Assembly (NCBI RefSeq): GCF_900115155.1
Contig: NZ_FOVM01000003.1
Coordinates: 148,747-212,746 of the forward strand
From: Mycetocola miduiensis
GTDB lineage: Bacteria; Actinomycetota; Actinomycetes; Actinomycetales; Microbacteriaceae
Reading direction: 5' to 3'
DNA: 64,000 nt
The position numbers were made by a program, and so were the translations under genes. Positions 1 to 64,000 of this stretch are shown piece after piece; within the stretch, counting starts at the first letter, position 1, and each line of letters begins with the position of its first letter. The notes under the pieces are model-generated. The model saw only the letters and a program-made list of their open reading frames with translations, had not been told where the DNA came from and made no database searches.

Positions 1-1
1 C

Positions 2-154
2 CCTGCGATGCTCGCCAGGGCCTCTCGTTTCTCGCAGGGTGAAGCTCTCTTCGCGGGTGGATTCACCGCCGCGCCGATGATGGTAAGGATGGGCAGTCGT
101 CTCACTCGCGAGGGTGGAGTCGATGTGGGCGTGCCGATGAGGCCGCCGGGCTGA
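2..154 (+). CDS. C-terminal end of an unidentified protein, possibly a HerA/DUF87-type ATPase (partial)
   Basis: An open frame enters from the left edge and ends at a TGA at 152-154, giving about 50 residues. The tail contains the stretches QGEALFAGGF and RLTREGGVDVGVP. This resembles the C-terminal strand region of HerA-like/DUF87 ATP-binding proteins, but no catalytic motif lies inside the window, so the assignment is only a suggestion. The frame converges with the small leftward gene that ends at 164. Without the upstream sequence the start, length and function cannot be judged. Confidence 0.4.
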   Translation, partial: PAMLARASRFSQGEALFAGGFTAAPMMVRMGSRLTREGGVDVGVPMRPPG

Positions 155-163
155 ACAACCAGG

Positions 164-376
164 CTAACTCCCCGAAACCGGGTTCACCGACACCAGTTCG
201 ATGTTGAGGTTGCCGAAGATCGTGAGAATCCCCTGCAGCTTGGTCTGGTCAGGAACCAACCCGATCAGATGCGTCTCGCCGTGTTCCACTTTGCTGATCT
301 CAAAGCCGTCGATCAGGTCGGCGACCGGCTCGCTGAGCGTGCCTTTGATGACGATCTCATACGATTCACTGGTCAC
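164..376 (-). CDS. Small conserved hypothetical protein (70 aa)
   Basis: A longer frame runs upstream, but a GTG at 374-376 preceded by GGGAGG (about 8 bases away) is the better start and yields a compact 70-residue protein. It begins SYEIVIKGT and has alternating hydrophobic strands with a helix (PVADLIDGFEISKVEHGETHL), like the small alpha/beta proteins common in actinobacteria, including an ILTIFGNLNIELVSV C-terminus. No catalytic motif is visible. It has no obvious operon partner: it converges with the partial gene on the left and diverges from the PLDc_N/SHOCT gene on the right. Function unknown. Confidence 0.6.
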   Translation of the reverse strand: MTSESYEIVIKGTLSEPVADLIDGFEISKVEHGETHLIGLVPDQTKLQGILTIFGNLNIELVSVNPVSGS

Positions 377-595
377 AGTTGAGCCCTCCCACGCCTCGCA
401 TTCATCTTCGGGTCCGCCTTTCGCTCCGTCGTCATACGCAGAGGGTGAACGCCCGAAACGACGATCAGTCGAGCTCGCAATGCGCACCAGAACGGGCGAA
501 CGAATGTCACCCACTGCGGATGACTATTCGCTCTCCCGAGTGCGTTATGTTTCTGAACAATCGATGACGGTGGCGCTGTAGAGGAGCTGATCAGC

Positions 596-982
596 ATGGA
601 GTTGTTGAGCAACGTGTGGGACATCACCGTGTGGTTCTTCTGGGCTTATGTGTTCTTCGCCTTCCTGTTCGCGCTGGTGCTCGTCCTTGTGGACGTCTAC
701 CGGGACGAGACCCTGAACGGGTGGCTCAAGGCCCTGTGGACCATCTGCCTCGTCTTCATACCGTTGCTGACCGTGATCGTCTACGTCATCGCCAGGGGCA
801 AGGGCATGAGCGAACGCAACTCCCGCGGCATGGCGACCCCGGCCGAACCGGCCGATTACGTGCCCCACTGGGGAACGCAGCCGAGCGCCTCCGAAGAAAT
901 CACCAGGGCGCAGCAACTCCTCCAGTCCGGGGCGATCACCCAGGAGGAATTTGCGGCGCTCAAAGCCAGGGCGCTGACGTAG
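596..982 (+). CDS. PLDc_N / SHOCT domain membrane protein
   Basis: A 128-residue protein with two transmembrane helices (about 10-33 and 45-66), a pattern of the PLDc_N (cardiolipin synthase N-terminal) domain. A polar linker and a C-terminal SHOCT motif follow (about 96-127: SEEITRAQQLLQSGAITQEEFAALKARAL). SHOCT is a short oligomerisation motif. A GAGGAG ribosome binding site lies 8-9 bases before the ATG. The protein has no phospholipase HKD motif, so it is not itself a synthase and more likely a small inner-membrane scaffold. The GAP-family gene follows 61 bases downstream in the same direction. Confidence 0.85.
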   Translation: MELLSNVWDITVWFFWAYVFFAFLFALVLVLVDVYRDETLNGWLKALWTICLVFIPLLTVIVYVIARGKGMSERNSRGMATPAEPADYVPHWGTQPSASEEITRAQQLLQSGAITQEEFAALKARALT

Positions 983-1043
983 CGCCACGAGCGAACGTCA
1001 CGCCGCCCGGGCGAAATCGGACGACACAGATCGGCGAGTCGGC

Positions 1044-1709
1044 ATGACGGAGGCCATCGGGCAGATCCTGCCGCTTGCGATAGCCGTGGCGCTCAGTACC
1101 GTCCCGATCCTCGCGACGATCCTCATCCTCCTCTCGGATGCGAAGCCCATCGTGAGCATCGCGCTCCTCGTCGGCTGGGCCGTTGGAGTGGCCTCGGTTC
1201 TCACCCTCTTCACGATCGGCATCGGGCTGATCCCGGCATCCTTCCTGCGGCGAAATGACTCGGCTGTTGGAATCTTCCGGATGGTGCTCGGCTGTGTGCT
1301 TCTCGTTTACCCGGTCATCGTGTGGCGGCGCCACCCGCCGAGGCCGCCGTCCGAGTTGCCCCACTGGATGAGCACGCTCGGCAAGATCAACGCGTGGGGG
1401 GCGCTGGGATTCGGGATCGCGCTCGCCCTACGCCCGAAAAACGTGATCCTTTCCGTGGCCGGGGCCGTGGTGATCGGTGATGCGTCACTACGTGAGGGGG
1501 ATGCGGCCATCGTCATTGCCATCTTCACCCTCGTCGGCGTATCAACTGTCGCCGCGCCGATCATCGGATACCTGGCGGCGCCGGAGAAGACGAGGAAACC
1601 GCTGAACGCCACACGCACCTGGCTCGTCAACCACGGAGAGATTCTCATGGTCGTTGTCTCGCTCATGGCCGGTGTGGTGATCATCGGCTCAGGTATCGCC
1701 AAGTTATAG
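1044..1709 (+). CDS. GAP family membrane protein (Sap-like)
   Basis: A 221-residue polytopic protein with about six transmembrane helices (roughly 5-30, 35-60, 70-95, 125-150, 155-180 and 198-220). The central LRPKNVILSVAGA segment is typical of the GAP family (sulfolipid-1-addressing protein homologues), which is related to LysE-type small-molecule exporters. In mycobacteria GAP proteins help move glycolipids across the membrane; the substrate here is unknown. It lies 61 bases after the PLDc_N/SHOCT gene and may be cotranscribed with it. The gene ends before a decayed M23 peptidase remnant on the other strand. Confidence 0.8.
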   Translation: MTEAIGQILPLAIAVALSTVPILATILILLSDAKPIVSIALLVGWAVGVASVLTLFTIGIGLIPASFLRRNDSAVGIFRMVLGCVLLVYPVIVWRRHPPRPPSELPHWMSTLGKINAWGALGFGIALALRPKNVILSVAGAVVIGDASLREGDAAIVIAIFTLVGVSTVAAPIIGYLAAPEKTRKPLNATRTWLVNHGEILMVVVSLMAGVVIIGSGIAKL

Positions 1710-1743
1710 GACTCACACCTCGCGGCCGAGCTGAAGCGAGCAC

Positions 1744-1897
1744 CGCTACGGGTCTGCGGCTGGTCGAGCGCATGCGGCACGAGCGCGAACGGCGACCGCC
1801 TCGCCTCATGATCGGGCTCCAGGTCGATGGCGTATCGCTCCCCCAGCGCATCGGTTCCGTGGCTTGGCACTCGAAACGCCGGGCTGTTCTGAACCAG
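1744..1897 (-). pseudogene. Remnant of an M23-family peptidase-like gene
   Basis: Reading leftward from 1897, the frame gives LVQNSPAFRVPSHGTDALG then ERYAIDLEPDHEARRSPF and ALVPHALDQP. In actinobacterial M23-type peptidases the blocks NSPAxRVPSHGT...YAIDF and EPDHEARRSxxALVPYAL are separated by roughly fifty residues. Here they are fused directly (AIDL-EPDHE), and a TGA sits just upstream where a Trp would be expected. Neither the start nor the metal-binding HxH region survives. This is a gene relic with an internal deletion, not an expressed protein. The match is from memory of the family. Confidence 0.6.
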
Positions 1898-1950
1898 TCA
1901 ACGGTGGGTGAACGGCAGCGAGAGAACGATCCCGCCGGCAGCTGGGCCGA

Positions 1951-2886
1951 TCAGAGAGCGGACGTGATCGCCATGGTGTACGCCACGTAACCGGCGGCGG
2001 TCGGGTGGAACGCGTCGGGTCCGCTCGCGTGAATCCACGGGTCGGGGCTGCCGATACCGTGACCGGTGAAGGCTTCCGTGACGTCGACATAACGGATGTC
2101 GACTCCCCTCGACGCGAGCTGCTGCACGACCCCCTGGATTGTGGCGTTCAGCAGTGCCGTCGCGGAATTGATCTCGACAATGGCGGCGTAGTTCGGGTCG
2201 GAGGGTGGCGGCGTCTCGAACAGGTAAGGATAGCCGGTCACCAGGATCTTCGCGTCTCGGGCGACCATCGCCACCCCGGTCAATGCCGTTGTGAGTCGGA
2301 TGGCGAACCTGCTCGGTATCCCGGAGGCACGTGGGGTCAGGAGGGCATACACAGAATCCAACGCTGCCTGGCACTCCGGCGATGCGAACGACGTAGAGCA
2401 CGCCGCGACAACGGCGGCCCCTCCCAGGTCGTTCGCGCCGACCGTGACCGTGACCAGGTCCGCGTCCCTGTTCATTGCGACAACCCTGAGCTGACGCGTG
2501 AGCACGTCTCGTGTCGTCGCGCCACTGCAGCTGGCGTCGGCGACCAATTCCACCCTGTCGACGTCGTCGAGCATCTCGGGGTAGCTCAGTGCGCTTTGCA
2601 TGCAGGCGTTCTCGTAGGATCCGGCACCCTGTCCAGCTGCATAGGAGTCACCACGTGCTACGTATTCAATAACAGCGCTCTCCGCGCCGGCAGCCTGAGC
2701 GCTGACGGCGGAGACGGCAGCGGCCGGGGCAGCCTGCGCGGTCACCGTGGAGAGAGATCCTGCGAACAGGATGGACGCAGCGAGGGCAAGCGCTCCTACG
2801 TCGGCGAACGTGCGGTTTCTCCAAGCATGGCCAACAAGGTACCCCTCGGCTTCTCGGAAAGCCACGGGGTCAGCCAGGTTGACCAC
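1951..2886 (-). CDS. Secreted SGNH/GDSL-type esterase
   Basis: A 311-residue protein of the SGNH hydrolase superfamily. Block I is GDSYAAG (about residues 79-85), block III includes VTVGANDLGG, and block V is DAFHPTAAGY near the C-terminus with the catalytic Asp/His pair. Cysteines at ENACMQS, DASCSG and VAACSTS suggest disulfides, as in Streptomyces secreted lipases. A hydrophobic segment around 30-50 ending in TAQAAPAAA looks like a signal peptide. The start is uncertain: the GTG at 2884-2886 adds an unusual polar N-terminal extension. It begins 7 bases after the RluA gene stop, so the two may be cotranscribed. Confidence 0.85.
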   Translation of the reverse strand: MVNLADPVAFREAEGYLVGHAWRNRTFADVGALALAASILFAGSLSTVTAQAAPAAAVSAVSAQAAGAESAVIEYVARGDSYAAGQGAGSYENACMQSALSYPEMLDDVDRVELVADASCSGATTRDVLTRQLRVVAMNRDADLVTVTVGANDLGGAAVVAACSTSFASPECQAALDSVYALLTPRASGIPSRFAIRLTTALTGVAMVARDAKILVTGYPYLFETPPPSDPNYAAIVEINSATALLNATIQGVVQQLASRGVDIRYVDVTEAFTGHGIGSPDPWIHASGPDAFHPTAAGYVAYTMAITSAL

Positions 2887-2892
2887 CCGAGT

Positions 2893-3876
2893 TCATCGCG
2901 CGGTAACGCGCTCCCCCTGCAACGGCAGGGAGCGCGCACTGGTGAACTGCCGAGGCTCGCCGTCGACCGGATCGGTGAAGCTCAATTCGCTGGCGAGCAA
3001 TTGCAGCGGATGGGCAAAGTCATCCACCGAAACATCCCGCACGAGCGGGTACAGCGGGTCTTGGCTGATCGGGATCCCGAGTCCCAGCATGTGCATCCGG
3101 AGTTGGTGGGTGCGCCCGGTTCGTGGGGTGAGGCGATAGATGGCCGTCGCCTCGTCGACCGTCGCCTCGAGTTCGACCAGCGACTCTGAGTTGGCCGGAG
3201 CGCCGGCCACGATCTCGGCCTGCATCCGACCGCGCTGTTTATGAAGGTGGTTGCGAACGATGACCGGCAGGTCCGGGTCCGATCGCAGTGGCGCAAGCGC
3301 TCGGTAGACCTTCTGGACCTCGCCTCGTTGGAACATCGACTGGTAGGCGCCACGCCAGCGTTTCTCCGTCGCAAGGATGAGCAGTCCCGACGTCACACGG
3401 TCCAGGCGGTGCAGCGGAGATACCTCCGGCAGTCCGAGTTCCGCGCGAAGACGTACCACGACGCTCTGCGCAACATGCCGGCCCCGAGGAATCGTCGACA
3501 GGAACGCGGGCTTGTCGACGACGACGATACGCTCGTCCTGGGATATCACGCGGATGGCGCCGGGAACGGCGGCCTCGTCGCGCAAGTCGCGGTGGAACCA
3601 GACGAAGGTGTGCGGTCGGTATGGGTCCGTTCCGATCACCGGCGAACCCGACTCGTAGACGAATCGTCCAGCGGCGAGGAACGCGGCCACGTCGAGGAAT
3701 TCTGACAGGCGCTCCCCGAGCCAGGCACCCATACTCGGCCACGGGTCCGGCCGCGAGCGGTCGAGATCGGGGGTCCGCATCCACGCCGGATCGAGCCCGA
3801 GTCGTTGCGGCAGAGGCGAACGGGGAGGCACCCACCGATCGTACGTCACCCGGCTGCCTGGAGTCGTTTCACGCAT
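2893..3876 (-). CDS. RluA-family pseudouridine synthase
   Basis: A 327-residue enzyme that isomerises uridine to pseudouridine in structured RNA. The signature HRLDRVTSGLL carries the catalytic Asp, and RTGRTHQLRMHM and the C-terminal DPLYP segment are typical of the RluA family. The chosen ATG at 3874-3876 starts at MRETTPGS; a longer frame upstream would overlap the IclR promoter. There is no N-terminal S4 domain, as in the RluA/RluC-like group common in actinobacteria. It is divergent from the IclR regulator and probably leads a short operon with the secreted esterase. The target nucleotide cannot be inferred. Confidence 0.9.
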   Translation of the reverse strand: MRETTPGSRVTYDRWVPPRSPLPQRLGLDPAWMRTPDLDRSRPDPWPSMGAWLGERLSEFLDVAAFLAAGRFVYESGSPVIGTDPYRPHTFVWFHRDLRDEAAVPGAIRVISQDERIVVVDKPAFLSTIPRGRHVAQSVVVRLRAELGLPEVSPLHRLDRVTSGLLILATEKRWRGAYQSMFQRGEVQKVYRALAPLRSDPDLPVIVRNHLHKQRGRMQAEIVAGAPANSESLVELEATVDEATAIYRLTPRTGRTHQLRMHMLGLGIPISQDPLYPLVRDVSVDDFAHPLQLLASELSFTDPVDGEPRQFTSARSLPLQGERVTAR

Positions 3877-3895
3877 TCGGCGACGGCCACGCTTC

Positions 3896-3911
3896 TGTCC
3901 TATTATCGAAC
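3896..3911 (+). promoter_or_regulatory. Candidate IclR operator in the iclR promoter
   Basis: TGTCCTATTATCGAAC differs at two bases from TGTCCGATAATCGAAC at 6684-6699 upstream of the monooxygenase gene. Its reverse complement begins GTTCGATAAT, like the box I recall for the IclR-family regulator PcaR of Pseudomonas. TATTAT at 3901-3906 could be the -10 element, so binding here would mean autoregulation. Confidence 0.5.
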
Positions 3912-3968
3912 AGGCGGGAGGGTGAAGCGGATGCCCGCCCCTGGCCCGACTCGAAAGCTGGTTTGTCG

Positions 3969-4682
3969 ATGGCATCGGACGAAGGAACGCAAGCGGGATC
4001 CCAGACGCTGAGCCGAGGCATCCGTCTCCTGGAGATCCTCGCCACCGCTGACCGCAACCTGTCGATCGGCGAACTGGCCGAGAGCCTGGGCGTGCACCGA
4101 TCGGTTGCGTACCGTCTGTTGCGCACCCTCGAGGCCCATGACCTCGTCACCCGGGACGATGCGGGGCGCATGGCGCTGGGAGCCGGGCTCGCAGCCCTCA
4201 CCTCCAACGTTGCGCGGGACCTCCAACAGGCCGCCCTGCCAACCCTCAACGAGATCGCGAACGAACTCGCGATGACGTGTCTGCTCGCCGTGCGCCTCGA
4301 CAGCGGCGAGGCCGTGACGCTCGTCAGCGCGATGCCCCGCCAGAGTATCGCCGTGGTGTCGTATCGGCCGGGCCACCGCCACCCGACGACGCGAGGAGGT
4401 CCGGGCAAAGCGATCCTTCTTGGGATGCCGGAGAGCGCATGGCCCGCCGACCTGAGTGACGGGTTGCGACAGGAGCTCATCCAGAGTCGTGCCCGCGGCT
4501 ACGCGTCAAGCCACGACGAAGTGGTCCCGTCGCTGTCGTCGGTCGCGGTGCCGCTCGTCCTGCCCGGGCAGCCGGCAGCGTCCATCGCTGTGATCCACGT
4601 TGCCCTTCCTCGATCCGAGAGCGAGATCGCCAACCGCCTGAAGTCCGGGGCCGAAAGCGTCGCGCGAGCCTACGGGCGCTGA
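3969..4682 (+). CDS. IclR-family transcriptional regulator
   Basis: A 237-residue regulator. An N-terminal winged helix (about 12-75: SRGIRLLEILATADRNLSI, then SLGVHRSVAYRLLRTLE) precedes an IclR effector-binding domain (about 85-235) ending in VPLVLPGQPAASIAVIHVA. IclR proteins typically control aromatic or short-chain acid catabolism by binding the effector in the C-terminal domain. The start used is the ATG at 3969; no in-frame start with a good ribosome site lies closer to the promoter. It converges on the FAD monooxygenase gene with a shared terminator between them, and matching boxes in both promoters suggest it controls itself and the monooxygenase. Confidence 0.85.
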   Translation: MASDEGTQAGSQTLSRGIRLLEILATADRNLSIGELAESLGVHRSVAYRLLRTLEAHDLVTRDDAGRMALGAGLAALTSNVARDLQQAALPTLNEIANELAMTCLLAVRLDSGEAVTLVSAMPRQSIAVVSYRPGHRHPTTRGGPGKAILLGMPESAWPADLSDGLRQELIQSRARGYASSHDEVVPSLSSVAVPLVLPGQPAASIAVIHVALPRSESEIANRLKSGAESVARAYGR

Positions 4683-4694
4683 GGTCGCCTCCGG

Positions 4695-4736
4695 AGGATG
4701 CCGGGGCGCAGGCGGAGCGCCCTTTCCCGGCATCCT
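4695..4736. terminator. Bidirectional hairpin terminator
   Basis: AGGATGCCGGG (4695-4705) pairs perfectly with CCCGGCATCCT (4726-4736) across a 20-base loop and is followed by a pyrimidine-rich TCTC. It lies between the convergent IclR and monooxygenase genes and could serve both. Confidence 0.65.
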
Positions 4737-4751
4737 TCTCGGGGGTGGGAC

Positions 4752-6635
4752 TCATGCCGTGAAAATCGGCCTGAAGAACGCCGCGAGTTCGTCGGTTGCC
4801 GTCAGCGGCAGCACGTTGGCGACATACTGGTCCGGCCGGACGACGACGACCGCACCGCCTCTGTCGATCCCGCGAAGCTCAAAGATGTTCCGCGCCGGAA
4901 TGGCGGAATACACCTTCTCGTAGTCGATCAGCTCGAACGGGCCGACCCTGGGCAAAAACGTCTCTGGAACTCGGCCGATATCGAGTCCGGTGTGGTCCTG
5001 CTGGTAGACGACCTTGACGTCGAAGACACTGTCGATGTCGGCGTCTTTAGGTGTGTGGACGATGAGGGGCGATTCCGGTGAAGTCCGAAGCCACTCGGCC
5101 CACTCAGCGACTGCCGACGCTTCGCCGGGCGCGGCAGAGTCGGCGAACGCGTAGACCCGCCACCGTCCGTCTGCCCGGTGGTGGTGACCGAGTTCGACCG
5201 GGTTGGTGTCTGAGACGCGAACCACGGGGGCGGACTTGAAACGCTTGCCGATCGGATAGCCGGTCGCCAACGCCCCATGAGTCGCCTCAGCGATCAGCAT
5301 CGACGGTGAGTACTGCGTCATGAAACCAGCGGGGAACTCGGCGGTACTCGTGTAGAACGTCTCCAGCTCGGCCGGGTCCTTGAGCTCCTCCGGCTTGCGT
5401 GCCATGAGGCTCGACCATTCCTTGTCGAAGTCGATGAGGTTTTGCGCGACGACATGGCGCTCAGCGGAATACGTGCTGAGAAGGCTTTCCGGGCTGCGTC
5501 CCTCGAGCACGTGCGCGAGCTTCCAACCCAGGTTGAAACCGTCCTGCATCGACACGTTCATGCCCTGGCCGGCTTTGGCACTGTGCGTGTGGCAAGCGTC
5601 GCCGGTGATGAAGACGCGAGGCGTGCGGGTGCCGAGATCTTCGGGTAGGACATCGTCGAACCGGTCGGTGAGACGGTGGGCGACTTCGTAGACGCTATGC
5701 CAGGCCACGTTCTTCACATCGAGGGTGTACGGGTGCAGGATGTCGTTCGCTTTCGCGATGATCTCCTCGATGGTCGTGTTCCGGATCGCTCCCTTGTTGT
5801 CGGCAGCCACCTCACCGAGGTCGACATACATCCGGAAAAGGTAGCCACCCTCGCGAGGAATGTGCAGGATGCTCCCAACTTCCGACTGGATGGCGCACTT
5901 GGTTCGGATGTCAGGGAAGTCGGTGACGGCGAGGACGTCCATGACACCCCAGGCGTGAAACGCCTGGTCGCCGGCCATCGTGCACCCGATCGCCTGGCGC
6001 ACACCACTGCGGGCGCCGTCAGCGCCGACGACGTACTTGGCGCGGACCACGCGCTCGCCTCCTTCGCTGTCACCGGCGGGCTGACCGAGGGTCACGGTGA
6101 CCGGATAGTCGCCATCGCCGGTCACCTCCAGCCCGCGGAACTCGTATCCGTAGTCCGGCTTCATGCGGGTCGGCGAGTTGGCCATCACTTCTGCGAAGTA
6201 GTCAAGGACGCGAGCCTGGTTGACGATGAGATGCGGGAACTCACTGATGCCAGTGGGGTCGTCGTCCGCGCGCGCATGGCGAACGATCCGCGACGGGTCG
6301 GAGGGGTCAGGCTTCCAGAAGGCCATCTCGGTGATGCGATACGCCTCAGCGATGATCCTTTCGGCGAACCCGAACGCCTGGAACGTTTCGACGCTGCGGG
6401 CCTGGATGCCATCGGCCTGGCCGATCGCAAGACGGCCGCCTCGGCGCTCGACGATGCGGGTTGTGATGCCGGGGAACTGCGACAGCTGCGCGGCCGTGAT
6501 CATGCCTGCGGGCCCGGTTCCGACGATGAGAACGTCGACCTCGGCAGGAAGTTCATCGGGGCGGTCGATACCCACCCCTGCAGCTGGCTGGATTCGCGGA
6601 TCTGTGGACACATATCCGTGGTGGTGGAACTGCAC
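4752..6635 (-). CDS. FAD-dependent aromatic-ring monooxygenase (TfdB/MobA type)
   Basis: A 627-residue class A flavoprotein hydroxylase. Motifs are the GTGPAG dinucleotide fold (39-44), the DG motif ADGARSG (205-211) and the FAD-binding GDACHTHSAKAGQGMN (345-360). A C-terminal thioredoxin-like domain (about 460-627) is typical of phenol 2-monooxygenase and 3-hydroxybenzoate 4-monooxygenase. These enzymes add an ortho hydroxyl group to a phenol using NAD(P)H and oxygen. Length and the C-terminal domain fit the MobA/PheA group; the substrate is inferred as a hydroxybenzoate or phenol. A GAGGA ribosome site precedes the ATG. The promoter carries the candidate IclR box. Confidence 0.88.
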   Translation of the reverse strand: MQFHHHGYVSTDPRIQPAAGVGIDRPDELPAEVDVLIVGTGPAGMITAAQLSQFPGITTRIVERRGGRLAIGQADGIQARSVETFQAFGFAERIIAEAYRITEMAFWKPDPSDPSRIVRHARADDDPTGISEFPHLIVNQARVLDYFAEVMANSPTRMKPDYGYEFRGLEVTGDGDYPVTVTLGQPAGDSEGGERVVRAKYVVGADGARSGVRQAIGCTMAGDQAFHAWGVMDVLAVTDFPDIRTKCAIQSEVGSILHIPREGGYLFRMYVDLGEVAADNKGAIRNTTIEEIIAKANDILHPYTLDVKNVAWHSVYEVAHRLTDRFDDVLPEDLGTRTPRVFITGDACHTHSAKAGQGMNVSMQDGFNLGWKLAHVLEGRSPESLLSTYSAERHVVAQNLIDFDKEWSSLMARKPEELKDPAELETFYTSTAEFPAGFMTQYSPSMLIAEATHGALATGYPIGKRFKSAPVVRVSDTNPVELGHHHRADGRWRVYAFADSAAPGEASAVAEWAEWLRTSPESPLIVHTPKDADIDSVFDVKVVYQQDHTGLDIGRVPETFLPRVGPFELIDYEKVYSAIPARNIFELRGIDRGGAVVVVRPDQYVANVLPLTATDELAAFFRPIFTA

Positions 6636-6661
6636 GGCTTCCTCACTTCTCTGTGGGCGGT

Positions 6662-6699
6662 TCGGACAACATCGTCGGCCCGTTGTCCGATAATCGAAC
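6662..6699 (-). promoter_or_regulatory. Monooxygenase promoter with candidate IclR box and a second inverted repeat
   Basis: TCGGACAAC (6662-6670) and GTTGTCCGA (6682-6690) form a perfect 9-base inverted repeat with an 11-base spacer. Overlapping its right arm, TGTCCGATAATCGAAC (6684-6699) contains the pseudo-palindrome TnCGATaATCGnA and matches the box in the iclR promoter. On the leftward strand GATTAT inside the box is a possible -10. The ATG lies about 50 bases downstream. Confidence 0.5.
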
Positions 6700-6835
6700 T
6701 TACGGTTCTAATATCGCTCAGGGCATCTTACGACGAGAATCCAGGCACCGTGACGCCCGAGCACCCCGTCATCCCGGGACGGACGCGCGTGGTCGCTGAC
6801 GAAGGCTTCTCCGAGGAGGGCCCTGTTTCCGAAAT

Positions 6836-8110
6836 TTAGCGCAGGGGCCCGGTGCTGCGTAAATCCCCCGGCGTTGTTGCATCCGGTTGTCCCGGGGCGA
6901 GCGGGACGACGGTGCGGACAGCGGAGACCTTCGGACCTTTCGGCGCCCAGTAGGCCCCGGGTCTTCCCGCCTCTCGCTGCGGCCCGGTGACCGTCAACCG
7001 GCAGATCGCTTCCTTGATCCTGGCGCCCAACCAGCCGGAGAATGCAAGTGGTCGAGGCGAGTCGTCCGCCCGGACGACCTGGACGTACCCGTCCTGACGG
7101 CCGAGGCTTATGCACTGAAGGAGGAAACCCACGGAAGCCACCGGAAGCGGTGTGCCACGGCGCGCGGCCAGGATGGTTGCCGCGGCGGCGCCACCGAGGG
7201 GAAGAGCGGCAGCGCAGCCCATGCGCAGATGACGCCCGAAGGGATCGGGCAGCCGCACGGCGTCTCCGGCACCGAGGATGTTGGGGAACTCAGGGGATCG
7301 TAAGTGCTCGTCAACCCGGAGTCGCCCAATCTCGTCGCAATCGAGTCCGCTCCCTGAGGCGAGTTCAGGAACCGAGAACGATGCCGTCCACAGGCACACG
7401 TCAAAGGGGAGATCCGGGCCGTCGGCGAAGAGAAGGGCGGTTTTTGCCACGGAGGCCACCGGGCTGCGCTCGAGGATCGTCACGCCGAGCGTCTCGAGCT
7501 TCCGAGTGATTTTTCTCCGAGCCGCCCCCCGCATCGACCCGACGATCGGCCCGTTCGTGACCAGGGTGACCTCAGCGTCCGGCCACTGCTGTGCGGCTTC
7601 GCTCGCCGTCTCGACCCCGGTGAATCCTCCTCCGACAATGACGATCCGCTGGCGGCCGCTCCCGTCCGCAATGACGCGTGCTGCCGCTTCAGCAGTCGCT
7701 GGGTCGCCGACGGCGTAGGAGTTTTCCGCGGCACCCGGCACGCGATGTGCCGACGACGTGCTGCCGACGGCGTAGACGAGAGTGTCGTATTGAAGGTCGG
7801 CGAGTGTTTCGTCCCCGGACCGGACCGTGAGACTCCCCACGGTCGCGTCGATTCGAACAGCAGTGCCGAGCACCACGTCGATGTCGGGGTGCAACATGTC
7901 AGCGAGCGGGATTGCCGCTGATTTTCTGCTGCCGGCCACGATTTCGTGCAGGCGGATGCGTTCGTAGAACAGTGGGCTTGGGTTGATGAGCTGAATGACG
8001 GTGCCAGCCGCCTCATCAGCTGTCATCGAGGACCGAAGCCGGTTGGCGCAGATCACACCGGCATAACCGGCCCCGACGACGACGACCGTCGTGACGGCAG
8101 AGCCGATCAT
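6836..8110 (-). CDS. NAD(P)/FAD-dependent oxidoreductase, NDH-2 like
   Basis: A 424-residue two-dinucleotide-fold flavoprotein. The FAD fold is VVVVGAGYAGVICANRL (about 9-25), the second NAD(P) fold is IVIVGGGFTGVETASE (about 155-170), and GAGDAVRLP (about 290) contacts FAD. The layout fits type II NADH dehydrogenases and related pyridine nucleotide-disulfide oxidoreductases. There is no redox CxxC pair. No strong C-terminal membrane helix is visible, so a soluble or peripheral oxidoreductase is as likely as a respiratory enzyme. It lies 200 bases upstream of the monooxygenase on the same strand, but the latter has its own promoter. Confidence 0.8.
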   Translation of the reverse strand: MIGSAVTTVVVVGAGYAGVICANRLRSSMTADEAAGTVIQLINPSPLFYERIRLHEIVAGSRKSAAIPLADMLHPDIDVVLGTAVRIDATVGSLTVRSGDETLADLQYDTLVYAVGSTSSAHRVPGAAENSYAVGDPATAEAAARVIADGSGRQRIVIVGGGFTGVETASEAAQQWPDAEVTLVTNGPIVGSMRGAARRKITRKLETLGVTILERSPVASVAKTALLFADGPDLPFDVCLWTASFSVPELASGSGLDCDEIGRLRVDEHLRSPEFPNILGAGDAVRLPDPFGRHLRMGCAAALPLGGAAAATILAARRGTPLPVASVGFLLQCISLGRQDGYVQVVRADDSPRPLAFSGWLGARIKEAICRLTVTGPQREAGRPGAYWAPKGPKVSAVRTVVPLAPGQPDATTPGDLRSTGPLR

Positions 8111-8144
8111 CGTTCCTTCTTCACGTTCGTCCTGCTGCCCCTGT

Positions 8145-8567
8145 TCATGCTGCCACTGTATGGGTGTTCGGTCCTCGACGGATTCCCCCCTTTGGCCCGG
8201 CCGGAGCCTGGATCATGGCAGCTCCCACGAGGACGCTCCACGCCCCGGTGAACAGGTAGCCGAGATGTTTGCCAACAGCGACACCCAGGTATCGATGAAA
8301 GGACTGGAAGACGACGTCGATCGCTTCCTTGCGTGTCGGCGATGAGGCCGTGTCGTCCATCTGGCGGGCGAGATACGGCACGAGGAAGGGCCATCGGACC
8401 AGGCCGAGGAACTGCACGGTGGCCGCGAGCACACCCACCGTCGCACCGGGGCGGCGAAGAATGTCGGGATAGTCGAATGTTTTGGCAAGGAGGACGAACG
8501 CCGCGTTGAAGGCGATGGGAAGCACTATGAGCAGCACTCCAGCTGCGACCGCTGCCGGCATGTTCAT
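8145..8567 (-). pseudogene. Truncated DUF4386-like membrane protein gene
   Basis: The ATG at 8565-8567 opens a 140-residue frame: a hydrophobic N-terminus, NAAFVLLAKTFDYPDILRRP, then GATVGVLAATVQFLGLVRWP and FLVPYLARQM, later FHRYLGVAVGKHLGYLFT. In the actinobacterial family I recognise (DUF4386-like, about 230-250 residues), the YPDILRRP block is followed by a further helix (TDEVLRRFRAGG...) that is missing here, and the last membrane helices are replaced by a short polar tail. The gene therefore looks shortened both internally and at the 3' end. It might still make a small membrane protein, but a relic is more likely. Confidence 0.6.
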
Positions 8568-8783
8568 CGCCCTTCGCTGATCGCCGAGAAGCGGGAATGG
8601 GTGTGCCAGCGACGAATTGACATGACGCGTTCTCCTCGCTTCACTCTTATGGGTTGAACGATACGTCGCATTCGACGAAGCCGCGCGCCTTTTTCGCCGA
8701 GGCCCCGCCGGGCTGGACGCTGACCACCGTGCGCCGGAGAATGGCTGCATGTTGGGCCGAGTCGCAGGCAGCCGGAGAACGGG

Positions 8784-11416
8784 GTGGCCGTCATGACCGC
8801 CGGTGCGCCTTCGATCCGGACGCCCGACCAACGCCTTCGGGTGTTCGTGAGTTCGACGCTGCGCGAGCTCGAACCCGAACGGCGTGCTGCACGCGGGGCG
8901 ATCGAACGACTGCGTCTCGCACCCGTCATGTTCGAACTCGGCGCGCGTCCTCATCCGCCGCGGGACCTGTACCGCGCCTACCTCGAACAGAGCGATGTGT
9001 TTGTCGGGCTCTATTGGCAGCAGTATGGCTGGGTCGCACCTGGAGAGGAACTCTCCGGACTGGAGGACGAATATCGGCTCGCCCCTGGAGCGATGCCGAA
9101 GCTCATCTATCTGAAGCAACCGGCGGAGCGGAACGAGCGCCTCGCCGGTCTGCTCGCCCGCATTCGGGATGACGACTCCGCCTCCTATAAGGCCTTTTCG
9201 AGCCCGGACGAACTCGAACAACTGATCGAAGCCGATCTCGCGACGTTACTGGCGGAGCGGTTCGACGCGTCGCGCGCGCCGACGGAGCCGGTTCCGGCCG
9301 AGGATCCGCGATCGGGCCGGTTGCCTGTTCAACCCGCCGACATCATCGGCCGGGAGAAAGAAATCTCCACGCTCCTCGAGTGGCTCGATGACGGCACACG
9401 AAGGTTGATCACGCTGACCGGGCCCGGCGGAATCGGCAAGAGCAGGCTGGCCGTCGAAGTCGCCGCGCTCGGCCGAAATCGCTTCGACCGAGTGACATTC
9501 GTCGCCCTGGAACACGTCGAAGCCGTCGAGGACGTACTTCCCGCCATTGCCAGGGGACTCGGAGTTCGCGAGGGCGGGAACCGTCCGATCATGGAACTCC
9601 TTCCTCCTGCACGTGCGGGTCGCCGCGATCTTCTGGTCCTCGACAACTTCGAGCAGGTCCTCGGAGCCGCCCCGCTTCTCGGATCGCTTCTCACCGATCT
9701 GCCCGGTGCCACCGTTCTTGTCACCAGCCGGGCGAGGCTGCGATTGCGCGGGGAGTATGTCTTCGACGTCGAACCTCTGGGTGTGCTCCCGGATCCGGCC
9801 GCGGCATCCGCAACGGAGATCCTGCTGATGCCATCAGTCCAGCTGTTCCGCGAGCGGGCGCAGGCAGCCGACCCACGCTTCGACGTGACCTCAGACAATG
9901 CCGCGCACGTCGCCTCCATCTGCCGAGCGCTTGACGGTGTACCGCTGGCAATCGAACTCGCAGCCGCCCGCATCCGTGCGCTCACCCCGGCGGCGATGCT
10001 CGCGAAACTGGACCGGGTACTCCCCCTGCTCGTGACGGCCGCCCGTGACGTGCCTGAGCGCCAACGCACCATCCAGGCCACTGTCGAGTGGAGTATCCGC
10101 CTGCTCAGCGACGACGCCCAGATCCTTTCACGCTGCTCGGCGTTTTCGTCGGGGACTTCAGCCTCGACGCCGTCGAAGCGGTCGCCGGGGACGCGCAATG
10201 GACCACTGACCTGCTGGAAACGATCCTGGAGCTCGTGGACGGCAGCCTCCTGCGCCAGCACGACGTTCTCGGCGTGCCTTTCTTTTCGATGCTCGCCCCG
10301 GTGCGTGAGGTTGCGACCGCACGCTTCGAGGCCGACCCCGACGTCACCGACGCTCGCCGAAAACACGCCGAACATTACCTTCGCCTGGCCGCCGAGACCG
10401 AACCGCTGCTTCAGGGTCCGACGCAGCTGACGGCGCTGACCAGGCTCGAAGCGGAAAAGGACAACCTGCGGGCTGGGTACCGTCACCTCATCTCCATCGG
10501 AGAGGTGGACAGCGTCGCCGTTGCGGTGTGGAGCCTGCTTCTCTACTGGTGGATCCGCAACCTCCTTCCGGAGGCGAGGGCGTGGATGGAGAACATCCTC
10601 GTCGCCGGTGTGCCCTTGACCGACCGCACCCGTGCGATCGCGCTCGCGTTCTCGGCGTGGGTCGCATTGTCGCAGCCCGGCGCTCGCGGCGATCCGGGAC
10701 CTGTCGAAGAAAGCGTCGCGCTGTTCCACGCCACCGGCGACGATTTCGGTGAAGCCTGCGCACTCACGGTCCTCAGCATCGCCTACATGTCGATCACTCC
10801 CCCCGACCTGGATCGGGCCGAGGAGACTCAGAGTCGCGCGATCGAGCTTTCGCACGGCTACCCCACGTTCCAGGCCCTGTTCCGCGGCTCGCTCGGTAGT
10901 GTTCAGCTCGTTCAAGGCCGCGCTACCGAGGCCCTGGAAACGTTCGACGCCGTCATCGAGGAGGCCGTTCGGATTGGCGACCGCTTTATCGAAAGCATCA
11001 CCCTCACAAACGCAGGCTGGGCGCGGCTGGCTCTCGGCGAGGCACGACCCGGCCTTTTCGTGCAGCACCTGAAGCTGTCACTTCAGATGGCGAACGAGGA
11101 TGGCATCGGCTACGCGTTCGAGGGACTCGCAGCCTGCGCCGCGCTGGTCGGCGACACCGAGACGGCCGGACTCCTCCTCGGCGCAGCGGAGACCGCCAGG
11201 AAGCGTACCGGCATGATCGAGCAACGGTCATACGTCCGTCTTCTCCGGTCCCTCCTCGACCGGATCCTCGCTTCCGAGGAGGTATCACGCTTCGAGGAGG
11301 CGCGGGAGCGGGGACGTGCGCTGTCACGCCGGGACGCACTCGACATGGCCCTCGGGGGATCCACCCGCCCGGGTGGTGACGCCGGAAAACGAGGCGGCGT
11401 GCCGGCAGTAGGCTGA
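8784..11416 (+). pseudogene. DUF4062-NB-ARC (STAND) ATPase with C-terminal repeats, broken by one frameshift
   Basis: Two frames together encode about 877 residues. The first (from GTG 8784, GGAG ribosome site 6 bases upstream; ATG 8793 is an alternative) has DUF4062 (about 15-100, RLRVFVSST). An NB-ARC ATPase follows, with P-loop GPGGIGKSRLA (213-223), Walker B LLVLDNFEQV and sensor VTSRARLRLRGE. It runs out of frame after LLSDDAQIL near 10128. The second frame resumes with TLLGVFVGDFSLDAVEAVAG, the expected winged-helix continuation, then helical TPR-like repeats to 11416. One extra T in the TTT at 10126-10128 would restore a single frame. STAND proteins act as ligand-triggered switches. 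Either a real frameshift or a sequencing error. Confidence 0.8.
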
Positions 11417-11455
11417 CCCCCGACGGACCGGGGTGCCGCTCTTTTCGGCGGCGCC

Positions 11456-14400
11456 TCATTCCCCGGTGCGCCGCCGTGCATTTGCGAGAGAAACCATTCC
11501 ACTGCGCTCCCGTAACCACCGCAGCCAACCGAACCAGAAAGCGCGCCAGTCGGACCGGGGTTCCGGTTCGGGCACGGAAGGTTCGCTGAGGACTCGTCCG
11601 TCCGTGAGCATCGCGACCAGTTCGTCACGTGCTGACCGGTACTGGGGTGTCGACAGGTAGTCGTTGTGCTTCGCGACCGCCCAGAGGTACGAACGCGGCG
11701 ACCGTTCTGTCGCTCGACGGTCGATCGGGTTCTCATTGACGCCGTCCGTCTCGTTGCTCCAGAAGCCGGTCACCGGGAAGCCCAGGTAGTCGGTTCGCCG
11801 CCAGAGGCTCCGCCACCGCGGCGCCACCGGATGCTCCCGGTCGCGGAAGTCCCCACCCAGGAGTTCGACGACGGATGGCGGATCGTCTTCTTTGTGCACC
11901 GGCAGCACGGGCGGCCGGTTGTCGGCGATCACTTGCCTTCTCCACGGATCGGATTCGAGCATCCGGGGTCCGAGCGTCCCACGGACACCGAGCACACGTG
12001 GGCCGAACACCTCAGGGAAGAACCTGCTGAAATAGGGACGCAGCTGCACGCCGTGGGTCAGCAGGGCGACATTGCCGAGCGCGTCAATTTCCTCATCGCC
12101 CTTCATTGCGAGGATCGCGCCGACGGCGATCGTCGCCCCCATCGAGTGCGCCGAGAGAATGACCTTTCCGTCTGGGCCGGCCTCGTTGGGCCCCATCCAC
12201 CGTTTGATCCTCTTGGTCACCTCGGGAACGGCTCGTTCGGCGTAACACGGTGGCGCAAACGGATGCCCTGCCCGGGGGAAGAAGCAGATGATGTCCCAGA
12301 CGAGTGCGAGTGGGCGTTCCGTGGACGTGACCGCGTTGGTCACGACAAAGGCAACCGCTGCGAGCGCAATGAGCCCGATCGCCCACCGCGACACGGCAAG
12401 GAGGGTGCTCCAGAACGGTGCGCCTTCGAGAAGATCGCCGACCGGCGGGATGGCGAGGGGAACGAGAGCGACGGCGGTGAGGACGGCGAGCACCCCGAGG
12501 AGCGGCTCTCCGCGGTGGAGAAGCCCGGCGACCCGTCTGGCGTCCGCGACAACACGAAGGCGACCGCTTGGCCGGATTTCGTCCGGAGGGTAGTCCTTCT
12601 CATGCACCGTCTGGGGCGGGTGTTCTGCGGGAGCCAGGAGCGGGCTCCCCTTCACGACGGTCGTGGCTGCCGGCGGGGGTGGAAGCTCGGCGTCCTCGGG
12701 AACCAACCGCCCTGTCCCCCCGAGGCCCTCGTTCCCAGGGCCGGGCAGACTGAAGGCGGGAAACCGGCGTAACGCGGCGCCCACGGTGAGCAGAACGAGT
12801 GCCAGAAAGACGATCAGCCCAACCACGAGCATGCCGGCGAAGAGCGAGTGAAATGGAGGCGCCTCGATCACCGCGGGCGCTGGAAGCGATGCGGCCGCGG
12901 TTGGGTCCGCCTCCGGCGGGTTGATGAGCCGCCAGCCGTCCCTGACCACCGGCAGGTCGGTATCCGTCGTCAACCAGGCATGTGTACCGAGCACAAGCAG
13001 ACTGGTGATGATGAGCGAGGCCAGCAGGGCAAGCAACAGGATCACCGCAGCCCCGTTGCCGTGCCAGCCGGTGTGGCGGCGTGCTTCCCTCACCCGCGGA
13101 TCGGCGAAGGGCAGATATCCGACCACGATGGCCAGCCCGATGAGTCCCGCCGATGACCAGGTCAGGATGGGCCCGACCCCGCTAAGTTCGGCCGGGGCGA
13201 GCCCCCACACGGAGGACGCGGCACCGCAGGCGACCGCCACCGGCAACACGAACCACATCACCAGGCGGCGTCGCCAGCGGTATCCCCAGGTGAGACTCGC
13301 GACAGCGATGAGCGCCCCGAGGGCGGCAATGATCGTCGGGGTCACGGTGAGCCCGCGGAGGCTGCTGGCGGCCAGAAGCTGCTCGCCCGCTGTCGGTGTT
13401 CGAGCGGCGATGATCGCCCACGCCACCCAGGCGACGTAGGCGCCGGCGGAGAGCACGAGGATGGTCGTCGACCAGCCGCGCTTGGATCGGGTGGACCATC
13501 TCTTACCGCTCAATCCTGCCGCTGCCGCGATCATCCCGGCGCCGGCGAGCAGCACGGCGGCGACAGCAAGTGCGACGAATGGCACAGGACCGGTACCCGT
13601 CGTGTCGACTCGGCCCAGGAGCACTTCGACCAGGTCCGCGCCCGGAACGGAAATGTCGCTCTCGCCTCGAATGGAGTCGACGAGCGCGTCTGAGGCGAGA
13701 AGGAGGAGGATCAGTGCGATGGCGGCTGCGAAGTGGGCCCGCTCAGACGTCTGCCCCACGCGGGAACGATGCCAGAAACCAGCGGATGAGAGGAGCGCAG
13801 GTCGCGGAGGATCGGCTTCACTCGCACCGTCGTCCGTGGGTTCCTCTTCGCTGGGCCGGCCCTTGGCGTCGTCATCGAACGAGCTCTGCGGGTTGAACAT
13901 TCCGCGCGCCCGCGAACTGATCATGTAGATCAACAGCGTTACGGCGATCGGTGCGATGCTGAACAGTGCCGCGCGAGCGATCGGGCTCCATCCGGCGAGA
14001 AAATCGAGCCAGCCCGGCAACGCCGCACAGGCGTGATACCGCAGAGTGCCGTCCGGGCCGGAGGTCGCCTGGAAGCATTGCAGCCCCATCAGGTGTACCG
14101 ACACCGTGAGGAACCCGACGGTGTAGAAGAGCGTCTGGAGGAGGGCGAACACGCGGAGTATGACGGCGCCATCGCCTCCTGCCCACCACTTCGGGTCTTC
14201 GTCGGTGCCTTTGATGTCGCGTCTTGCCCAATAGGCGAGGTTGCACAGTCCGAACGGGAGAACGAACAACCACCCCACGTGGACGACAGCGCGACCGATC
14301 AGGGCCAGTGCGGAGGCCCCACTCCTGGCCTGGTTGCCCCACGAGTACGCTTCGGTGTCCACTGCGGCACCAGGCACCGGCGCGGGTACCGGCGGAGTGA

Positions 14401-14566
14401 CGGATGCCTGCGACGCGACGGATGCCTTCGGCTTGATCCTCCAGAACGACCCCTGTTCGTCGCCGTCCTTTTGTTCCACTTCCTCGTTCGTCGTGCAGAG
14501 CACGTCGGCGGGCGGCGCGTTCGCGATGCCATGAATGCGCAACTCAAGCACTCGCATGTTCGCCAT
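11456..14566 (-). CDS. Large integral membrane protein with alpha/beta-hydrolase-like domain (1036 aa)
   Basis: A 1036-residue protein starting LELRIHGIANAPPAD. It then has YSWGNQARSG (about 75-85) and a long stretch with ten or more transmembrane helices, interrupted by polar loops (about 90-620). More helices follow, then a cytoplasmic alpha/beta-hydrolase-like part with ILSAHSMGATIAV (Ser near 807), a variant nucleophile elbow, and LTHGVQLRPYFSRFFP. A GAGAGG ribosome site precedes the ATG. I know this architecture only as a conserved uncharacterised actinobacterial family; lipase or esterase activity at the membrane is an inference from the HSMG elbow. It is convergent with the STAND gene and apparently monocistronic. 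Confidence 0.75.
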   Translation of the reverse strand: MANMRVLELRIHGIANAPPADVLCTTNEEVEQKDGDEQGSFWRIKPKASVASQASVTPPVPAPVPGAAVDTEAYSWGNQARSGASALALIGRAVVHVGWLFVLPFGLCNLAYWARRDIKGTDEDPKWWAGGDGAVILRVFALLQTLFYTVGFLTVSVHLMGLQCFQATSGPDGTLRYHACAALPGWLDFLAGWSPIARAALFSIAPIAVTLLIYMISSRARGMFNPQSSFDDDAKGRPSEEEPTDDGASEADPPRPALLSSAGFWHRSRVGQTSERAHFAAAIALILLLLASDALVDSIRGESDISVPGADLVEVLLGRVDTTGTGPVPFVALAVAAVLLAGAGMIAAAAGLSGKRWSTRSKRGWSTTILVLSAGAYVAWVAWAIIAARTPTAGEQLLAASSLRGLTVTPTIIAALGALIAVASLTWGYRWRRRLVMWFVLPVAVACGAASSVWGLAPAELSGVGPILTWSSAGLIGLAIVVGYLPFADPRVREARRHTGWHGNGAAVILLLALLASLIITSLLVLGTHAWLTTDTDLPVVRDGWRLINPPEADPTAAASLPAPAVIEAPPFHSLFAGMLVVGLIVFLALVLLTVGAALRRFPAFSLPGPGNEGLGGTGRLVPEDAELPPPPAATTVVKGSPLLAPAEHPPQTVHEKDYPPDEIRPSGRLRVVADARRVAGLLHRGEPLLGVLAVLTAVALVPLAIPPVGDLLEGAPFWSTLLAVSRWAIGLIALAAVAFVVTNAVTSTERPLALVWDIICFFPRAGHPFAPPCYAERAVPEVTKRIKRWMGPNEAGPDGKVILSAHSMGATIAVGAILAMKGDEEIDALGNVALLTHGVQLRPYFSRFFPEVFGPRVLGVRGTLGPRMLESDPWRRQVIADNRPPVLPVHKEDDPPSVVELLGGDFRDREHPVAPRWRSLWRRTDYLGFPVTGFWSNETDGVNENPIDRRATERSPRSYLWAVAKHNDYLSTPQYRSARDELVAMLTDGRVLSEPSVPEPEPRSDWRAFWFGWLRWLRERSGMVSLANARRRTGE

Positions 14567-14775
14567 GATCTCGCCTCTCCACGAGGATGACGCGAGTCTA
14601 GGACCGCGGATTCATTCCCCGGAAGCCCTGCCGGTCCGGCGTCCTGTCCGCCGGACCTCAGATCAGCCGCGGACGCGCAGGTCCGCCGAGACGAAAAAGG
14701 TGTCGGCGGGAGGTACGGCAAACAAACGGATGTTCGCTCCAGCGCAACCCCCTCGTCCTCGTCCGGGTCGGTTCA

Positions 14776-14781
14776 TACACT
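14776..14781 (+). promoter_or_regulatory. -10 element implying a leaderless transcript
   Basis: TACACT ends seven bases before the ATG at 14788. If used as a -10, transcription would start at or next to the start codon, and no Shine-Dalgarno sequence is present upstream. Leaderless mRNAs are common in actinobacteria. No clear -35 is visible. Confidence 0.4.
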
Positions 14782-14787
14782 CGACGG

Positions 14788-15045
14788 ATGCTTCTCATCT
14801 TCGGTACGACAGTGCGCGACCGGGTCCTCGTCGTCGTCAGGTTCATTTGCGAGTATTGCCGGACGGACGCTTCGCAGGACGTCATCGAGAGCGCGACGAA
14901 GTTCTCGGTCTTCTTTCTTCCGCTGTTCACCGTCGGGCGGCGCTACGTCAACGTCTGCAGGAACTGCGGCGGGGCAACGCCGCTGACGAAAGAGCAGGCG
15001 ACGCACGGGATCGAGTGGGCAGCCCGCAACCGTCAGATGACCTGA
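14788..15045 (+). CDS. Zinc-ribbon protein (85 aa)
   Basis: An 85-residue protein starting LLIFGTTVRDRVL, followed by two CxxC knuckles, ICEYCRTD (about residue 20) and VCRNCGG (about 56-62), with FFLPLFTVGRRYVNV between them. This is the arrangement of the zinc-ribbon-15 family, small single-zinc proteins with an N-terminal hydrophobic strand. Its partner and role are unknown. The upstream gap of about 220 bases contains no other gene, and the likely -10 suggests leaderless expression. It converges with the MFS efflux gene. Confidence 0.85.
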   Translation: MLLIFGTTVRDRVLVVVRFICEYCRTDASQDVIESATKFSVFFLPLFTVGRRYVNVCRNCGGATPLTKEQATHGIEWAARNRQMT

Positions 15046-15081
15046 CCTGCCCAACCAGGGCATTTACGCATTCCTCTCCCG

Positions 15082-17372
<2,291 letters not shown>

Positions 17373-17383
17373 GAAGTATATGT

Positions 17384-17408
17384 TTGCACTTCCTGCATTG
17401 GAGTGCAA
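17384..17408. promoter_or_regulatory. Candidate TetR operator
   Basis: TTGCACT (17384-17390) and AGTGCAA (17402-17408) form a perfect inverted repeat with an 11-base spacer, just upstream of the TetR gene. A third TTGCACT lies at 17357-17363. TATACT (reverse strand, 17375-17380) between them is a plausible -10, so binding would block the promoter. Confidence 0.55.
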
Positions 17409-17640
17409 CTTGCGTCAAAAGGAGCCCGGCATAGCGGATCCATAGGCGTTACCCCAGCGGATCACAGCGCTCCGGCGTGCCGGCGACCCTCGCTATGACA
17501 ATCCTCGACATGGCGAACAACAACGCACCGTTCCAGGACGTCGCGTTTACGTCTGGCACTGCGGCAGTGCCGGCGGGTACTCGATGTATTCGGGGCGAAA
17601 GGCGACCGAGAGCAGGGGTGCGCCGCTCTAGCATGGACGC

Positions 17641-18950
17641 ATGCACCGCTCATTGCCGAGAAGCACACCATCCGCTCATGCTGTGGATGCGCGCGGCATC
17701 ACCGCGTTCATCGACGCTGTGGAATCCGCTCCCAACATCGAACCGCACAGCCTGATGCTGCTTCGCGACGGTGACGTGATCGCCGAAGGGTGGTGGGCGC
17801 CGTGCACGGCCGAGAGAACGCACCTGCTCTACTCCCTCAGCAAGAGCTTCACGTCCTCGGCCGTCGGCCTGGCGGTCAGTGAAGGGCTTCTGAGTCTGGA
17901 TGACACGGTCCTCAGCCACTTCCCCGAGCTGGACGCCGACATCACGGACCCCCGCAGTCGGCGGATGCGAGTGCGGCACCTGCTTGCCATGGCGAGCGGG
18001 CACCGGGAGGAAACACTGCAGCGGGCGCTCGAGAAAGACGGCGAGAATCTCGTGCGCGGCTTTCTGACCCTGCCACCCGATGAAGAGCCGGGATCGGTTT
18101 TCGCGTACAACCAGCCATGCACGTACACGCTGGCCGCCCTGGTGCGGCGCCTCAGCGGCATGTCGCTCATCGACTACCTGCGGCCCCGACTGTTGGACCC
18201 GCTCGGAATCGGCGACGTCGGCTGGATTCGCGACTCCGAAGGGTGCGAGCTGGGCTTCAGCGGCCTGCACGCGCAGACGGAGGCCATCGCAGCGCTCGGC
18301 CAGCTCTACCTGCAGCGTGGCGTTACCGCGGAGACGGCGCATACGGCCAGTTCTGCGTGGTTCTGCCGGAGCACGGTGTGGTTCTGGCAATGACCGGCCA
18401 GAGCGAAGACATGCAGGGCGTCCTCGATCGTGCTTGGGAGCACCTGCTCCCGGCGTTCGCCGGGCCGGACGACGCTGATGGCAGCGACAGGAGCGCGGAC
18501 TCCGCGCTCGCCGAACGACTGGCGTCGCTCGGCCTTTCCCCCGTGCCGACCAACGGTGTTGGCGCCCCGATCGGGGCCGGGCAGTACTTGCCTGCACCGG
18601 ACAATGCACTTCCGCGCCTCACCCGCATCGACGTCGCCCCCGGCCATGGCACGAACCCGTGGACGTTCACGCTCGTCGAGGAGGACGGTCCGCTTGCGGT
18701 GGCGGCCCGCTTCGGCCACTGGAAGACGAACGATGCCACGGCGGCCAGCGCGGGCTGGGGAGGAGGCGGTGCGCTCCTGGCCGTCGACGTGATCTTCCTC
18801 GAGACGCCCCACCGCCTTCACCTGACTCTCGACTGGGAAGAATTGACCTTTGTCGCGCGCTGGGAGACCGAGCCCCTTCACGATCTGCCGTTGAGGTCAA
18901 TGCGTAAACCAGACGCTGCCGGTCCGGGGGCTGAACGTGTTCGGCCGTAA
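17641..18950 (+). pseudogene. Beta-lactamase-like serine hydrolase, internally deleted and frameshifted
   Basis: The first frame (from ATG 17641) has class C beta-lactamase motifs: SLSK (65-68) with the nucleophile Ser, and the YN-type block AYNQPCTYTLAAL. It continues to IAALGQLYLQRG and then loses register near 18315. The second frame picks up at YRGDGAYGQFCVVLPEHGVV and continues to about 18915. In intact homologues some fifty residues, including a WVxEA-type helix and a GYGFQFW strand, separate these two blocks. An out-of-frame deletion of roughly 150 bases has therefore joined them, and the protein cannot be made intact. The far 3' end runs into a GNAT relic. Confidence 0.8.
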
Positions 18951-19026
18951 CGCGGCGGCCGTCGCGTTATACGAACAGAACGGTTACGTGGTGACGACGC
19001 AGATGCGGAAACGCTTCACCCGCTGA
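18913..19026 (+). pseudogene. C-terminal relic of a GNAT N-acetyltransferase
   Basis: The frame read from about 18916 gives LPVRGLNVFGRNAAAVALYE then QNGYVVTTQMRKRFTR and a TGA at 19024-19026. LNVFGxNxxAxxLYExxGY is the acetyl-CoA-binding motif B end of GNAT acetyltransferases. Only about 35 residues remain, fused to the 3' end of the broken hydrolase gene. The relic overlaps the VOC gene stop by 11 bases. Confidence 0.75.
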
Positions 19027-19471
19027 TCGAGGGGTTCAGCTCCTCAGCGAGCATCACGATGATGCCGCTCGGACCCCGGATATACGTCAGCTTGTAGACG
19101 TCTTCGTAGGTTGCGACGCCCCGAAGCGGAAGGCATCCGTGCTTGGCCGCTATCGCGAGGGCTTCGTCGATGTCGTCGACCGAGAACGCTACGCGGTGCA
19201 TGCCGATCTCGTTGGGCAGAGTGGGGCTCGTCTCGATCGCCTGAGGGTGGATGTACTCGAAGAGCTCGAGGCGACCCTGACCGTCGGGCGTCTGGAGCAT
19301 CGCAATCCTGGCGTGGTTGGCGTCAAGGCCGACGGCAGTGTCGGTCCACTCGCCCTTGACTGTGTCACGGCCGACGACCGTGAGGCCGAGGTCGGTGAAA
19401 AAGGCGATTGTTGCTTCGAGGTCGCGAACGGCGATGCCGACGTTCTCCAGTTTGATGACCATGCGCTGCAT
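19016..19471 (-). CDS. VOC-superfamily glyoxalase-like protein
   Basis: A 151-residue protein with two beta-alpha-beta-beta-beta modules: KLENVGIAVRDLEATIAFFT at the N-terminus and GMHRVAFSVDDIDEALAIA in the second half. The second module ends in GPSGIIVMLAEEL, with the metal-ligand Glu position not obvious. Such single-chain VOC proteins include methylmalonyl-CoA epimerases, glyoxalases and lactoylglutathione-like lyases; which applies is unclear. The ATG at 19460-19462 (MVIKLEN) is an alternative start. It lies just downstream of the PadR gene on the same strand (24-base gap), so it may be part of the regulator's transcript. Confidence 0.82.
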   Translation of the reverse strand: MQRMVIKLENVGIAVRDLEATIAFFTDLGLTVVGRDTVKGEWTDTAVGLDANHARIAMLQTPDGQGRLELFEYIHPQAIETSPTLPNEIGMHRVAFSVDDIDEALAIAAKHGCLPLRGVATYEDVYKLTYIRGPSGIIVMLAEELNPSISG

Positions 19472-19495
19472 GATACCGAGGCAGACTGGGCAGCC

Positions 19496-20065
19496 CTAGC
19501 TGAGGATCGAGATGGCTTCCTCGGCCCAGGCGATCCGGTGGGTAGCGGAGTCGATCAGGTAGTCGAACACGTGAGTCTTGAGGTTCACGATCCGGGCATG
19601 CTCAGCAGGGTCACGGCGCTGCAGTCGCTCCCGAATGAGCGGCGTGTCGGCGGCAGCGAGTCGCGCCCGGTGTGCCGCCCACTGTTCCCGTCGCTCCTCG
19701 ATCTGGGTGATGTGCGCCCGGAGGACGGATTCCGCCTCAGCGGGCGGGATCATGTCGAGGAACAGGGTCTGCAGCAGAAACGCATCGCGCACGTTCGGTT
19801 CGGCGTGCGGTTCTGCAAGCCAGTGGCGGAGCTCGAGAACGCCCGAATCGGTGATCGAATACGAGGTGCGCTTCAGCTTGCTGCCTCGCACCTGCTCCTC
19901 CCCCGTGATCAGGCCGTCTGAGGCCATCCGCGTCAGCAGCGGGTAGATCTGGCTTTGCGGCGCGGTCCACACCCATCGGGCCGTTGACTCGAAGAACTGG
20001 GTGAGCTCATAACCGCTCATCGGACGCGCTTCGAGCACGCCCAGCACGGCATACTGCAGGGACAT
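19496..20065 (-). CDS. PadR-family transcriptional regulator
   Basis: A regulator of 189 residues. The winged helix (SLQYAVLGVLEARPMSGYEL, then QSQIYPLLTRMASDGLI) occupies about 1-80. A C-terminal helical dimerisation domain of the Vir_act_alpha_C type (about 95-180) follows. The ATG at 20063-20065 is preferred over 20072-20074 because TTAGGA then sits 8 bases upstream and the protein starts MSLQY as most family members do. PadR proteins usually repress phenolic-acid catabolism. This one is divergent from the extradiol dioxygenase unit and has a matching operator in the shared promoter. Confidence 0.9.
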   Translation of the reverse strand: MSLQYAVLGVLEARPMSGYELTQFFESTARWVWTAPQSQIYPLLTRMASDGLITGEEQVRGSKLKRTSYSITDSGVLELRHWLAEPHAEPNVRDAFLLQTLFLDMIPPAEAESVLRAHITQIEERREQWAAHRARLAAADTPLIRERLQRRDPAEHARIVNLKTHVFDYLIDSATHRIAWAEEAISILS

Positions 20066-20087
20066 GGGCATCATCCTAACTCGAAAT

Positions 20088-20124
20088 ATGTCTCAATTGA
20101 CATTTCTACTCATACATGTAGTCT
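20088..20124. promoter_or_regulatory. PadR operator and promoter of the aldolase-dioxygenase-tautomerase unit
   Basis: ATGT-CTCAATTG-ACAT (20088-20103) matches the ATGT-N8-ACAT dyad described for PadR of Bacillus. It overlaps TTGACA (20097-20102), a consensus -35, which is followed after 16 bases by TAGTCT (20119-20124) as -10 for the rightward genes. Bound PadR would therefore cover the -35. Confidence 0.65.
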
Positions 20125-20149
20125 AGTTCTGTTCTACAGAGTAGTAAGG

Positions 20150-20824
20150 ATGAGCGTGACCACAGACCCCCAGGCGGCACTGCTTGACGCAGCGGCCGTC
20201 GTCGCCGGCGCCGGACTGACCGACGCATTCGGCCACCTCTCCATGCGCACGGCGACGAACGAATGGATGATCACCCCACCGGTGGCCCTGTCCGCACTCA
20301 CTGCGGACCATCGGTTCAGCCACTTCTCCCCCGGCGCTGACGAACTGCCGGCCGCCGCCCCCAAGGAGGCATGGATCCACCTTGCACTCGCCGAGTCCCG
20401 GCCGGAGATCGGAGCGATCTGCCGGGCACAGCCTCCCGCCGTTGCCGCCCTCGTCGCTGCCGGCCAGCCGGTCCTGCCGCTGAACGGGCACGGTTCGTTC
20501 CTCGGCGAGAGCGTTCCGGTTTACGACGATTCCCGCCTCATTCGCGACGCCGCCAGCGCTTCGGCGGTGCGCGACACGATGGGCACCTCGAACGCCATCA
20601 TCCTCCGTGGCAACGGCGCGGTCACGGTCGGCTCGGACCTTGCCAGTGCCGTCGCCCTGATGTGGGTGTTGGAGAAGACCGCAGAACTCAACCTTCGCGC
20701 GCTTGCCGCCGGCACGCCGCATCCGCTGCCGGCAGACGAGCAGTCCTGGTGGCGGGAGCGTGCCACCGAACTGCTGCCCAGAATTTACAACTACCTCACC
20801 CACACCTACCGAAAGGGTCAATGA
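20150..20824 (+). CDS. Class II aldolase/adducin-fold protein, possible ring-cleavage-product decarboxylase (CmtD/DhbB-like)
   Basis: A 224-residue protein with the class II aldolase fold (AFGHLSMR at 26-33, PKEAWIH at 71-77, ILRGNGAVTVG at 151-161). In L-fuculose-phosphate aldolase Zn is held by Glu73, His92, His94 and His155. Here Glu73 is kept, but 92-94 is RAQ and 155 is Asn, so a canonical zinc site is absent. Its pairing with an extradiol dioxygenase resembles cmtC/cmtD and dhbA/dhbB, where this fold decarboxylates the carboxylated ring-cleavage product. That role is inferred from context. AAGGA lies directly on the ATG at 20150, so GTG 20156 may be the real start. Confidence 0.75.
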   Translation: MSVTTDPQAALLDAAAVVAGAGLTDAFGHLSMRTATNEWMITPPVALSALTADHRFSHFSPGADELPAAAPKEAWIHLALAESRPEIGAICRAQPPAVAALVAAGQPVLPLNGHGSFLGESVPVYDDSRLIRDAASASAVRDTMGTSNAIILRGNGAVTVGSDLASAVALMWVLEKTAELNLRALAAGTPHPLPADEQSWWRERATELLPRIYNYLTHTYRKGQ

Positions 20825-21729
20825 TGATCGAAATCACCGACATCGCCTACGTGCGATCCGGGTCTGCGGATGTCGACGCTGCCGTGCGTTTCGCCGTGGA
20901 CATCGTCGGAATGCAATACGCCGGCAATGACAACGGAGTGCACTACCTGCGTGCCGACCACCGCCACCACTGCCTCGCCTTCGTCGAAGGAGAGGCGGGC
21001 GTGCTCAGCTCCGGCCTGACTCTGAAAGACGACGACGCACTGCGACTCGCCGAGACCGAACTCACTCTGGCCGGCGTCAACGTCGTGCGTGGCACCGCCG
21101 AAGAGGCGCGCTCCCGCCGTGTCAGCAGTTTCATCAGCTTCGACGACCCGTGGGGCAACCGCTTCGACCTCGTGGTCGGCCAGGTCCATGACGCCGATAC
21201 GGTGCACTGGGGCAGGCAGGCCGGCATCGTCGAGTTCGGTCACCTCTGCGTCGATGCTCCGGATGTGAGGGCGGCGTACGAATGGTGGAGCTCGCTGTTC
21301 AACATCAAGATCAGCGACTGGATCGGTGACTGGGCGGCGCTCATGCGCTTCGACCCGGTGCACCACAAGCTCGCCGTGTTCCGCGGCAGCGAGCCGGGAC
21401 TGTGCCACATCAACTTCCAGGTCGAATCGATCGACGACGTCATGCGGAGCTGGAACTTCCTGCTCGAGCAGGGTGTCGAGATCGAGCAGGGCCCCGGCCG
21501 TCATCCGCAGTCCACCGCCATCTTCATCTACTTCAAGGGGCCGGAGGGGCTCACCTACGAGTACTCGTATGGCGTGCGCCTCATCGAGGACGATGCCACC
21601 TGGAAGCCGCGCACGTTCGACCCTCTGCACCCCAAGTCGATCGATATGTGGGGCGGAGTCACCCAGCGTGTGCAGACGCAGAAGCAGATCCGTCGTCCGC
21701 TCGACTCGACCGAATTGCAGGATGCCTGA
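20821..21729 (+). CDS. Extradiol ring-cleavage dioxygenase, two-domain VOC type (CmtC/DhbA-like)
   Basis: A 302-residue type I extradiol dioxygenase. The catalytic C-terminal domain shows the 2-His-1-carboxylate iron ligands: His141 (FGHLCV), His196 (LCHINF) and Glu247 (YEYSYG). These enzymes open catechols next to the diol. The neighbouring class II aldolase-fold protein and meta-pathway enzymes make a carboxycatechol such as 2,3-dihydroxybenzoate or dihydroxy-p-cumate an attractive substrate, but the sequence does not prove it. The start overlaps the aldolase stop (ATG 20821 or 20824), and its stop overlaps the tautomerase ATG, so the three genes are coupled. Confidence 0.83.
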   Translation: MMIEITDIAYVRSGSADVDAAVRFAVDIVGMQYAGNDNGVHYLRADHRHHCLAFVEGEAGVLSSGLTLKDDDALRLAETELTLAGVNVVRGTAEEARSRRVSSFISFDDPWGNRFDLVVGQVHDADTVHWGRQAGIVEFGHLCVDAPDVRAAYEWWSSLFNIKISDWIGDWAALMRFDPVHHKLAVFRGSEPGLCHINFQVESIDDVMRSWNFLLEQGVEIEQGPGRHPQSTAIFIYFKGPEGLTYEYSYGVRLIEDDATWKPRTFDPLHPKSIDMWGGVTQRVQTQKQIRRPLDSTELQDA

Positions 21730-21923
21730 TGCCATTCGTCGAGATCAACGTTGCTGAAGGCCGCAGCGAGGAGCAGTTGCGCGACCTGATGGGTCGCGTG
21801 CATGACGCCATCGAAGAGTGGGGCGCCCCCGGCCAGAGCATCCGGGTGCTGGTCCGCGAGGTTCCTCCGGCGCGGTGGTTGTCTGGTGGGGTCACCCTCG
21901 CGGAGAAGGCAACCTCGACGTAG
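21729..21923 (+). CDS. 4-oxalocrotonate tautomerase family enzyme
   Basis: A 64-residue protein beginning MPFVEINVAEGRSEEQLRDL. After Met removal the N-terminal Pro is the catalytic base, as in XylH/DmpI. The length is typical of the hexameric 4-OT family. It isomerises 2-hydroxymuconate (enol) to 2-oxo-3-hexenedioate, between the semialdehyde dehydrogenase and the decarboxylase, both encoded in the facing operon. The ATG overlaps the dioxygenase stop (TGATG), so translation is coupled. It ends 28 bases before a large inverted repeat. Confidence 0.9.
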   Translation: MPFVEINVAEGRSEEQLRDLMGRVHDAIEEWGAPGQSIRVLVREVPPARWLSGGVTLAEKATST

Positions 21924-21950
21924 CGCTCCCGCTGTGCATAACTTCCGGTG

Positions 21951-21992
21951 ACGCGAAAGCCCCTAATACCAACGTATTCGGGGCTTTCGCGT
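21951..21992. terminator. Long hairpin between convergent catabolic units
   Basis: Two 19-base arms (ACGCGAAAGCCCC... and ...GGGGCTTTCGCGT) pair with a single mismatch around a CAAC loop. It can work as a terminator for both the rightward trio and the leftward operon, although no U-tract follows on either strand, so stem-loop or protein-bound repeat functions are also possible. Confidence 0.6.
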
Positions 21993-22022
21993 TACTGGAG
22001 CGGATGTGGTTGGCACCTGGAA

Positions 22023-22087
22023 CAGGAGATCGCACGATTTTCAGGAGAAAAGCAGCGAAAGCATCCTGATAACCGTGTGATCTCCTG
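22023..22087. repeat. Second long imperfect inverted repeat
   Basis: The 24-base arm at 22023-22046 (CAGGAGATCGCACG...) and the one at 22064-22087 (...CGTGTGATCTCCTG) are complementary except at three positions, with a 17-base spacer. It lies 31 bases from the first hairpin, upstream of the catechol dioxygenase stop. No open reading frame covers it. Confidence 0.65.
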
Positions 22088-22105
22088 CAAATTGTGCGCC
22101 CGCGC

Positions 22106-23068
22106 TCAGCCCCTGAGCACCGGGGTGGCGTGCGAGTGGAACGAGTCGGGTACCGCGAGTCCCCAGGCGGTACCGCGCCCACCCGCCTCTGTGGTCCAGG
22201 TCACGGGCTCGAAGTCGGGCGAGAAGATATGGATGCCGCCGGCGAACACCTCGATCCGGTTGCCGCCCGGTTCGAACACGTACAGGAAGAACCCCTGCGT
22301 GCGGGAGTGCTTGGCCGGCCCGAACTCGAGGAACACCCCGTTCTCCATGAAGATGTCCGCGGCCTTCAGCACGTCGTCGCGGGTTTCAACCGCGTAGGCG
22401 AGGTGATGAAGGCGGCCATCGGTCTGCGCCGGTTCACGGGTGAGGGCGAGATCGTGGGATTTGGTCATCAGGCTGAGCCATGCGCCGACCTCGTTGTCCT
22501 CGGTGGGAACTAGCCGTTCCCTCAGCTTGAAGCCGAGGGCCTCCTCCTGGAAGGCCCGGCTGGCCGCGACATCCGGCACCAGCAGGTTGATGTGGTCGAT
22601 GTGCGCGGCGGCGACGCCGTGCGGGTTGTATCGCTGGGGCTGGTTCGGCAGGTACGGCTTCTGATCGGGAGCCGGGCGGAACTTCTCCGTCTCGAAGTAG
22701 ACCTCCATCGAGTGCCCGCCGGGCGCCATGAAGGAGTACGCCTTGCCGTGACCGATGTCCCCGTCGATCCACCGGCCTTCGATTCCCCGTTCGGTGAGCG
22801 CAGCCACCCGTCGTTCCAGCCCCTGTGGGCTGCTCGCGCGCCAGGCGACGTGGCCGAGTCCTGCCTCCGGCGATGCCGTGAGTTTGAGCGAGGTGAGCAC
22901 GTCGTCGTTCCACGCCCGGAGGTATACGGAGTCCGCGGTCTCGGCGACCGGGTACAACCCGTATACCTCCGTGAAGAAGGCTGCTGACTTCTCGAGGGTC
23001 GGCGTCAGCAATTCGGTGTGGCCGAGCTGGGCGACGTCGAAGATCGGCTCGCGGTAGACCGACGTCAT
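22106..23068 (-). CDS. Catechol 2,3-dioxygenase
   Basis: A 320-residue two-domain type I extradiol dioxygenase. Iron ligands are visible as His159 (IDHINL), His222 (RLHHLAY) and Glu273 (NRIEVF). The size and the C-terminal block GGNRIEVFAGG fit catechol 2,3-dioxygenases that yield 2-hydroxymuconic semialdehyde, the substrate of the dehydrogenase encoded just upstream. The ATG at 23066-23068 gives the standard N-terminus; a longer frame runs into the dehydrogenase gene. It is the last gene of the leftward eight-gene operon, starting 4 bases after the dehydrogenase stop. Confidence 0.88.
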   Translation of the reverse strand: MTSVYREPIFDVAQLGHTELLTPTLEKSAAFFTEVYGLYPVAETADSVYLRAWNDDVLTSLKLTASPEAGLGHVAWRASSPQGLERRVAALTERGIEGRWIDGDIGHGKAYSFMAPGGHSMEVYFETEKFRPAPDQKPYLPNQPQRYNPHGVAAAHIDHINLLVPDVAASRAFQEEALGFKLRERLVPTEDNEVGAWLSLMTKSHDLALTREPAQTDGRLHHLAYAVETRDDVLKAADIFMENGVFLEFGPAKHSRTQGFFLYVFEPGGNRIEVFAGGIHIFSPDFEPVTWTTEAGGRGTAWGLAVPDSFHSHATPVLRG

Positions 23069-23072
23069 GGCG

Positions 23073-24545
23073 TCAGTGCGCTCCGGACAGCACGACAGGC
23101 GGGTGCGCCGCCGGTCGTACGAGCTGCATGACCACGGCCTTCGGTTCGGTGAAGAACTCGCGGCTGAAGTTGCCGCCTTCGCGGCCGACACCGGATGCTC
23201 CGACGCCGCCGAATGGTGCACGCAGGTCGCGGATGAAGAAGCAGTTCACCCAGACAGTTCCGACCCGCAGCGAACCAGAGACGCGGTGCGCTTTGACGAG
23301 GTTTTCGGTGAACAGCATCGCGTTCAGTCCGTACGGGCTGTCGTTGACCTCGTGCACGACCTCGTCTTCGGAGTCGAACGGCGTGATCGTGACGATCGGT
23401 CCGAAGATCTCTTCACGCTGGTGCTTCGCGTCACGGTCGAGACCGGTCACCACGGTTGGCTTGACCGTCCAGCCGTCCCCGAGGCCGCCGGTGACACGGG
23501 TTCCGCCGACCTCTTCGATGGTGTCGAAGTAGCCGCGCACCTTCGTGTAGTGCTCCTCGCTCGCGAGCGGGCCGATCTGGGTCGCCGGATCCTTGGGGTC
23601 GCCGATCACCATGGCATCCGCGGCGTCGGTGAAGCGCTCGAGGAACTCGTCGAAGATGGGACGTTCGACGTAGATCCGGCTGCCGGCGAGGCAGACCTGG
23701 CCGGCGTTTGTGAAGATGGCGCGGATCGACCAGCTGACCGCGTTGTCGAGGTCGGCGTCGGCGAACACGACGTTTGCGCCCTTTCCGCCGAGTTCGAGGC
23801 TGACCGGGGTGAGGTTGGCACTGGCGGCGCGGGCGATGATCCGGCCCGTGTTGGATTCGCCGGTGAACGTGATGCGGTCGACGTCGGGGTTCTCGGTGAG
23901 CGCCTGGCCCACAGAGTCCGGGCCGAATCCGTGGACGACGTTGAAGACCCCGGCCGGGATGCCTGCCTCGAGGGCGAGGCGTGCGAGGATGGTGGCGGAA
24001 ACCGGCGTGTCTTCGGCTGGCTTGAGGACGACGGTGTTGCCCCACGCGAGCGCAGGAGCTACCTTCCAGCTTTCGAGCATCATCGGGAAGTTCCACGGGG
24101 CGATCGCGGCGACGACGCCGGCTGCCTCGTAGCGCGTGTAGGTGTGGTGGCCGGAGTCCATCGGGAGAACGTCGGCGGGGCTGAGGTGCGCGTGATCGGC
24201 AAAGAAACGGAAGTTCTGTGCGGTGCGTGCAACGTCGTTGCCGAGGCTCTGAGTGATCGGCTTGCCCATGTCGCGGGTGTCGGCCATTGCGAGTTCCTCG
24301 CCGTGCTCGAGAATCAGATCGGCGAACTTGTTGATCAGGTCGCGGCGCTGGCCTGCCGTCATCCGGGGCCATGGGCCCTCATCGAATGCTCGACGGGCGG
24401 CGGCGACGGCGAGGTCGGCGTCGGCTTTGGCGCCGAGGGCGATCTCCGCCCACGGCTCGCGGGTGTAGGGGTCGATGCTCGGGAAAGTCTCCCCCGAGAT
24501 GGAGGCGATCTCCTGGCCATCGATGATGTGACCGAATCTCTGCAT
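23073..24545 (-). CDS. Aldehyde dehydrogenase, probably 2-hydroxymuconic semialdehyde dehydrogenase
   Basis: A 490-residue NAD(P)-dependent aldehyde dehydrogenase. IAPWNFPMM (148-156) and FTGESNTG (227-234) bind cofactor, Glu251 is the base in LELGGKGAN, and Cys285 is the nucleophile in AGQVCLAGS. Family members of this length act on betaine aldehyde, lactaldehyde or ring-cleavage semialdehydes. The adjacent catechol 2,3-dioxygenase, decarboxylase and hydratase point to 2-hydroxymuconic semialdehyde (DmpC/XylG role), which gives 2-hydroxymuconate for the tautomerase. ATG at 24543-24545. A strong hairpin separates it from the preceding substrate-binding protein gene. Confidence 0.87.
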   Translation of the reverse strand: MQRFGHIIDGQEIASISGETFPSIDPYTREPWAEIALGAKADADLAVAAARRAFDEGPWPRMTAGQRRDLINKFADLILEHGEELAMADTRDMGKPITQSLGNDVARTAQNFRFFADHAHLSPADVLPMDSGHHTYTRYEAAGVVAAIAPWNFPMMLESWKVAPALAWGNTVVLKPAEDTPVSATILARLALEAGIPAGVFNVVHGFGPDSVGQALTENPDVDRITFTGESNTGRIIARAASANLTPVSLELGGKGANVVFADADLDNAVSWSIRAIFTNAGQVCLAGSRIYVERPIFDEFLERFTDAADAMVIGDPKDPATQIGPLASEEHYTKVRGYFDTIEEVGGTRVTGGLGDGWTVKPTVVTGLDRDAKHQREEIFGPIVTITPFDSEDEVVHEVNDSPYGLNAMLFTENLVKAHRVSGSLRVGTVWVNCFFIRDLRAPFGGVGASGVGREGGNFSREFFTEPKAVVMQLVRPAAHPPVVLSGAH

Positions 24546-24567
24546 GGCCTGGTGCCTTTCGTGGTGT

Positions 24568-24595
24568 GCCGGGCGGACGGTCCCGCCCGCCCGGC
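24568..24595 (-). other. GC-rich hairpin between the substrate-binding protein and dehydrogenase genes
   Basis: GCCGGGCGG (24568-24576) and CCGCCCGGC (24587-24595) pair perfectly around a 10-base loop. It lies inside the operon, right after the substrate-binding protein stop, with no T-run. Such elements often stabilise or partly terminate the transcript so that the binding protein is made in excess. Confidence 0.55.
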
Positions 24596-24609
24596 GGATT
24601 GTGAAGTGT

Positions 24610-25629
24610 TTACTTGCCTGGGACGTAGACCATCGCGTCGAGGTCCACGGGAGCGGGAATCGCGCCCTGGTCGACCATGATCTCGTTCCAGACCTCGAGG
24701 TTCTCGGCCTTCGCCGATCCGGCGACCCATTCAGGGAGCATGATCTTGGCAGCGAGCTCAGGGGTGGTCTTGCTGTAGGTCGGAACGATCTCACGAGCAG
24801 CGTCGGGGTTCTCAGCGAGCAGTGCGTTCGCCTTCTCCAACGCGCGGATGAACGCGGCGGTTGTGTTTGGGTTCGCCTTCACGAAGTCGGCGGTCATGCC
24901 GAGGCCGGAGAGCGGAACGCCAGCGGTTGGGCCGGAGAAGTTCGCGAAGAGCTTCTTGGCGCCGGCTTCGTTCGCAGCGGTCTGGAACGGCTCAACCAGC
25001 CACACGGCGTCGACGCCACCCGACTGCAGGGTCGGCACCATGTCGGGGAACGGCAGCTCGAGGAACTCGACCTTGCTCACATCCATGCCGGCTTCTTCCA
25101 TGAGCACCTTGATGGTGAGCTCACCGGTGTTCTTGAGCGTGTTGACGGCGACCTTCTTGCCTTCGAGGTCCTCGATGGACTCAATGCCAGAGTCCGCCTT
25201 GACGTAGACGCCGTTGCTCTCTTCGTTGCCACGAACGCCCTCGGCGACGATGTTGATGCCGACGCCTCCGCTCTGTGCGAGCAGGAACGAGGGGTAGGTC
25301 GCGAATGCAGCCTGCATGTCGCCGGCGATCATTGCGGGGACCGCGGCGGCCCCGCCCTGCGCGGGCTGCGCAGTGACGTCGAGGCCCTCGTCTTCGAAGA
25401 AGCCTTCTGCGATGGCGATGAAGACGGATGCCTGGTCGGCGACTGGCGTGATACCGACGAGCAGTTCCGTGGTCTCCGGCTTGCCGTCGCCTGCCGGCGC
25501 CGGGGCGTCGTCAGCGGGTGCTGCTGCGCTTCCTGCCGAGCATGCGGCGAGACTGAGCGCCAGGGCAGAGGCTGCGGCGACGCCGAGCCAGGTCTTTTTG
25601 GTGCGAACTGTCAGGGATGTGATGGGCAC
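24610..25629 (-). CDS. ABC transporter substrate-binding lipoprotein (NitT/TauT type)
   Basis: A 339-residue lipoprotein with signal peptide and lipobox SLAAC (acylated Cys30), then an Ala/Pro-rich linker. The SsuA/TauA-like periplasmic-binding fold follows: LLVGITPVADQASVFIAIAE, GFFEDEGLDV, and EGKKVAVNTLKNTGEL. This family binds nitrate, sulfonates, taurine, pyrimidine precursors or aromatic acids. Placement within a meta-cleavage operon suggests a benzoate- or phthalate-like acid. It is followed by the ABC ATPase-first order typical of the type: on the transcript it comes after two permeases and the ATPase. Confidence 0.9.
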   Translation of the reverse strand: MPITSLTVRTKKTWLGVAAASALALSLAACSAGSAAAPADDAPAPAGDGKPETTELLVGITPVADQASVFIAIAEGFFEDEGLDVTAQPAQGGAAAVPAMIAGDMQAAFATYPSFLLAQSGGVGINIVAEGVRGNEESNGVYVKADSGIESIEDLEGKKVAVNTLKNTGELTIKVLMEEAGMDVSKVEFLELPFPDMVPTLQSGGVDAVWLVEPFQTAANEAGAKKLFANFSGPTAGVPLSGLGMTADFVKANPNTTAAFIRALEKANALLAENPDAAREIVPTYSKTTPELAAKIMLPEWVAGSAKAENLEVWNEIMVDQGAIPAPVDLDAMVYVPGK

Positions 25630-25675
25630 GTTTCCTCCTTGAATAGTGCGGTGCTTGTTGGTGGTGCGGGGTTTG

Positions 25676-26473
25676 TCAGGCGACGTCGGCCACCGGGATG
25701 GTGACGTCGTCGCTCTTGGGATGACGGATGAGGCGGGCTACCTCGCCGCGCAGACGAATGAACTCGGGATCTTCCTTGGTCTCGATCTGGTCGCGGTTGT
25801 CCGACAGGGGGATGTCGAGGGTGGTGACAACGAATGTGGGCGGCTTGGAGAGGACGACGACCCGGTCGGCGAGGTACACGCTCTCGTCGATGTCGTGCGT
25901 AACGAAGAGGATGGTCATGTTGAATTTCTTCTTCACCGAGAGCACGAGGTCCTCGAGGTCTTCCCTGGTCTGCGCATCGACGGACGCGAACGGCTCGTCC
26001 ATCAACAGGATTTTCGGCCGGTAGGCCAGCGCACGCGCGATGGCGACGCGCTGCTGCATGCCGCCTGAGAGCTGGAACGGGAAGCGATCTTCGAAGCCGG
26101 TGAGGCCGACTGCCACGAGCGACTCAGACACGCGGGCGTCGAGGTCGGCCTTGCTGAGACCGAGCCGCTTGAGCGGGAAGCGCACGTTGGACTCCACACT
26201 GAGCCACGGGAATAGCGAACCGCGGTAGTCCTGGAAGACCATTGCGAGTCCTTCTGGGACGGATGTGATCTCGTTACCGAGGAAGGTGAGGTCACCCCCG
26301 GTGGGTCGCATGAGCCCTGCCATCGTGCGCAACAGGGTGGTCTTGCCGCAGCCGGAGGGTCCGACGATGGAGACCAGCTCACCTGGCTCGACCGCGAACG
26401 TGATGTCCTTCAGCGCCAGGTGCGCCTTCGCGCCCGTGCCGTAGGTGTGGGTGAGGTGTTCGATGTTCAGCAT
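25676..26473 (-). CDS. ABC transporter ATP-binding protein (NitT/TauT type)
   Basis: A 265-residue ATPase. Walker A is GPSGCGKTT (about 38-46), the signature is LSGGMQQR (about 140-147), Walker B ILLMDEPFASVD follows (about 161-172), and the H-loop is THDIDE. The sequence pattern is that of NrtD/SsuB/TauB. It energises uptake with the two upstream-encoded permeases and the downstream binding protein. It starts 16 bases after the second permease stop. Confidence 0.94.
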   Translation of the reverse strand: MLNIEHLTHTYGTGAKAHLALKDITFAVEPGELVSIVGPSGCGKTTLLRTMAGLMRPTGGDLTFLGNEITSVPEGLAMVFQDYRGSLFPWLSVESNVRFPLKRLGLSKADLDARVSESLVAVGLTGFEDRFPFQLSGGMQQRVAIARALAYRPKILLMDEPFASVDAQTREDLEDLVLSVKKKFNMTILFVTHDIDESVYLADRVVVLSKPPTFVVTTLDIPLSDNRDQIETKEDPEFIRLRGEVARLIRHPKSDDVTIPVADVA

Positions 26474-26489
26474 GAATTTTCCTTACGGA

Positions 26490-27347
26490 CTAGGCGGTTT
26501 CGCGACCTGAGCTGCGCTGCCAGGCGAGGATGCGACGCTCAATAACGGTGAGCAAGGTGTTGAGAAGGAAGCCGATGATTCCGAGCAGCACGATCCCGGC
26601 CCACATGTCGGGGAATCCGAAGCCACGCTGGGCCTGCACGATCGAGAAGCCGATACCGCTGGAAGCGGCCACCATCTCGGAGATCACCATGAGGATCAGT
26701 CCGAGTGAGAGGCTGGTGCGCACGCCGGCGAGGATCTTCGGGGCGGCGCCCGGAAGCACGATTCGCTTCAGTCTGCTGACGAAACTGATCCTGAACACCG
26801 TGGCGGTTTCGTACTTCAGTTCTTCGATCGAGCGCACGCCGTCGATGGTGTTCAGCAGAATCGGCCAGGCCGTCCCGAAGGCGATCAGCAGGACGCGCAT
26901 CTCGTCGCCAGTGCCGAACAGCACAAGGAAGATCGGGATGAGTGCTGGCGGGGGTACCGCCCGCAGGAACTGGATGATCGGGTCGACATAGTCAGCGAAC
27001 TTGCGGCTCAGCCCGATCGCGACGCCAAGGGAGATCGCAAGCACGACCGAGATCGCAAATCCGAGCAGCACGCGGCCCATGCTCGGCAGCACATCGTTGA
27101 GCATGCTCGGCGTGAGCACACCGTTCGGACCGGGCAGCCAGAGCAGCGCGGCCCGTTCGAAGATTCGGATCGGCTGGGGGAAGAACGGCGAAGGGAAGGC
27201 CATCGTCGCCAGTTGCCACAGAGCGAGCAGGACGGCGAGGACGATCCAGCGCAGCGCGAACCGGCTCCACCACTGGCGCCGGGCGGACTGCGGCTCGCGA
27301 CTGGCGCGCGGCCGGTTGGCGGTGGATATCGATGCTGTGAGTGCCAT
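26490..27347 (-). CDS. ABC transporter permease (NitT/TauT type)
   Basis: A 285-residue inner-membrane permease of the BPD_transp_1 family, with about six helices. The cytoplasmic EAA-like loop (FRISFVSRLKRIVLPGAAPKIL, cited as two parts FRISFVSRLKRI and VLPGAAPKIL) contacts the ATPase. N-terminal residues 1-25 are basic and polar. Its ATG overlaps the last base of the other permease gene (27347), so the two are coupled. The paired permeases probably form a heterodimeric channel. Confidence 0.92.
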   Translation of the reverse strand: MALTASISTANRPRASREPQSARRQWWSRFALRWIVLAVLLALWQLATMAFPSPFFPQPIRIFERAALLWLPGPNGVLTPSMLNDVLPSMGRVLLGFAISVVLAISLGVAIGLSRKFADYVDPIIQFLRAVPPPALIPIFLVLFGTGDEMRVLLIAFGTAWPILLNTIDGVRSIEELKYETATVFRISFVSRLKRIVLPGAAPKILAGVRTSLSLGLILMVISEMVAASSGIGFSIVQAQRGFGFPDMWAGIVLLGIIGFLLNTLLTVIERRILAWQRSSGRETA

Positions 27348-28147
27348 TACGCCACCCCCTCCTTCTTCCAGGCGAAAATCTTGCGCTCGATGGCCACCAG
27401 AACGAAGTTGATGAGCATCCCGAGCAAACCGGCCACGATGGTTCCGGCGAACACGAGCGAGGTGTCACCGCCACCGGAGCTGATTCGAAGGATGTACGAG
27501 CCGATACCGCTGGCGGAGCCGGCGAGCAACTCGGCACTGATGGTCACAATCAACGCGATCGCCGCAGAGATCCGCACGCCGGTCGCCGCGAGCGGTGCGG
27601 CGTACGGCAGGCTGACGCGGGCGAGGATGCCGACGCGGCTGAGCCGGAACGTGCGGGCCGTCTCCTTAGCGACGGGGTCGACATCCCGGACTCCATAGAC
27701 GGTGTTGAAGAAGATCGGCCACAGCGAGGCGTAGACCACGAGAGCGATCTTCATATCGGTGCCCTGACCAAAGACCAGGATGGCGAGAGGGATCAGCGCG
27801 ACCGAGGGAATCGGCCGCATGAACTCGACGACCGCTGACGACGCCTCGTAGGCGATCCGGAACGAGCCGAGCACCAGGCCGAGCGGCACGGCGACCAGGA
27901 TGGCGATGCCGAGTCCGATCGCCCATGCGGTCAGTGTTGAGCCGACGTCATGGAGGAACTCCGGGTCCACGATGAGGCCGGCCGTGTCGAGCAGCACCCG
28001 GGACATCGGCGGAAGGATGTTTCCGGGGATGATTCCGAGCCGGGAGACCGACTCGGCCAGGATGAGGAGAACGGCGACACCGATCAGGCCGCGGGTGACC
28101 TTGGGGGTCACCCCCCGGCGGACGGGCACGGTGGCGACGGCGCTCAT
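27347..28147 (-). CDS. ABC transporter permease (NitT/TauT type)
   Basis: A 266-residue permease homologous to the following one, with six predicted helices. Its coupling loop is FRLSRVGILARVSLPYAAPL. Most systems of this type use one permease gene twice, so two distinct permease genes suggest a heterodimer or a recent duplication. The start (ATG 28145-28147) overlaps the decarboxylase stop by four bases, which places the transporter inside the catabolic transcript rather than beside it. Confidence 0.92.
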   Translation of the reverse strand: MSAVATVPVRRGVTPKVTRGLIGVAVLLILAESVSRLGIIPGNILPPMSRVLLDTAGLIVDPEFLHDVGSTLTAWAIGLGIAILVAVPLGLVLGSFRIAYEASSAVVEFMRPIPSVALIPLAILVFGQGTDMKIALVVYASLWPIFFNTVYGVRDVDPVAKETARTFRLSRVGILARVSLPYAAPLAATGVRISAAIALIVTISAELLAGSASGIGSYILRISSGGGDTSLVFAGTIVAGLLGMLINFVLVAIERKIFAWKKEGVA

Positions 28148-28938
28148 GCCGACCTCCGCACGGGGACGACGATCTGGCCGAGCGAGGTGAATTCAACGGA
28201 CACTTCGTCGCCGTCCGAGATGAACACGGCGTCGGTGATGCCACCCGTCAGAACGATCGAGCCGGCTTCGATCGCCTCGCCGCGAGCCGCGAGTGCGTTC
28301 GCCGCCAGCGCCAGCGCCTCAGCGGGGTGCCCCTGAACGGCGGCACCGGTCGCCGTGTCGACGACCGCGCCGTTGATGCGCAGCACGCAGGCCTCGAGCG
28401 CGAGGTCGAGGCCGTCTGGGGACACCGACTTCGCGCCGACAACGAATCGGGCGCTGGAAGCGTTGTCGGCCACCACGTCGGGCATCGCAAAGCTGAAGTC
28501 GCGGTATCGACTGTCAATCACTTCGAGCCCGGCGTGCACCGAGGCGACGGCACGCATGGCAGTCGCGGCGGTGACCCCCGGGCCCTCCAGCCGTTCTCCG
28601 AGCACGAAGACGATCTCGGGTTCGACTCGTGGGTGGATGAGCTGGTCGAGCACGATCGGAACCCCGGCCTCGAGCACCATCTTGTCGGTGATGACCGCGG
28701 TCAATGGTGAGTCGATGCCCATCCGCTTCTGCTTGGCGCGCGAGGTGAGGCCGAGCTTCACACCCACGACGGTGTGACCGTCGGCTTTCTTGCGTTCGAT
28801 CAGGACCTTCTGCGCGTCGTAGCCGGCTTTGAGGTCGAGCCCCGGCCACTCGTCGGTGATCCGGCCGCGGTCGGTGCGGTTGGATTCGGCGTCGAGCAGG
28901 ATGTCGGCGACCTTCTCGATCGTCCAGTCTGCGGTCAT
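28144..28938 (-). CDS. 4-oxalocrotonate decarboxylase (DmpH/XylI type)
   Basis: A 264-residue member of the fumarylacetoacetase-like hydratase/decarboxylase family. VGVKLGLTSRAKQKRMGIDS (about 57-76), HPRVEPEIVFVL with the metal-binding glutamates, LEVIDSRYRDF, and TGAAVQGHPAEALA fit the decarboxylase branch (SPxxxxxTDKM rather than QPDFG). It converts 2-oxo-3-hexenedioate to 2-oxopent-4-enoate with Mg2+. It usually forms a complex with the hydratase, whose gene overlaps it by four bases (ATGA at 28935-28938). The ATG is at 28936-28938. Confidence 0.87.
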   Translation of the reverse strand: MTADWTIEKVADILLDAESNRTDRGRITDEWPGLDLKAGYDAQKVLIERKKADGHTVVGVKLGLTSRAKQKRMGIDSPLTAVITDKMVLEAGVPIVLDQLIHPRVEPEIVFVLGERLEGPGVTAATAMRAVASVHAGLEVIDSRYRDFSFAMPDVVADNASSARFVVGAKSVSPDGLDLALEACVLRINGAVVDTATGAAVQGHPAEALALAANALAARGEAIEAGSIVLTGGITDAVFISDGDEVSVEFTSLGQIVVPVRRSA

Positions 28939-29738
28939 ACTGCGTCCTCCTCGGATGCTGCGGTGAAGCGGGCGCGCACGTCGCCCAGGTGGGCGAACGT
29001 GGCGGTGAAGACGTCGCCAGGGGCGATGGGGACGGCGGCGGTGATCGAGCCGGCCATCACGACCGAGCCCTCCTCGAGCGTCTGACCGAGCGATCCGAGC
29101 TTGTTCGCCAGCCACAGCACGCCGTTCAGCGGGTTCCCGAGTACTGCGGCACCGGCCCCGGTGGCGACGACGTCGCCGTTCCTGGTGAGTATGCAACCGG
29201 CGAGACCGAGGTCTGCGACGTCCAGCCGGACGGGGCGATTACCGAGCACAACGGCGCCGGAGGATGCATTGTCGGCGATGGTGTCGGCAAGCTTGATTTT
29301 CCAGTCGGCGACGCGCGAGTCGATGATCTCGAGTGAGGCGATCGCGTAGTCGACGGCTCCGATCACGTCGACCAGGCTGAGTCCCGGTCCGCGCAGGTCA
29401 TGCTTCAGTACGAAGGCGATCTCCGGTTCGATTTTCGGGCTGATGAACGCAGCCGCGTCGACAGCTGAGCCGTCAACGATCATGTCGCTGAAGAGGTGAC
29501 CGAAGTCGGGCTGGTCGACGCCCAGCTGGCGCTGCATCGCGAGCGAGGTGAGGCCTACCTTGTAGCCGCTCACACGTCGACCCGAGTTCTTCCACCGCTC
29601 GACCTGGTGGAGCTGAATACGGTAAGCGTCCTCGAGCTGCAGGTCGGGGTGCGCGTCCGTAAGCGGAGCGACGGGCATACGTGTCCCGTAGGCCTCGTGC
29701 AGGTGTCCGCCGAGGGCGGCGATGTCGATGTCGTTCAA
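28935..29738 (-). CDS. 2-oxopent-4-enoate hydratase (DmpE/MhpD type)
   Basis: A 267-residue hydratase. YKVGLTSLAMQRQLGVDQPD followed by FGHLFSDM, then PKIEPEIAFVL with metal-ligand Glu residues, LEIIDSRVADWKIKL, and DNASSGAVVLG are diagnostic of the vinylpyruvate hydratase branch. It adds water to give 4-hydroxy-2-oxovalerate. The start is a TTG at 29736-29738 with GAGG 7 bases upstream; no ATG is available nearby. It is the first gene of the leftward operon, with the promoter in the 110-base gap after the GntR gene. The next enzymes (aldolase, acetaldehyde dehydrogenase) are not in this window. Confidence 0.88.
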   Translation of the reverse strand: MNDIDIAALGGHLHEAYGTRMPVAPLTDAHPDLQLEDAYRIQLHQVERWKNSGRRVSGYKVGLTSLAMQRQLGVDQPDFGHLFSDMIVDGSAVDAAAFISPKIEPEIAFVLKHDLRGPGLSLVDVIGAVDYAIASLEIIDSRVADWKIKLADTIADNASSGAVVLGNRPVRLDVADLGLAGCILTRNGDVVATGAGAAVLGNPLNGVLWLANKLGSLGQTLEEGSVVMAGSITAAVPIAPGDVFTATFAHLGDVRARFTAASEEDAV

Positions 29739-29788
29739 GATCGGACCTCGTTGTCAGGGAATCGTCAGCGATTCCGGAGCGGCAGAAC

Positions 29789-29817
29789 CATATTATTCAT
29801 CATGTCGAATATGTCTA
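29789..29817 (-). promoter_or_regulatory. Operon promoter with candidate GntR operator
   Basis: On the leftward strand TAGACA (29812-29817) and TAATAT (29790-29795) form -35 and -10 elements with a 16-base spacer. CATATT-N13-AATATG (29789-29813) is an inverted repeat covering the promoter. CATGTCGAATA (29801-29811) resembles CATGCTGAATA at 30615-30625 upstream of the gntR gene. Confidence 0.45.
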
Positions 29818-29847
29818 TAGGGATGGGCGAGTTTCCCTATGTTGTCG

Positions 29848-30591
29848 TCAACTCATGGTGTCGGTGAGTCGCTCCGAGTATGGGGCATGTCGCTCGGCCG
29901 CGATGCGTGCGCGTCCGGGGCTGCCGGACGCGATGGCATCCACAAGCTCCCGATGCAGTTCCCAGTTGTCCCGCCATGAGTTCCTGAAATGGGGGTCGGC
30001 CGCAACGTTCTTCAGTGCCTCGCGGGCGGTATCGATCAAGGAGATGTAGATCGTGCGGAGCATCTCGTTGGGCGACATCCGCGCGATTTCCTCGTGCAGG
30101 TGCCAGTTCTGCCTGAGGTATTCGGCTGGGTCATCCTGAAGCTCGCCCATTCGTGCCAGAATCGCTTCCAAGCGAGCCAGTCCTTCGCGATCTGCACGGA
30201 TAGCGGCGTGTGCGGCCAGCGGAATCTCCAGCGCGTTGCGAATCTCGAGCGCGTCAGACACCGACAGCGAGTTGCTGTCCAGAGCCAGGATCAGGTGGCT
30301 GAGACGAAGCTGGGCGGACTGCTCCGCCACAAAGATGCCACCCTGCGGGCCCGGGCGCGTCTCGACCAGGCCGCGACTCTCCAGCAGGCGAATGGCTTCG
30401 TTCAGGGTGGAGGCTGCCACTCCGAATTGAGCGCGCAGGTCGGATTTCCTCCCCAGGCGCGCTCCCGGAGTCGGATGCTGCCGCTTGATCAGCTCGCTGA
30501 CCTGGTGCGCAACAGCCTCCGCCCGCGAGACGTGGTCATTGGTCACCCGGTCGAAGGTTGGGCTGACGTCACCGCCGAAGGACTCGTTCAT
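29848..30591 (-). CDS. GntR-family regulator, FadR/FCD type
   Basis: A 247-residue regulator. The winged helix (about 22-95: KSDLRAQFGVAASTLNEAIR, then LLESRGLVETRPGPQGG) precedes an all-helical FCD domain (about 105-235). The FCD domain has metal-binding histidines (NWHLHEEIARMS, ELHRELVDAI, ERHAPYSE). FCD regulators respond to organic acids. It is 110 bases upstream of the meta-cleavage operon on the same strand, with a separate operon promoter, so it probably controls that promoter and perhaps its own. Confidence 0.88.
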   Translation of the reverse strand: MNESFGGDVSPTFDRVTNDHVSRAEAVAHQVSELIKRQHPTPGARLGRKSDLRAQFGVAASTLNEAIRLLESRGLVETRPGPQGGIFVAEQSAQLRLSHLILALDSNSLSVSDALEIRNALEIPLAAHAAIRADREGLARLEAILARMGELQDDPAEYLRQNWHLHEEIARMSPNEMLRTIYISLIDTAREALKNVAADPHFRNSWRDNWELHRELVDAIASGSPGRARIAAERHAPYSERLTDTMS

Positions 30592-30728
30592 AATTTCAAA
30601 ATCGTAACATTGAACATGCTGAATAGGAAGAGAAGATTATCCGCGCGTCCTGCTACCCCGTTGATGGCGCGGCTGCAGGAGTTCATTCTGGGTGAAACGG
30701 CACTGCGAGACTGAGCAAGGAGCGAACG

Positions 30729-31055
30729 ATGCCTCTCTACCTGACGAAATTCAGCTACACGGCCGAGACCTGGGCGCGGTTGGCGAGCAACCCCGAAGAT
30801 CGCCGGAAGGCGGCTCAGACCTACATCGAATCGGTCGGCGGACAACTCCACGGGTTCTGGTACGCCTTCGGCGACCACGACGGTTACACCCTGTGGGAAG
30901 CTCCGGACAACGTCTCGATGGCTGCAGTTGCGCTTGCGATCAACGGGGGCGGCGCCATGAGTTCCATCCAGACAACGGTGCTGCTGACGGTGGACGAAAC
31001 GTTGGAAGCGCTGAGCAAGGCGCGACAAATCAGTTACCGCCCGCCGGGCGCCTAG
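30729..31055 (+). CDS. GYD-domain protein
   Basis: A 108-residue GYD-domain protein: a ferredoxin-like fold beginning MPLYLTKFSYTAETWARLA, with GDHDGYTLWEAPDN in the middle and a C-terminal helix. GYD proteins are dimeric alpha/beta-barrel-like proteins of unknown function, often near oxidoreductases. AAGGAGCGA precedes the ATG by 3-9 bases. It is divergent from the GntR gene and might share a regulatory region with it, but the function is unknown. Confidence 0.85.
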   Translation: MPLYLTKFSYTAETWARLASNPEDRRKAAQTYIESVGGQLHGFWYAFGDHDGYTLWEAPDNVSMAAVALAINGGGAMSSIQTTVLLTVDETLEALSKARQISYRPPGA

Positions 31056-31076
31056 AAGCCACATCAGTCCCTCTCC

Positions 31077-31675
31077 GTTTCGATCACCAGGCAGATGGCA
31101 TGGATGGTGTCCAGGCCGCGATCGACGCGTTCAACGCTGAGTCGGGATCGCAGCTGCGCTCGGCTGAGGAACTGTTCCAGGACTGGGCCGTCGCGGTCTA
31201 CCTCGACGATGAGGAGTCGGACCGCTTCGACATCAAGGCCGTCGACTTCGGCGACCCGGCGTCGACCACCTCCCGTACGCACTTCATTGAAGAGGGCTGG
31301 GACTACGGTTTCGTTGAGGCGCTCGTCAACGGCGAATGGGTAACGGTTCCGCTCGTCGACGACGCGGGCACGGTTGTCACCAGCAGCGACAACCCCCACG
31401 GCAACAACACCGAGGGCGCCGGCCTCACCGGAACATCCGGCGGCGCGTACTTCGTGGACGCCCAGGTCGTCGCCTCGCGCGACCTCACCTCGGGTGTCAA
31501 CTCACCATTCGAGATCACGGATGGCGCAGGCAACTACGTCTACCGCCTCAGGGGTGATTTGATCTCGCAGTCCGGCTTCAGCACCAAGTGTGCGAACGGC
31601 CAGAAGCGCGACTTCGCGACTCTCGTGTCGAACATGCCGGGAAACGGAGGGGCCCACTTCTTGTCTGCGGGCTAA
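31077..31675 (+). pseudogene. Relic of an immune-inhibitor-A-like (M6) peptidase gene
   Basis: In one frame the sequence reads HQADGMDGVQAAIDAFNAES, then LFQDWAVAVYLDDEESDRFD and IKAVDFGDPASTT. Next come FIEEGWDYGFVEALVNGEWV and GNNTEGAGLTGTSGGAYFVD, ending in VSNMPGNGGAHFLSAG. These blocks occur along the C-terminal two thirds of M6-like metalloproteases, where they are widely spaced. Here they are stitched together without the signal peptide or the HExxH zinc motif. No start codon or ribosome site fits. The remaining frame is open, so it looks like a relic with several internal deletions. Confidence 0.65.
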
Positions 31676-32094
31676 TCGGCCGACGGCCTCCGCCGCTGTT
31701 GCTTGGTCTCGGAGCGCTGCCCTTTCGCGGCAAGCCGACGGCGTTGCGAGCCCCGGGAGGGCTTGGTCGGCCGACGACGAGGCCCGTCAGGAGCGAGACC
31801 TGCACTCACGATCTCGGCAAGCTTGCGCCGGGCGACCTCGCGATTGCGCAACTGCGAGCGTTGTTCAGAAGCGGTAACGGTGAGAACCCCTCCGACGAGT
31901 CGGCGTCCGAGACGCGCGTTAAGTCTCTGGCGCTGCTCATCCGTGAGCGACGACGAATCGGCGACGCTCCAGAAGAGCTCGACGCGACTGTCCGAGGTGT
32001 TCACGTGCTGGCCGCCGGGCCCGGACGAACGGGAGAATCGCCAGCCGAGTTCGGATGACGGAATCGTCAGCGCCGGTGACACCTCCAGGTCCAT
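31672..32094 (-). CDS. arfB: Peptidyl-tRNA hydrolase ArfB (alternative ribosome rescue)
   Basis: A 140-residue release-factor-like protein. The catalytic SSGPGGQHVN has the GGQ at 27-29, which hydrolyses peptidyl-tRNA in stalled ribosomes. The C-terminal tail from about 100 is rich in Arg/Lys (PTKPSRGSQRRRLAAKGQR), as required to anchor in the mRNA channel. The ATG at 32092-32094 gives the normal family length; a longer frame upstream is not conserved. It ends 4 bases into the M6 relic on the opposite strand and is divergent from the alkylation-repair gene. Confidence 0.92.
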   Translation of the reverse strand: MDLEVSPALTIPSSELGWRFSRSSGPGGQHVNTSDSRVELFWSVADSSSLTDEQRQRLNARLGRRLVGGVLTVTASEQRSQLRNREVARRKLAEIVSAGLAPDGPRRRPTKPSRGSQRRRLAAKGQRSETKQQRRRPSAD

Positions 32095-32180
32095 GAGCCA
32101 AGCCTTGCACGATCCCGGGTCCCAGGCAGAGCGGGAACCCTCCTCGTAGACTGGATGTCGCGCGAGAACAGGAGGCCGCG

Positions 32181-32894
32181 ATGGCCCAGACGACGATGGC
32201 CCAGACAACGACTGCCAGTAGGCCGACCAGAACGACGGTCCCTGAGTTGATGGCGGAGCTGGCTGCGCTCGACGACCCGAGAGCACGCGAGGTGAACGCC
32301 AGGCATGGCGATGACCACGGCGTGAATCTTGGCAAGCTGCGTGCCATCGCGAAGCGACTCAAGACCCAGCAGGAGCTCGCACTGGACCTGTGGCAGACCG
32401 GCGACACCGCTGCGCGGCTGCTCGCGCTACTGATCTGCCGCCCGAAGGCGTTCGAACCAGGCGAGCTCGACAGGATGCTGCGTGAGTCGCGCACTCCCAA
32501 AGTTCAGGACTGGCTCGTGAACTACGTGGTGAAGAAGAACCCGCACGCCGAAGAGCTGCGAGTGCTCTGGTTTACCGACCCGGACCCTTTGGTGGCAAGT
32601 GCCGGCTGGGCGCTAACCGGTGGACGCGTGGCCAAGAAGCCGGAGGGCCTCGACCTTCCCGGTCTGCTTGACGCCATCGAGGCAGAAATGAAAGATGCAC
32701 CGGATCGCCTGCAGTGGGCGATGAACAACACCCTCGCTTCGATCGGGATTGAGCACCCCGAGTATCGCGCCCGCGCGGTCGACATCGGTGAGCGCCTTGA
32801 GGTGCTCAAGGACTATCCCACTCCCCCGAATTGCACGTCTCCGTTCGCGCCGATCTGGATCGCCGAGATGGTGGACCGGCAGCAGGGCGCCTAG
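32181..32894 (+). CDS. DNA alkylation repair protein (AlkD-like HEAT-repeat family)
   Basis: A 237-residue all-helical protein made of HEAT-like repeats, with the AlkD-family blocks VNLGKLRAIAKRLK, VQDWLVNYVVKKNPHAEELR, ASAGWALTGGRVAKK and DRLQWAMNNTLASIG. AlkD-type glycosylases remove alkylated purines without base flipping. The residues that line the DNA site in AlkD (Trp, Asp, Trp) are not certainly in place, so a repair role is family-based. GGAGG lies 5 bases before the ATG. There is a duplicated MAQTT at the N-terminus, so translation may start at either Met. Confidence 0.85.
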   Translation: MAQTTMAQTTTASRPTRTTVPELMAELAALDDPRAREVNARHGDDHGVNLGKLRAIAKRLKTQQELALDLWQTGDTAARLLALLICRPKAFEPGELDRMLRESRTPKVQDWLVNYVVKKNPHAEELRVLWFTDPDPLVASAGWALTGGRVAKKPEGLDLPGLLDAIEAEMKDAPDRLQWAMNNTLASIGIEHPEYRARAVDIGERLEVLKDYPTPPNCTSPFAPIWIAEMVDRQQGA

Positions 32895-33035
32895 CCCCCT
32901 CGGCGAAACCGCGCATGCTTACTGTGCCGCGGCGGGACTCCCGGCCGGCATCTTCAGCTGTTCAACCGCGTTCTGGATGGCGATGGCCGGGGTGGTGGCC
33001 GCGATTTCCGCCGTGGCGGTGAAGGAAGGAATGCG

Positions 33036-34172
33036 ATGAACCAGAAAGTGCACACAGAACCGGTCAGATTTACAAGCGACGACTATGCGGCCCGGATGGT
33101 TCGCGTTGTCGAGGACGCGGCCGAGGTCGGCCTCAACGGAGTTCTCGCGACACCGGGACCGGACCTCGTCTGGCTCACCGGTTACCAGCCCACCGCGATC
33201 ACCGAGCGGCTGACGATGTTGGTTCTCGCACCCGACGAACATCCGACGTTACTCGTGCCCGCCCTTGAAAGGTCCGATGCGGAGGCTGCCGAAGGATCGT
33301 CCAGCGTTACAGTCGTCGATTGGGCCGATGGGACGGACCCCTACGAGGCTGCCAGACACCTGCTCCCGCCGGACGGCCGGTTCGGAGTGTCAGACTCGGC
33401 GTGGGCACTGCATTTGCTCGGGCTGCAAACAACGCTGCCCGACACCAGGTATCGGGCGTTGAGCGCAAGCCTTCCGATGATGCGCGCGGTCAAGGATTCG
33501 AATGAGCTCGGCCGCCTCGCGATGGCGGGCGCCGCCGCAGACGCAACCTACGGCGAGATCGTGAAACTGCGGTTCGCCGGCCGGCGCGAGACGGAGGTGG
33601 CTGCCGATCTCGCCAGGCTCCTGCGGGAGTTCGGTCATGAGCAGGTCGACTTCACGATCGTCGGCTCTGGCCCCAACGGGGCCAACCCTCACCACGAGGC
33701 GGGCGATCGGGTGATCGAGCAGGGAGATGCGGTCGTGCTGGACTTCGGCGGCCTCATGTACGGCTACGGGTCGGACACGAGCCGTACGGTGTATGTCGGT
33801 GAGCCATCCGCGGAGGTGCGGGCGGTTCACGAGGTGGTTCGACTGGCGCAACAGGCGGCTTTTGAAGCGGTCCGTCCGGGGATCGCGTGCCAGGAGATCG
33901 ACCGGGCGGCGAGGGCGGTCATCACGGAGGCCGGGTACGGCGAGGCGTTCATCCATCGCACCGGCCACGGAATCGGTGTGACGACTCACGAGCCGCCGTA
34001 CATGGTCGAGGGTGAGGAGCAGACCCTCCGGCCCGGGATGTGCTTCTCGATCGAGCCGGGGATATACCTCGCCGGTCGCTTCGGCGTGCGGATCGAGGAC
34101 ATCGTCACGGTCACCGACACCACCGGTGAGCGGTTCAACAACACCGACCACGCTCTCCGTACGGTCGAATAG
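33036..34172 (+). CDS. M24-family Xaa-Pro aminopeptidase (creatinase-like)
   Basis: A 378-residue protein with an N-terminal creatinase domain (about 10-150) and a pita-bread metallopeptidase domain. Metal ligands are seen as Asp in VVLDFGGLM, Asp in YGSDTSRT, His in HRTGHGIGV, and Glu in FSIEPGIYL and RIEDIV, all conserved. A strong AAGGAAGG ribosome site precedes the ATG by 5 bases. It probably trims X-Pro dipeptides or peptides in the cytoplasm. The 140 bases before it contain no clear gene. A decayed PhoX gene starts 10 bases after its stop on the other strand. Confidence 0.92.
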   Translation: MNQKVHTEPVRFTSDDYAARMVRVVEDAAEVGLNGVLATPGPDLVWLTGYQPTAITERLTMLVLAPDEHPTLLVPALERSDAEAAEGSSSVTVVDWADGTDPYEAARHLLPPDGRFGVSDSAWALHLLGLQTTLPDTRYRALSASLPMMRAVKDSNELGRLAMAGAAADATYGEIVKLRFAGRRETEVAADLARLLREFGHEQVDFTIVGSGPNGANPHHEAGDRVIEQGDAVVLDFGGLMYGYGSDTSRTVYVGEPSAEVRAVHEVVRLAQQAAFEAVRPGIACQEIDRAARAVITEAGYGEAFIHRTGHGIGVTTHEPPYMVEGEEQTLRPGMCFSIEPGIYLAGRFGVRIEDIVTVTDTTGERFNNTDHALRTVE

Positions 34173-34181
34173 GCCGCAACT

Positions 34182-35165
34182 CTACTTCTGCCAGACCTGC
34201 ACCATAGAGGGGCGAGGTGCGGCCACCATGCCGTTGCCGGTCACCGCGGTGTAATCGGGGAAGTCGGAGTGCTGTTCGGCGAAGCTGCCGTGCTCACGCG
34301 GGTGCTGCACGGCTACGTAGACCATGCTCTCGTCGTCGCGGATGATCGGGCCGCAGGTCTCCGCCTCGCGCGGTACGGCGAGGAACTGGTCGACGCGGCC
34401 GCGGTTGGCACCTTCGAGGCCGACGCGGAACAGGCCGTCGTTGTAACCGATGGCGCCGGGCTGGCCGTCGGTCGAGATCAATAGGCCTGCCTTGTCGAAG
34501 GCGACGTTATCCGGGCAGGAGATCGGCGAGACCTGGTCGACGGGGTAGCCGGCGAAGTATGCCGAGCCTGAGACGGCGGGGTCGCCGCAGACGAGCAGGA
34601 TGCTCCATCCGAAACTCGTCGCAGTGGCGTCGTTCCGCGCCTCAGTGATCTCGAGCACGTGGCCGTCGCGGTTGATCGTCTTCGGGTTCATCTCGTCGAC
34701 GCCCGCCTTGCCCGGCGTGCCGCGCTGCGTGTTGTTGGTGCAGGCCACGTACACCTCGCCGCTGGTCGCAACGTCTTGTGGGAGACGAACTTATAGAGGT
34801 AGTCGAAGCACTCGTCATCACCCATGTATGCGACCACTCGGCCGTCGGGTGCGACGGTGACGTTGGCCCCTTCGTGCTTCATGCGGCCCATGGCGGTGTG
34901 CTTCACCGGGGTGGATGTGGGGTCGTGCGGGTCGATCTCCACGATGTAGCCGAACCGGTTCGGCTCGTTGACGTAGCCGGGGTTGGCCACCGCATCAAAG
35001 CGCGGTTCGAGGGCTTCCCAGCCGTAGGTGGATGCCGACGTCGACAGGCCGTAGCGCTTCTGGCCGGGCGTGGTGGCGGGCGACCGGAAGTAGTTGTTGA
35101 CGCTCTCCTCACCCCAACGGATGATCGGCGCCCACTGGTAGCCGGACGCGGTTTGTAACCCGACT
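34182..35165 (-). pseudogene. Decayed PhoX-family (DUF839) phosphatase gene
   Basis: The right part reads TASGYQWAPIIRWGEESVNN, SPATTPGQKRYGL, NRFGYIVEIDPHDPTSTPVK and GANVTVAPDGRVVAYMGDDE, and ends YLYKFVSHKT. The frame then shifts near 34775, and the left frame resumes at ATSGEVYVACTNNTQRG, later GLLISTDGQPG and HPREHG. These blocks are in PhoX order, but the segment between YLYKFVS and SGEVYVA (some eighty residues in relatives) is gone, as is the region just after PIIRWG. The signal peptide and start are missing. This is a relic with at least two deletions and a frameshift. Confidence 0.75.
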
Positions 35166-35252
35166 GTCGCGACGTTAAACCCTGGCAGTTATCGGCCGCA
35201 AGCTGTTCTGGGGGCCTTGGCTGCGCCGAGCCGAAACGGGTAAGACTGTGTC

Positions 35253-36992
35253 ATGACGATCTCACCGCTCGTGCTCGGCCCGTTGATGCGGCATGTGGAT
35301 GAGACTTCGGCAACGATCTGGGTGGAAACTCGGGACGCTGTCCAGGTCGCGGTCCGGGCCGGAGGCCGAAGCTGGGCTGCCCGCACCTTCGGGGTGCACG
35401 GCCACCACTATGCCCTGGTCGAGGTAGATGGGCTGGAACCAGGATCGGTGACGGCGTATACGGTGGACATCGACGGCAGCCAGGTCTGGCCCGATGTGGG
35501 GTCCGCGTTCCCGCCGTCGAGAATCGCCACCCTGACTCCGGGAAAACCGCTGCGGATGGCCTTTGGTTCCTGCCGCACGAGCGTTCCGCACGATGCATCC
35601 GGAAACCGGACCCACGGCGTCGACTCGTTGCGTGCCTACGCACTGGCAATGGCCTCGAATAGCGATGACCTGCCGTGGCCAGATCTGGTGGCCTTCCTCG
35701 GCGATCAGGTGTACGCCGATTCGACCAGCGAGCAGATGCAGGAGTTCATCCGCGCCCGCCGCGATATCAAGGCGCCGCCTGGTGAAGAGCTCAAGGACTA
35801 CGAGGAGTACGCGCATCTCTACTATCTGGCCTGGTCGGATCCCGCCAACCGGTGGCTGCTGTCGACTCTGCCCAGCGCCATGATCTTCGATGACCATGAC
35901 ATCCGCGACGACTGGAACACGTCGATGAACTGGAAGCAGGAGATGGAGGCCACATCGTGGTGGCACGAACGGATCGTGGCGGGGCTCGCCTCCTATTGGG
36001 TTTACCAGCACCTGGGCAACCTGTCGCCGAAGGAGCGGGCCGAGGATGCCATCTGGCAGCATGTCGCCCGGTACAGCGGTGAGGCCGAACTGGATCTGAG
36101 CGCGGTACTGGACGCTTTCGCGGATCGGGCCGACAAGGAGCCGACGTTCTACCGATGGAGTTACTGCCGGGACTTCGGGGACACACGGCTCGTTGTTGTG
36201 GACTCCCGCGCCGCGAGAAATCTGGCGCCCGATAACCGGGGACTGCTGGACTCCGAGGAAATGGCCTGGCTCGATGACAGGATGCGCGGCGGCTTCCGCA
36301 ACCTGCTGGTGGCGACGTCGCTGCCCTTCCTGCTTCCTATGGGCCTGCACCATGTCGAGTCCTGGGACGAGGCTCTGTCGCAGGGCGCATGGGGCAAACG
36401 AGCGGGTCGGATCGGCGAGAAGCTGCGCCAGGCGGTCGATCTGGAACATTGGGCGGCATTCCAGGACAGCTTCCGGAAGGTAGCGGTCATGGTTTCCGAG
36501 GTCGCGGATGGCAGACGCGGCCCGGCTCCGGAAACCGTCGCGTTCCTCTCCGGGGATGTGCACTTCTCCTACGTGTCGGAGGTGAAGCGTTCGTCAGGGA
36601 GCAAGATCGTGCAGGCCGTCTGCTCGCCGATCCGCAATCCGCTCCCCCGGCTGACGAGGTCGTTTGCGGCGGTCATGTCTTTCGGCGTTGCCGGGACGAT
36701 CGGAGCGTTGGTTGCCCGCTCGGCAAGAGTTCCGGATCCGCCGTTCCGCTGGGCGGGCCTCAAGGGTCCGTGGTTCGACAACAACCTCGCCTGCCTCGAG
36801 GAAACACCGGAGGGGCTCAGAATCTGGTGGCGCACGGGCGTGGTCGAGGACGGTGACGAACTGAACCCGAAGTTGAAGGAGGTCTCTGCCTTGACAGTGG
36901 CTCCCCGGCGGAGTGCGAAGCACACGGGGTCTGGTAACAGCACGATTCATCGGCCGGAAAAGTCCCGGAGAGCTATCCCCGGCGGGAGGTGA
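35253..36992 (+). CDS. Alkaline phosphatase D (PhoD)-like metallophosphoesterase
   Basis: A 579-residue protein. An N-terminal fibronectin-like domain (about 5-95) precedes the PhoD-type metallophosphatase core: AFGSCRTS, VAFLGDQVYAD, IFDDHDIRDDWN (about 207-218), VVVDSRAARN and FLSGDVHFSYVSEV (about 430-443). These supply the Ca/Fe ligands. There is no Tat or Sec signal peptide, so it may act in the cytoplasm or be exported by another route. The C-terminal tail is basic. It ends 20 bases into a UbiB relic on the opposite strand. Confidence 0.88.
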   Translation: MTISPLVLGPLMRHVDETSATIWVETRDAVQVAVRAGGRSWAARTFGVHGHHYALVEVDGLEPGSVTAYTVDIDGSQVWPDVGSAFPPSRIATLTPGKPLRMAFGSCRTSVPHDASGNRTHGVDSLRAYALAMASNSDDLPWPDLVAFLGDQVYADSTSEQMQEFIRARRDIKAPPGEELKDYEEYAHLYYLAWSDPANRWLLSTLPSAMIFDDHDIRDDWNTSMNWKQEMEATSWWHERIVAGLASYWVYQHLGNLSPKERAEDAIWQHVARYSGEAELDLSAVLDAFADRADKEPTFYRWSYCRDFGDTRLVVVDSRAARNLAPDNRGLLDSEEMAWLDDRMRGGFRNLLVATSLPFLLPMGLHHVESWDEALSQGAWGKRAGRIGEKLRQAVDLEHWAAFQDSFRKVAVMVSEVADGRRGPAPETVAFLSGDVHFSYVSEVKRSSGSKIVQAVCSPIRNPLPRLTRSFAAVMSFGVAGTIGALVARSARVPDPPFRWAGLKGPWFDNNLACLEETPEGLRIWWRTGVVEDGDELNPKLKEVSALTVAPRRSAKHTGSGNSTIHRPEKSRRAIPGGR

Positions 36993-37640
36993 ACAGCACG
37001 TGCAAAAGCGGAACAATCGACGCCACCATGAGCACCGTGCCGAAGACCGCATCATCGGCGCGGAGCAGAACACCGCCGATGAGGAGGGCGCCAAAAAGGA
37101 GCGCCGGAACGAGCCGCCGCCCGATACTCTCCAACCGCGCGATCCGTCGTTCGACCGCGGGAGTCTGCACCGAAACCGAACCGTCTTCGAATCGGGCGAT
37201 GATCCCGTCCAGGCGTTCGGGCAAGCGTACGGAGCGCCCTGCGACCTCAAGCGCCTGCAGGGCGACATCCTTCACCACGTTGCTGCCTTCGTCCCGCAGC
37301 AGTTGCGCCGCGTACGGTTCGACGGAATCCCACAGGTTGAAGCTTGCGCAGGCCGCTGCGCGTACCGCTCGACACCTCCCCCATCATGCCGAAGTCGATG
37401 AACGTCAGTCTCCACGGTCGCTCGCCGGAGCCATCCGACACCGGAGTGACGAAGATATTGCCCGGATGCGGGTCGGCGTGGAAGAAACCCTGTGTGAACA
37501 GCTGGTCGAACATCACCGTGGCGAAAACCGGCGCCACCTCCACGGGGTCATTCCTGCTGCCAGAAGCGATGCCCTGTCGGTGATCTTGATCGCCGTCACA
37601 TCTTTGAGCGTACGGTCGCAGACGAGCCGCACATGGCTGA
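36973..37640 (-). pseudogene. Decayed ABC1/UbiB-type kinase gene
   Basis: Reading leftward, a first frame gives DVTAIKITDRASLLAAG (about 37615-37560), a second gives LFTQGFFHADPHPGNIFVTP and then LTFIDFGMMGEV (about 37520-37385), and a third gives LWDSVEPYAAQLLRDEGSN to a C-terminal double helix ending in LLHVLFTSRRG at 36973. The first two contain the QGFFHADPHPGN and DFG motifs of UbiB atypical kinases. In intact family members about 150 residues separate MGEV from the final blocks; here they are almost adjacent. The ATG at 37276-37278 could still express the 101-residue membrane tail. Confidence 0.78.
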
Positions 37641-37677
37641 GCCATCCACCAACCCTGTGGAGCCGACGGCACCGCCG

Positions 37678-38223
37678 TCAGTCCTGGGCGAGAATCGAGT
37701 AGAGCCGGCGTCGTGCCTCGTCGAGCACCTTCACCGCCTGCTGTATCTGCTCAGGTGATCCGGTTCGACCGACCTGGGCGGCTGCCTGTGCAAGTTCCAT
37801 GCCCGCTTTCGGCAGGGCGGAGAAGCCGGATCCGCTGCCCGAACCCGCGGTCTCCCACGGTGCCGATGAGCTGGAACTGGCGGCCTCCTGACGCCCGGCC
37901 TCTGTGAGTGAGTAGGTCTTGCGACCGTTGGACTCCTCGGCGCTGATCAGTCCTTCGTCGGCGAGTAGTTGCAGCGTCGGGTACACGGAGCCGGCGCTCG
38001 GTTTCCAGGTGCCGTTGCTGCGCTCGTCGATCTCTCGGATGATCTGGTAACCGTGCATCGGCTTCTCGGCGAGCAGTGCAAGAACCGCCGCGCGCACGTC
38101 GCCTCGGCCCATGCGGCTGCCGCCGCGTTTCTCGAATGCCGAGCGCAGTTGCTCCATGAACTGCCACATACCATCGGCGGGGTTGCCGGCACCGAACGCT
38201 CCTGCTGGGAATGAGTTACCCAT
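37678..38223 (-). CDS. PadR-family transcriptional regulator
   Basis: A 181-residue regulator. A Gly-rich N-terminus is followed by the winged helix (about 40-115: MGRGDVRAAVLALLAEKPMH, then GYQIIREIDE and PSAGSVYPTLQLLADEGLI). A Ser/Gly-rich linker and a C-terminal helix complete it. An AGGAGGAG ribosome site is 6-13 bases before the ATG at 38221-38223. A perfect palindrome lies 34 bases upstream. It probably represses its own promoter; the divergent EEP-family gene and the UbiB relic are its neighbours, and no pump gene is adjacent. Confidence 0.88.
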   Translation of the reverse strand: MGNSFPAGAFGAGNPADGMWQFMEQLRSAFEKRGGSRMGRGDVRAAVLALLAEKPMHGYQIIREIDERSNGTWKPSAGSVYPTLQLLADEGLISAEESNGRKTYSLTEAGRQEAASSSSSAPWETAGSGSGSGFSALPKAGMELAQAAAQVGRTGSPEQIQQAVKVLDEARRRLYSILAQD

Positions 38224-38256
38224 GATGAATCTCCTCCTCGAACGTGAAAGATGCTC

Positions 38257-38270
38257 AACGATATATCGTT
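38257..38270. promoter_or_regulatory. Palindromic PadR operator
   Basis: AACGATATATCGTT is a perfect 14-base palindrome between the padR gene and the divergent EEP gene. TATATC or TATATA within it can act as a -10 element for padR, so a bound dimer would occlude RNA polymerase. Confidence 0.6.
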
Positions 38271-38362
38271 CCGTGCCTGAGCGATAGGGGTCAGGATGCC
38301 GTGTACGACGCGTCTTTTTAGTATGGGATTCCACCGGAAGTTGTGGCGTGGTTTCATGAAGT

Positions 38363-39304
38363 ATGGCGACGACAGTGCCATCCGATGTCGCTGAGAATCT
38401 CGCCCTCCGCGGCGCAATGTTATCCGAGGTGATCCCACCGAAGGATGCCTCCAACCTGCTGATCGCGACCTGGAATCTTCGCGCGATGGGTGGCCTGACG
38501 GCGAAGTGGCACTCCGACGTTGGCGATTCACCAGCACGCAACTGGTACGCCGTGGCGTGCATCGCCCAGATCGTCTCGCGCTTCGACGTGATAGCCATCC
38601 AGGAGGTGCGCCGCACCACGACCGCACTACGTTTTCTTCTCGAGCAGCTTGGCGACGAGTGGCGGGTGATCGTTTCAGACGTGACCGAGGGCGGTCCGGG
38701 AAACGGCGAACGGCTGACGTTTCTCTATGACTCGACGCGGGTACAGGCCTCGGGGCTGGTGGGCGAGATCGTCTTGCCGGCCACCGTCCAGGGTCCAACC
38801 GAGCAGTTCGCGCGCACGCCATACGTGGCCAGCTTTTCTCGCGGATCCGCCGAGTTCACTCTGACGACGCTGCACGTCATCTGGGGCGCCAACGCCCAAG
38901 CGCGCCTGCCTGAGATCGCGGCGTTCGCGGAGTGGATGCGCGCTTGGGCGGATCGCCCTCACGACTGGAACGACAACCTTCTGGTGCTCGGTGACTTCAA
39001 TCTGGATCGCATCGGGGACCCGTTGTTCGAGGCGTTTGTCTCGACGGGCCTGTGGCCGCCAGCAGAGTTGAACGACGTCCCGCGGACGGTGTTCGACAAC
39101 GACAGGTCCAAGCACTTCTATGACCAGATCGCCTGGTTCAGCGGGCCGAACGGGGCCTCCCTGCTGCACTCCCTGACCTACTCAATGCGAGCAGGCTCCT
39201 TCGACTTCCTGCCGAACCTGCTTGGCGGGCTGACACGCTCAGAGCAGTCGTGGCGGATCTCCGACCACTATCCGTTGTGGGTGGAGTTCCGCCTGCCTCC
39301 ATAA
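38363..39304 (+). CDS. Endonuclease/exonuclease/phosphatase (EEP) family protein
   Basis: A 313-residue EEP-fold phosphohydrolase. ATWNLRAMGG (about 35-44) holds the first metal-contact Asn, VIAIQEVRR (about 77-85) the metal-binding Glu, GDFNLDRIGDP (about 212-222) the Asp/Asn pair, and SDHYPLWVEF (about 301-310) the C-terminal catalytic Asp-His. There is no signal peptide. The substrate (DNA, phospholipid or nucleotide) cannot be told from sequence. The ribosome site before ATG 38363 is weak; Met19 is an alternative. It diverges from the PadR gene and ends before the stress operon. Confidence 0.87.
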   Translation: MATTVPSDVAENLALRGAMLSEVIPPKDASNLLIATWNLRAMGGLTAKWHSDVGDSPARNWYAVACIAQIVSRFDVIAIQEVRRTTTALRFLLEQLGDEWRVIVSDVTEGGPGNGERLTFLYDSTRVQASGLVGEIVLPATVQGPTEQFARTPYVASFSRGSAEFTLTTLHVIWGANAQARLPEIAAFAEWMRAWADRPHDWNDNLLVLGDFNLDRIGDPLFEAFVSTGLWPPAELNDVPRTVFDNDRSKHFYDQIAWFSGPNGASLLHSLTYSMRAGSFDFLPNLLGGLTRSEQSWRISDHYPLWVEFRLPP

Positions 39305-39378
39305 GCGCCTGGCACCGGACTGCCCGCTCGGATAAGTCGGGGCGCAAAGCAGCGTCGCCCGTTCCGGCTCCGCTGCCG

Positions 39379-41046
39379 TCACCTTCGGCCAGCGCTGACG
39401 AGATAGTCGTACACGAGGCGCACGGCAACCGCGCCCTCACCCACGGCGGACGCCACACGTTTCACCGAACCGCTGCGCACGTCCCCGGCCGCGAAGACAC
39501 CCGCACTCGAGGTCTCAAACATCACGGTGCCTCCGGAGCCGGCGCCGGCCAGCACGAACCCTCGGTCGTCGAGTGCGATCGTGCCCTTGAGCCATTGGGT
39601 GTGCGGCTCTGACCCAATCAATACGAAGAAAGCCGTCGCAGGGAGGGGTCGACGCTGGTCGGTCTTGAGGTCCCGTACGACGACCTCCTCGAGGCGAAGG
39701 CTACCTCGCAATTCGCAGACCTCGCAGTTCCGCCAGAGGTGCACTCGAGGAGCCGACACGACCCGATCCGCGAGGTAACGGGACATGTCGCGATTCAAGT
39801 CGTCGTGTCGGATCACAAGGTTGACCTCAGTGGCGTTACGGGCGAGAAACAGGGCCGCCTGCCCGGCGGAGTTCCCGCCGCCAACGACGACGACCGGGTC
39901 GCCGCGGCAGAGCCGTGCCTCGAACTCCGTGGCGGCGTAGTAGACGCTGGACCCCTCGAGCCTGTCCATGCCAGGGATGTCGAGGCGGCGATAGCTCACG
40001 CCGGTCGCGAGCATGACCGTATGCGCTTCCACTTGGTCACCGTCGGTCAGACCCACGACAAAATGGTCGTCGATCTGCCCGAGCGATTGGGCCTCGCCGG
40101 GGATCGTGAAGGTGGCGCCGAATTTGCGAGCCTGGACCACCGCTCGGTCGGCGAGCTCGGCACCCGAGATTCCCGCCGGAAAGCCGAGGTAGTTCTCTAT
40201 CTGGGACGAGGTCCCGGCCTGCCCTCCCGTGGCGATCCCGTCGAGCACGATCGTGGAGAGCCCTTCGGAGGCCGCAGTCACCGCAGCGGCGAGGCCAGCA
40301 GGCCCCGCCCCGACCACCAGAATGTCGTGTGCGTCGCGGTGCGGCGCGTCTTCCCGCAGGCCGAGTACCTCGGCAAGCTCCGTGTTGCCGGGGTTGCGCA
40401 GAACGGTGCGCCCCTTCCAGATCACGACCGGGGTCTGGTCGGGTGGGATGCCGAAGGCCCGCAGGGTAGTCTCAGCCTCGGGATCCTGCTCCAGGTCTTC
40501 CCAGCGGTACGGGATGCGATTACGGCTCGCGAAGTCCCTCAGCCGGCGGGTATCGGCTGAATAACGGGAACCGATGATCCGGAGGCCGACGCCGAGATCG
40601 GCGTGGATGTTGCGTCGGATGATGAAGGCCCGCAGGATCAGGTCCCCCAGCGCCTGACTCTGGGCGACCGCCTCCTTCAGCCGGGCGTAGGAAATTTCCA
40701 GGACGTCGACGTCGGTCTGGGCGACTGCGGTGACGTAAACGGGCTGGCCGGTCAACATCGACAAGTCGCCCACGAAGCGGCCCCGCCCGTGGACGGCGAT
40801 CACCCGCGCTTCTCCCCCGGGGGCGTCCTCGTCAACAACCCGGACCCGGCCGTCCAGCACGACGAACAGTCCGCAGTTGCGGTCCCCCTCGCGGAACAAT
40901 GCGGAGCCTTTGGTCAGTCGCTTCCGCTCACCGTGATGAGAAAGCAGCATGATCTGGTCGTCGGTGAGCCGGGGATAGGCTCCGGTGGTATCGGGGGTTT
41001 CGGGCAGGTCCTGAAGGTCGAATTCAGACGAACTGCTCGTCGACAT
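39379..41046 (-). CDS. cNMP-binding / thioredoxin reductase-like flavoprotein lacking the redox Cys pair
   Basis: A 555-residue three-part protein. A cyclic-nucleotide-binding (CRP-like) domain spans about 30-140, with GRFVGDLSMLTG as the phosphate cassette region. A glutaredoxin-like segment (about 160-230) has no CxxC. A thioredoxin-reductase-like flavoprotein domain follows: FAD fold GAGPAG (246-251), NAD fold GGGNSA (389-394) and AAGDVRSGSVKR. Where TrxR has CxxC, this one has YYAA (369-372). It is the last gene of the chaperone operon and overlaps the UBP-finger gene by 23 bases. It cannot work as a classical thioredoxin reductase. Confidence 0.87.
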   Translation of the reverse strand: MSTSSSSEFDLQDLPETPDTTGAYPRLTDDQIMLLSHHGERKRLTKGSALFREGDRNCGLFVVLDGRVRVVDEDAPGGEARVIAVHGRGRFVGDLSMLTGQPVYVTAVAQTDVDVLEISYARLKEAVAQSQALGDLILRAFIIRRNIHADLGVGLRIIGSRYSADTRRLRDFASRNRIPYRWEDLEQDPEAETTLRAFGIPPDQTPVVIWKGRTVLRNPGNTELAEVLGLREDAPHRDAHDILVVGAGPAGLAAAVTAASEGLSTIVLDGIATGGQAGTSSQIENYLGFPAGISGAELADRAVVQARKFGATFTIPGEAQSLGQIDDHFVVGLTDGDQVEAHTVMLATGVSYRRLDIPGMDRLEGSSVYYAATEFEARLCRGDPVVVVGGGNSAGQAALFLARNATEVNLVIRHDDLNRDMSRYLADRVVSAPRVHLWRNCEVCELRGSLRLEEVVVRDLKTDQRRPLPATAFFVLIGSEPHTQWLKGTIALDDRGFVLAGAGSGGTVMFETSSAGVFAAGDVRSGSVKRVASAVGEGAVAVRLVYDYLVSAGRR

Positions 41047-41302
41047 AGCACCACCTCCAGCTCTCCCCCGGCTCGATCGAACGCACGATGACGTGGCCCG
41101 TCGTGGCGGCGTGAGCGCGAGCGTGACGCATCGGTGAGGAGTCGCAGCAGCAGATCTGACCGCAGGTGAGGCACTGCCGCAGGTGCACCCAGGGCGTGCC
41201 CAAGCGCAGGCATTCCTCACAACCGGGAGCCCTGGGCGGACCCACCGGCCGCACCAATGCGAGGTGCGCGTCTGGGACCACCCGACCAAAGGCCGTAGTC
41301 AC
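41024..41302 (-). CDS. UBP-type zinc finger protein
   Basis: A 92-residue protein with a UBP-type (ubiquitin carboxyl-terminal hydrolase-like) zinc finger: CEEC, RQCLTCGQICCCDSS, and HARAHAATTGHVIV with histidine ligands. The tail is GESWRWCYVDEQF. In bacteria these small fingers are frequently found beside cNMP/FAD flavoproteins, as here. The GTG start (41300-41302) overlaps the thioredoxin stop by four bases, while a longer frame upstream is unlikely. Ligand unknown; a role in protein or redox interaction within the stress operon is inferred. Confidence 0.83.
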   Translation of the reverse strand: MTTAFGRVVPDAHLALVRPVGPPRAPGCEECLRLGTPWVHLRQCLTCGQICCCDSSPMRHARAHAATTGHVIVRSIEPGESWRWCYVDEQFV

Positions 41303-41793
41303 TGGTCGTCCCCGCTTGATGGGCTCTCTCGCGTGGGCGTTGTCTCCTCCGCGGGCAGGTGCTTTGTGAGCCACGACCGCAGAGCGCCCGCGGGCGCTGC
41401 GCCGATCTGTTTGTCGACCACCTGGCCGTGGTGCATGAGGACCAGTGTCGGGATCGCCTGAACCTCGAAGCGTCGGCTCACCTCTGGTGCCTCATCCGCG
41501 TTGACCTTGACGAGCTTCAGCTTGCCCGCGAGTTCCGTCGCCATTTGCTCAAGCGCCGGGCTGACCATTCGGCAGGGACCGCACCACGGCGCCCACACGT
41601 CGACAAGCACTGGGATGGTTGCCTTATCTGCCACGGTGGGGAAATCCGCGTCGGACGTGTCGACCACCCACGGAAGTGGCTTTTGGCAGTTTCCACAGCG
41701 TGGTGCCCCGTCAGCGGCGGCCGGAACTCGGTTCTTCGTGCTGCAATTCGGGCACACCACGACCTTTGTCGGACTACTCGCTGTCGTACTCAC
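41299..41793 (-). CDS. Thioredoxin 2-like protein with N-terminal zinc finger
   Basis: A 164-residue thioredoxin. An N-terminal zinc ribbon has VCPNCSTKN and [10 protein letters not shown] (about 13-38), and the active site is [10 protein letters not shown] (about 67-76), with the cis-Pro in QAIPTLVL. This architecture is that of TrxC (thioredoxin 2), whose zinc finger senses oxidative stress. A short charged C-terminal tail follows ([14 protein letters not shown]). The GTG start overlaps the ClpB stop by four bases. Being last-but-two in the chaperone operon, it may reduce substrates during heat or oxidative stress. Confidence 0.92.
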
Positions 41794-44426
41794 GCCACTG
41801 CCTGCTTCCGGTACTCGGCTCGTCCGGGGAGGACGGTGAGTTCCCCGTCGGCGAGGTCTATCACGATGGTGGAGTCCTCGGGCAGGTCTCCGCGCAGGAG
41901 CGCGCGGGCCACACGCGTCTCCACCTCACGGGAGATGTAGCGCCGCAGCGGGCGAGCGCCGTACGCCGGGTCGAAGCCCTGCTCCGCCAGGTAACGCCGG
42001 GCCTGCTCAGTGGCCTCGAGCGTAATCCGTTGCTCGGCCAACCGCTCCCGCAGCTCGTCGAGTTGGAGATCGACGATGCGCTCGATCTCGGCGAACGTCA
42101 GCGGCTTGAAGAGCACGATCTCGTCGATCCGGTTGAGGAACTCCGGCCGGAAGTGGGATCGCAGGGAACTCATCACCAGGGTACGGGCTTCTGACTTCAC
42201 CTCGCCGTCCGGCGTGACGCCCTCGAGCAGGTACTCCGACCCGATGTTGGAGGTCATGATAATGACGGTGTTGCGGAAGTCGACCGTGCGACCGTGGGAG
42301 TCGGTGAGGCGCCCGTCGTCGAGAACCTGGAGCAGGATATTGAACACGTCGACGTGAGCCTTCTCGATTTCGTCGAGCAGGATCACGGAGTAGTGCTTGC
42401 GCCGAACCGCCTCGGTCAGCTGGCCGCCTTCCTCGAATCCGACGTATCCGGGTGGGGCCCCCACGAGCCGGCTCACTGTGTGCCGCTCCTGATATTCGCT
42501 CATGTCGATGCGGATGATGTTCTCTTCGCTGTCGAACAGGGCTTCGGCGAGCGCCTTGGCGAGCTCGGTCTTGCCCACGCCAGTCGGGCCCAGGAAGACA
42601 AAGGAGCCGATCGGGCGGGTCGGGTTCTTGATGCCGGAGCGCGCCCGCACGACCGCGTCGGTCACCAACTGCACCGCCTCGTCCTGGCCGATCACGCGCT
42701 CGTGAAGCACCTCGTCAAGACGAAGGATCTTTTCCCGCTCGCCCTCCTGGAGGCGGCTCACCGGGATACCAGTCCACCGGGCCACGATCGAGGCGATCTC
42801 GTCGGCTGTCACCACCTCACGAAGGAGGCGCCTTCCGCCCTGCTTGGCCTCGAGTCTCTCCTCGGCAGCCGTGAGTCGTCGCTCGAGTTCGGGCAGCTTG
42901 CCGTGGCGCAGGCTCGCCGCCCGGTTCAGGTCGTATTCGCGCTCAGCCCGTTCGCTTTCCAGGCGCACGTGTTCGATTTCCTGCCGCAGCGCCTGGACCT
43001 CGCGGAGCGCCTGACGCTCCGATTCCCACTGGGCGCGCATCGCGTCGGCCTCGGCCTTGAGGTCGGCCAGTTCCTTGCGCAGCTCCTCGAGGCGACGCTG
43101 GCTGGCCGGATCCGTCTCCTGTGCCACCGCAGCGTCCTCGATCTCCAGGCGTGTCACACGGCGGGTGAGCTCGTCGAGTTCCGCGGGCATCGAATCGATC
43201 TCCGTGCGCAGCATTGCGCACGCCTCGTCCACCAGGTCGATGGCTTTGTCTGGCAGGAACCGATCGGAGATGTAGCGGTAGCTCATCGTGACCGCGGCGA
43301 CCAGAGCGCCGTCGTGAATCTTGACGCCGTGGAACACTTCGAATCTCTCACGCAGTCCCCGGAGGATCGACAGGGCATCCTCGACACTCGGCTCATCGAC
43401 TACGACCGGCTGGAAGCGACGCTCGAGCGCCGCGTCCTTCTCGATGTGGGTACGGTACTCGTCGAGCGTCGTGGCACCGATCATGTGCAACTCGCCGCGC
43501 GCCAGCATAGGCTTCAGCATCTGGCCCGCGTCCATCGCACCTTCGGATGCGCCGGCGCCGACCACGGTGTGCAGTTCGTCGACGAACAGCAGGATCTTCC
43601 CCTCGGCGGCCAGAACCTCGTTGAGGACGGCCTTGAGCCGCTCCTCGAACTCGCCTCGGTACTTCGCCCCGGCGACGAGGGATCCCATGTCCAGGGCGAA
43701 AACCGTCTTGTCCCGCAGCCCCTCCGGCACGTCACCGTTGTGGATCCGCTGTGCGAGACCCTCCACGATCGCGGTTTTCCCGACACCAGGCTCTCCGATC
43801 AGCACCGGGTTGTTCTTGCTCTTACGGGACAGGATCTGGACGGTGCGACGGATCTCCGAGTCCCGGCCGATCACCGGTTCCAGCCGTCCGGCTGCCGCGT
43901 CTGCGACAAGATCGCGACCATACTTGGCGAGGGCCTCGTAGGTCCCCTCGGGGGTGGCGGATGTGACACGCTGGGACCCCCGCACGGTGGTCAGCGTGTT
44001 CAGGAATGAGTCGCGAGTCACGCCGTGTTGCGAAAGAATCCGACCGGCTGCCGAGCCGGATCCCTCGTCGAGCAGCGCGATCAGCAGGTGCTCGACCGAA
44101 ACGTAATCGTCCTTGAGCCTGCGGGCCTCCTCCTCGGCGGCATCGAGGACGCGGTTCAACCTCTGGGTGACGTACACTTTCCCGGGTTCGGCACCGGTGC
44201 CGGTGACCCGGGGGCGCTTCTCCAGTTCGGCCTCCAGGTCTTCACGCAGTCGGTCCACGTCCGCCCCCGCCCGAGCCAGCAGCGGGCGTACCAACCCTTC
44301 GGTCTGCTCCAGCAGCGCCAGCAGCAGGTGCTCGCCGTCCACCTCCTGGTGGCCGAACCGGAGCGCCTTGGTCTGGGCGTCGTGTAGTGCTTCCTGCGAC
44401 TTCTGCGTGAGTCTGTTCAGGTCCAT
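41790..44426 (-). CDS. clpB: ClpB disaggregase
   Basis: An 878-residue AAA+ disaggregase. It has an N-terminal Clp-N repeat domain (1-145), NBD1 with Walker [10 protein letters not shown] (about 205) and a middle coiled coil (about 405-525, rich in Glu/Arg/Leu). NBD2 follows, with Walker [12 protein letters not shown] (about 610) and arginine-finger blocks. It extracts polypeptides from aggregates together with DnaK/DnaJ/GrpE, all encoded upstream. The ATG overlaps the cbpM gene end by 10 bases. Bacterial clpB is often separate from dnaK, so its presence inside this operon stands out. Confidence 0.96.
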
Positions 44427-44746
44427 GGGAATCCCCTATCTGAGCGCGAGCGCCGTTGTGATCTCTCGAGGTCGGCAATCCGGTCGAGCAGGTCCATTAC
44501 CAGGCCGAGCGACGCGTAAGAGAGGTTCAGCCGCAGGTGCAGCCGCTGGATCGTGGCCATCTCCCGAACCTGGGACGGGGCGAACCAGAGGTTGCCCTCG
44601 GCGTCCCGGGTGATCTCGAGCAGCCCGAGAGTGACCAGCCGACGAACCAGCTCGGGGTGCACACCGGTGATCCGGGCGTAGCTGTCAAGACTCAGGCGAT
44701 AGGGGCGGGCCAGAGGCCAGTTCGTCCCGGCGGTCGGGTCGGTCAT
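44417..44746 (-). CDS. CbpM-like modulator of the DnaJ homologue (MerR-type HTH)
   Basis: A 109-residue protein with a small MerR-like winged helix: [20 protein letters not shown] then [20 protein letters not shown], followed by a helical tail ([20 protein letters not shown]). The size and position next to a J-protein fit CbpM, which binds and inhibits CbpA. HspR of actinobacterial dnaK operons is a relative with a longer C-terminus, so an HspR-like DNA-binding repressor cannot be ruled out. The ATG overlaps the J-protein stop by four bases. Confidence 0.75.
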
Positions 44747-45708
44747 TGTGAGCTCCTCGGGTCGAAGGTGGACACCTTGCCGAGCTTCTCGAACAGTTTG
44801 CGTTCCTCCGCGGAGAGCGACTTGGACACCTTGATCTGGGCTTCGGCGTACAGGTCTCCCGGCTTGCCCGCTTTGTTCGGCAGCCCGCGCCCCTTCAGCC
44901 GCAGCCGCCGGTGGCTCGAGGTGCCGACAGGTACCTTGACGGTGGCGGGGCCGCCAGGAGTCTCGATGGGGAGCGACGTACCGAGCGCCGCTTCCCAGGC
45001 GGCGAGCGGCAGCATCACGTGCAGGTCACGGCCCTCCAGCCGGTAGCGAGGATGCGGTGCGATGCGGACGATGAGGTACAGGTCACCGGCCTCGCCACCG
45101 CCGGATCCCTGACCCCCTTGGCCGCGCAGCCGGATCCGCTGGCCGTCCACAACACCAGCGGGAATGACAACGTCTATGGTGCGCGGGCCGGCGGCGTCAC
45201 GAAGCGACAAGGTTCGCTGGGTCCCGGTGTATGCCTCCTCGACGGACAGCTCCACCTCCGTCTCCTGATCGGAGCCTGAGACCGGTCCCCATCCACCCCG
45301 GCCGCGACCGCGGGCACCGAAGATGCCGCCGAGCAGATCCTCCAGATCCACATCGTCTCCGGAGCCGGAGTACCGGAAGTCGCCGTAGGGACCAGCCCCG
45401 CCCCAGCCGCCGGACCGACCGCCGGTGGCATCGGCACCCGCATAAGCGCGCGCACGGCGGTAGGCGTCCGGGTCCACGTTCGCATCGACGCGCCGGAAAT
45501 TCTCGCCGAACGCGTCATACCGTTTGCGCTGGTCGGGGTCGGATAGCACGTCGTACGCCTCGGAGAGCTCCTTGAACCTGTCTTCGGCACCGGGATCCTT
45601 GTTGACGTCTGGGTGGAGCTTGCGGGCAAGTTTGCGGTAAGCCCGCTGGATCTCCGACTGGTCGGCGTCGCGGGAGACACCGAGGACCTCGTAAGAGTCC
45701 CGGGCCAT
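44743..45708 (-). CDS. CbpA-type J-domain co-chaperone
   Basis: A 321-residue DnaJ homologue. The J domain (about 3-68) has the HPD motif in [12 protein letters not shown] (33-35). A Gly-rich linker with [11 protein letters not shown] follows (about 95-150). The C-terminal substrate-binding domains run from [17 protein letters not shown] to the end. No CxxCxGxG zinc finger is present, so this is a CbpA-like rather than a classic DnaJ. It stimulates the DnaK ATPase. Its ATG overlaps the grpE stop by one base (TAATG). Confidence 0.93.
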
Positions 45709-46211
45709 TACTCGCTCCTGGTCGCTACTATTACGGACGCCGGGCGGAGGATCTCATTGTCGGGCCCGTAGCCTGCCCTGACAACGTGCGCCACCGTGCC
45801 TGGAACGAGGTCTTCGCCGGCGATCGTGCTGACCGCCTCGTGACGGGCAGGGTCGAAGGCTGCGCCCGTGTCATCCTCGCGCCTCGGGTAACCCAGGTCG
45901 GCGAGAATGGACAGTGCCTGCTGGTGCACGGCACGCACCCCCTCGACGATCTGGTCGGGGTTCGAGGATGCGTGCTCCAGCGCACGCTCGAGGTTGTCGA
46001 GGACCGGCAACCAGCGGGCGGCCACCGAGGCCCGCTCCTGCTCGCGAGCACGGAGCAGGTCCTTCGCGCATCGTTTGCGAAAGTTGTCCAGCTCCGCGGC
46101 GGTACGGCGCCAGGAGTCTTCGAGTTCGGCGATCTGCTTCGCGCTCTCTGCGTCGCTCTCTGCCGCGCGGCTGTCGTCCGGCGCAGGTGGCGGATTCTCT
46201 TGTTCAGGCAT
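45708..46211 (-). CDS. grpE: GrpE nucleotide exchange factor
   Basis: A 167-residue GrpE. An acidic N-terminus leads to a long dimerising helix (about 25-85: [20 protein letters not shown], then [20 protein letters not shown]). A beta domain (about 100-165) follows, with [20 protein letters not shown]. It releases ADP from DnaK. It starts 8 bases after the dnaK stop and overlaps the cbpA start, which places it in the standard dnaK-grpE-dnaJ order. Confidence 0.93.
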
Positions 46212-46219
46212 TTTGACGC

Positions 46220-48118
46220 TCAGTGGGTCGTGAACTCGGCGTCGATCACGTCGTCTGAATCGTCGCCCGGTCCAGCCTGGCTGGAGCCAGCCGGCTGACC
46301 GCCGGGCCCGGCGTCGGCCTGGCTCGGGGCGGACGTACTCAGGGCCTGGGCCATCTGGTGCAACTCGCCCGTGAGCGACCGCAGACGGTCGATCGGGGCT
46401 TGCTCGTCGAGAGCCGCGCGCGCGTCGTTGACCAGCATCTCCGCCCGGGCGCGGTCATGCTCCTGGACTGCATCCCCGGCCTCTGCGAGTACGCGCTGGA
46501 CCTGGTAGGCCACGGCGTCGAGTTCGTTACGGGCGTCGACCAGCTCGCGGAGCTGGGCGTCCTCGCTGCGGTGCGCGTCAGCGTCCGACACCATGCGATC
46601 GATCTCTTCCTTGGTCAGGGTCGACGTCTCGCTGATGGTGACCTGTTGCTCGGCACCGGTGTCCTTATCCTTCGCGGAGACGTGCAGGATGCCGTTGGCG
46701 TCGATGTCGAACGTGACCTCGATCTGGGGCTCACCTCGAGGCGCTGGGCGGATGTTCTCCAGCCGGAAGCGCGCGAGGACCCGGTTATCGCTGGCGCGCT
46801 CCCGCTCCCCTTGGAGGACCACCACGTCCACCGCCTGCTGGTTGTCGTCGGCGGTGCTGAAGACCTCGCTCCGACGCGCCGGGATTGTGGTGTTGCGTTC
46901 GATGACCTTGGTCATCACCCCGCCCTGCGTCTCCAACCCCAGCGAGAGCGGTGTGACATCGAGGAGCAGGACGTCCTTCACGTCACCCTTGATGATCGCC
47001 GCCTGAACGGCCGCGCCGAGGGCGACGACCTCGTCAGGGTTGACGGTCATGTTGGGATCCTTGCCACCGGTCATCCGACGAACGAGGCTCTGCACTGCGG
47101 GAATGCGAGTGGATCCGCCGACCAGGATGACCTCGTCGATGTCATCCGCGGTGACCTTTGCATCTCCCAGGGCCTGTTTGACCGGACCCATGCAGCGTTC
47201 AACGAGATCCGCGGTGAGCTGGTCGAACGTTGAGCGCATGAGGTTGACGTTGAGGTGCTTTGGGCCAGAAGCATCCGCGGTCACGAAGGGAAGGTTCACG
47301 GCTGTCTGGGTGACGGCCGACAACTCGACCTTGGCTTTCTCGGCCGCCTCGAATAGGCGCTGCAGGGCTTGCGGGTCTTGCCGCAGGTCGACGCCGACCT
47401 CCTTCTTGAACTCGTCCGCGAGGTAGTCCACGATGCGCCGGTCGAAGTCGTCCCCACCGAGGTGAGTGTCGCCCGCTGTGGACCGGACCTCGACAACGCC
47501 CTCGCCGACGGTCAGGAGGCTGACATCGAACGTTCCCCCGCCGAGGTCGAAGACGAGAATCGTCTCGTTCTCGAGCTTTTCCATGCCGTACGCCAGGGCC
47601 GCAGCGGTGGGTTCGTTGATGATGCGGAGCACCTCGAGCCCCGCGATCTTGCCGGCATCCTTGGTGGCCTGGCGCTGGGCGTCGTTGAAGTGGGCGGGCA
47701 CGGTGATGACGGCTTCGGTGACCCGCTCGCCGAGCGCCTTGCCTGCGTCGTCTGCCAGTTTTCGCAGGATCTGCGCCGAGATTTCCTCAGGCGCATAGAG
47801 CTTGCCGTGGACCGAGAAACGGACTGCGCCGTCCGGTCCGGCGACGACGTCGTATGAGACGGCGTGGATTTCGCTCTCCACCTCGTCGTACTTGCGACCG
47901 ACGAAGCGTTTGGCCGAGTAGATCGTGCCCTTGGGGTTCAGGATCGCCTGTCGCCTGGCCATCTGACCTACGAGTCGTTCACCGCCCTCAAGGAACGCGA
48001 CGACGGAGGGAGTGGTCCGGTTTCCTTCGGCGTTGGCGATGACCTGGGGCTGGCCGCCCTCCATCGCGGCGATCACCGAATTGGTTGTTCCCAAGTCGAT
48101 ACCTACAGACCTAGCCAT
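46220..48118 (-). CDS. dnaK: DnaK (Hsp70) chaperone
   Basis: A 632-residue Hsp70. The ATPase domain (1-370) has GIDLGTTNS (6-14), [16 protein letters not shown] and LVGGSTRIP. The interdomain linker is [17 protein letters not shown], and the substrate-binding domain and lid end in [11 protein letters not shown]. The ATG at 48116-48118 starts [10 protein letters not shown]; the upstream extension of the frame is not conserved. It is the first gene of the eight-gene chaperone operon. No CIRCE or HAIR element lies upstream. Actinobacteria often have another dnaK; which of them this represents is unknown. Confidence 0.96.
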
Positions 48119-48144
48119 GACGCACTCCGTTCGCTCGATGCCTT

Positions 48145-48193
48145 CATTGGCAATGCTTTCGCTGTGCACCACCCCGCGCATCCCGTAAACGGG
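48145..48193. promoter_or_regulatory. Two short palindromes upstream of dnaK
   Basis: CATTGGCAATG (48145-48155) and CCCGTAAACGGG (48182-48193) are perfect dyads in the 110-base gap between the LuxR gene and dnaK. Known HAIR (CTTGAGT-N7-ACTCAAG) and CIRCE elements are absent. They could be targets for the LuxR protein or for CbpM/HspR-like regulator; no consensus promoter is clear. Confidence 0.35.
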
Positions 48194-48228
48194 TATAACT
48201 CGTGCGGTCTGCGCCTCGGCGCCGGGCG

Positions 48229-49095
48229 TCAGGCGGCCGGCGAGCCGTGGCGAAACGCGAGTACGGTGAGCTCAACCCGCGAGTGAATACCGAGCTTCTC
48301 GTAGATGTGCTTGAGATGCGCGTCGACTGTGTGGGGTGACACGATCAACTCCTCGGCCGTCGCGCGGTTCGTCATGCCCCTGGCCACCAGCTCGGCAACC
48401 CTGACCTCGGCGCCGGTGAGGAGCAACCACTGGTCATCCCCGTCCATGGGGCTTGTGGGAAGCCTGGCCAACGGGTAACGCGGGACGGCATCTGGCGCGG
48501 TCTTCGGATAATCGGGCGGTGCAAGGAAATGCAGGTTGGGGAGCAGTATCCCGTCGAGCAGCACCATAGGGTGGAGCCTCAGTACGTCGATGAGCACGCC
48601 CACCCCGAAACGCTGCACGTCGTACATGCAGAGGAAGACGGCGGGCAGCCCGGCGATTATGTGGCTGACGGCCGTCTCGTAGTCGAACATTTCCCTCGCG
48701 CCGGGCTCAAAGGGCACCGAGGACATCTGCCCGGCGGCGCGTAGCAGAGGTACCTCGGCATCGGCGGACGATGCCGGTTTGGCGACGAGGAACGAGATCA
48801 TCTGCTTGACCGAGAATCCGCTGGTCTGGAGGTAGGCGTCTGGAGCCGAGTACACGTCGAGCTGTCCGGACCGGCGCGCGTCGCCGGGACTCGCCGGTTC
48901 GTACGCCCGTTGCCGCATGCTGGCTGGCTCGACGTCGTCGATAAGGCAGACACACTTGTCCCCGTGGCGCAGCCCCTCCTGCATGAACGGCACCAGCAGC
49001 CGGTCTCGTTCCTCTGGTCCCGCATAGATCACGCAGACGTGCATCCCCGGATGGATCTCGCCCACCCCAGGGATTCCCATCCTCAGGTCGTTCAC
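48229..49095 (-). CDS. MEDS-domain LuxR-type transcriptional regulator
   Basis: A 288-residue regulator. The MEDS (DcmR-like sensory) domain, about 10-180, starts [20 protein letters not shown] and includes [10 protein letters not shown] and [13 protein letters not shown]-terminal LuxR HTH follows ([20 protein letters not shown], then [20 protein letters not shown]). The GTG at 49093-49095 (VNDLRMG) is preferred for its AAAGGA site; ATG 49078-49080 is an alternative. MEDS proteins sense small molecules or redox and are RecA-fold-like. It sits 110 bases upstream of dnaK on the same strand and is a candidate activator of the operon. Confidence 0.82.
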
Positions 49096-49203
49096 GGGGA
49101 GTCCCGTTCCTTTCCCATTCCATCGACAGTACGCGCGACGCACGGTCCCGGTCAATCGAGCGCGAGATCGAACGCAACGGGAACAGGGTCGCCGTCGCGG
49201 CCG

Positions 49204-50202
49204 CTAGGTTTCTTCGCTCGCGAGTCGATTGCGGCGCTCCTCCTCCCGCTTGGAATACGCCGCTGCACGGATCGCTTCGTCCGACTCCAGGCCGGTGCCG
49301 AGGGCGCCGCCGAGAGTCGCCGCCGACGCGACGAACCAGGCAAGCACGAAGAGATCGCCGTAGCCGACCGGTCTGCCGAGGGAATCGGCCATCACGGCCG
49401 GGTCGAGCACGAACAGAGCCCAGGCCAAATTTACGACGTAAAGCGCCAGATAGCAGATGAGGACGCCGACCGTCAGGGTCACCAGGGTCGATGTGTTGTA
49501 GAGACGGGACCTTTCCCTGGCCGCGGCGGAGTTGCCGTCAGGGCGGTCCCAGAGCTCGCCGTCGATTACGATCCACGCGATGACGATCCCGATGGAAACG
49601 ACCGTCGCGATCCCGAGGCGCCACCCCGACAGGGAGCCGGCCAGTTTCCAAACGTCAGAGCTGATCGTTGCGACAGCTCCGGTTGCCAGGGCAGCAACGA
49701 GTGCGGACTTGAGGCCGGACATGAGGAGCCATGGACGGTTGGCGAGCACCATGCCCACGAGCACCCGCCCGCGGGCGCTGAGGCCGGGGAGAGCTACGCG
49801 TTGCTCGTCCTGCGCTATCGACTCTGCCATGCCGCTGACGAGCCCGCGCACCGCGTGACGGGCGCGTGTGTGCACACGGAGCCCGCCGAGCGCAGGTAAC
49901 GACAGCACAGCCGTTCGTCGTTGCGGGTCGCTCGCGGCCAGCAGGTATCGGCCGTCGTCGTCCCGGAGCGGAAGTTCGGTTACCCCGATGACAAGGTCCC
50001 ATTCGTGCTGGCGTGCCTGGCCCCGCAGCCGTGCCAACGCGGTGTCGACGTCCTCGGACCCCAGGGTGAACGGCTCGCTCACGACCTCGATGTCCCAAAC
50101 GTCGGGGCCCTCCCCCTCTGGCGGGCCCAGGTTGATCATCCGACGCGCAATCTCCGTGGGCGAGGCCGGGTCGGCCACCAGGCCCACTCGGATCGCCGTC
50201 AC
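49204..50202 (-). CDS. Conserved membrane protein of unknown function (332 aa)
   Basis: A 332-residue protein. The N-terminal half (1-150) is soluble and looks like an alpha/beta domain (IRVGLVADPASPTEIARRM, DLVIGVTELPL, RTAVLSLPALGGLRVHTRAR). The C-terminal half has four or five transmembrane helices (about 160-305) and a charged tail (AAYSKREEERRNRLASEE). I recall this architecture from actinobacterial genomes without a function. It lies about 108 bases upstream of the LuxR-type regulator on the same strand and may be cotranscribed with it. Confidence 0.75.
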   Translation of the reverse strand: MTAIRVGLVADPASPTEIARRMINLGPPEGEGPDVWDIEVVSEPFTLGSEDVDTALARLRGQARQHEWDLVIGVTELPLRDDDGRYLLAASDPQRRTAVLSLPALGGLRVHTRARHAVRGLVSGMAESIAQDEQRVALPGLSARGRVLVGMVLANRPWLLMSGLKSALVAALATGAVATISSDVWKLAGSLSGWRLGIATVVSIGIVIAWIVIDGELWDRPDGNSAAARERSRLYNTSTLVTLTVGVLICYLALYVVNLAWALFVLDPAVMADSLGRPVGYGDLFVLAWFVASAATLGGALGTGLESDEAIRAAAYSKREEERRNRLASEET

Positions 50203-50413
50203 CTCGGCAACCTAGCCACAGCGCCGACGGCTAACGGAGCTCGCTTTCGGCACGGGAGCAGCGGCCGAGCCGCACTTCAGGAGCAGAGTTTTGAGCGGAG
50301 TGAGCATCCAGTCCGTCTCGCGCATGCACCAAGTATCACTTGACCGTCATTGAAGATCAATCGACTGAGATCGATGAAATCTACATTCGCTCTCGCGCTC
50401 ATTCGATCGAAGC

Positions 50414-50431
50414 GGGCGTGCAAGCACGCCC
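50414..50431. terminator. Hairpin just after the lacI stop
   Basis: GGGCGTGC (50414-50421) pairs with GCACGCCC (50424-50431). On the + strand it is followed by TTTGTTTGT, so it looks stronger as a terminator rightward; for lacI (leftward) it lacks a U-tract. Confidence 0.4.
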
Positions 50432-50439
50432 TTTGTTTG

Positions 50440-51489
50440 TCAAGAGGAGCGGGGCGGCGCGGTCGACTCACGGACCATAAGGCTCGTGCCGAGCTGCACG
50501 TGGCGGGACTCTGGGACGCTCCCGCGTACGGTATCAAGGATCATCGACACCGCCATTCGTCCCATGTCGGCTAGCGGCTGCCGCACGGACGTGAGCTTGG
50601 GAGTGGACCAAGATGCCTGAGGGGTGTCGTCGAACCCCGTGACGGACACATCGCCGGGGACGCTGAGGCCCATGGACAACGCCCCGTCGATCGCTCCGAT
50701 GGCGATCTCGTCGTTGGCTGCGACGAACGCCGTCGGCCGATCGCGCAGCCCGAGGAGTTCGACGGCCGCGACCCGCCCAAATTCAAACTCGAAGTCGCTA
50801 TTACGCTCTCTCGACGCGACGACCTCGATTCCCGCCGATTGGAGCGCAGCCCTGTAACCATGCAGCCGTTCGGCCGATGCCTCATTGCCTGCGGGGCCGC
50901 CGATCCAGCCGATCGCCCGATGCCCGAGCCCCAGCAGGTGGTCGGTCGCCGATTTCGACCCCATCCAGTTCGTCGCCCCGATGGTCATCCAGTGCGCAGG
51001 AGCGTCCTCCCACGGATCAATGGCGACGACGGGAAGCCGGGCAGACGCCTCCGGAAACCGGAGGCCCTCAGCGGCATGAGTGATGGCAATGACCCCGACG
51101 CAGTCTGATGGGAGCTCCACTTCAGCGTCCATCGGGATACGCTCATGGGCGCCCGCGCCCATCCGGGCGACAACGTCTACACCAAGGGCCAAGCCCCCCG
51201 CGATAATGCCGTGGACCACCGTAGCGGAGTACATGGTCTCGATGCCCGGGACCATCACCACAATCTGGGGCCGATGACCCGGCTCGAAGACGGCGGCGCG
51301 GCCGCGATAGCCGTTTCGTCCGGTTCGAGCGACTGGACTCGCGTATCCGGTGTCCTCGAGCACCTGCAGGACTCGGGTCCGAGTGGTGGGTGCAACATCG
51401 CTGCGGCCGTTGACGACCTTCGAAGCGGTTGCGATCGAGACATCCGCCAAGGCGGCAATGTCGGCGAGCGTTGGACGACCTTTTGCCAT
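50440..51489 (-). CDS. LacI-family repressor of the glycan locus
   Basis: A 349-residue LacI-type regulator. The HTH (PTLADIAALADVSIATASKV and VNGRSDVAPTTRTRV) is followed by the hinge and a periplasmic-binding-like effector domain. The latter includes FVAANDEIAIGAIDGAL and DVSVTGFDDTPQA. The ATG at 51487-51489 is used because the upstream frame is not conserved. It is divergent from the first large glycan-enzyme gene and 2.6 kb from the ABC transporter gene. Three matching inverted repeats upstream of these genes make it their likely regulator, responding to a sugar released by the locus. Confidence 0.92.
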   Translation of the reverse strand: MAKGRPTLADIAALADVSIATASKVVNGRSDVAPTTRTRVLQVLEDTGYASPVARTGRNGYRGRAAVFEPGHRPQIVVMVPGIETMYSATVVHGIIAGGLALGVDVVARMGAGAHERIPMDAEVELPSDCVGVIAITHAAEGLRFPEASARLPVVAIDPWEDAPAHWMTIGATNWMGSKSATDHLLGLGHRAIGWIGGPAGNEASAERLHGYRAALQSAGIEVVASRERNSDFEFEFGRVAAVELLGLRDRPTAFVAANDEIAIGAIDGALSMGLSVPGDVSVTGFDDTPQASWSTPKLTSVRQPLADMGRMAVSMILDTVRGSVPESRHVQLGTSLMVRESTAPPRSS

Positions 51490-51499
51490 GAAACACCTT

Positions 51500-51513
51500 T
51501 CGAAACATTTCGA
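51500..51513. promoter_or_regulatory. LacI operator next to the lacI start
   Basis: TCGAAA-CA-TTTCGA is a perfect inverted repeat 10 bases upstream of the lacI ATG, implying autoregulation. The same pattern occurs at 54032-54045, and a one-mismatch version at 51574-51587. Confidence 0.7.
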
Positions 51514-51573
51514 TGTTAGCGGCATGGTCTGGCGCACGCAAGTTCGTGTTTGATAGTTTCGCTCTGTCCGCCT

Positions 51574-51587
51574 TCGCAAAGTTTCGA
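51574..51587. promoter_or_regulatory. LacI operator before the first large glycan enzyme gene
   Basis: TCGCAA-AG-TTTCGA matches the TCGAAA-NN-TTTCGA palindrome at all but one arm position, 36 bases upstream of the ATG at 51624. GATAGT at 51552-51557 may be the -10; its -35 is not convincing. Confidence 0.55.
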
Positions 51588-51623
51588 CGTCAAGGCGCCC
51601 GGCTATCAAGGAAGCGAGAAGCA

Positions 51624-53930
51624 ATGACATCTGTCGAACTGGTGCCGTCTCCGGCGCCGCGCGGCGTCGGCCTGGAGATGCGCGTAAACGGCCGGGAAGC
51701 GGCACGCCTTACAATCCCGGCGTCGGTGCGGACAACGGACGGCCAGGTTGCCTCGGGCGGGTACGACTCCGTCGAGCGGGACCGCGACTCCCTCATCTGC
51801 CTGTTCGAGGCCCGGTTGAACGAGGGCACCCGGGTGGTGCTGGAGGACCGATGGAACCCATCGCCCGAGGGCGACAGTTTCTTCGTCGATCGCACGCTGA
51901 CTATTGAGGAAGCGGGCTCGACAGGAGGTGTACGGGCGGAGCTCGTCGTGGACGCGGCGCTTTCAGATGAGAATGCCGATTGGCAGCTCTTCATCTCTGG
52001 TGCCTGCTACAACCGGAACGACACGAACCTCGATGGCCTCGAGGACTACCTCGGCACCTACGTACAGGAGTACCGGGACGATCGGAACGGCCATCTTGCA
52101 GTACTCGCCTACCTGGCCGGCCCGGGACTCGGGATCTCATTGGCGCGGACCAGCGTCCCCGGCCACGATACCCCCGTGTCCAAGGCGGAGCTTCTGTCCG
52201 GCGTTGTGGTACAGCAGTCAGATATCGGGTCGCTTGGCCTGATCCCCGATGAGACCGGGCCCCTTCGCCTCCGCGCAGGGTATCCATTCGGCGAGGAGCG
52301 GACCTTTTGTCTCGACACGAGCGGCCGAGGGTGGGCGGGATATCTCCCGGTTGTCGCCGGCCACCGCGCCGCGGTCCAGTATGAGTTGCGCGTCGTCCCC
52401 GCCGCTGACCTCACAGAGGCGATCTGGAGTGTCGGCGAAAGGCAGCGGCTCCGTCTGCGTACGGCGCCGTCGCCTCTCCCCCTGCCTCTGGAGGAGCTGG
52501 AGCGCCACCGCTTTTCGCTGACGCAACAGTACTTCCGGGCATGGACAGCGGACGAGGACCCGCGCAGGCCAGCCGGCTACCTCACCCACTTCTCACCCCG
52601 AGAAGGCGAGACGCTCGGGTCCTTGATCGAGTTCGGGTTCACAGGCGCCCAATCTCTCCACGCCCTCGCCGCCATTCGCCGCGGATACCGGGAGGGGGTA
52701 CCACTATGGATCAAGCGCGGGCGGATGGTCAACGACTTCTTCGTGCGCGAATGCCAGTCTGAGAACGGATTCGCGGAGGGGCTGTACGACACCCGAAGCA
52801 GGAGCTTCGTCCAATGGTTCACAGGAATCCTTATGCCCTTCCAATATTCTGAGGACGAGGAGGAACTGCGTGCGTACCTCGGCAGTCAGGTCACCGAGGC
52901 GCTCGCCCCCATCGCCAAGGAACTCCGCGGAGTCCCGGGGAACTACACACGCACGATGTGCGAAGCCGTTCACTCCGTGCTGCTCGCCTACGAGGAGGAG
53001 GCCCGGCACGGCGTCCATCAGGCCGACTGGCTGAAATCCGGCGAGCGGTTCGGCTCATTCTTGCTGCAGAACCAGGAACCGGACGGCTCCTGGTATCGCG
53101 GGTATATGCCATCGGGCGAGCCCCTGACCCATCCTGTCGAATGGTTTGGGAACGGCCCGGTCGAGCAGCGGTCGGGAACCATATTCCCCATCCCGGTACT
53201 CGCGACGCTGCATCGCCTCACCGGTATGCCCGAGTACAAGGAAGCGGCTCTCCGGGCCGCCGATTTCATCGCGACCACCTACGTCCCAGAGGTCCGCTAC
53301 TGCGGCGGACTTAACGACACGGCGCAGCTCAAGTCGGTCAAGATCGACTCCACGGGCGTGCTCTTCGCGATGCGGTCGCTCATCGTGGCCTACCGACTTG
53401 GAGGCGAGACCCGGCACCTAGAGGCCGCGGTGAAGGCGGCGAAGATTGCCACGTCCTGGCTCTTCCTTTGGGACGTCCCGTTCCCGGTGAGCACCCTCCT
53501 CGCCACCGGGGGGTTCCGGACGACAGGGTGGGCTGTCTGCGACGCCATCCCCGCCGGGTCCTATGTGGAGGATGTGTTCCTCGAGTTTGTCGGGGACCTC
53601 CTCGACGTGGCAGCAGCGAGTCGCGTGCCGGCGTTCGTCGACATCGTCGAGCTTGTCATCAACGGGATGCAGCAGGGCACGTCCATTCCCGGCAACATGC
53701 TTGGTTATGCGGCTCCGGGCATTCAGTGCGAGGGCTTCATGACGTCCTACTGGCTGAGTGCGCCTGAGTCGACACTCTTCTCGGGAGCGGTCGGCAAGGT
53801 CAAGGGTGATGACAACGACACGTGTAACGGTTTCGTCAACGCAGCGGCCCTGTTTGGGCTGGACGCCATTCGGGAGACGTACGGAACGCTCAACCTGCCG
53901 CTCATTCGTGAGCGGGTGGGCGCGCCTTAG
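51624..53930 (+). CDS. Large uncharacterised glycan-active candidate, paralogue A (768 aa)
   Basis: A 768-residue protein without signal peptide. An N-terminal beta-rich domain (about 1-300) contains YNRNDTNLDGLEDYLGTY (129-146), with a DxNxDGxxD calcium-loop-like pattern. An alpha/alpha-toroid-like helical domain (about 310-768) follows, with YLTHFSPREGE, SENGFAEGLYD, WFTGILMPFQYSEDE, GGLNDTAQLKSVK, LFLWDVPFP, APGIQCEGFMTSYW and KGDDNDTCNG (727-736). I cannot place it in any named glycoside hydrolase or lyase family. Collinear paralogues lie at 58978-61302 and at the right edge. The start at 51624 has GAGAAG upstream. Lying under a LacI operator, it likely acts on imported oligosaccharide. 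Confidence 0.72.
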   Translation: MTSVELVPSPAPRGVGLEMRVNGREAARLTIPASVRTTDGQVASGGYDSVERDRDSLICLFEARLNEGTRVVLEDRWNPSPEGDSFFVDRTLTIEEAGSTGGVRAELVVDAALSDENADWQLFISGACYNRNDTNLDGLEDYLGTYVQEYRDDRNGHLAVLAYLAGPGLGISLARTSVPGHDTPVSKAELLSGVVVQQSDIGSLGLIPDETGPLRLRAGYPFGEERTFCLDTSGRGWAGYLPVVAGHRAAVQYELRVVPAADLTEAIWSVGERQRLRLRTAPSPLPLPLEELERHRFSLTQQYFRAWTADEDPRRPAGYLTHFSPREGETLGSLIEFGFTGAQSLHALAAIRRGYREGVPLWIKRGRMVNDFFVRECQSENGFAEGLYDTRSRSFVQWFTGILMPFQYSEDEEELRAYLGSQVTEALAPIAKELRGVPGNYTRTMCEAVHSVLLAYEEEARHGVHQADWLKSGERFGSFLLQNQEPDGSWYRGYMPSGEPLTHPVEWFGNGPVEQRSGTIFPIPVLATLHRLTGMPEYKEAALRAADFIATTYVPEVRYCGGLNDTAQLKSVKIDSTGVLFAMRSLIVAYRLGGETRHLEAAVKAAKIATSWLFLWDVPFPVSTLLATGGFRTTGWAVCDAIPAGSYVEDVFLEFVGDLLDVAAASRVPAFVDIVELVINGMQQGTSIPGNMLGYAAPGIQCEGFMTSYWLSAPESTLFSGAVGKVKGDDNDTCNGFVNAAALFGLDAIRETYGTLNLPLIRERVGAP

Positions 53931-53983
53931 GTCGAGCGGCGACGCCAGGCTTCGATATCGAGGAGCCCTGAGTCTGGAAGTCC

Positions 53984-54045
53984 TTGTCCTTCATTTACGA
54001 ATGTGTTAGCGTGCTTTCGGTCGGAACCTTTTCGAAAGTTTTCGA
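53984..54045 (+). promoter_or_regulatory. Promoter of the glycan transporter operon with LacI operator
   Basis: TTGTCC (53984-53989) and TAGCGT (54007-54012) have a 17-base spacer. TCGAAA-GT-TTTCGA (54032-54045) is a perfect dyad about 20 bases downstream of the -10. A bound LacI would block elongation or clearance, a usual sugar-locus arrangement. Confidence 0.6.
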
Positions 54046-54092
54046 CATAATCAATGTCGATTAGCGAGTCTCTCGCCAAAAGGAAGGCAACG

Positions 54093-55406
54093 ATGCCTAG
54101 GCACACAAAGAAGTACGTCGCAGCGTCCGTAGCGCTCATAATGGTCGCGCTCGGCACCGGCTGCTCTAACTCTGGGTCGGAATCGCAGACCGCAGACGGC
54201 AAGATCGAGCTGGAGTTCTGGAACCCGGAAACCGACGAGGCGGAGGTCGAGGTCTTCGAGAAGATCATTTCGGCCTACGAAGACGACAACCCCAACGTCG
54301 ACGTCAAGCTCGTCACGATTCCGTGGTCCGATATTTTCGCCAAGTGGCAGACCGCCCTGCAGAGCGGGAACGCCCCCGACGCCTCGATCGGGTCGGTGGC
54401 GTTCGGCGCGTCGTTCCAGGAGCAGGGCGTGCTCGAGCCACTGAACGACGTCGTCGATGCCATCGGCGGCGAAGCGGCGTTCGCGGACTCCGCGTCGTCC
54501 CTCGTCGATTTGAGCAAGACTGAGGAGGGCGACTGGTTCACGCTGCCCCTCGTCCACAACTCGGTCGTACTTTGGTACAACAAGCCGATGTTGGAGGCCG
54601 CCGGTCTGCAACCGCCGAAGACTTGGGATGAACTCGAGGCCGCCGCCAAGGCGATGACCCACGACGACCAGTACGGCATCTTGATTCCTTCGTCGACCAG
54701 CCAGGTCACGAACCAGAGCCTGTACAGCCTTATCCTCTCCAACGGTGGAGACATCGTCGACAGGGACGACCCGAACACCGTCACCTTCGACGAGGAGAAG
54801 TCCGTCGAGGCGCTCGAGTTCTACAGCTCTCTCGCGCAGTACTCGCCCCCAGGCTCGGGTGGCTACGACCGTCCCGAAGCCCAGGCTGCGATGACGACCG
54901 GCAAGTTGGGCATGTTCATTTACGGCAGCTGGATGCAGTCAGCGCTCGACGCTGCCGGCCCGGAGGTCGCGGAACAGTTCGGAACCGTCCCAGTTCCATC
55001 CAACGGTGGTGCCGGGGCCTTCATGGGCAACCTGAGCGTCTTCGCGTTCAAGGGTGGGGAGCATCCAGAAGAGACGAAGGACTTCCTTTCGTACTTTTAC
55101 GACCCGAAGAACTACGAAGAGCTCATCCTGGTCAACCCGACATCCTTCTTCCCGGTCCTCGGGGAGGTCCAGGACAGCGAGACCTACCAGAGCAACGAAA
55201 AGGTCGTCGCGAGCGCCGAGCTCATCGAGGCGGTGAAGACCAGCCTCCCGGATGCGTGGATCTTCGGGCTCCCCAACCCTCACGCCGGTGAATGGGAGGG
55301 TTTGAACCTCATCGCCAAGGCGGCGACTGCCGTTATCGAGCAGGGCAAGGACCCGCAAGAGGCGGCGGCGGGCGTCGCAGATGAGATGCGGGACACCATC
55401 AAGTAG
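54093..55406 (+). CDS. ABC sugar transporter substrate-binding lipoprotein (CUT1)
   Basis: A 437-residue lipoprotein with signal peptide and lipobox ALGTGC (Cys24). A family-1 solute-binding fold follows, with FWNPETDEAEVEVFEKIISA, IPWSDIFAKWQTALQSGN and VLWYNKPMLEAAGLQPPKTW. CUT1 binding proteins carry oligosaccharides such as xylooligosaccharides or maltodextrins. AAGGAAGG lies 6 bases before ATG 54093, which is preferred to the in-frame GTG/ATG upstream. It is the first gene of the rightward operon, with the LacI operator before it and a hairpin after it. Confidence 0.9.
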   Translation: MPRHTKKYVAASVALIMVALGTGCSNSGSESQTADGKIELEFWNPETDEAEVEVFEKIISAYEDDNPNVDVKLVTIPWSDIFAKWQTALQSGNAPDASIGSVAFGASFQEQGVLEPLNDVVDAIGGEAAFADSASSLVDLSKTEEGDWFTLPLVHNSVVLWYNKPMLEAAGLQPPKTWDELEAAAKAMTHDDQYGILIPSSTSQVTNQSLYSLILSNGGDIVDRDDPNTVTFDEEKSVEALEFYSSLAQYSPPGSGGYDRPEAQAAMTTGKLGMFIYGSWMQSALDAAGPEVAEQFGTVPVPSNGGAGAFMGNLSVFAFKGGEHPEETKDFLSYFYDPKNYEELILVNPTSFFPVLGEVQDSETYQSNEKVVASAELIEAVKTSLPDAWIFGLPNPHAGEWEGLNLIAKAATAVIEQGKDPQEAAAGVADEMRDTIK

Positions 55407-55425
55407 TCGAGCACGTCCGCTGAAC

Positions 55426-55455
55426 GGGCGGACGGGAACCCAACCCCGTCCGCCC
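55426..55455 (+). other. Hairpin after the sugar-binding protein gene
   Basis: GGGCGGACGGG (55426-55436) pairs perfectly with CCCGTCCGCCC (55445-55455) with an 8-base loop. It lies between the binding protein and the first permease, with no U-tract. It probably stabilises the upstream mRNA or attenuates read-through, giving more binding protein than permease. Confidence 0.6.
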
Positions 55456-55477
55456 CTCACTTCCCCCTGGAGCGACA

Positions 55478-56458
55478 ATGAACGTCACATCCGATCTTGA
55501 AACGCAGCCCGCAGACCAGCCGCGACGAAAGGTGTCGGGACCACGTCCTCGCCCCCTCCCTCACAAGAAGTCTCGGCAGGCGCGCCGCGAGAACCTGACC
55601 GGCCTACTCCTCCTGCTGCCGGCCGCCGCCGTCATCGTGCTGTTGATGGGCGTGCCCCTCGTCTCGGTCATCATCGACAGCTTCACCGATCGCAGCTTCC
55701 TCAGCCCGGTGGCCGATTTCATCGGCCTCGAAAACTACATCGAGGTCCTGACCGATGACAGCTTCTGGTCGACCTTCAGCCGCACCCTGATTTGGACGGC
55801 CCTGTCGGTAGCCCTGCAGATCGTGATCGGCCTCGCCTTCGCTCTGCTGCTCAATCAGCGTTTCCGCGGCCGCGGCATCCTCCGCGGCGTGTTCCTGCTC
55901 CCGTGGGTGACGCCCGTCGTCGTCGTCGCCCTGATCTGGAAGTGGATGCTCAACGACCTCTACGGCGTGATCAACAACTTGCTGGCGCAGGTAAACCCGG
56001 CCTGGGGAGACCTCGCCTGGTTTTCTGACGAGTCGCTTGCGCTGTGGACGGTCATCGGGGTGAACGTGTGGCGGGGCGTGCCTTTCACCATGATCATCTT
56101 CCTCGCTGGGCTGCAGAGCGTTCCGCGCGAGCTCACGGAGGCGGCTGCCGTAGACGGCGCGGGCCGGCTGCGCACATTCGCCAACGTCACTCTGCCGCAC
56201 CTCCGCGGCATCCTGCTGACGGTCGCCCTCATCTTCACAATGTTCAACTTCAACAACTTCGACCTCGTCTACCTGTCGACGCGTGGCGGTCCCGCGGACC
56301 GCACGATGATTCTTCCCGTGAAGACCTACGAGGTCGCGTTCAAAGGATTGCAAATTGGGGAGGCCGGAGCCTGGGCCGTCCTGATGCTCATCACAATCGC
56401 GATCCTCGCCACCCTCTACTTCACCTACGTGCGCCGCAGCGAGAAGGAGTCACGATGA
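55478..56458 (+). CDS. ABC sugar transporter permease (CUT1, MalF type)
   Basis: A 326-residue permease. The long basic N-terminus precedes about six helices. The coupling EAA loop is EAAAVDGAGRLRTFANVTLP (about 217-236). GGAG lies 6-9 bases before the ATG. It pairs with the next gene; their overlap is ATGA (56455-56458). No ABC ATPase gene is in the window, as expected if a shared MsiK-type ATPase drives it. Confidence 0.93.
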   Translation: MNVTSDLETQPADQPRRKVSGPRPRPLPHKKSRQARRENLTGLLLLLPAAAVIVLLMGVPLVSVIIDSFTDRSFLSPVADFIGLENYIEVLTDDSFWSTFSRTLIWTALSVALQIVIGLAFALLLNQRFRGRGILRGVFLLPWVTPVVVVALIWKWMLNDLYGVINNLLAQVNPAWGDLAWFSDESLALWTVIGVNVWRGVPFTMIIFLAGLQSVPRELTEAAAVDGAGRLRTFANVTLPHLRGILLTVALIFTMFNFNNFDLVYLSTRGGPADRTMILPVKTYEVAFKGLQIGEAGAWAVLMLITIAILATLYFTYVRRSEKESR

Positions 56459-57288
56459 AGATTCTCGAGTCAAAAACCAACCGCCGAGTTCTCCTCCTGC
56501 TCGCGATTCTCGCCGCGACGGTGTACTCGGCCTTCCCGTTCTACTGGCTGTTCATCTCGTCGATCACCGCGCCGTCCCAGTTGTTCTCAGGTGCGCTGTT
56601 CCCGTCGGCCTTCAGCGCCGAGAGTTATGTGCAGCTGTTCTCCGCCACACCGATCTTCACCTGGCTGGGCAACAGCATCCTCGTAGCGGTTATCGTCACT
56701 GCCCTGACCGTTGTCGTCGCAGTACTCGGCGCCTACAGCCTGGCGTTCTTCCCCACCCGAATCGGACAGGCGGCAGGACAGCTCATCCTCTTCACCTACA
56801 TGTTCCCCGGCGTCGTGGTGGTCGTGCCCGCGTACACGCTCCTCAGCCGGTTAGGCCTCGTCGACAACCTCGTCGGGCTCGTCCTCGTCGAACTGGTCCT
56901 GACTGTCCCCTTCTGCATCTGGATGCTGCGAAGCTTCTTCCTGCAGGTGCCTAAGGAGCTGCTGGAAGCAGGCCGGATCGACGGCGCCTCTCGGATGAGG
57001 GTGCTGTGGGCCATTCTCCTGCCCGTCGCGCGACCCGGCGTCATTGCGATCGCAGTCTTCTCCTTCATCTTCTCGTGGAACGAGTACCTCTTCCCCCTCG
57101 TGCTCATCAACGCGGACGAGGGCAAGACCCTGCCGCTCGGTGTCGCCGGCTTCATGGGCAACCTGACCGTGCAGTGGGGCCCCCTCCTGGCTTCGGGCGT
57201 CGTCGCCGTGATTCCGGTGCTTGTCCTCTTCCTGTTCCTGCAGCGCCATCTGGTCGAGGGCTTGATGGCCGGGGCGGTCAAGGGATGA
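56455..57288 (+). CDS. ABC sugar transporter permease (CUT1, MalG type)
   Basis: A 277-residue permease with six helices and the EAA loop LEAGRIDGASRMRVLWAILL (about 171-190). SWNEYLFPLVL (about 206-216) is typical of MalG-type components. The ATG overlaps the first permease stop. Its own stop overlaps the GH43 ATG (57285-57288). Tight coupling ties import to hydrolysis. Confidence 0.93.
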   Translation: MKILESKTNRRVLLLLAILAATVYSAFPFYWLFISSITAPSQLFSGALFPSAFSAESYVQLFSATPIFTWLGNSILVAVIVTALTVVVAVLGAYSLAFFPTRIGQAAGQLILFTYMFPGVVVVVPAYTLLSRLGLVDNLVGLVLVELVLTVPFCIWMLRSFFLQVPKELLEAGRIDGASRMRVLWAILLPVARPGVIAIAVFSFIFSWNEYLFPLVLINADEGKTLPLGVAGFMGNLTVQWGPLLASGVVAVIPVLVLFLFLQRHLVEGLMAGAVKG

Positions 57289-58925
57289 CAAGTCCCTCGC
57301 CCGCGACCGCCTTCACCAACCCCGTCATTTCCGGCTTCCATCCCGATCCCAGCGTCTGCCGCGTAGGAGACCGCTTCTACCTTGTGGTGAGCTCGTTCGA
57401 GTACTTCCCCGGCATCCCAATATTCACGAGCACCGACCTTGTGTCGTGGCTCCCACTCGGGCACGTCCTCGACCGGCGGAGCCAACTGGACCTGTCCGGT
57501 GCCGCGGCATCAGGAGGAATCTACGCACCGACCATCCGTTACCATGACGGGCTCTTCTTCGTAACCGCGACGAACGTATCCGGCCGAGGGCACTTCATCG
57601 TCCACGCATCCGACCCCGCCGGCCCCTGGTCCGATCCGGTGTGGGTCGACCAGAATGGAATCGATCCGTCTCTTTACTTCGAGGACGGGCTCGCGTACTT
57701 CGCATCGAATATCGAACCGCACCCCGCCGGGCCCCATGTAGAGAACCCGGGCTTCGAGCGCGGCATCCAGCAGTCGCTGGTGGATCCGATGACCGGCCGC
57801 CTACTCGCAGAACCTCGCTTCCTCTGGGGCGGGACCGGCGCGCGTTACCCGGAGGCGCCGCACCTCTATCGCCGGGGCGATTTCTACTACCTCGTCCTCG
57901 CGGAGGGCGGGACGGAATATGGCCATATGGTGACCATCGGACGATCGACCTCGCCCTGGGGCCCTTTCGAGGCTTCCCCGCATGGCCCTCTGGTGAGTCA
58001 TCGCAGCGTCGCTAGTCCCCTGCAGGCCGTCGGTCACGCCGACCTCGTGACCCTGCCGAACGGCGACTGGTGGCTGGTGTGCCTCGGGGTCCGCCCGGTC
58101 GGCCAGTGGCCGCGCCATCTCCTCGGGCGCGAGACCCTCCTCGCGCCGGTACAGTGGCGCGAGGACGGATGGCCGACAGTTGGCGACGGTGGCAAGATCG
58201 AGGTCGAGCAGCCGCGCCCACCGCTCCCGGCATCCGCACCGTCCCCCATAACTACGCGCGACGACTTCGACGGACTCCGTCTACGAGCGGAATGGGAGTT
58301 CGTCCGCCAACCCCTCGATGCTGAGGTGCTGCACGGAACGCGTCCCGGATGGCTGACGCTCGTGGCGGAGGCTGTCGGTCTCGTAGACCCGTTCCCGTGC
58401 TTCGTGGGCCGTCGGCAGCAGCACTACTCCTTCGAGGCGCAGACGCGGCTGGAATACTCGCCGGCCTTGGACGGCGAGGAAGCCGGCATTGCGGTGCGCA
58501 TGAACGACAACCATTTCTTCGCCTTCGGCGTCCGACGGCGAGGACCCGTCAAGGAGATCGTCCTCCGCCAGGTGATCGGGCGACTGGATCTCTGCACGGT
58601 GGTCGGTGAAACGGACGAGAGCGACCTGATGCTTCGCGTCGTTGGGGACGTCGACTCCTACGTCTTCTCCGCTACGACCCGCCTCGGGACGGTGCACACG
58701 AGCGATCCTGTCGAGTCCCGTTTCCTCGCCACTGAATTCGCCGGCGGCTTCACCGGCGTTCTTATCGGGCTGTACGTCGCGTTCCCGTCCGGCCGCTCCA
58801 CGCCCGCGCATTTCGACTGGTTCGATTACCGGCCGAACCCGAGCGCCGAGGACGGTGGCTCAGTCCAACTCTCCGTTCTCGAGGTCGCCGGACCAGAGGA
58901 GCTGGCGGGAAAGACGGCGACGTGA
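57285..58925 (+). CDS. Glycoside hydrolase family 43 (xylosidase/arabinofuranosidase type)
   Basis: A 546-residue GH43 with a five-bladed propeller (1-310) and a C-terminal beta-sandwich (GH43_C2 type, about 325-530). The catalytic base Asp lies in NPVISGFHPDPS (12-23), the pKa-modulating Asp is in NGIDPSLYFEDG, and the acid Glu is in RYPEAPHLYRRGD. The subfamily with this C-terminal domain includes beta-xylosidases and arabinofuranosidases acting on imported oligosaccharides. It has no signal peptide, so it works inside the cell on products delivered by the coupled ABC transporter. The ATG overlaps the permease stop. Confidence 0.92.
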   Translation: MTSPSPATAFTNPVISGFHPDPSVCRVGDRFYLVVSSFEYFPGIPIFTSTDLVSWLPLGHVLDRRSQLDLSGAAASGGIYAPTIRYHDGLFFVTATNVSGRGHFIVHASDPAGPWSDPVWVDQNGIDPSLYFEDGLAYFASNIEPHPAGPHVENPGFERGIQQSLVDPMTGRLLAEPRFLWGGTGARYPEAPHLYRRGDFYYLVLAEGGTEYGHMVTIGRSTSPWGPFEASPHGPLVSHRSVASPLQAVGHADLVTLPNGDWWLVCLGVRPVGQWPRHLLGRETLLAPVQWREDGWPTVGDGGKIEVEQPRPPLPASAPSPITTRDDFDGLRLRAEWEFVRQPLDAEVLHGTRPGWLTLVAEAVGLVDPFPCFVGRRQQHYSFEAQTRLEYSPALDGEEAGIAVRMNDNHFFAFGVRRRGPVKEIVLRQVIGRLDLCTVVGETDESDLMLRVVGDVDSYVFSATTRLGTVHTSDPVESRFLATEFAGGFTGVLIGLYVAFPSGRSTPAHFDWFDYRPNPSAEDGGSVQLSVLEVAGPEELAGKTAT

Positions 58926-58977
58926 CCGACGCCTGTCTCCCAACGGTCGCATCCGTAACAACCCACGAAAGGACACC

Positions 58978-61302
58978 ATGGCCCAGCCCGTCTCCCTCAA
59001 CATCGACAGCGTTGCGAGTCGTCCCGTCGTTGTCGTGCGCCGCGGCGACGACGTCGTCGAACTGACCACCCCGGTCATCGTCACCGTCCTCGACCACGAA
59101 CCGGCCCGCTCCGGATATGACACGGTCGACGACGACAACGGCTCAGTTCGTGGCCAGGCGCACGTGGAACTGGTTGACGGGACGGTAGTGAGCGTGACCG
59201 ACCTCCTGAGCGTCGCAGACGACAACGCCGTTCGCCTGGATCGTCGCGTGACGGTGGTCGCGTTGGGATCCGGCTCCGGGCTCCAGGTTCGGTTGGAAGG
59301 AGTGAGCCGGACGACCGGGACGACGGAGTCCGAGTGGCAGTACTACCTGCCCTGCACTCTCTACAACCGCAATGACGGTGACGGGGACGGCGTCGAGGAC
59401 TATCTCGGCAGTTACACGCAGGACCTGCGTGACGACAAGAACGGAGCGCTGGCGGCGCTCGCCCGCTCGCCGAAGACGGGGACGGCCTTCTCCATCGCCC
59501 GCACGACAGTTCCGACCTTCGATACCGCGATCAGTGCCGACGACTTGCGGGCGAGGAGTTTCGTGCAGTCCACTGACATCGGCTCTCTCGGTCTCGCTCC
59601 CGGATCGGACGGCTCAGTCACGCTCCGCGCCAGCTACCCCTTCGCGGAGGAGCGGAGCTTCTCCCTCGACACCGCAGGCACCGGATGGGAGGCGTACGCT
59701 CCTCTGACGGCTGACCTGGAAATGAACCTTTCGTATGAGTTTCGCATCGAAGTCGGCACTCCCGACCTCACGGAGGCCATCTGGGCACTCTTCGAGCACC
59801 AGCGGCAGCAACTAGGAACGCAGCGCCCGTCCCCCGATGTGAGCCTTGACGAGTCCGTGGAGTACCGCCAGCTGCTGACCCAGCTCAACTACCGCAAGTG
59901 GAGCAAGGACGAGAATGAGAAAGAGCCGGCCGGCTACCTCGTGCACTTCTCGCCCCGCTCCGGCGAGGTCCGGGGCTCGCTCATCGAATTCGGGTTCTCC
60001 GGCGACCAGACACTGGTCGCGTGGGCGCAACTCGCCTACGGCTACCGCACCAACGTGCGGCTCTACCAGGACAGGGCACGGTCGGTCATCGACTTCTTCG
60101 TCCGGCACTGCCAGCTGGAGAACGGGTTCTCCCAAGGCATCTACGACCCAATCCACGACAGGTTCACCTACTGGTTCACCGGCATCCTGATGCCCTTCCA
60201 GTACGCCGAGGACGAGGAGGATGTGCGCCGTTTCGTCGGAAGGCAGATGGCCGAGGCCCTGATGCCGATCGCTCGCGAGCTGCGGGAGGTTGAAGGCAAC
60301 TACATGAGAACCATGTGCGAGTCGTTCTACCCGATCCTGCTCGCGTATGAGTTGGATGCCGCCAACGGGCGCACGAACGACGAGTGGTTGACCACAGGAC
60401 GTCGGTTCGGCGAGTTCCTGCTGGACGCGCAGGCTGAGGATGGGTCATGGTTCCGCGCATACGAGCCGAGCGGGGACGGCTTGACGTCCCCAGGCGCCTG
60501 GTTCGGCAAATCTTACGTGGAGCAAAAAAGCGGGACCATTTTTCCCGTCCCGGTTCTCACGATGCTGCACCGCCTCACCGGGGACGAGCGGTACCTGACC
60601 GCCGCGGAGAAGGCGGCGGACTTCATCATCCAGAACTACGTCGAGCCGACTGTATACATGGGCGGCCTCAACGACACGACCCACATCAAGTCGGTCAAAA
60701 CCGATGCTGTCGGCGTGATGTTCCTCATGCGCTCGCTCCTCAAAGCCTACGAGGCCACGTCGCGGAGGCCCTACCTCGACGCGGCGGTGAAGTCAGCGAA
60801 GATCCTCTCCTCGTGGGTCTACTTGTGGGACGTTCCGATGCCGGAGGGTACCCTTCTCGCCGAGGCCGGGTTCAAGTCCACCGGCTGGGCGGGCTGCGAC
60901 GTCATTGCCTCAGGTAGCTACCTGGACGATGAATTCCTCGAGTTCACTGCAGATCTCGTCCGCATCGCCGAGCTTGCCGGTGAGCCCGCGCTTTTCGACA
61001 TCGCCGAGCTCGTCGAATACGGGATGCAGTACGGGGTCTCAACCCCTACCAACGACCACGGCTATGTGGCCCCGGGGATCCAGTGCGAAGGGATCCTCAC
61101 GTCGTACTGGGTCAGCGCCCCTGACACCACGGAGTTTTCCGGCGCAGTGAACAAGGTGAAGGGCGACGACAACGATACCTGCAACGCACTCACCAATGCC
61201 CAGGCGGCCTACGGCATCTACAGTCTCGTCGACGCCTACGGTACCTCCGATTTCTCAGAGCTTCGCAACCAAATCTTCCAGCACGAGCGGGTGAACAAGT
61301 GA
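58978..61302 (+). CDS. Large uncharacterised glycan-active candidate, paralogue B (774 aa)
   Basis: A 774-residue paralogue of the 51624 gene, aligned without large gaps: YNRNDGDGDGVEDYLGSY begins at residue 129 in both, and KGDDNDTCN starts at 728 here and 727 there. Conserved blocks also include YLVHFSPRSGE, ENGFSQGIYD, WFTGILMPFQYAEDE, GGLNDTTHIKSVKTDAVG, YLWDVPMP and APGIQCEGILTSYW. The N-terminal loop DGDGDGVED is a calcium-binding-like DxDxDGxxD. No signal peptide. AAAGGA precedes the ATG by 6 bases. It sits between GH43 and the Gfo/Idh gene in the transporter operon, so its substrate is likely related to that pathway. Family unknown to me. Confidence 0.72.
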   Translation: MAQPVSLNIDSVASRPVVVVRRGDDVVELTTPVIVTVLDHEPARSGYDTVDDDNGSVRGQAHVELVDGTVVSVTDLLSVADDNAVRLDRRVTVVALGSGSGLQVRLEGVSRTTGTTESEWQYYLPCTLYNRNDGDGDGVEDYLGSYTQDLRDDKNGALAALARSPKTGTAFSIARTTVPTFDTAISADDLRARSFVQSTDIGSLGLAPGSDGSVTLRASYPFAEERSFSLDTAGTGWEAYAPLTADLEMNLSYEFRIEVGTPDLTEAIWALFEHQRQQLGTQRPSPDVSLDESVEYRQLLTQLNYRKWSKDENEKEPAGYLVHFSPRSGEVRGSLIEFGFSGDQTLVAWAQLAYGYRTNVRLYQDRARSVIDFFVRHCQLENGFSQGIYDPIHDRFTYWFTGILMPFQYAEDEEDVRRFVGRQMAEALMPIARELREVEGNYMRTMCESFYPILLAYELDAANGRTNDEWLTTGRRFGEFLLDAQAEDGSWFRAYEPSGDGLTSPGAWFGKSYVEQKSGTIFPVPVLTMLHRLTGDERYLTAAEKAADFIIQNYVEPTVYMGGLNDTTHIKSVKTDAVGVMFLMRSLLKAYEATSRRPYLDAAVKSAKILSSWVYLWDVPMPEGTLLAEAGFKSTGWAGCDVIASGSYLDDEFLEFTADLVRIAELAGEPALFDIAELVEYGMQYGVSTPTNDHGYVAPGIQCEGILTSYWVSAPDTTEFSGAVNKVKGDDNDTCNALTNAQAAYGIYSLVDAYGTSDFSELRNQIFQHERVNK

Positions 61303-62375
61303 CCAACCTGCAGGCAAGGGGCGAAATCGCTCCCCAGGAGGCATCCCACGCGCCGCTGCGCTGGGGAATTCTCGGGGTCGGCTACATCGCTCCCCAATTC
61401 GCACGGGACGTACTGCGGTCTCGCTTCGGCACTCTGACGGCCGTAGCGAGCCGGGACGCGGCGCGAGCGGCAGAGCTCGCGGCGGCACATGGGGCCGCTA
61501 AGCACTTCGGCTCCTACCAAGAGCTTCTTGACGACAATGAGGTCGACGCCGTCTACATCGCCCTTCCGAACCACCTCCATCTGGAGTGGACAGAGAAGAG
61601 CGCCCGCGCGGGCAAGCACGTCCTCTGCGAGAAGCCGATCGCCCTGAACGCGGCCCAAGCGGCCCGCGCTGCCCAAACTGCGGAGGAGCATGGAGTCGCG
61701 CTCCTCGAGGGGTATATGTATCGCGCCCATCCCCAGATGACTGAGCTCGTTCGCCTACTCGGAGACGGTGTGATCGGCGAGGTGCGCGTCATGGAGTCCT
61801 CCTTCGGCGGTCACATGCACGGCGGGTACGACAACTACCGGATGCAACGGGCAGCGGGCGGGGGCGCCCTGATGGACTTGGGATGCTACGGCCTGTCGCT
61901 GTCCCGGCTGGTCGCTGGCATCGGAACCGGCCGGCGCTTCGCCGAACCCGTCTCGGCCAGAGCAACCGCCCGAATCGGCGAGAGGAGCCGGGTGGACGAG
62001 TGGGGCGTCGGGGTCTTCGAGTTCGAGAACGGACTGATCTCGAGCATCACCTGCGGCAACCAGGTGGACATCCCCTCGATTGCCCACCTCTGGGGTACCG
62101 AGGGAAGCATCACGATCAGCAACCCGTGGCAGCCGGAGATTGGAGGCCGCACCCCCGAACTGCTCATCAAGCGAAACGACACGATCGAGTCGCGAGTCAT
62201 CCCGAGCGACCGGCCGTTGTATGCGCTTGAGGTCGACACTTTCGCCGAGTACGTCCGCACCGGCTCGGTGCCGTTACCTGTAATGGACCTCGCCGATTCG
62301 CTCGGCAACATGCGGGCTTTGGACAGCTGGCGCCGCGCCATCGGTCTTCGCTTTCCCACGGATGAGGAGGACTAG
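61299..62375 (+). CDS. Gfo/Idh/MocA-family oxidoreductase
   Basis: A 358-residue NAD(P)-dependent sugar oxidoreductase. The Rossmann fold is GILGVGYIAPQFARDVLR (about 23-40), and HVLCEKPIALNAAQA (about 107-121) contains the catalytic-type Lys of the family. GALMDLGCYGLSL follows in the C-terminal beta-sheet. Such enzymes oxidise sugar hydroxyls or epimerise sugars. The GTG start overlaps the paralogue B stop by four bases. A partner for the keto product could be the aldo/keto reductase encoded next. Confidence 0.9.
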   Translation: MTNLQARGEIAPQEASHAPLRWGILGVGYIAPQFARDVLRSRFGTLTAVASRDAARAAELAAAHGAAKHFGSYQELLDDNEVDAVYIALPNHLHLEWTEKSARAGKHVLCEKPIALNAAQAARAAQTAEEHGVALLEGYMYRAHPQMTELVRLLGDGVIGEVRVMESSFGGHMHGGYDNYRMQRAAGGGALMDLGCYGLSLSRLVAGIGTGRRFAEPVSARATARIGERSRVDEWGVGVFEFENGLISSITCGNQVDIPSIAHLWGTEGSITISNPWQPEIGGRTPELLIKRNDTIESRVIPSDRPLYALEVDTFAEYVRTGSVPLPVMDLADSLGNMRALDSWRRAIGLRFPTDEED

Positions 62376-62379
62376 GAAA

Positions 62380-63366
62380 ATGCAGTTTGGAACCATTCCC
62401 GGAGTGCCCGTTCCTGTGTCGAGGCTGGTCATGGGCACCGCTGCCATGTCGATCGACGCCCGCAAAGACGCGTTCGCCCTGCTCGACGAATACGTCCGGC
62501 TGGAGGGAAACACGCTCGACACTGCCGCCATCTATGGGATCGACCGCTCGTGCGAGCGGGTCGTGGGCGAGTGGATCACTCGCAGCGGTATCCGTGACCG
62601 ACTATCAATCATCGCAAAGGGCGCGTGCTCGACGTCGGCCGACCCGGAATTGGTCACGAGTGACCTCGTCCGTTCGCTGGAGGAGCTCCGAATCGAGACC
62701 GCGGACGTGTATATGATGCACCGCGACAACCCGTCGATCCCCGCGGGTGAGTTCGTGGAAGTGATGAACGAGCACGTCGCGGCCGGCCGCATCCGCGCCA
62801 TCGGTGGCTCCAACTGGCTCCCTCACCGGATTGAGGAGGCCAATGCGTACGCCGCTGAGCACGGCCTCGTCGGGTTCACGGTCAGCAGCCCGAACTTCTC
62901 GCTCGCCCTCTGGAACGAGGCGACCTGGACGGACTGCTACAGCGCGTCGGATCTGCCGACTCGCCGCTGGTACGAGGAGCGTGATTTGTCGCTCTTCGCC
63001 TGGTCCAGTCAGGCGAGCGGCTTCTTCACCGGCCGATTCGACCGCGCTGACGCTGTGAACCCCGCCCTCGCGGATGTCGTGCGGGTGTGGTTCAACGATG
63101 AGAACTTCGCACGCCGGGAGCGCGCCGAGGAGACCGCCGCTCAGCGAGGGGTGTCCGCCACCGAGATTGCGCTGGCGTTCGTGCTTTCACAACGCTTCAG
63201 CGCCTTCGCCCTTATCGGCCCTCAAACGATCGACGAGCTCCGCTCCTCCATGGCGGCTGCAGACCTCGTCCTCACTCCGGAGGAGTGCGCCTACGTGAAC
63301 CTGGAGTCGGACCGCTGCTCCACGGGATGGGATTCGACGGCCGAGTTCAGTGGTCAGCGTTCCTAG
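62380..63366 (+). CDS. Aldo/keto reductase
   Basis: A 328-residue TIM-barrel reductase. The catalytic tetrad appears in LDTAAIYGID (Asp/Tyr), IIAKGACS (Lys) and VYMMHRDNPS (His). GFTVSSPNFSL and the C-terminal NADPH-binding ALIGPQTIDELR are typical. The ATG at 62380 follows an AGGAGG (11-16 bases upstream) and lies 5 bases after the Gfo/Idh stop. It probably reduces a sugar aldehyde or ketone produced by the locus. It is the last rightward gene of the operon. Confidence 0.88.
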   Translation: MQFGTIPGVPVPVSRLVMGTAAMSIDARKDAFALLDEYVRLEGNTLDTAAIYGIDRSCERVVGEWITRSGIRDRLSIIAKGACSTSADPELVTSDLVRSLEELRIETADVYMMHRDNPSIPAGEFVEVMNEHVAAGRIRAIGGSNWLPHRIEEANAYAAEHGLVGFTVSSPNFSLALWNEATWTDCYSASDLPTRRWYEERDLSLFAWSSQASGFFTGRFDRADAVNPALADVVRVWFNDENFARRERAEETAAQRGVSATEIALAFVLSQRFSAFALIGPQTIDELRSSMAAADLVLTPEECAYVNLESDRCSTGWDSTAEFSGQRS

Positions 63367-63405
63367 AAGACTGCTGAAGAAGGTACTTGGTTGCGAGCGT
63401 CTACG

Positions 63406-63434
63406 CGGCCTCCCAATTGGTAAGACGGAGGCCG
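63406..63434. terminator. Hairpin between convergent genes at the operon end
   Basis: CGGCCTCC (63406-63413) pairs with GGAGGCCG (63427-63434) around a 13-base loop. It lies after the aldo/keto reductase stop and before the third paralogue's stop on the other strand. There is no U-tract, so termination would rely on the stem or Rho. Confidence 0.4.
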
Positions 63435-63486
63435 GGCCTGTGGCCGCGGCCCCCGTCTCGCCGTTCAATGTCGCGTCAACCGCGAC

Positions 63487-64000
63487 TCAGGCTCCTTGGC
63501 CCGTCGCCCCCAGGATCCGACGGATTTCGGAGAACTCGATCGTGCCGAAGGTGTTGCGGAGGGTGTCCAGACCATAGAGGGCTTGGGCGTTGACGAGCCC
63601 GTTGCACGTGTCGTTGTCGTCGCCCTTCTTCTTGTTCACCGCTCCTGAAAAGGCGGTCTTCTCGGGAGCGCTCAGCCAGTATGACGTCATGTAGCCCTCG
63701 CACTGGATGCCCGGTGCGGCGTAGCCGAGCATGTTGCCGGGGATGGAGAGCCCATACTGCATGCCGGCGAGCACGATCTCGACGATGTCGACGAGGTCCG
63801 GCTCCTCGGCGGCTTGCGCGATGTCGAGCATGTCGCCGACGAATTCGAGGAACTCGTCGTCCACGTAGCCGCCCCCTGGGATGGCGTCGCAGACCGCCCA
63901 GCCGGTGCTCCGGAATCCACCGACGTCGAGCAGGGACCCCTTGGGGAAGGGCACGTCCCACAGGAACAGCCACGAACTCAGGACCTTCGCCGCTTTGAGC
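63487..64000 (-). CDS. Third paralogue of the large uncharacterised glycan-active family (C-terminal part)
   Basis: The frame extends past the right edge; about 170 C-terminal residues are visible. They match paralogue A closely: LKAAKVLSSWLFLWDVPFPK, FRSTGWAVCDAIPGGGYVDD, MLGYAAPGIQCEGYMTSYWL and KKKGDDNDTCNGLVNAQALYG. It is encoded on the opposite strand to the operon, so it has its own promoter outside the window, possibly with another LacI operator. The family's last helix and the GDDNDTCN segment are complete, so the gene appears intact on this side. Confidence 0.72.
   Translation of the reverse strand, partial: LKAAKVLSSWLFLWDVPFPKGSLLDVGGFRSTGWAVCDAIPGGGYVDDEFLEFVGDMLDIAQAAEEPDLVDIVEIVLAGMQYGLSIPGNMLGYAAPGIQCEGYMTSYWLSAPEKTAFSGAVNKKKGDDNDTCNGLVNAQALYGLDTLRNTFGTIEFSEIRRILGATGQGA

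Follow-up and report, generated by a model that had tools for sequence, protein, structure and literature searches.

A probable 2,3-dihydroxybenzoate uptake and meta-cleavage island with a built-in NitT/TauT-type importer in Mycetocola miduiensis

2,3-Dihydroxybenzoate is a siderophore building block and a plant acid. The published route for its degradation employs an extradiol dioxygenase of type I (DhbA, OpaC) for ring cleavage and, in Pseudomonas reinekei MT1, the class II aldolase DhbB for decarboxylation (PMC6362003). The dhb pathway further includes a 2-hydroxymuconic semialdehyde (HMS) dehydrogenase, a tautomerase, a decarboxylase, a hydratase, an aldolase and an acetaldehyde dehydrogenase; by family, the genome described here has counterparts to all of these enzymes. 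Comparable is the opa cluster of Pseudomonas sp. PTH10 (PMC6362003), in which transporter genes also accompany the genes for 2,3-dihydroxybenzoate breakdown. Unlike the island, it has a Rieske phthalate dioxygenase, a decarboxylase of the metallo-hydrolase type (OpaD) and transporter genes of the TRAP type. A Pseudomonas strain possessing the pathway cannot grow on 2,3-dihydroxybenzoate, and missing uptake is suspected as the reason (PMC6362003). In the cmt p-cumate pathway of Pseudomonas putida F1 and Burkholderia xenovorans LB400, ring cleavage is also followed by decarboxylation (CmtC/CmtD), but the pathway has a p-cumate dioxygenase and a hydrolase, CmtE, that the island lacks (PMC5224996). 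A cluster on the Tistrella mobilis plasmid pTM2 resembles the island in its VOC genes, R/N-type class II aldolase, HMS dehydrogenase, FAH-family gene and transporter gene, and differs by a DctP-type TRAP transporter and an HpaI-type aldolase. Finally, Rhodococcus jostii RHA1 plasmid pRHL1 carries an SsuA-family-like binding protein, an ATPase and two permeases (L134 6260-9691; by location, probably PatDABC) near terephthalate-like aromatic acid genes; this binding protein is only 25% identical to that of the island, and the 49 kb read contained no match to EDO1, ALD, TAUT, DEC or HYD (abbreviations below).

The window analysed here is a stretch of 64,000 nucleotides from M. miduiensis. Between PadR and GntR regulator genes, it contains a gene trio reading rightward and, convergent with it, an operon of eight genes that include those of a NitT/TauT-type importer. 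The first-pass annotation had described both parts, and all genes were found at their positions and on their strands:

19496-20074, minus strand: PadR-family regulator, divergent from the trio (PF03551, 56.5 bits, cut-off 27)
20150-20824, plus strand: ALD, class II aldolase-fold protein (PF00596, 72.9 bits)
20824-21729, plus strand: EDO1, VOC-type extradiol dioxygenase (PF00903; TIGR03213, 112.6 bits, cut-off 366)
21729-21923, plus strand: TAUT, 2-hydroxymuconate tautomerase (PF01361, 54.3 bits, cut-off 22; NF002571, 50.7, cut-off 55)
22106-23068, minus strand: C23O, catechol 2,3-dioxygenase (TIGR03211, 313.4 bits, cut-off 320.2)
23073-24545, minus strand: HMSD, HMS dehydrogenase (best model TIGR03216, 534.8 bits, cut-off 693)
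24610-25629, minus strand: SBP, NMT1/SsuA-type substrate-binding lipoprotein (PF09084, 115.4 bits; TIGR01728, 130.5, cut-off 163.5)
25676-26473, minus strand: importer ABC ATPase (PF00005, 120 bits)
26490-27347, minus strand: ABC permease 1, PM1 (PF00528, 79.5 bits)
27347-28147, minus strand: ABC permease 2, PM2 (PF00528, 65.9 bits)
28144-28938, minus strand: DEC, 4-oxalocrotonate (2-oxo-3-hexenedioate) decarboxylase (best model TIGR03218, 261.7 bits, cut-off 350.6)
28935-29738, minus strand: HYD, 2-oxopent-4-enoate hydratase (best model TIGR03220, 277.8 bits, cut-off 408.8)
29848-30591, minus strand: GntR/FCD-family regulator (PF07729, PF00392)

All 13 island proteins match the expected Pfam families above gathering scores, and for ALD, EDO1, TAUT, C23O, HMSD, SBP, DEC and HYD the best NCBIfam models fit, all below curated cut-offs; HMSD, TAUT, DEC and HYD thereby correspond to enzymes of the dhb pathway. 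The tautomerase gene is confined to the trio within the window, as the earlier reading had it. Each trio gene overlaps the next by 1 base; in the operon, the overlap is 4 bases for HYD/DEC and for DEC/PM2 and 1 base for PM2/PM1, and the remaining intergenic gaps are 4-64 bases. The GC content of the island (0.649, window 0.650) gives no sign of foreign origin.

From gene content, protein families, synteny and the presence of DmpG/DmpF, we infer the following route, in which substrate, importer ligand, enzyme reactions and regulator roles are predictions. The ABC importer would take up 2,3-dihydroxybenzoate, and EDO1 would cleave its ring at 3,4 to yield 2-hydroxy-3-carboxymuconate-6-semialdehyde, from which ALD would remove the carboxyl group. 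The resulting 2-hydroxymuconic semialdehyde would be oxidised by HMSD to 2-hydroxymuconate and converted by TAUT to 4-oxalocrotonate, which DEC and HYD would turn into 4-hydroxy-2-oxovalerate. The final conversion to pyruvate and acetyl-CoA would be carried out by DmpG and DmpF; this pair, missing from the island and proposed earlier as a target for a genome search, is encoded elsewhere in the genome (G000:C4:488323-490274; G000 is the host), both proteins scoring above cut-off. Every enzyme of the published 2,3-dihydroxybenzoate route is thus present by family, which makes this acid, already named as a possible substrate in the first-pass annotation, the best candidate. We consider it likely that the island serves the uptake and breakdown of a catechol whose carboxyl group sits beside a hydroxyl, 2,3-dihydroxybenzoate being the most probable compound. 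The locus probably represents a known pathway in altered form: compared with dhb, it consists of two separate, convergent parts next to PadR and GntR genes, carries its own importer genes within the operon, has DmpFG elsewhere in the chromosome and has gained C23O.

The presumed metal ligands of EDO1 (H140, H195, E246) are invariant in 6/6 sequences and, together with PF00903, correspond to the type I extradiol dioxygenase of the dhb pathway; the nearest PDB sequence is 3b59. EDO1 is a probable 2,3-dihydroxybenzoate 3,4-dioxygenase in the role described for DhbA. TAUT carries Pro1 and Arg11, the functional tautomerase residues.

ALD is, in the same manner, a probable 2-hydroxy-3-carboxymuconate-6-semialdehyde decarboxylase in the role described for DhbB/CmtD. 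Its best NCBIfam model, 3,4-dihydroxyphthalate decarboxylase (65.3 bits, cut-off 200), describes a different reaction and counts against this assignment. Among solved folds, the AF2 model (pLDDT 91.8) comes closest to that of the pyridine-dicarboxylate decarboxylase 2z7b (Z 28.9, rmsd 2.1, 220 aligned). In ALD, R92, Q94 and N155 replace the HxH..H pattern, the three metal-binding histidines of class II aldolase/adducin metalloenzymes, and E73 is retained. Other cluster-borne homologs show the same pattern: Arg and Asn replace two of the three histidines in 15/17 aldolase-fold sequences, and the middle histidine is also lost (9 of 12 records of plasmid-borne homologs entered this comparison). 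Since the metal ligands are replaced in this way, decarboxylation without a metal is suggested for these proteins. A metal-independent class II aldolase decarboxylase was not found in the open-access literature searched, and may be in print elsewhere. The earlier proposal that the aldolase-like protein handles a lost carboxyl group agrees with the kinship in kind to DhbB, which, according to PMC6362003, decarboxylates the ring-cleavage product in P. reinekei MT1.

Comparison with related genomes supports the unity of the island. A member of another genus (G089) matches the window at 19505-21910 and 23073-30632 and nowhere else, its flanks being non-homologous, and the block recurs partly in six further loci; such recurrence is more than chance, and bears out the view of the two parts, importer included, as one conserved unit. 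Near EDO1 in the 8 loci examined, ALD was found in 8, HMSD and TAUT in 7 each, DEC in 6, HYD and the importer in 5 each, and C23O in 1. DmpG lies inside the island in G358, Kribbella, G721 and a Cryobacterium MAG. Both Nocardiopsis loci keep the importer, ALD and EDO1; counting against the preferred reading, neither stretch read contains DEC or HYD and neither genome has a DmpG above cut-off, and the N. metallicus stretch has no HMSD or TAUT either. No importer was present in the Kribbella and G721 stretches read; in Cryobacterium, where the contig measures just 4.9 kb, a search of the genome for SBP at E <= 1e-60 gave no match. The Kribbella ALD (40% identical) lies ~8.5 kb from EDO1 on the opposite strand. 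In both Nocardiopsis as well as in G721 and Kribbella, SDR genes lie near EDO1; a role as 2,3-dihydro-2,3-dihydroxybenzoate dehydrogenases was considered and rejected, as the 25 top-scoring models listed for each include none for this enzyme.

The first-pass annotation had counted C23O among the operon's members, yet it is absent from the other 7 loci, lies outside the stretch common to the host and G089, and has only matches of <=32% identity otherwise in the 13 genomes searched. Because it occurs in 1/8 loci and the importer in 5/8, C23O is an add-on at the operon 3' end, through which catechol could enter the host's pathway at 2-hydroxymuconic semialdehyde. A classical phenol-type (dmp/xyl) meta-cleavage operon with C23O as key enzyme, and the trio and importer as chance neighbours, would suit its position as last operon gene and a genome in which no intradiol catechol dioxygenase besides PcaGH was found; since trio and importer operon also stay together where C23O is missing, we regard this as very improbable.

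The three Rieske proteins of the host (ferredoxin-like, QcrA and a ThiO-like fusion) include no ring oxygenase alpha subunit, so hydroxylation of the ring probably precedes import. Together with the island's dehydrogenase and its lack of a hydrolase gene, this also makes p-cumate and phthalate, listed earlier for growth tests, unlikely substrates. A different catechol bearing a carboxyl group, either protocatechuate with 2,3-cleavage or 2,3-dihydroxy-p-cumate, could share the later steps, since meta-cleavage of either yields a product whose carboxyl group a decarboxylase must remove, and a Caballeronia plasmid cluster with relatives of EDO1 (45%) and ALD (32%) includes a Rieske oxygenase and an alpha/beta hydrolase. 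However, the host possesses its own PcaGH, which led us to reject protocatechuate as main substrate, and, according to PMC5224996, the decarboxylated p-cumate product goes to the hydrolase CmtE, no homolog of which (HOMODA hydrolase) was found among the island genes; we judge such substrates improbable. Somewhat less improbable, though still unlikely, is an importer ligand that is a non-catechol aromatic acid (salicylate, 3-hydroxybenzoate), converted by a flavoprotein hydroxylase elsewhere to 2,3-dihydroxybenzoate, the island being the lower half of a longer route. Two strong FAD_binding_3 hydroxylases are encoded in the host (window 4752-6635; C15), and in Pseudomonas sp. PTH10 phthalate is converted to 2,3-dihydroxybenzoate (PMC6362003). 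Nevertheless, no flavoprotein hydroxylase is found in the island or the block common to G089 (flanks of other loci were scanned in part with family models), and the window hydroxylase, at a distance of 13 kb, fits the model for phenol 2-monooxygenase.

The distribution of the importer counts in favour of the preferred reading. Its components match PF09084, PF00528 (twice) and PF00005 above gathering scores, with TIGR01728 below its cut-off, and SBP has a LAAC lipobox. It accompanies the EDO1/ALD pair in 5/8 loci (ATPase syntenic in 5/8), and in the searches made SBP homologs of >50% identity were confined to the neighbourhood of EDO1/ALD: they occur in 3 of 398 family genomes, all within the island (a fourth match, 42%, lies elsewhere), at both Nocardiopsis loci and, among 394 class genomes (E <= 1e-50), in the host alone, 22 others having 33-41% paralogs. 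Ligand transfer from the 33-42% paralogs was rejected, as 12 neighbourhoods, viewed by eye from ORF beginnings, looked mixed; the predicted SBP structure (pLDDT 42.9) was set aside. The open-access literature searched yielded neither a NitT/TauT importer linked to an extradiol dioxygenase nor an actinobacterial 2,3-dihydroxybenzoate island.

Candidate regulatory elements were located as follows:

20097-20121, plus strand: predicted promoter/PadR-operator block TTGACATTTCTAYNCATACATGTAG, conserved in G000, G089 and G358
21943-22000, no strand: hairpin between the convergent trio and operon (MFE -44.3 kcal/mol, z -8.45, 0/200 shuffles as stable)
29795-29810, minus strand: predicted GntR operator 1 ATTCGACATGATGAAT, upstream of the operon
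30609-30624, minus strand: predicted GntR operator 2 ATTCAGCATGTTCAAT, upstream of gntR

PadR orthologs lie beside the trio in G089 (81%), G358 (60%) and the Cryobacterium MAG (cut by the contig end), and PadR relatives near EDO1 in Kribbella (52%) and G721 (56%). The block pattern, derived from G000, G089 and G358 (all three match fully), has only two other matches among the 14 scanned stretches, with 6 mismatches each (L013, L060); the promoter scan did not flag this block. The candidate PadR box ATGT-N8-ACAT, with one window match (20088), was dropped in its favour because it is absent from the G089 and G358 stretches. Next to the importer, GntR orthologs occur in G089 (78%), Nocardiopsis prasina (53%) and N. 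metallicus (55%); none was recognised at the G358 locus, where an IclR-like gene sits. The GntR operator pattern, derived from both host sites and the same two G089 sites, has one further window match with 2 mismatches (54040) and one match in 10 mononucleotide shuffles of the window; operator 1 overlaps a promoter-like site at 29817-29790 (promoter scan: 1 found, 1.3 expected). PadR is the probable regulator of the trio and GntR that of the operon with the importer and lower pathway, so the two parts are probably under different regulators. The hairpin is likely a bidirectional terminator; the terminator scan did not flag it, and G089 and G358 have other GC-rich hairpins at the same place (folded without shuffle control). 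As for the earlier claim that uptake and breakdown are expressed together, gene overlap suggests this only for the importer and decarboxylase; the trio, convergent with the operon and divided from it by the hairpin, falls outside it.

A wider reading, which we put forward tentatively and hold at somewhat less than even chances, is that this is a self-contained actinobacterial island for scavenging 2,3-dihydroxybenzoate, whose NitT/TauT-type importer would be the first one dedicated to this acid and whose decarboxylase would belong to a subfamily, spanning actinobacteria and proteobacteria, that has dispensed with the catalytic metal and decarboxylates the ring-cleavage product via Arg/Asn in place of His. 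In the ALD proteins, a well-studied enzyme fold may have lost its metal site, which can be tested, and for one clade of NitT/TauT-type binding proteins the island hints at the class of ligand. It offers a hypothesis for how some actinobacteria may take up and use 2,3-dihydroxybenzoate.

In the Mycetocola miduiensis island, a forward-strand trio of genes for a class II aldolase-fold protein (ALD), an extradiol dioxygenase (EDO1) and a tautomerase (TAUT) lies beside a padR gene, and a reverse-strand operon beside a gntR gene encodes a hydratase (HYD), a decarboxylase (DEC), an importer (permeases PM2 and PM1, an ATPase and a binding protein, SBP), a dehydrogenase (HMSD) and a catechol 2,3-dioxygenase (C23O). 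Every gene named in the first-pass annotation was found at its coordinates and on its strand with the expected Pfam family, and the reported overlap between importer and decarboxylase genes was confirmed (DEC/PM2, 4 bases); further overlaps join HYD to DEC (4 bases), PM2 to PM1 (1 base) and the neighbours within the trio (1 base each). Because the trio and the operon converge upon a hairpin of very high stability (21943-22000; -44.3 kcal/mol, z -8.45, 0/200 shuffles equally stable), they most likely form two transcripts. Different GC-rich hairpins, folded without a shuffle control, occupy the same place in the related genomes G089 (another genus) and G358. A simple promoter and terminator scan returned no more sites than its shuffles. 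Two palindromes were located as follows:

29795-29810, palindrome ATTCGACATGATGAAT, before the operon
30609-30624, palindrome ATTCAGCATGTTCAAT, before gntR

The same pair occurs at the two equivalent places in G089. With up to 2 mismatches allowed, the palindrome has no match in G358 or Nocardiopsis metallicus and one match (2 mismatches) in N. prasina, at the start of the SBP gene. A 25-base block upstream of the trio is common to the M. miduiensis genome, G089 and G358, and we ascribe putative regulatory roles to both the palindromes and this block.

A search of 398 genomes from the family found EDO1 (E <= 1e-60) in 4, the binding protein in 4 and both in 3; of the 6 genomes from the window's genus in this sample, 1 has EDO1. 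When the whole window was compared with 39 kb around the G089 island, DNA similarity was confined to 19505-21910 and 23073-30632. The unmatched stretch between them is the C23O slot, which in G089 (15751-17103 of the stretch read, L028) is occupied by a FAD_binding_4/BBE oxidase gene; the slot may therefore be open to different peripheral genes. Eight EDO1 loci were compared (the window, G089, G358, a Cryobacterium MAG, Kribbella kalugense, N. prasina, N. metallicus and the relative G721), and within the stretches read ALD was present in 8/8, HMSD and TAUT each in 7/8, DEC in 6/8, HYD and the importer each in 5/8, DmpG in 4/8 (counting the Cryobacterium MAG, where it is cut at a contig end) and C23O in 1/8. 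In both Nocardiopsis loci, gntR and the importer genes are divergent from ALD-EDO1, an arrangement that provides the strongest link of the importer to ring cleavage. DEC and HYD are absent from the stretches read at these two loci, and no DmpG exceeded the cut-off in their genomes; the proposed pathway does not account for these absences. Judged from gene content and order, the comparison supports well the view of the island as a coherent catabolic unit. About 2 kb to its left lie an EmrB-type MFS exporter gene and an adjoining regulator gene (15082-17408, reverse strand), the latter matching only a TetR-type model in NCBIfam; directly to its right, outside the block shared with G089, is a gene for a GYD-domain protein (30729-31055, forward strand).

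For 2,3-dihydroxybenzoate, an excerpt of PMC6362003 gives the order extradiol cleavage, carboxyl loss, 2-hydroxymuconic semialdehyde and dehydrogenase branch, and names the P. reinekei decarboxylase as DhbB, a class II aldolase; the island would encode these same steps. The nearest structure to the ALD model (pLDDT 91.8) is that of 3-hydroxy-2-methylpyridine-4,5-dicarboxylate decarboxylase, 2z7b (Z 28.9, rmsd 2.1, 220 residues aligned). In the alignment with 2z7b, the HxH pair is replaced by R-x-Q and the third histidine by N, and the glutamate is unchanged. The first position is R and the third N in 15 of 17 aligned sequences, the window counted; at the middle position 8 of these 15 have Q and the other 7 have M, L or I. 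One of the 15 (L130) comes from a record without annotation. The two exceptions (L131, L132) retain HxH and NHG. We infer from these replacements that the R/N-type enzymes may be metal-independent. Around two R/N-type sequences (L127, L128), ring-hydroxylase or dmpFG genes are present, and no extradiol dioxygenase gene is annotated within 3.5 kb. At L128, on a Sphingopyxis macrogoltabida plasmid, the aldolase gene sits between dmpG and a gene for an AMP-binding protein, so this decarboxylase clade may also serve a different pathway. A proteobacterial analogue of the island, differing in its TRAP transporter genes, is found on Tistrella mobilis pTM2 (L129), where these adjoin two VOC genes, an R/N-type class II aldolase gene and an HMS dehydrogenase gene.

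From a search covering the intradiol and VOC families, C23O is likely to be the sole catechol-cleaving enzyme of the M. miduiensis genome, which has 23 VOC matches. PcaGH was the only intradiol dioxygenase matched, and its three Rieske proteins were identified as QcrA, one ferredoxin-like protein and one fusion of ThiO-like type; by count, G089, G358 and G276 have three Rieske proteins each. Genome-wide, C23O matches in 12 other genomes, those of all eight loci included, do not exceed 32% identity. Its relative on contig C4 of M. miduiensis is HpaD, accompanied by a dehydrogenase similar to HMSD (47%) and a gene similar to HYD (39%) at 1576-8209 of L027, probably a separate homoprotocatechuate route. 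A flavoprotein hydroxylase gene (4752-6635, reverse strand; phenol 2-monooxygenase model NF006144, 1051 bits against a cut-off of 560) could be a source of catechol or protocatechuate.

The DmpG/DmpF pair, which the first-pass annotation had noted as missing from the island, was located elsewhere in the genome (C4, 488323-490274), both proteins above their cut-offs. An IclR-like gene adjoins the pair, and G245 and G089 have counterparts of all three at 75-90% identity. DmpG exceeded the cut-off in 5 of 13 genomes tested (M. miduiensis, G089, G358, Kribbella and G245), and in the Cryobacterium MAG it is split into fragments lying at contig ends. Possession of the pair does not depend on this island, because G245 has it although EDO1 has no match there. 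In this same-genus genome, the order IclR-DmpF-DmpG-HYD, with DEC and without EDO1, constitutes another meta-cleavage lower pathway (L062, contig C57).

SBP belongs to the NMT1/SsuA-type lipoproteins. Its paralogs at 33-41% identity are frequent, with 22 other genomes among 394 carrying them, and their neighbourhoods appear mixed (12 read); therefore, no ligand was carried over to SBP. Three paralogs (L117, L119, L126) lie close to a gene that, judged by eye, resembles an FAD monooxygenase gene, between repeated similar gene sets. Transporters related to the importer lie close to aromatic or heteroaromatic genes on pRHL1 and the Arthrobacter plasmid pLDW-10, and phthalate is an aromatic acid with reported uptake through ABC importers (PMC13040137, in excerpt). 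On pLDW-10 of A. crystallopoietes (L036), a 37% SBP relative adjoins a xanthine dehydrogenase-family operon, and GntR and PaaI-type genes precede the transporter, a context that suggests heteroaromatic uptake.

Taken as a whole, the island probably represents a variant, itself new, of a published pathway, and its surprise is modest: the importer is built in, C23O is optional and the aldolase-fold clade lacks the histidines.
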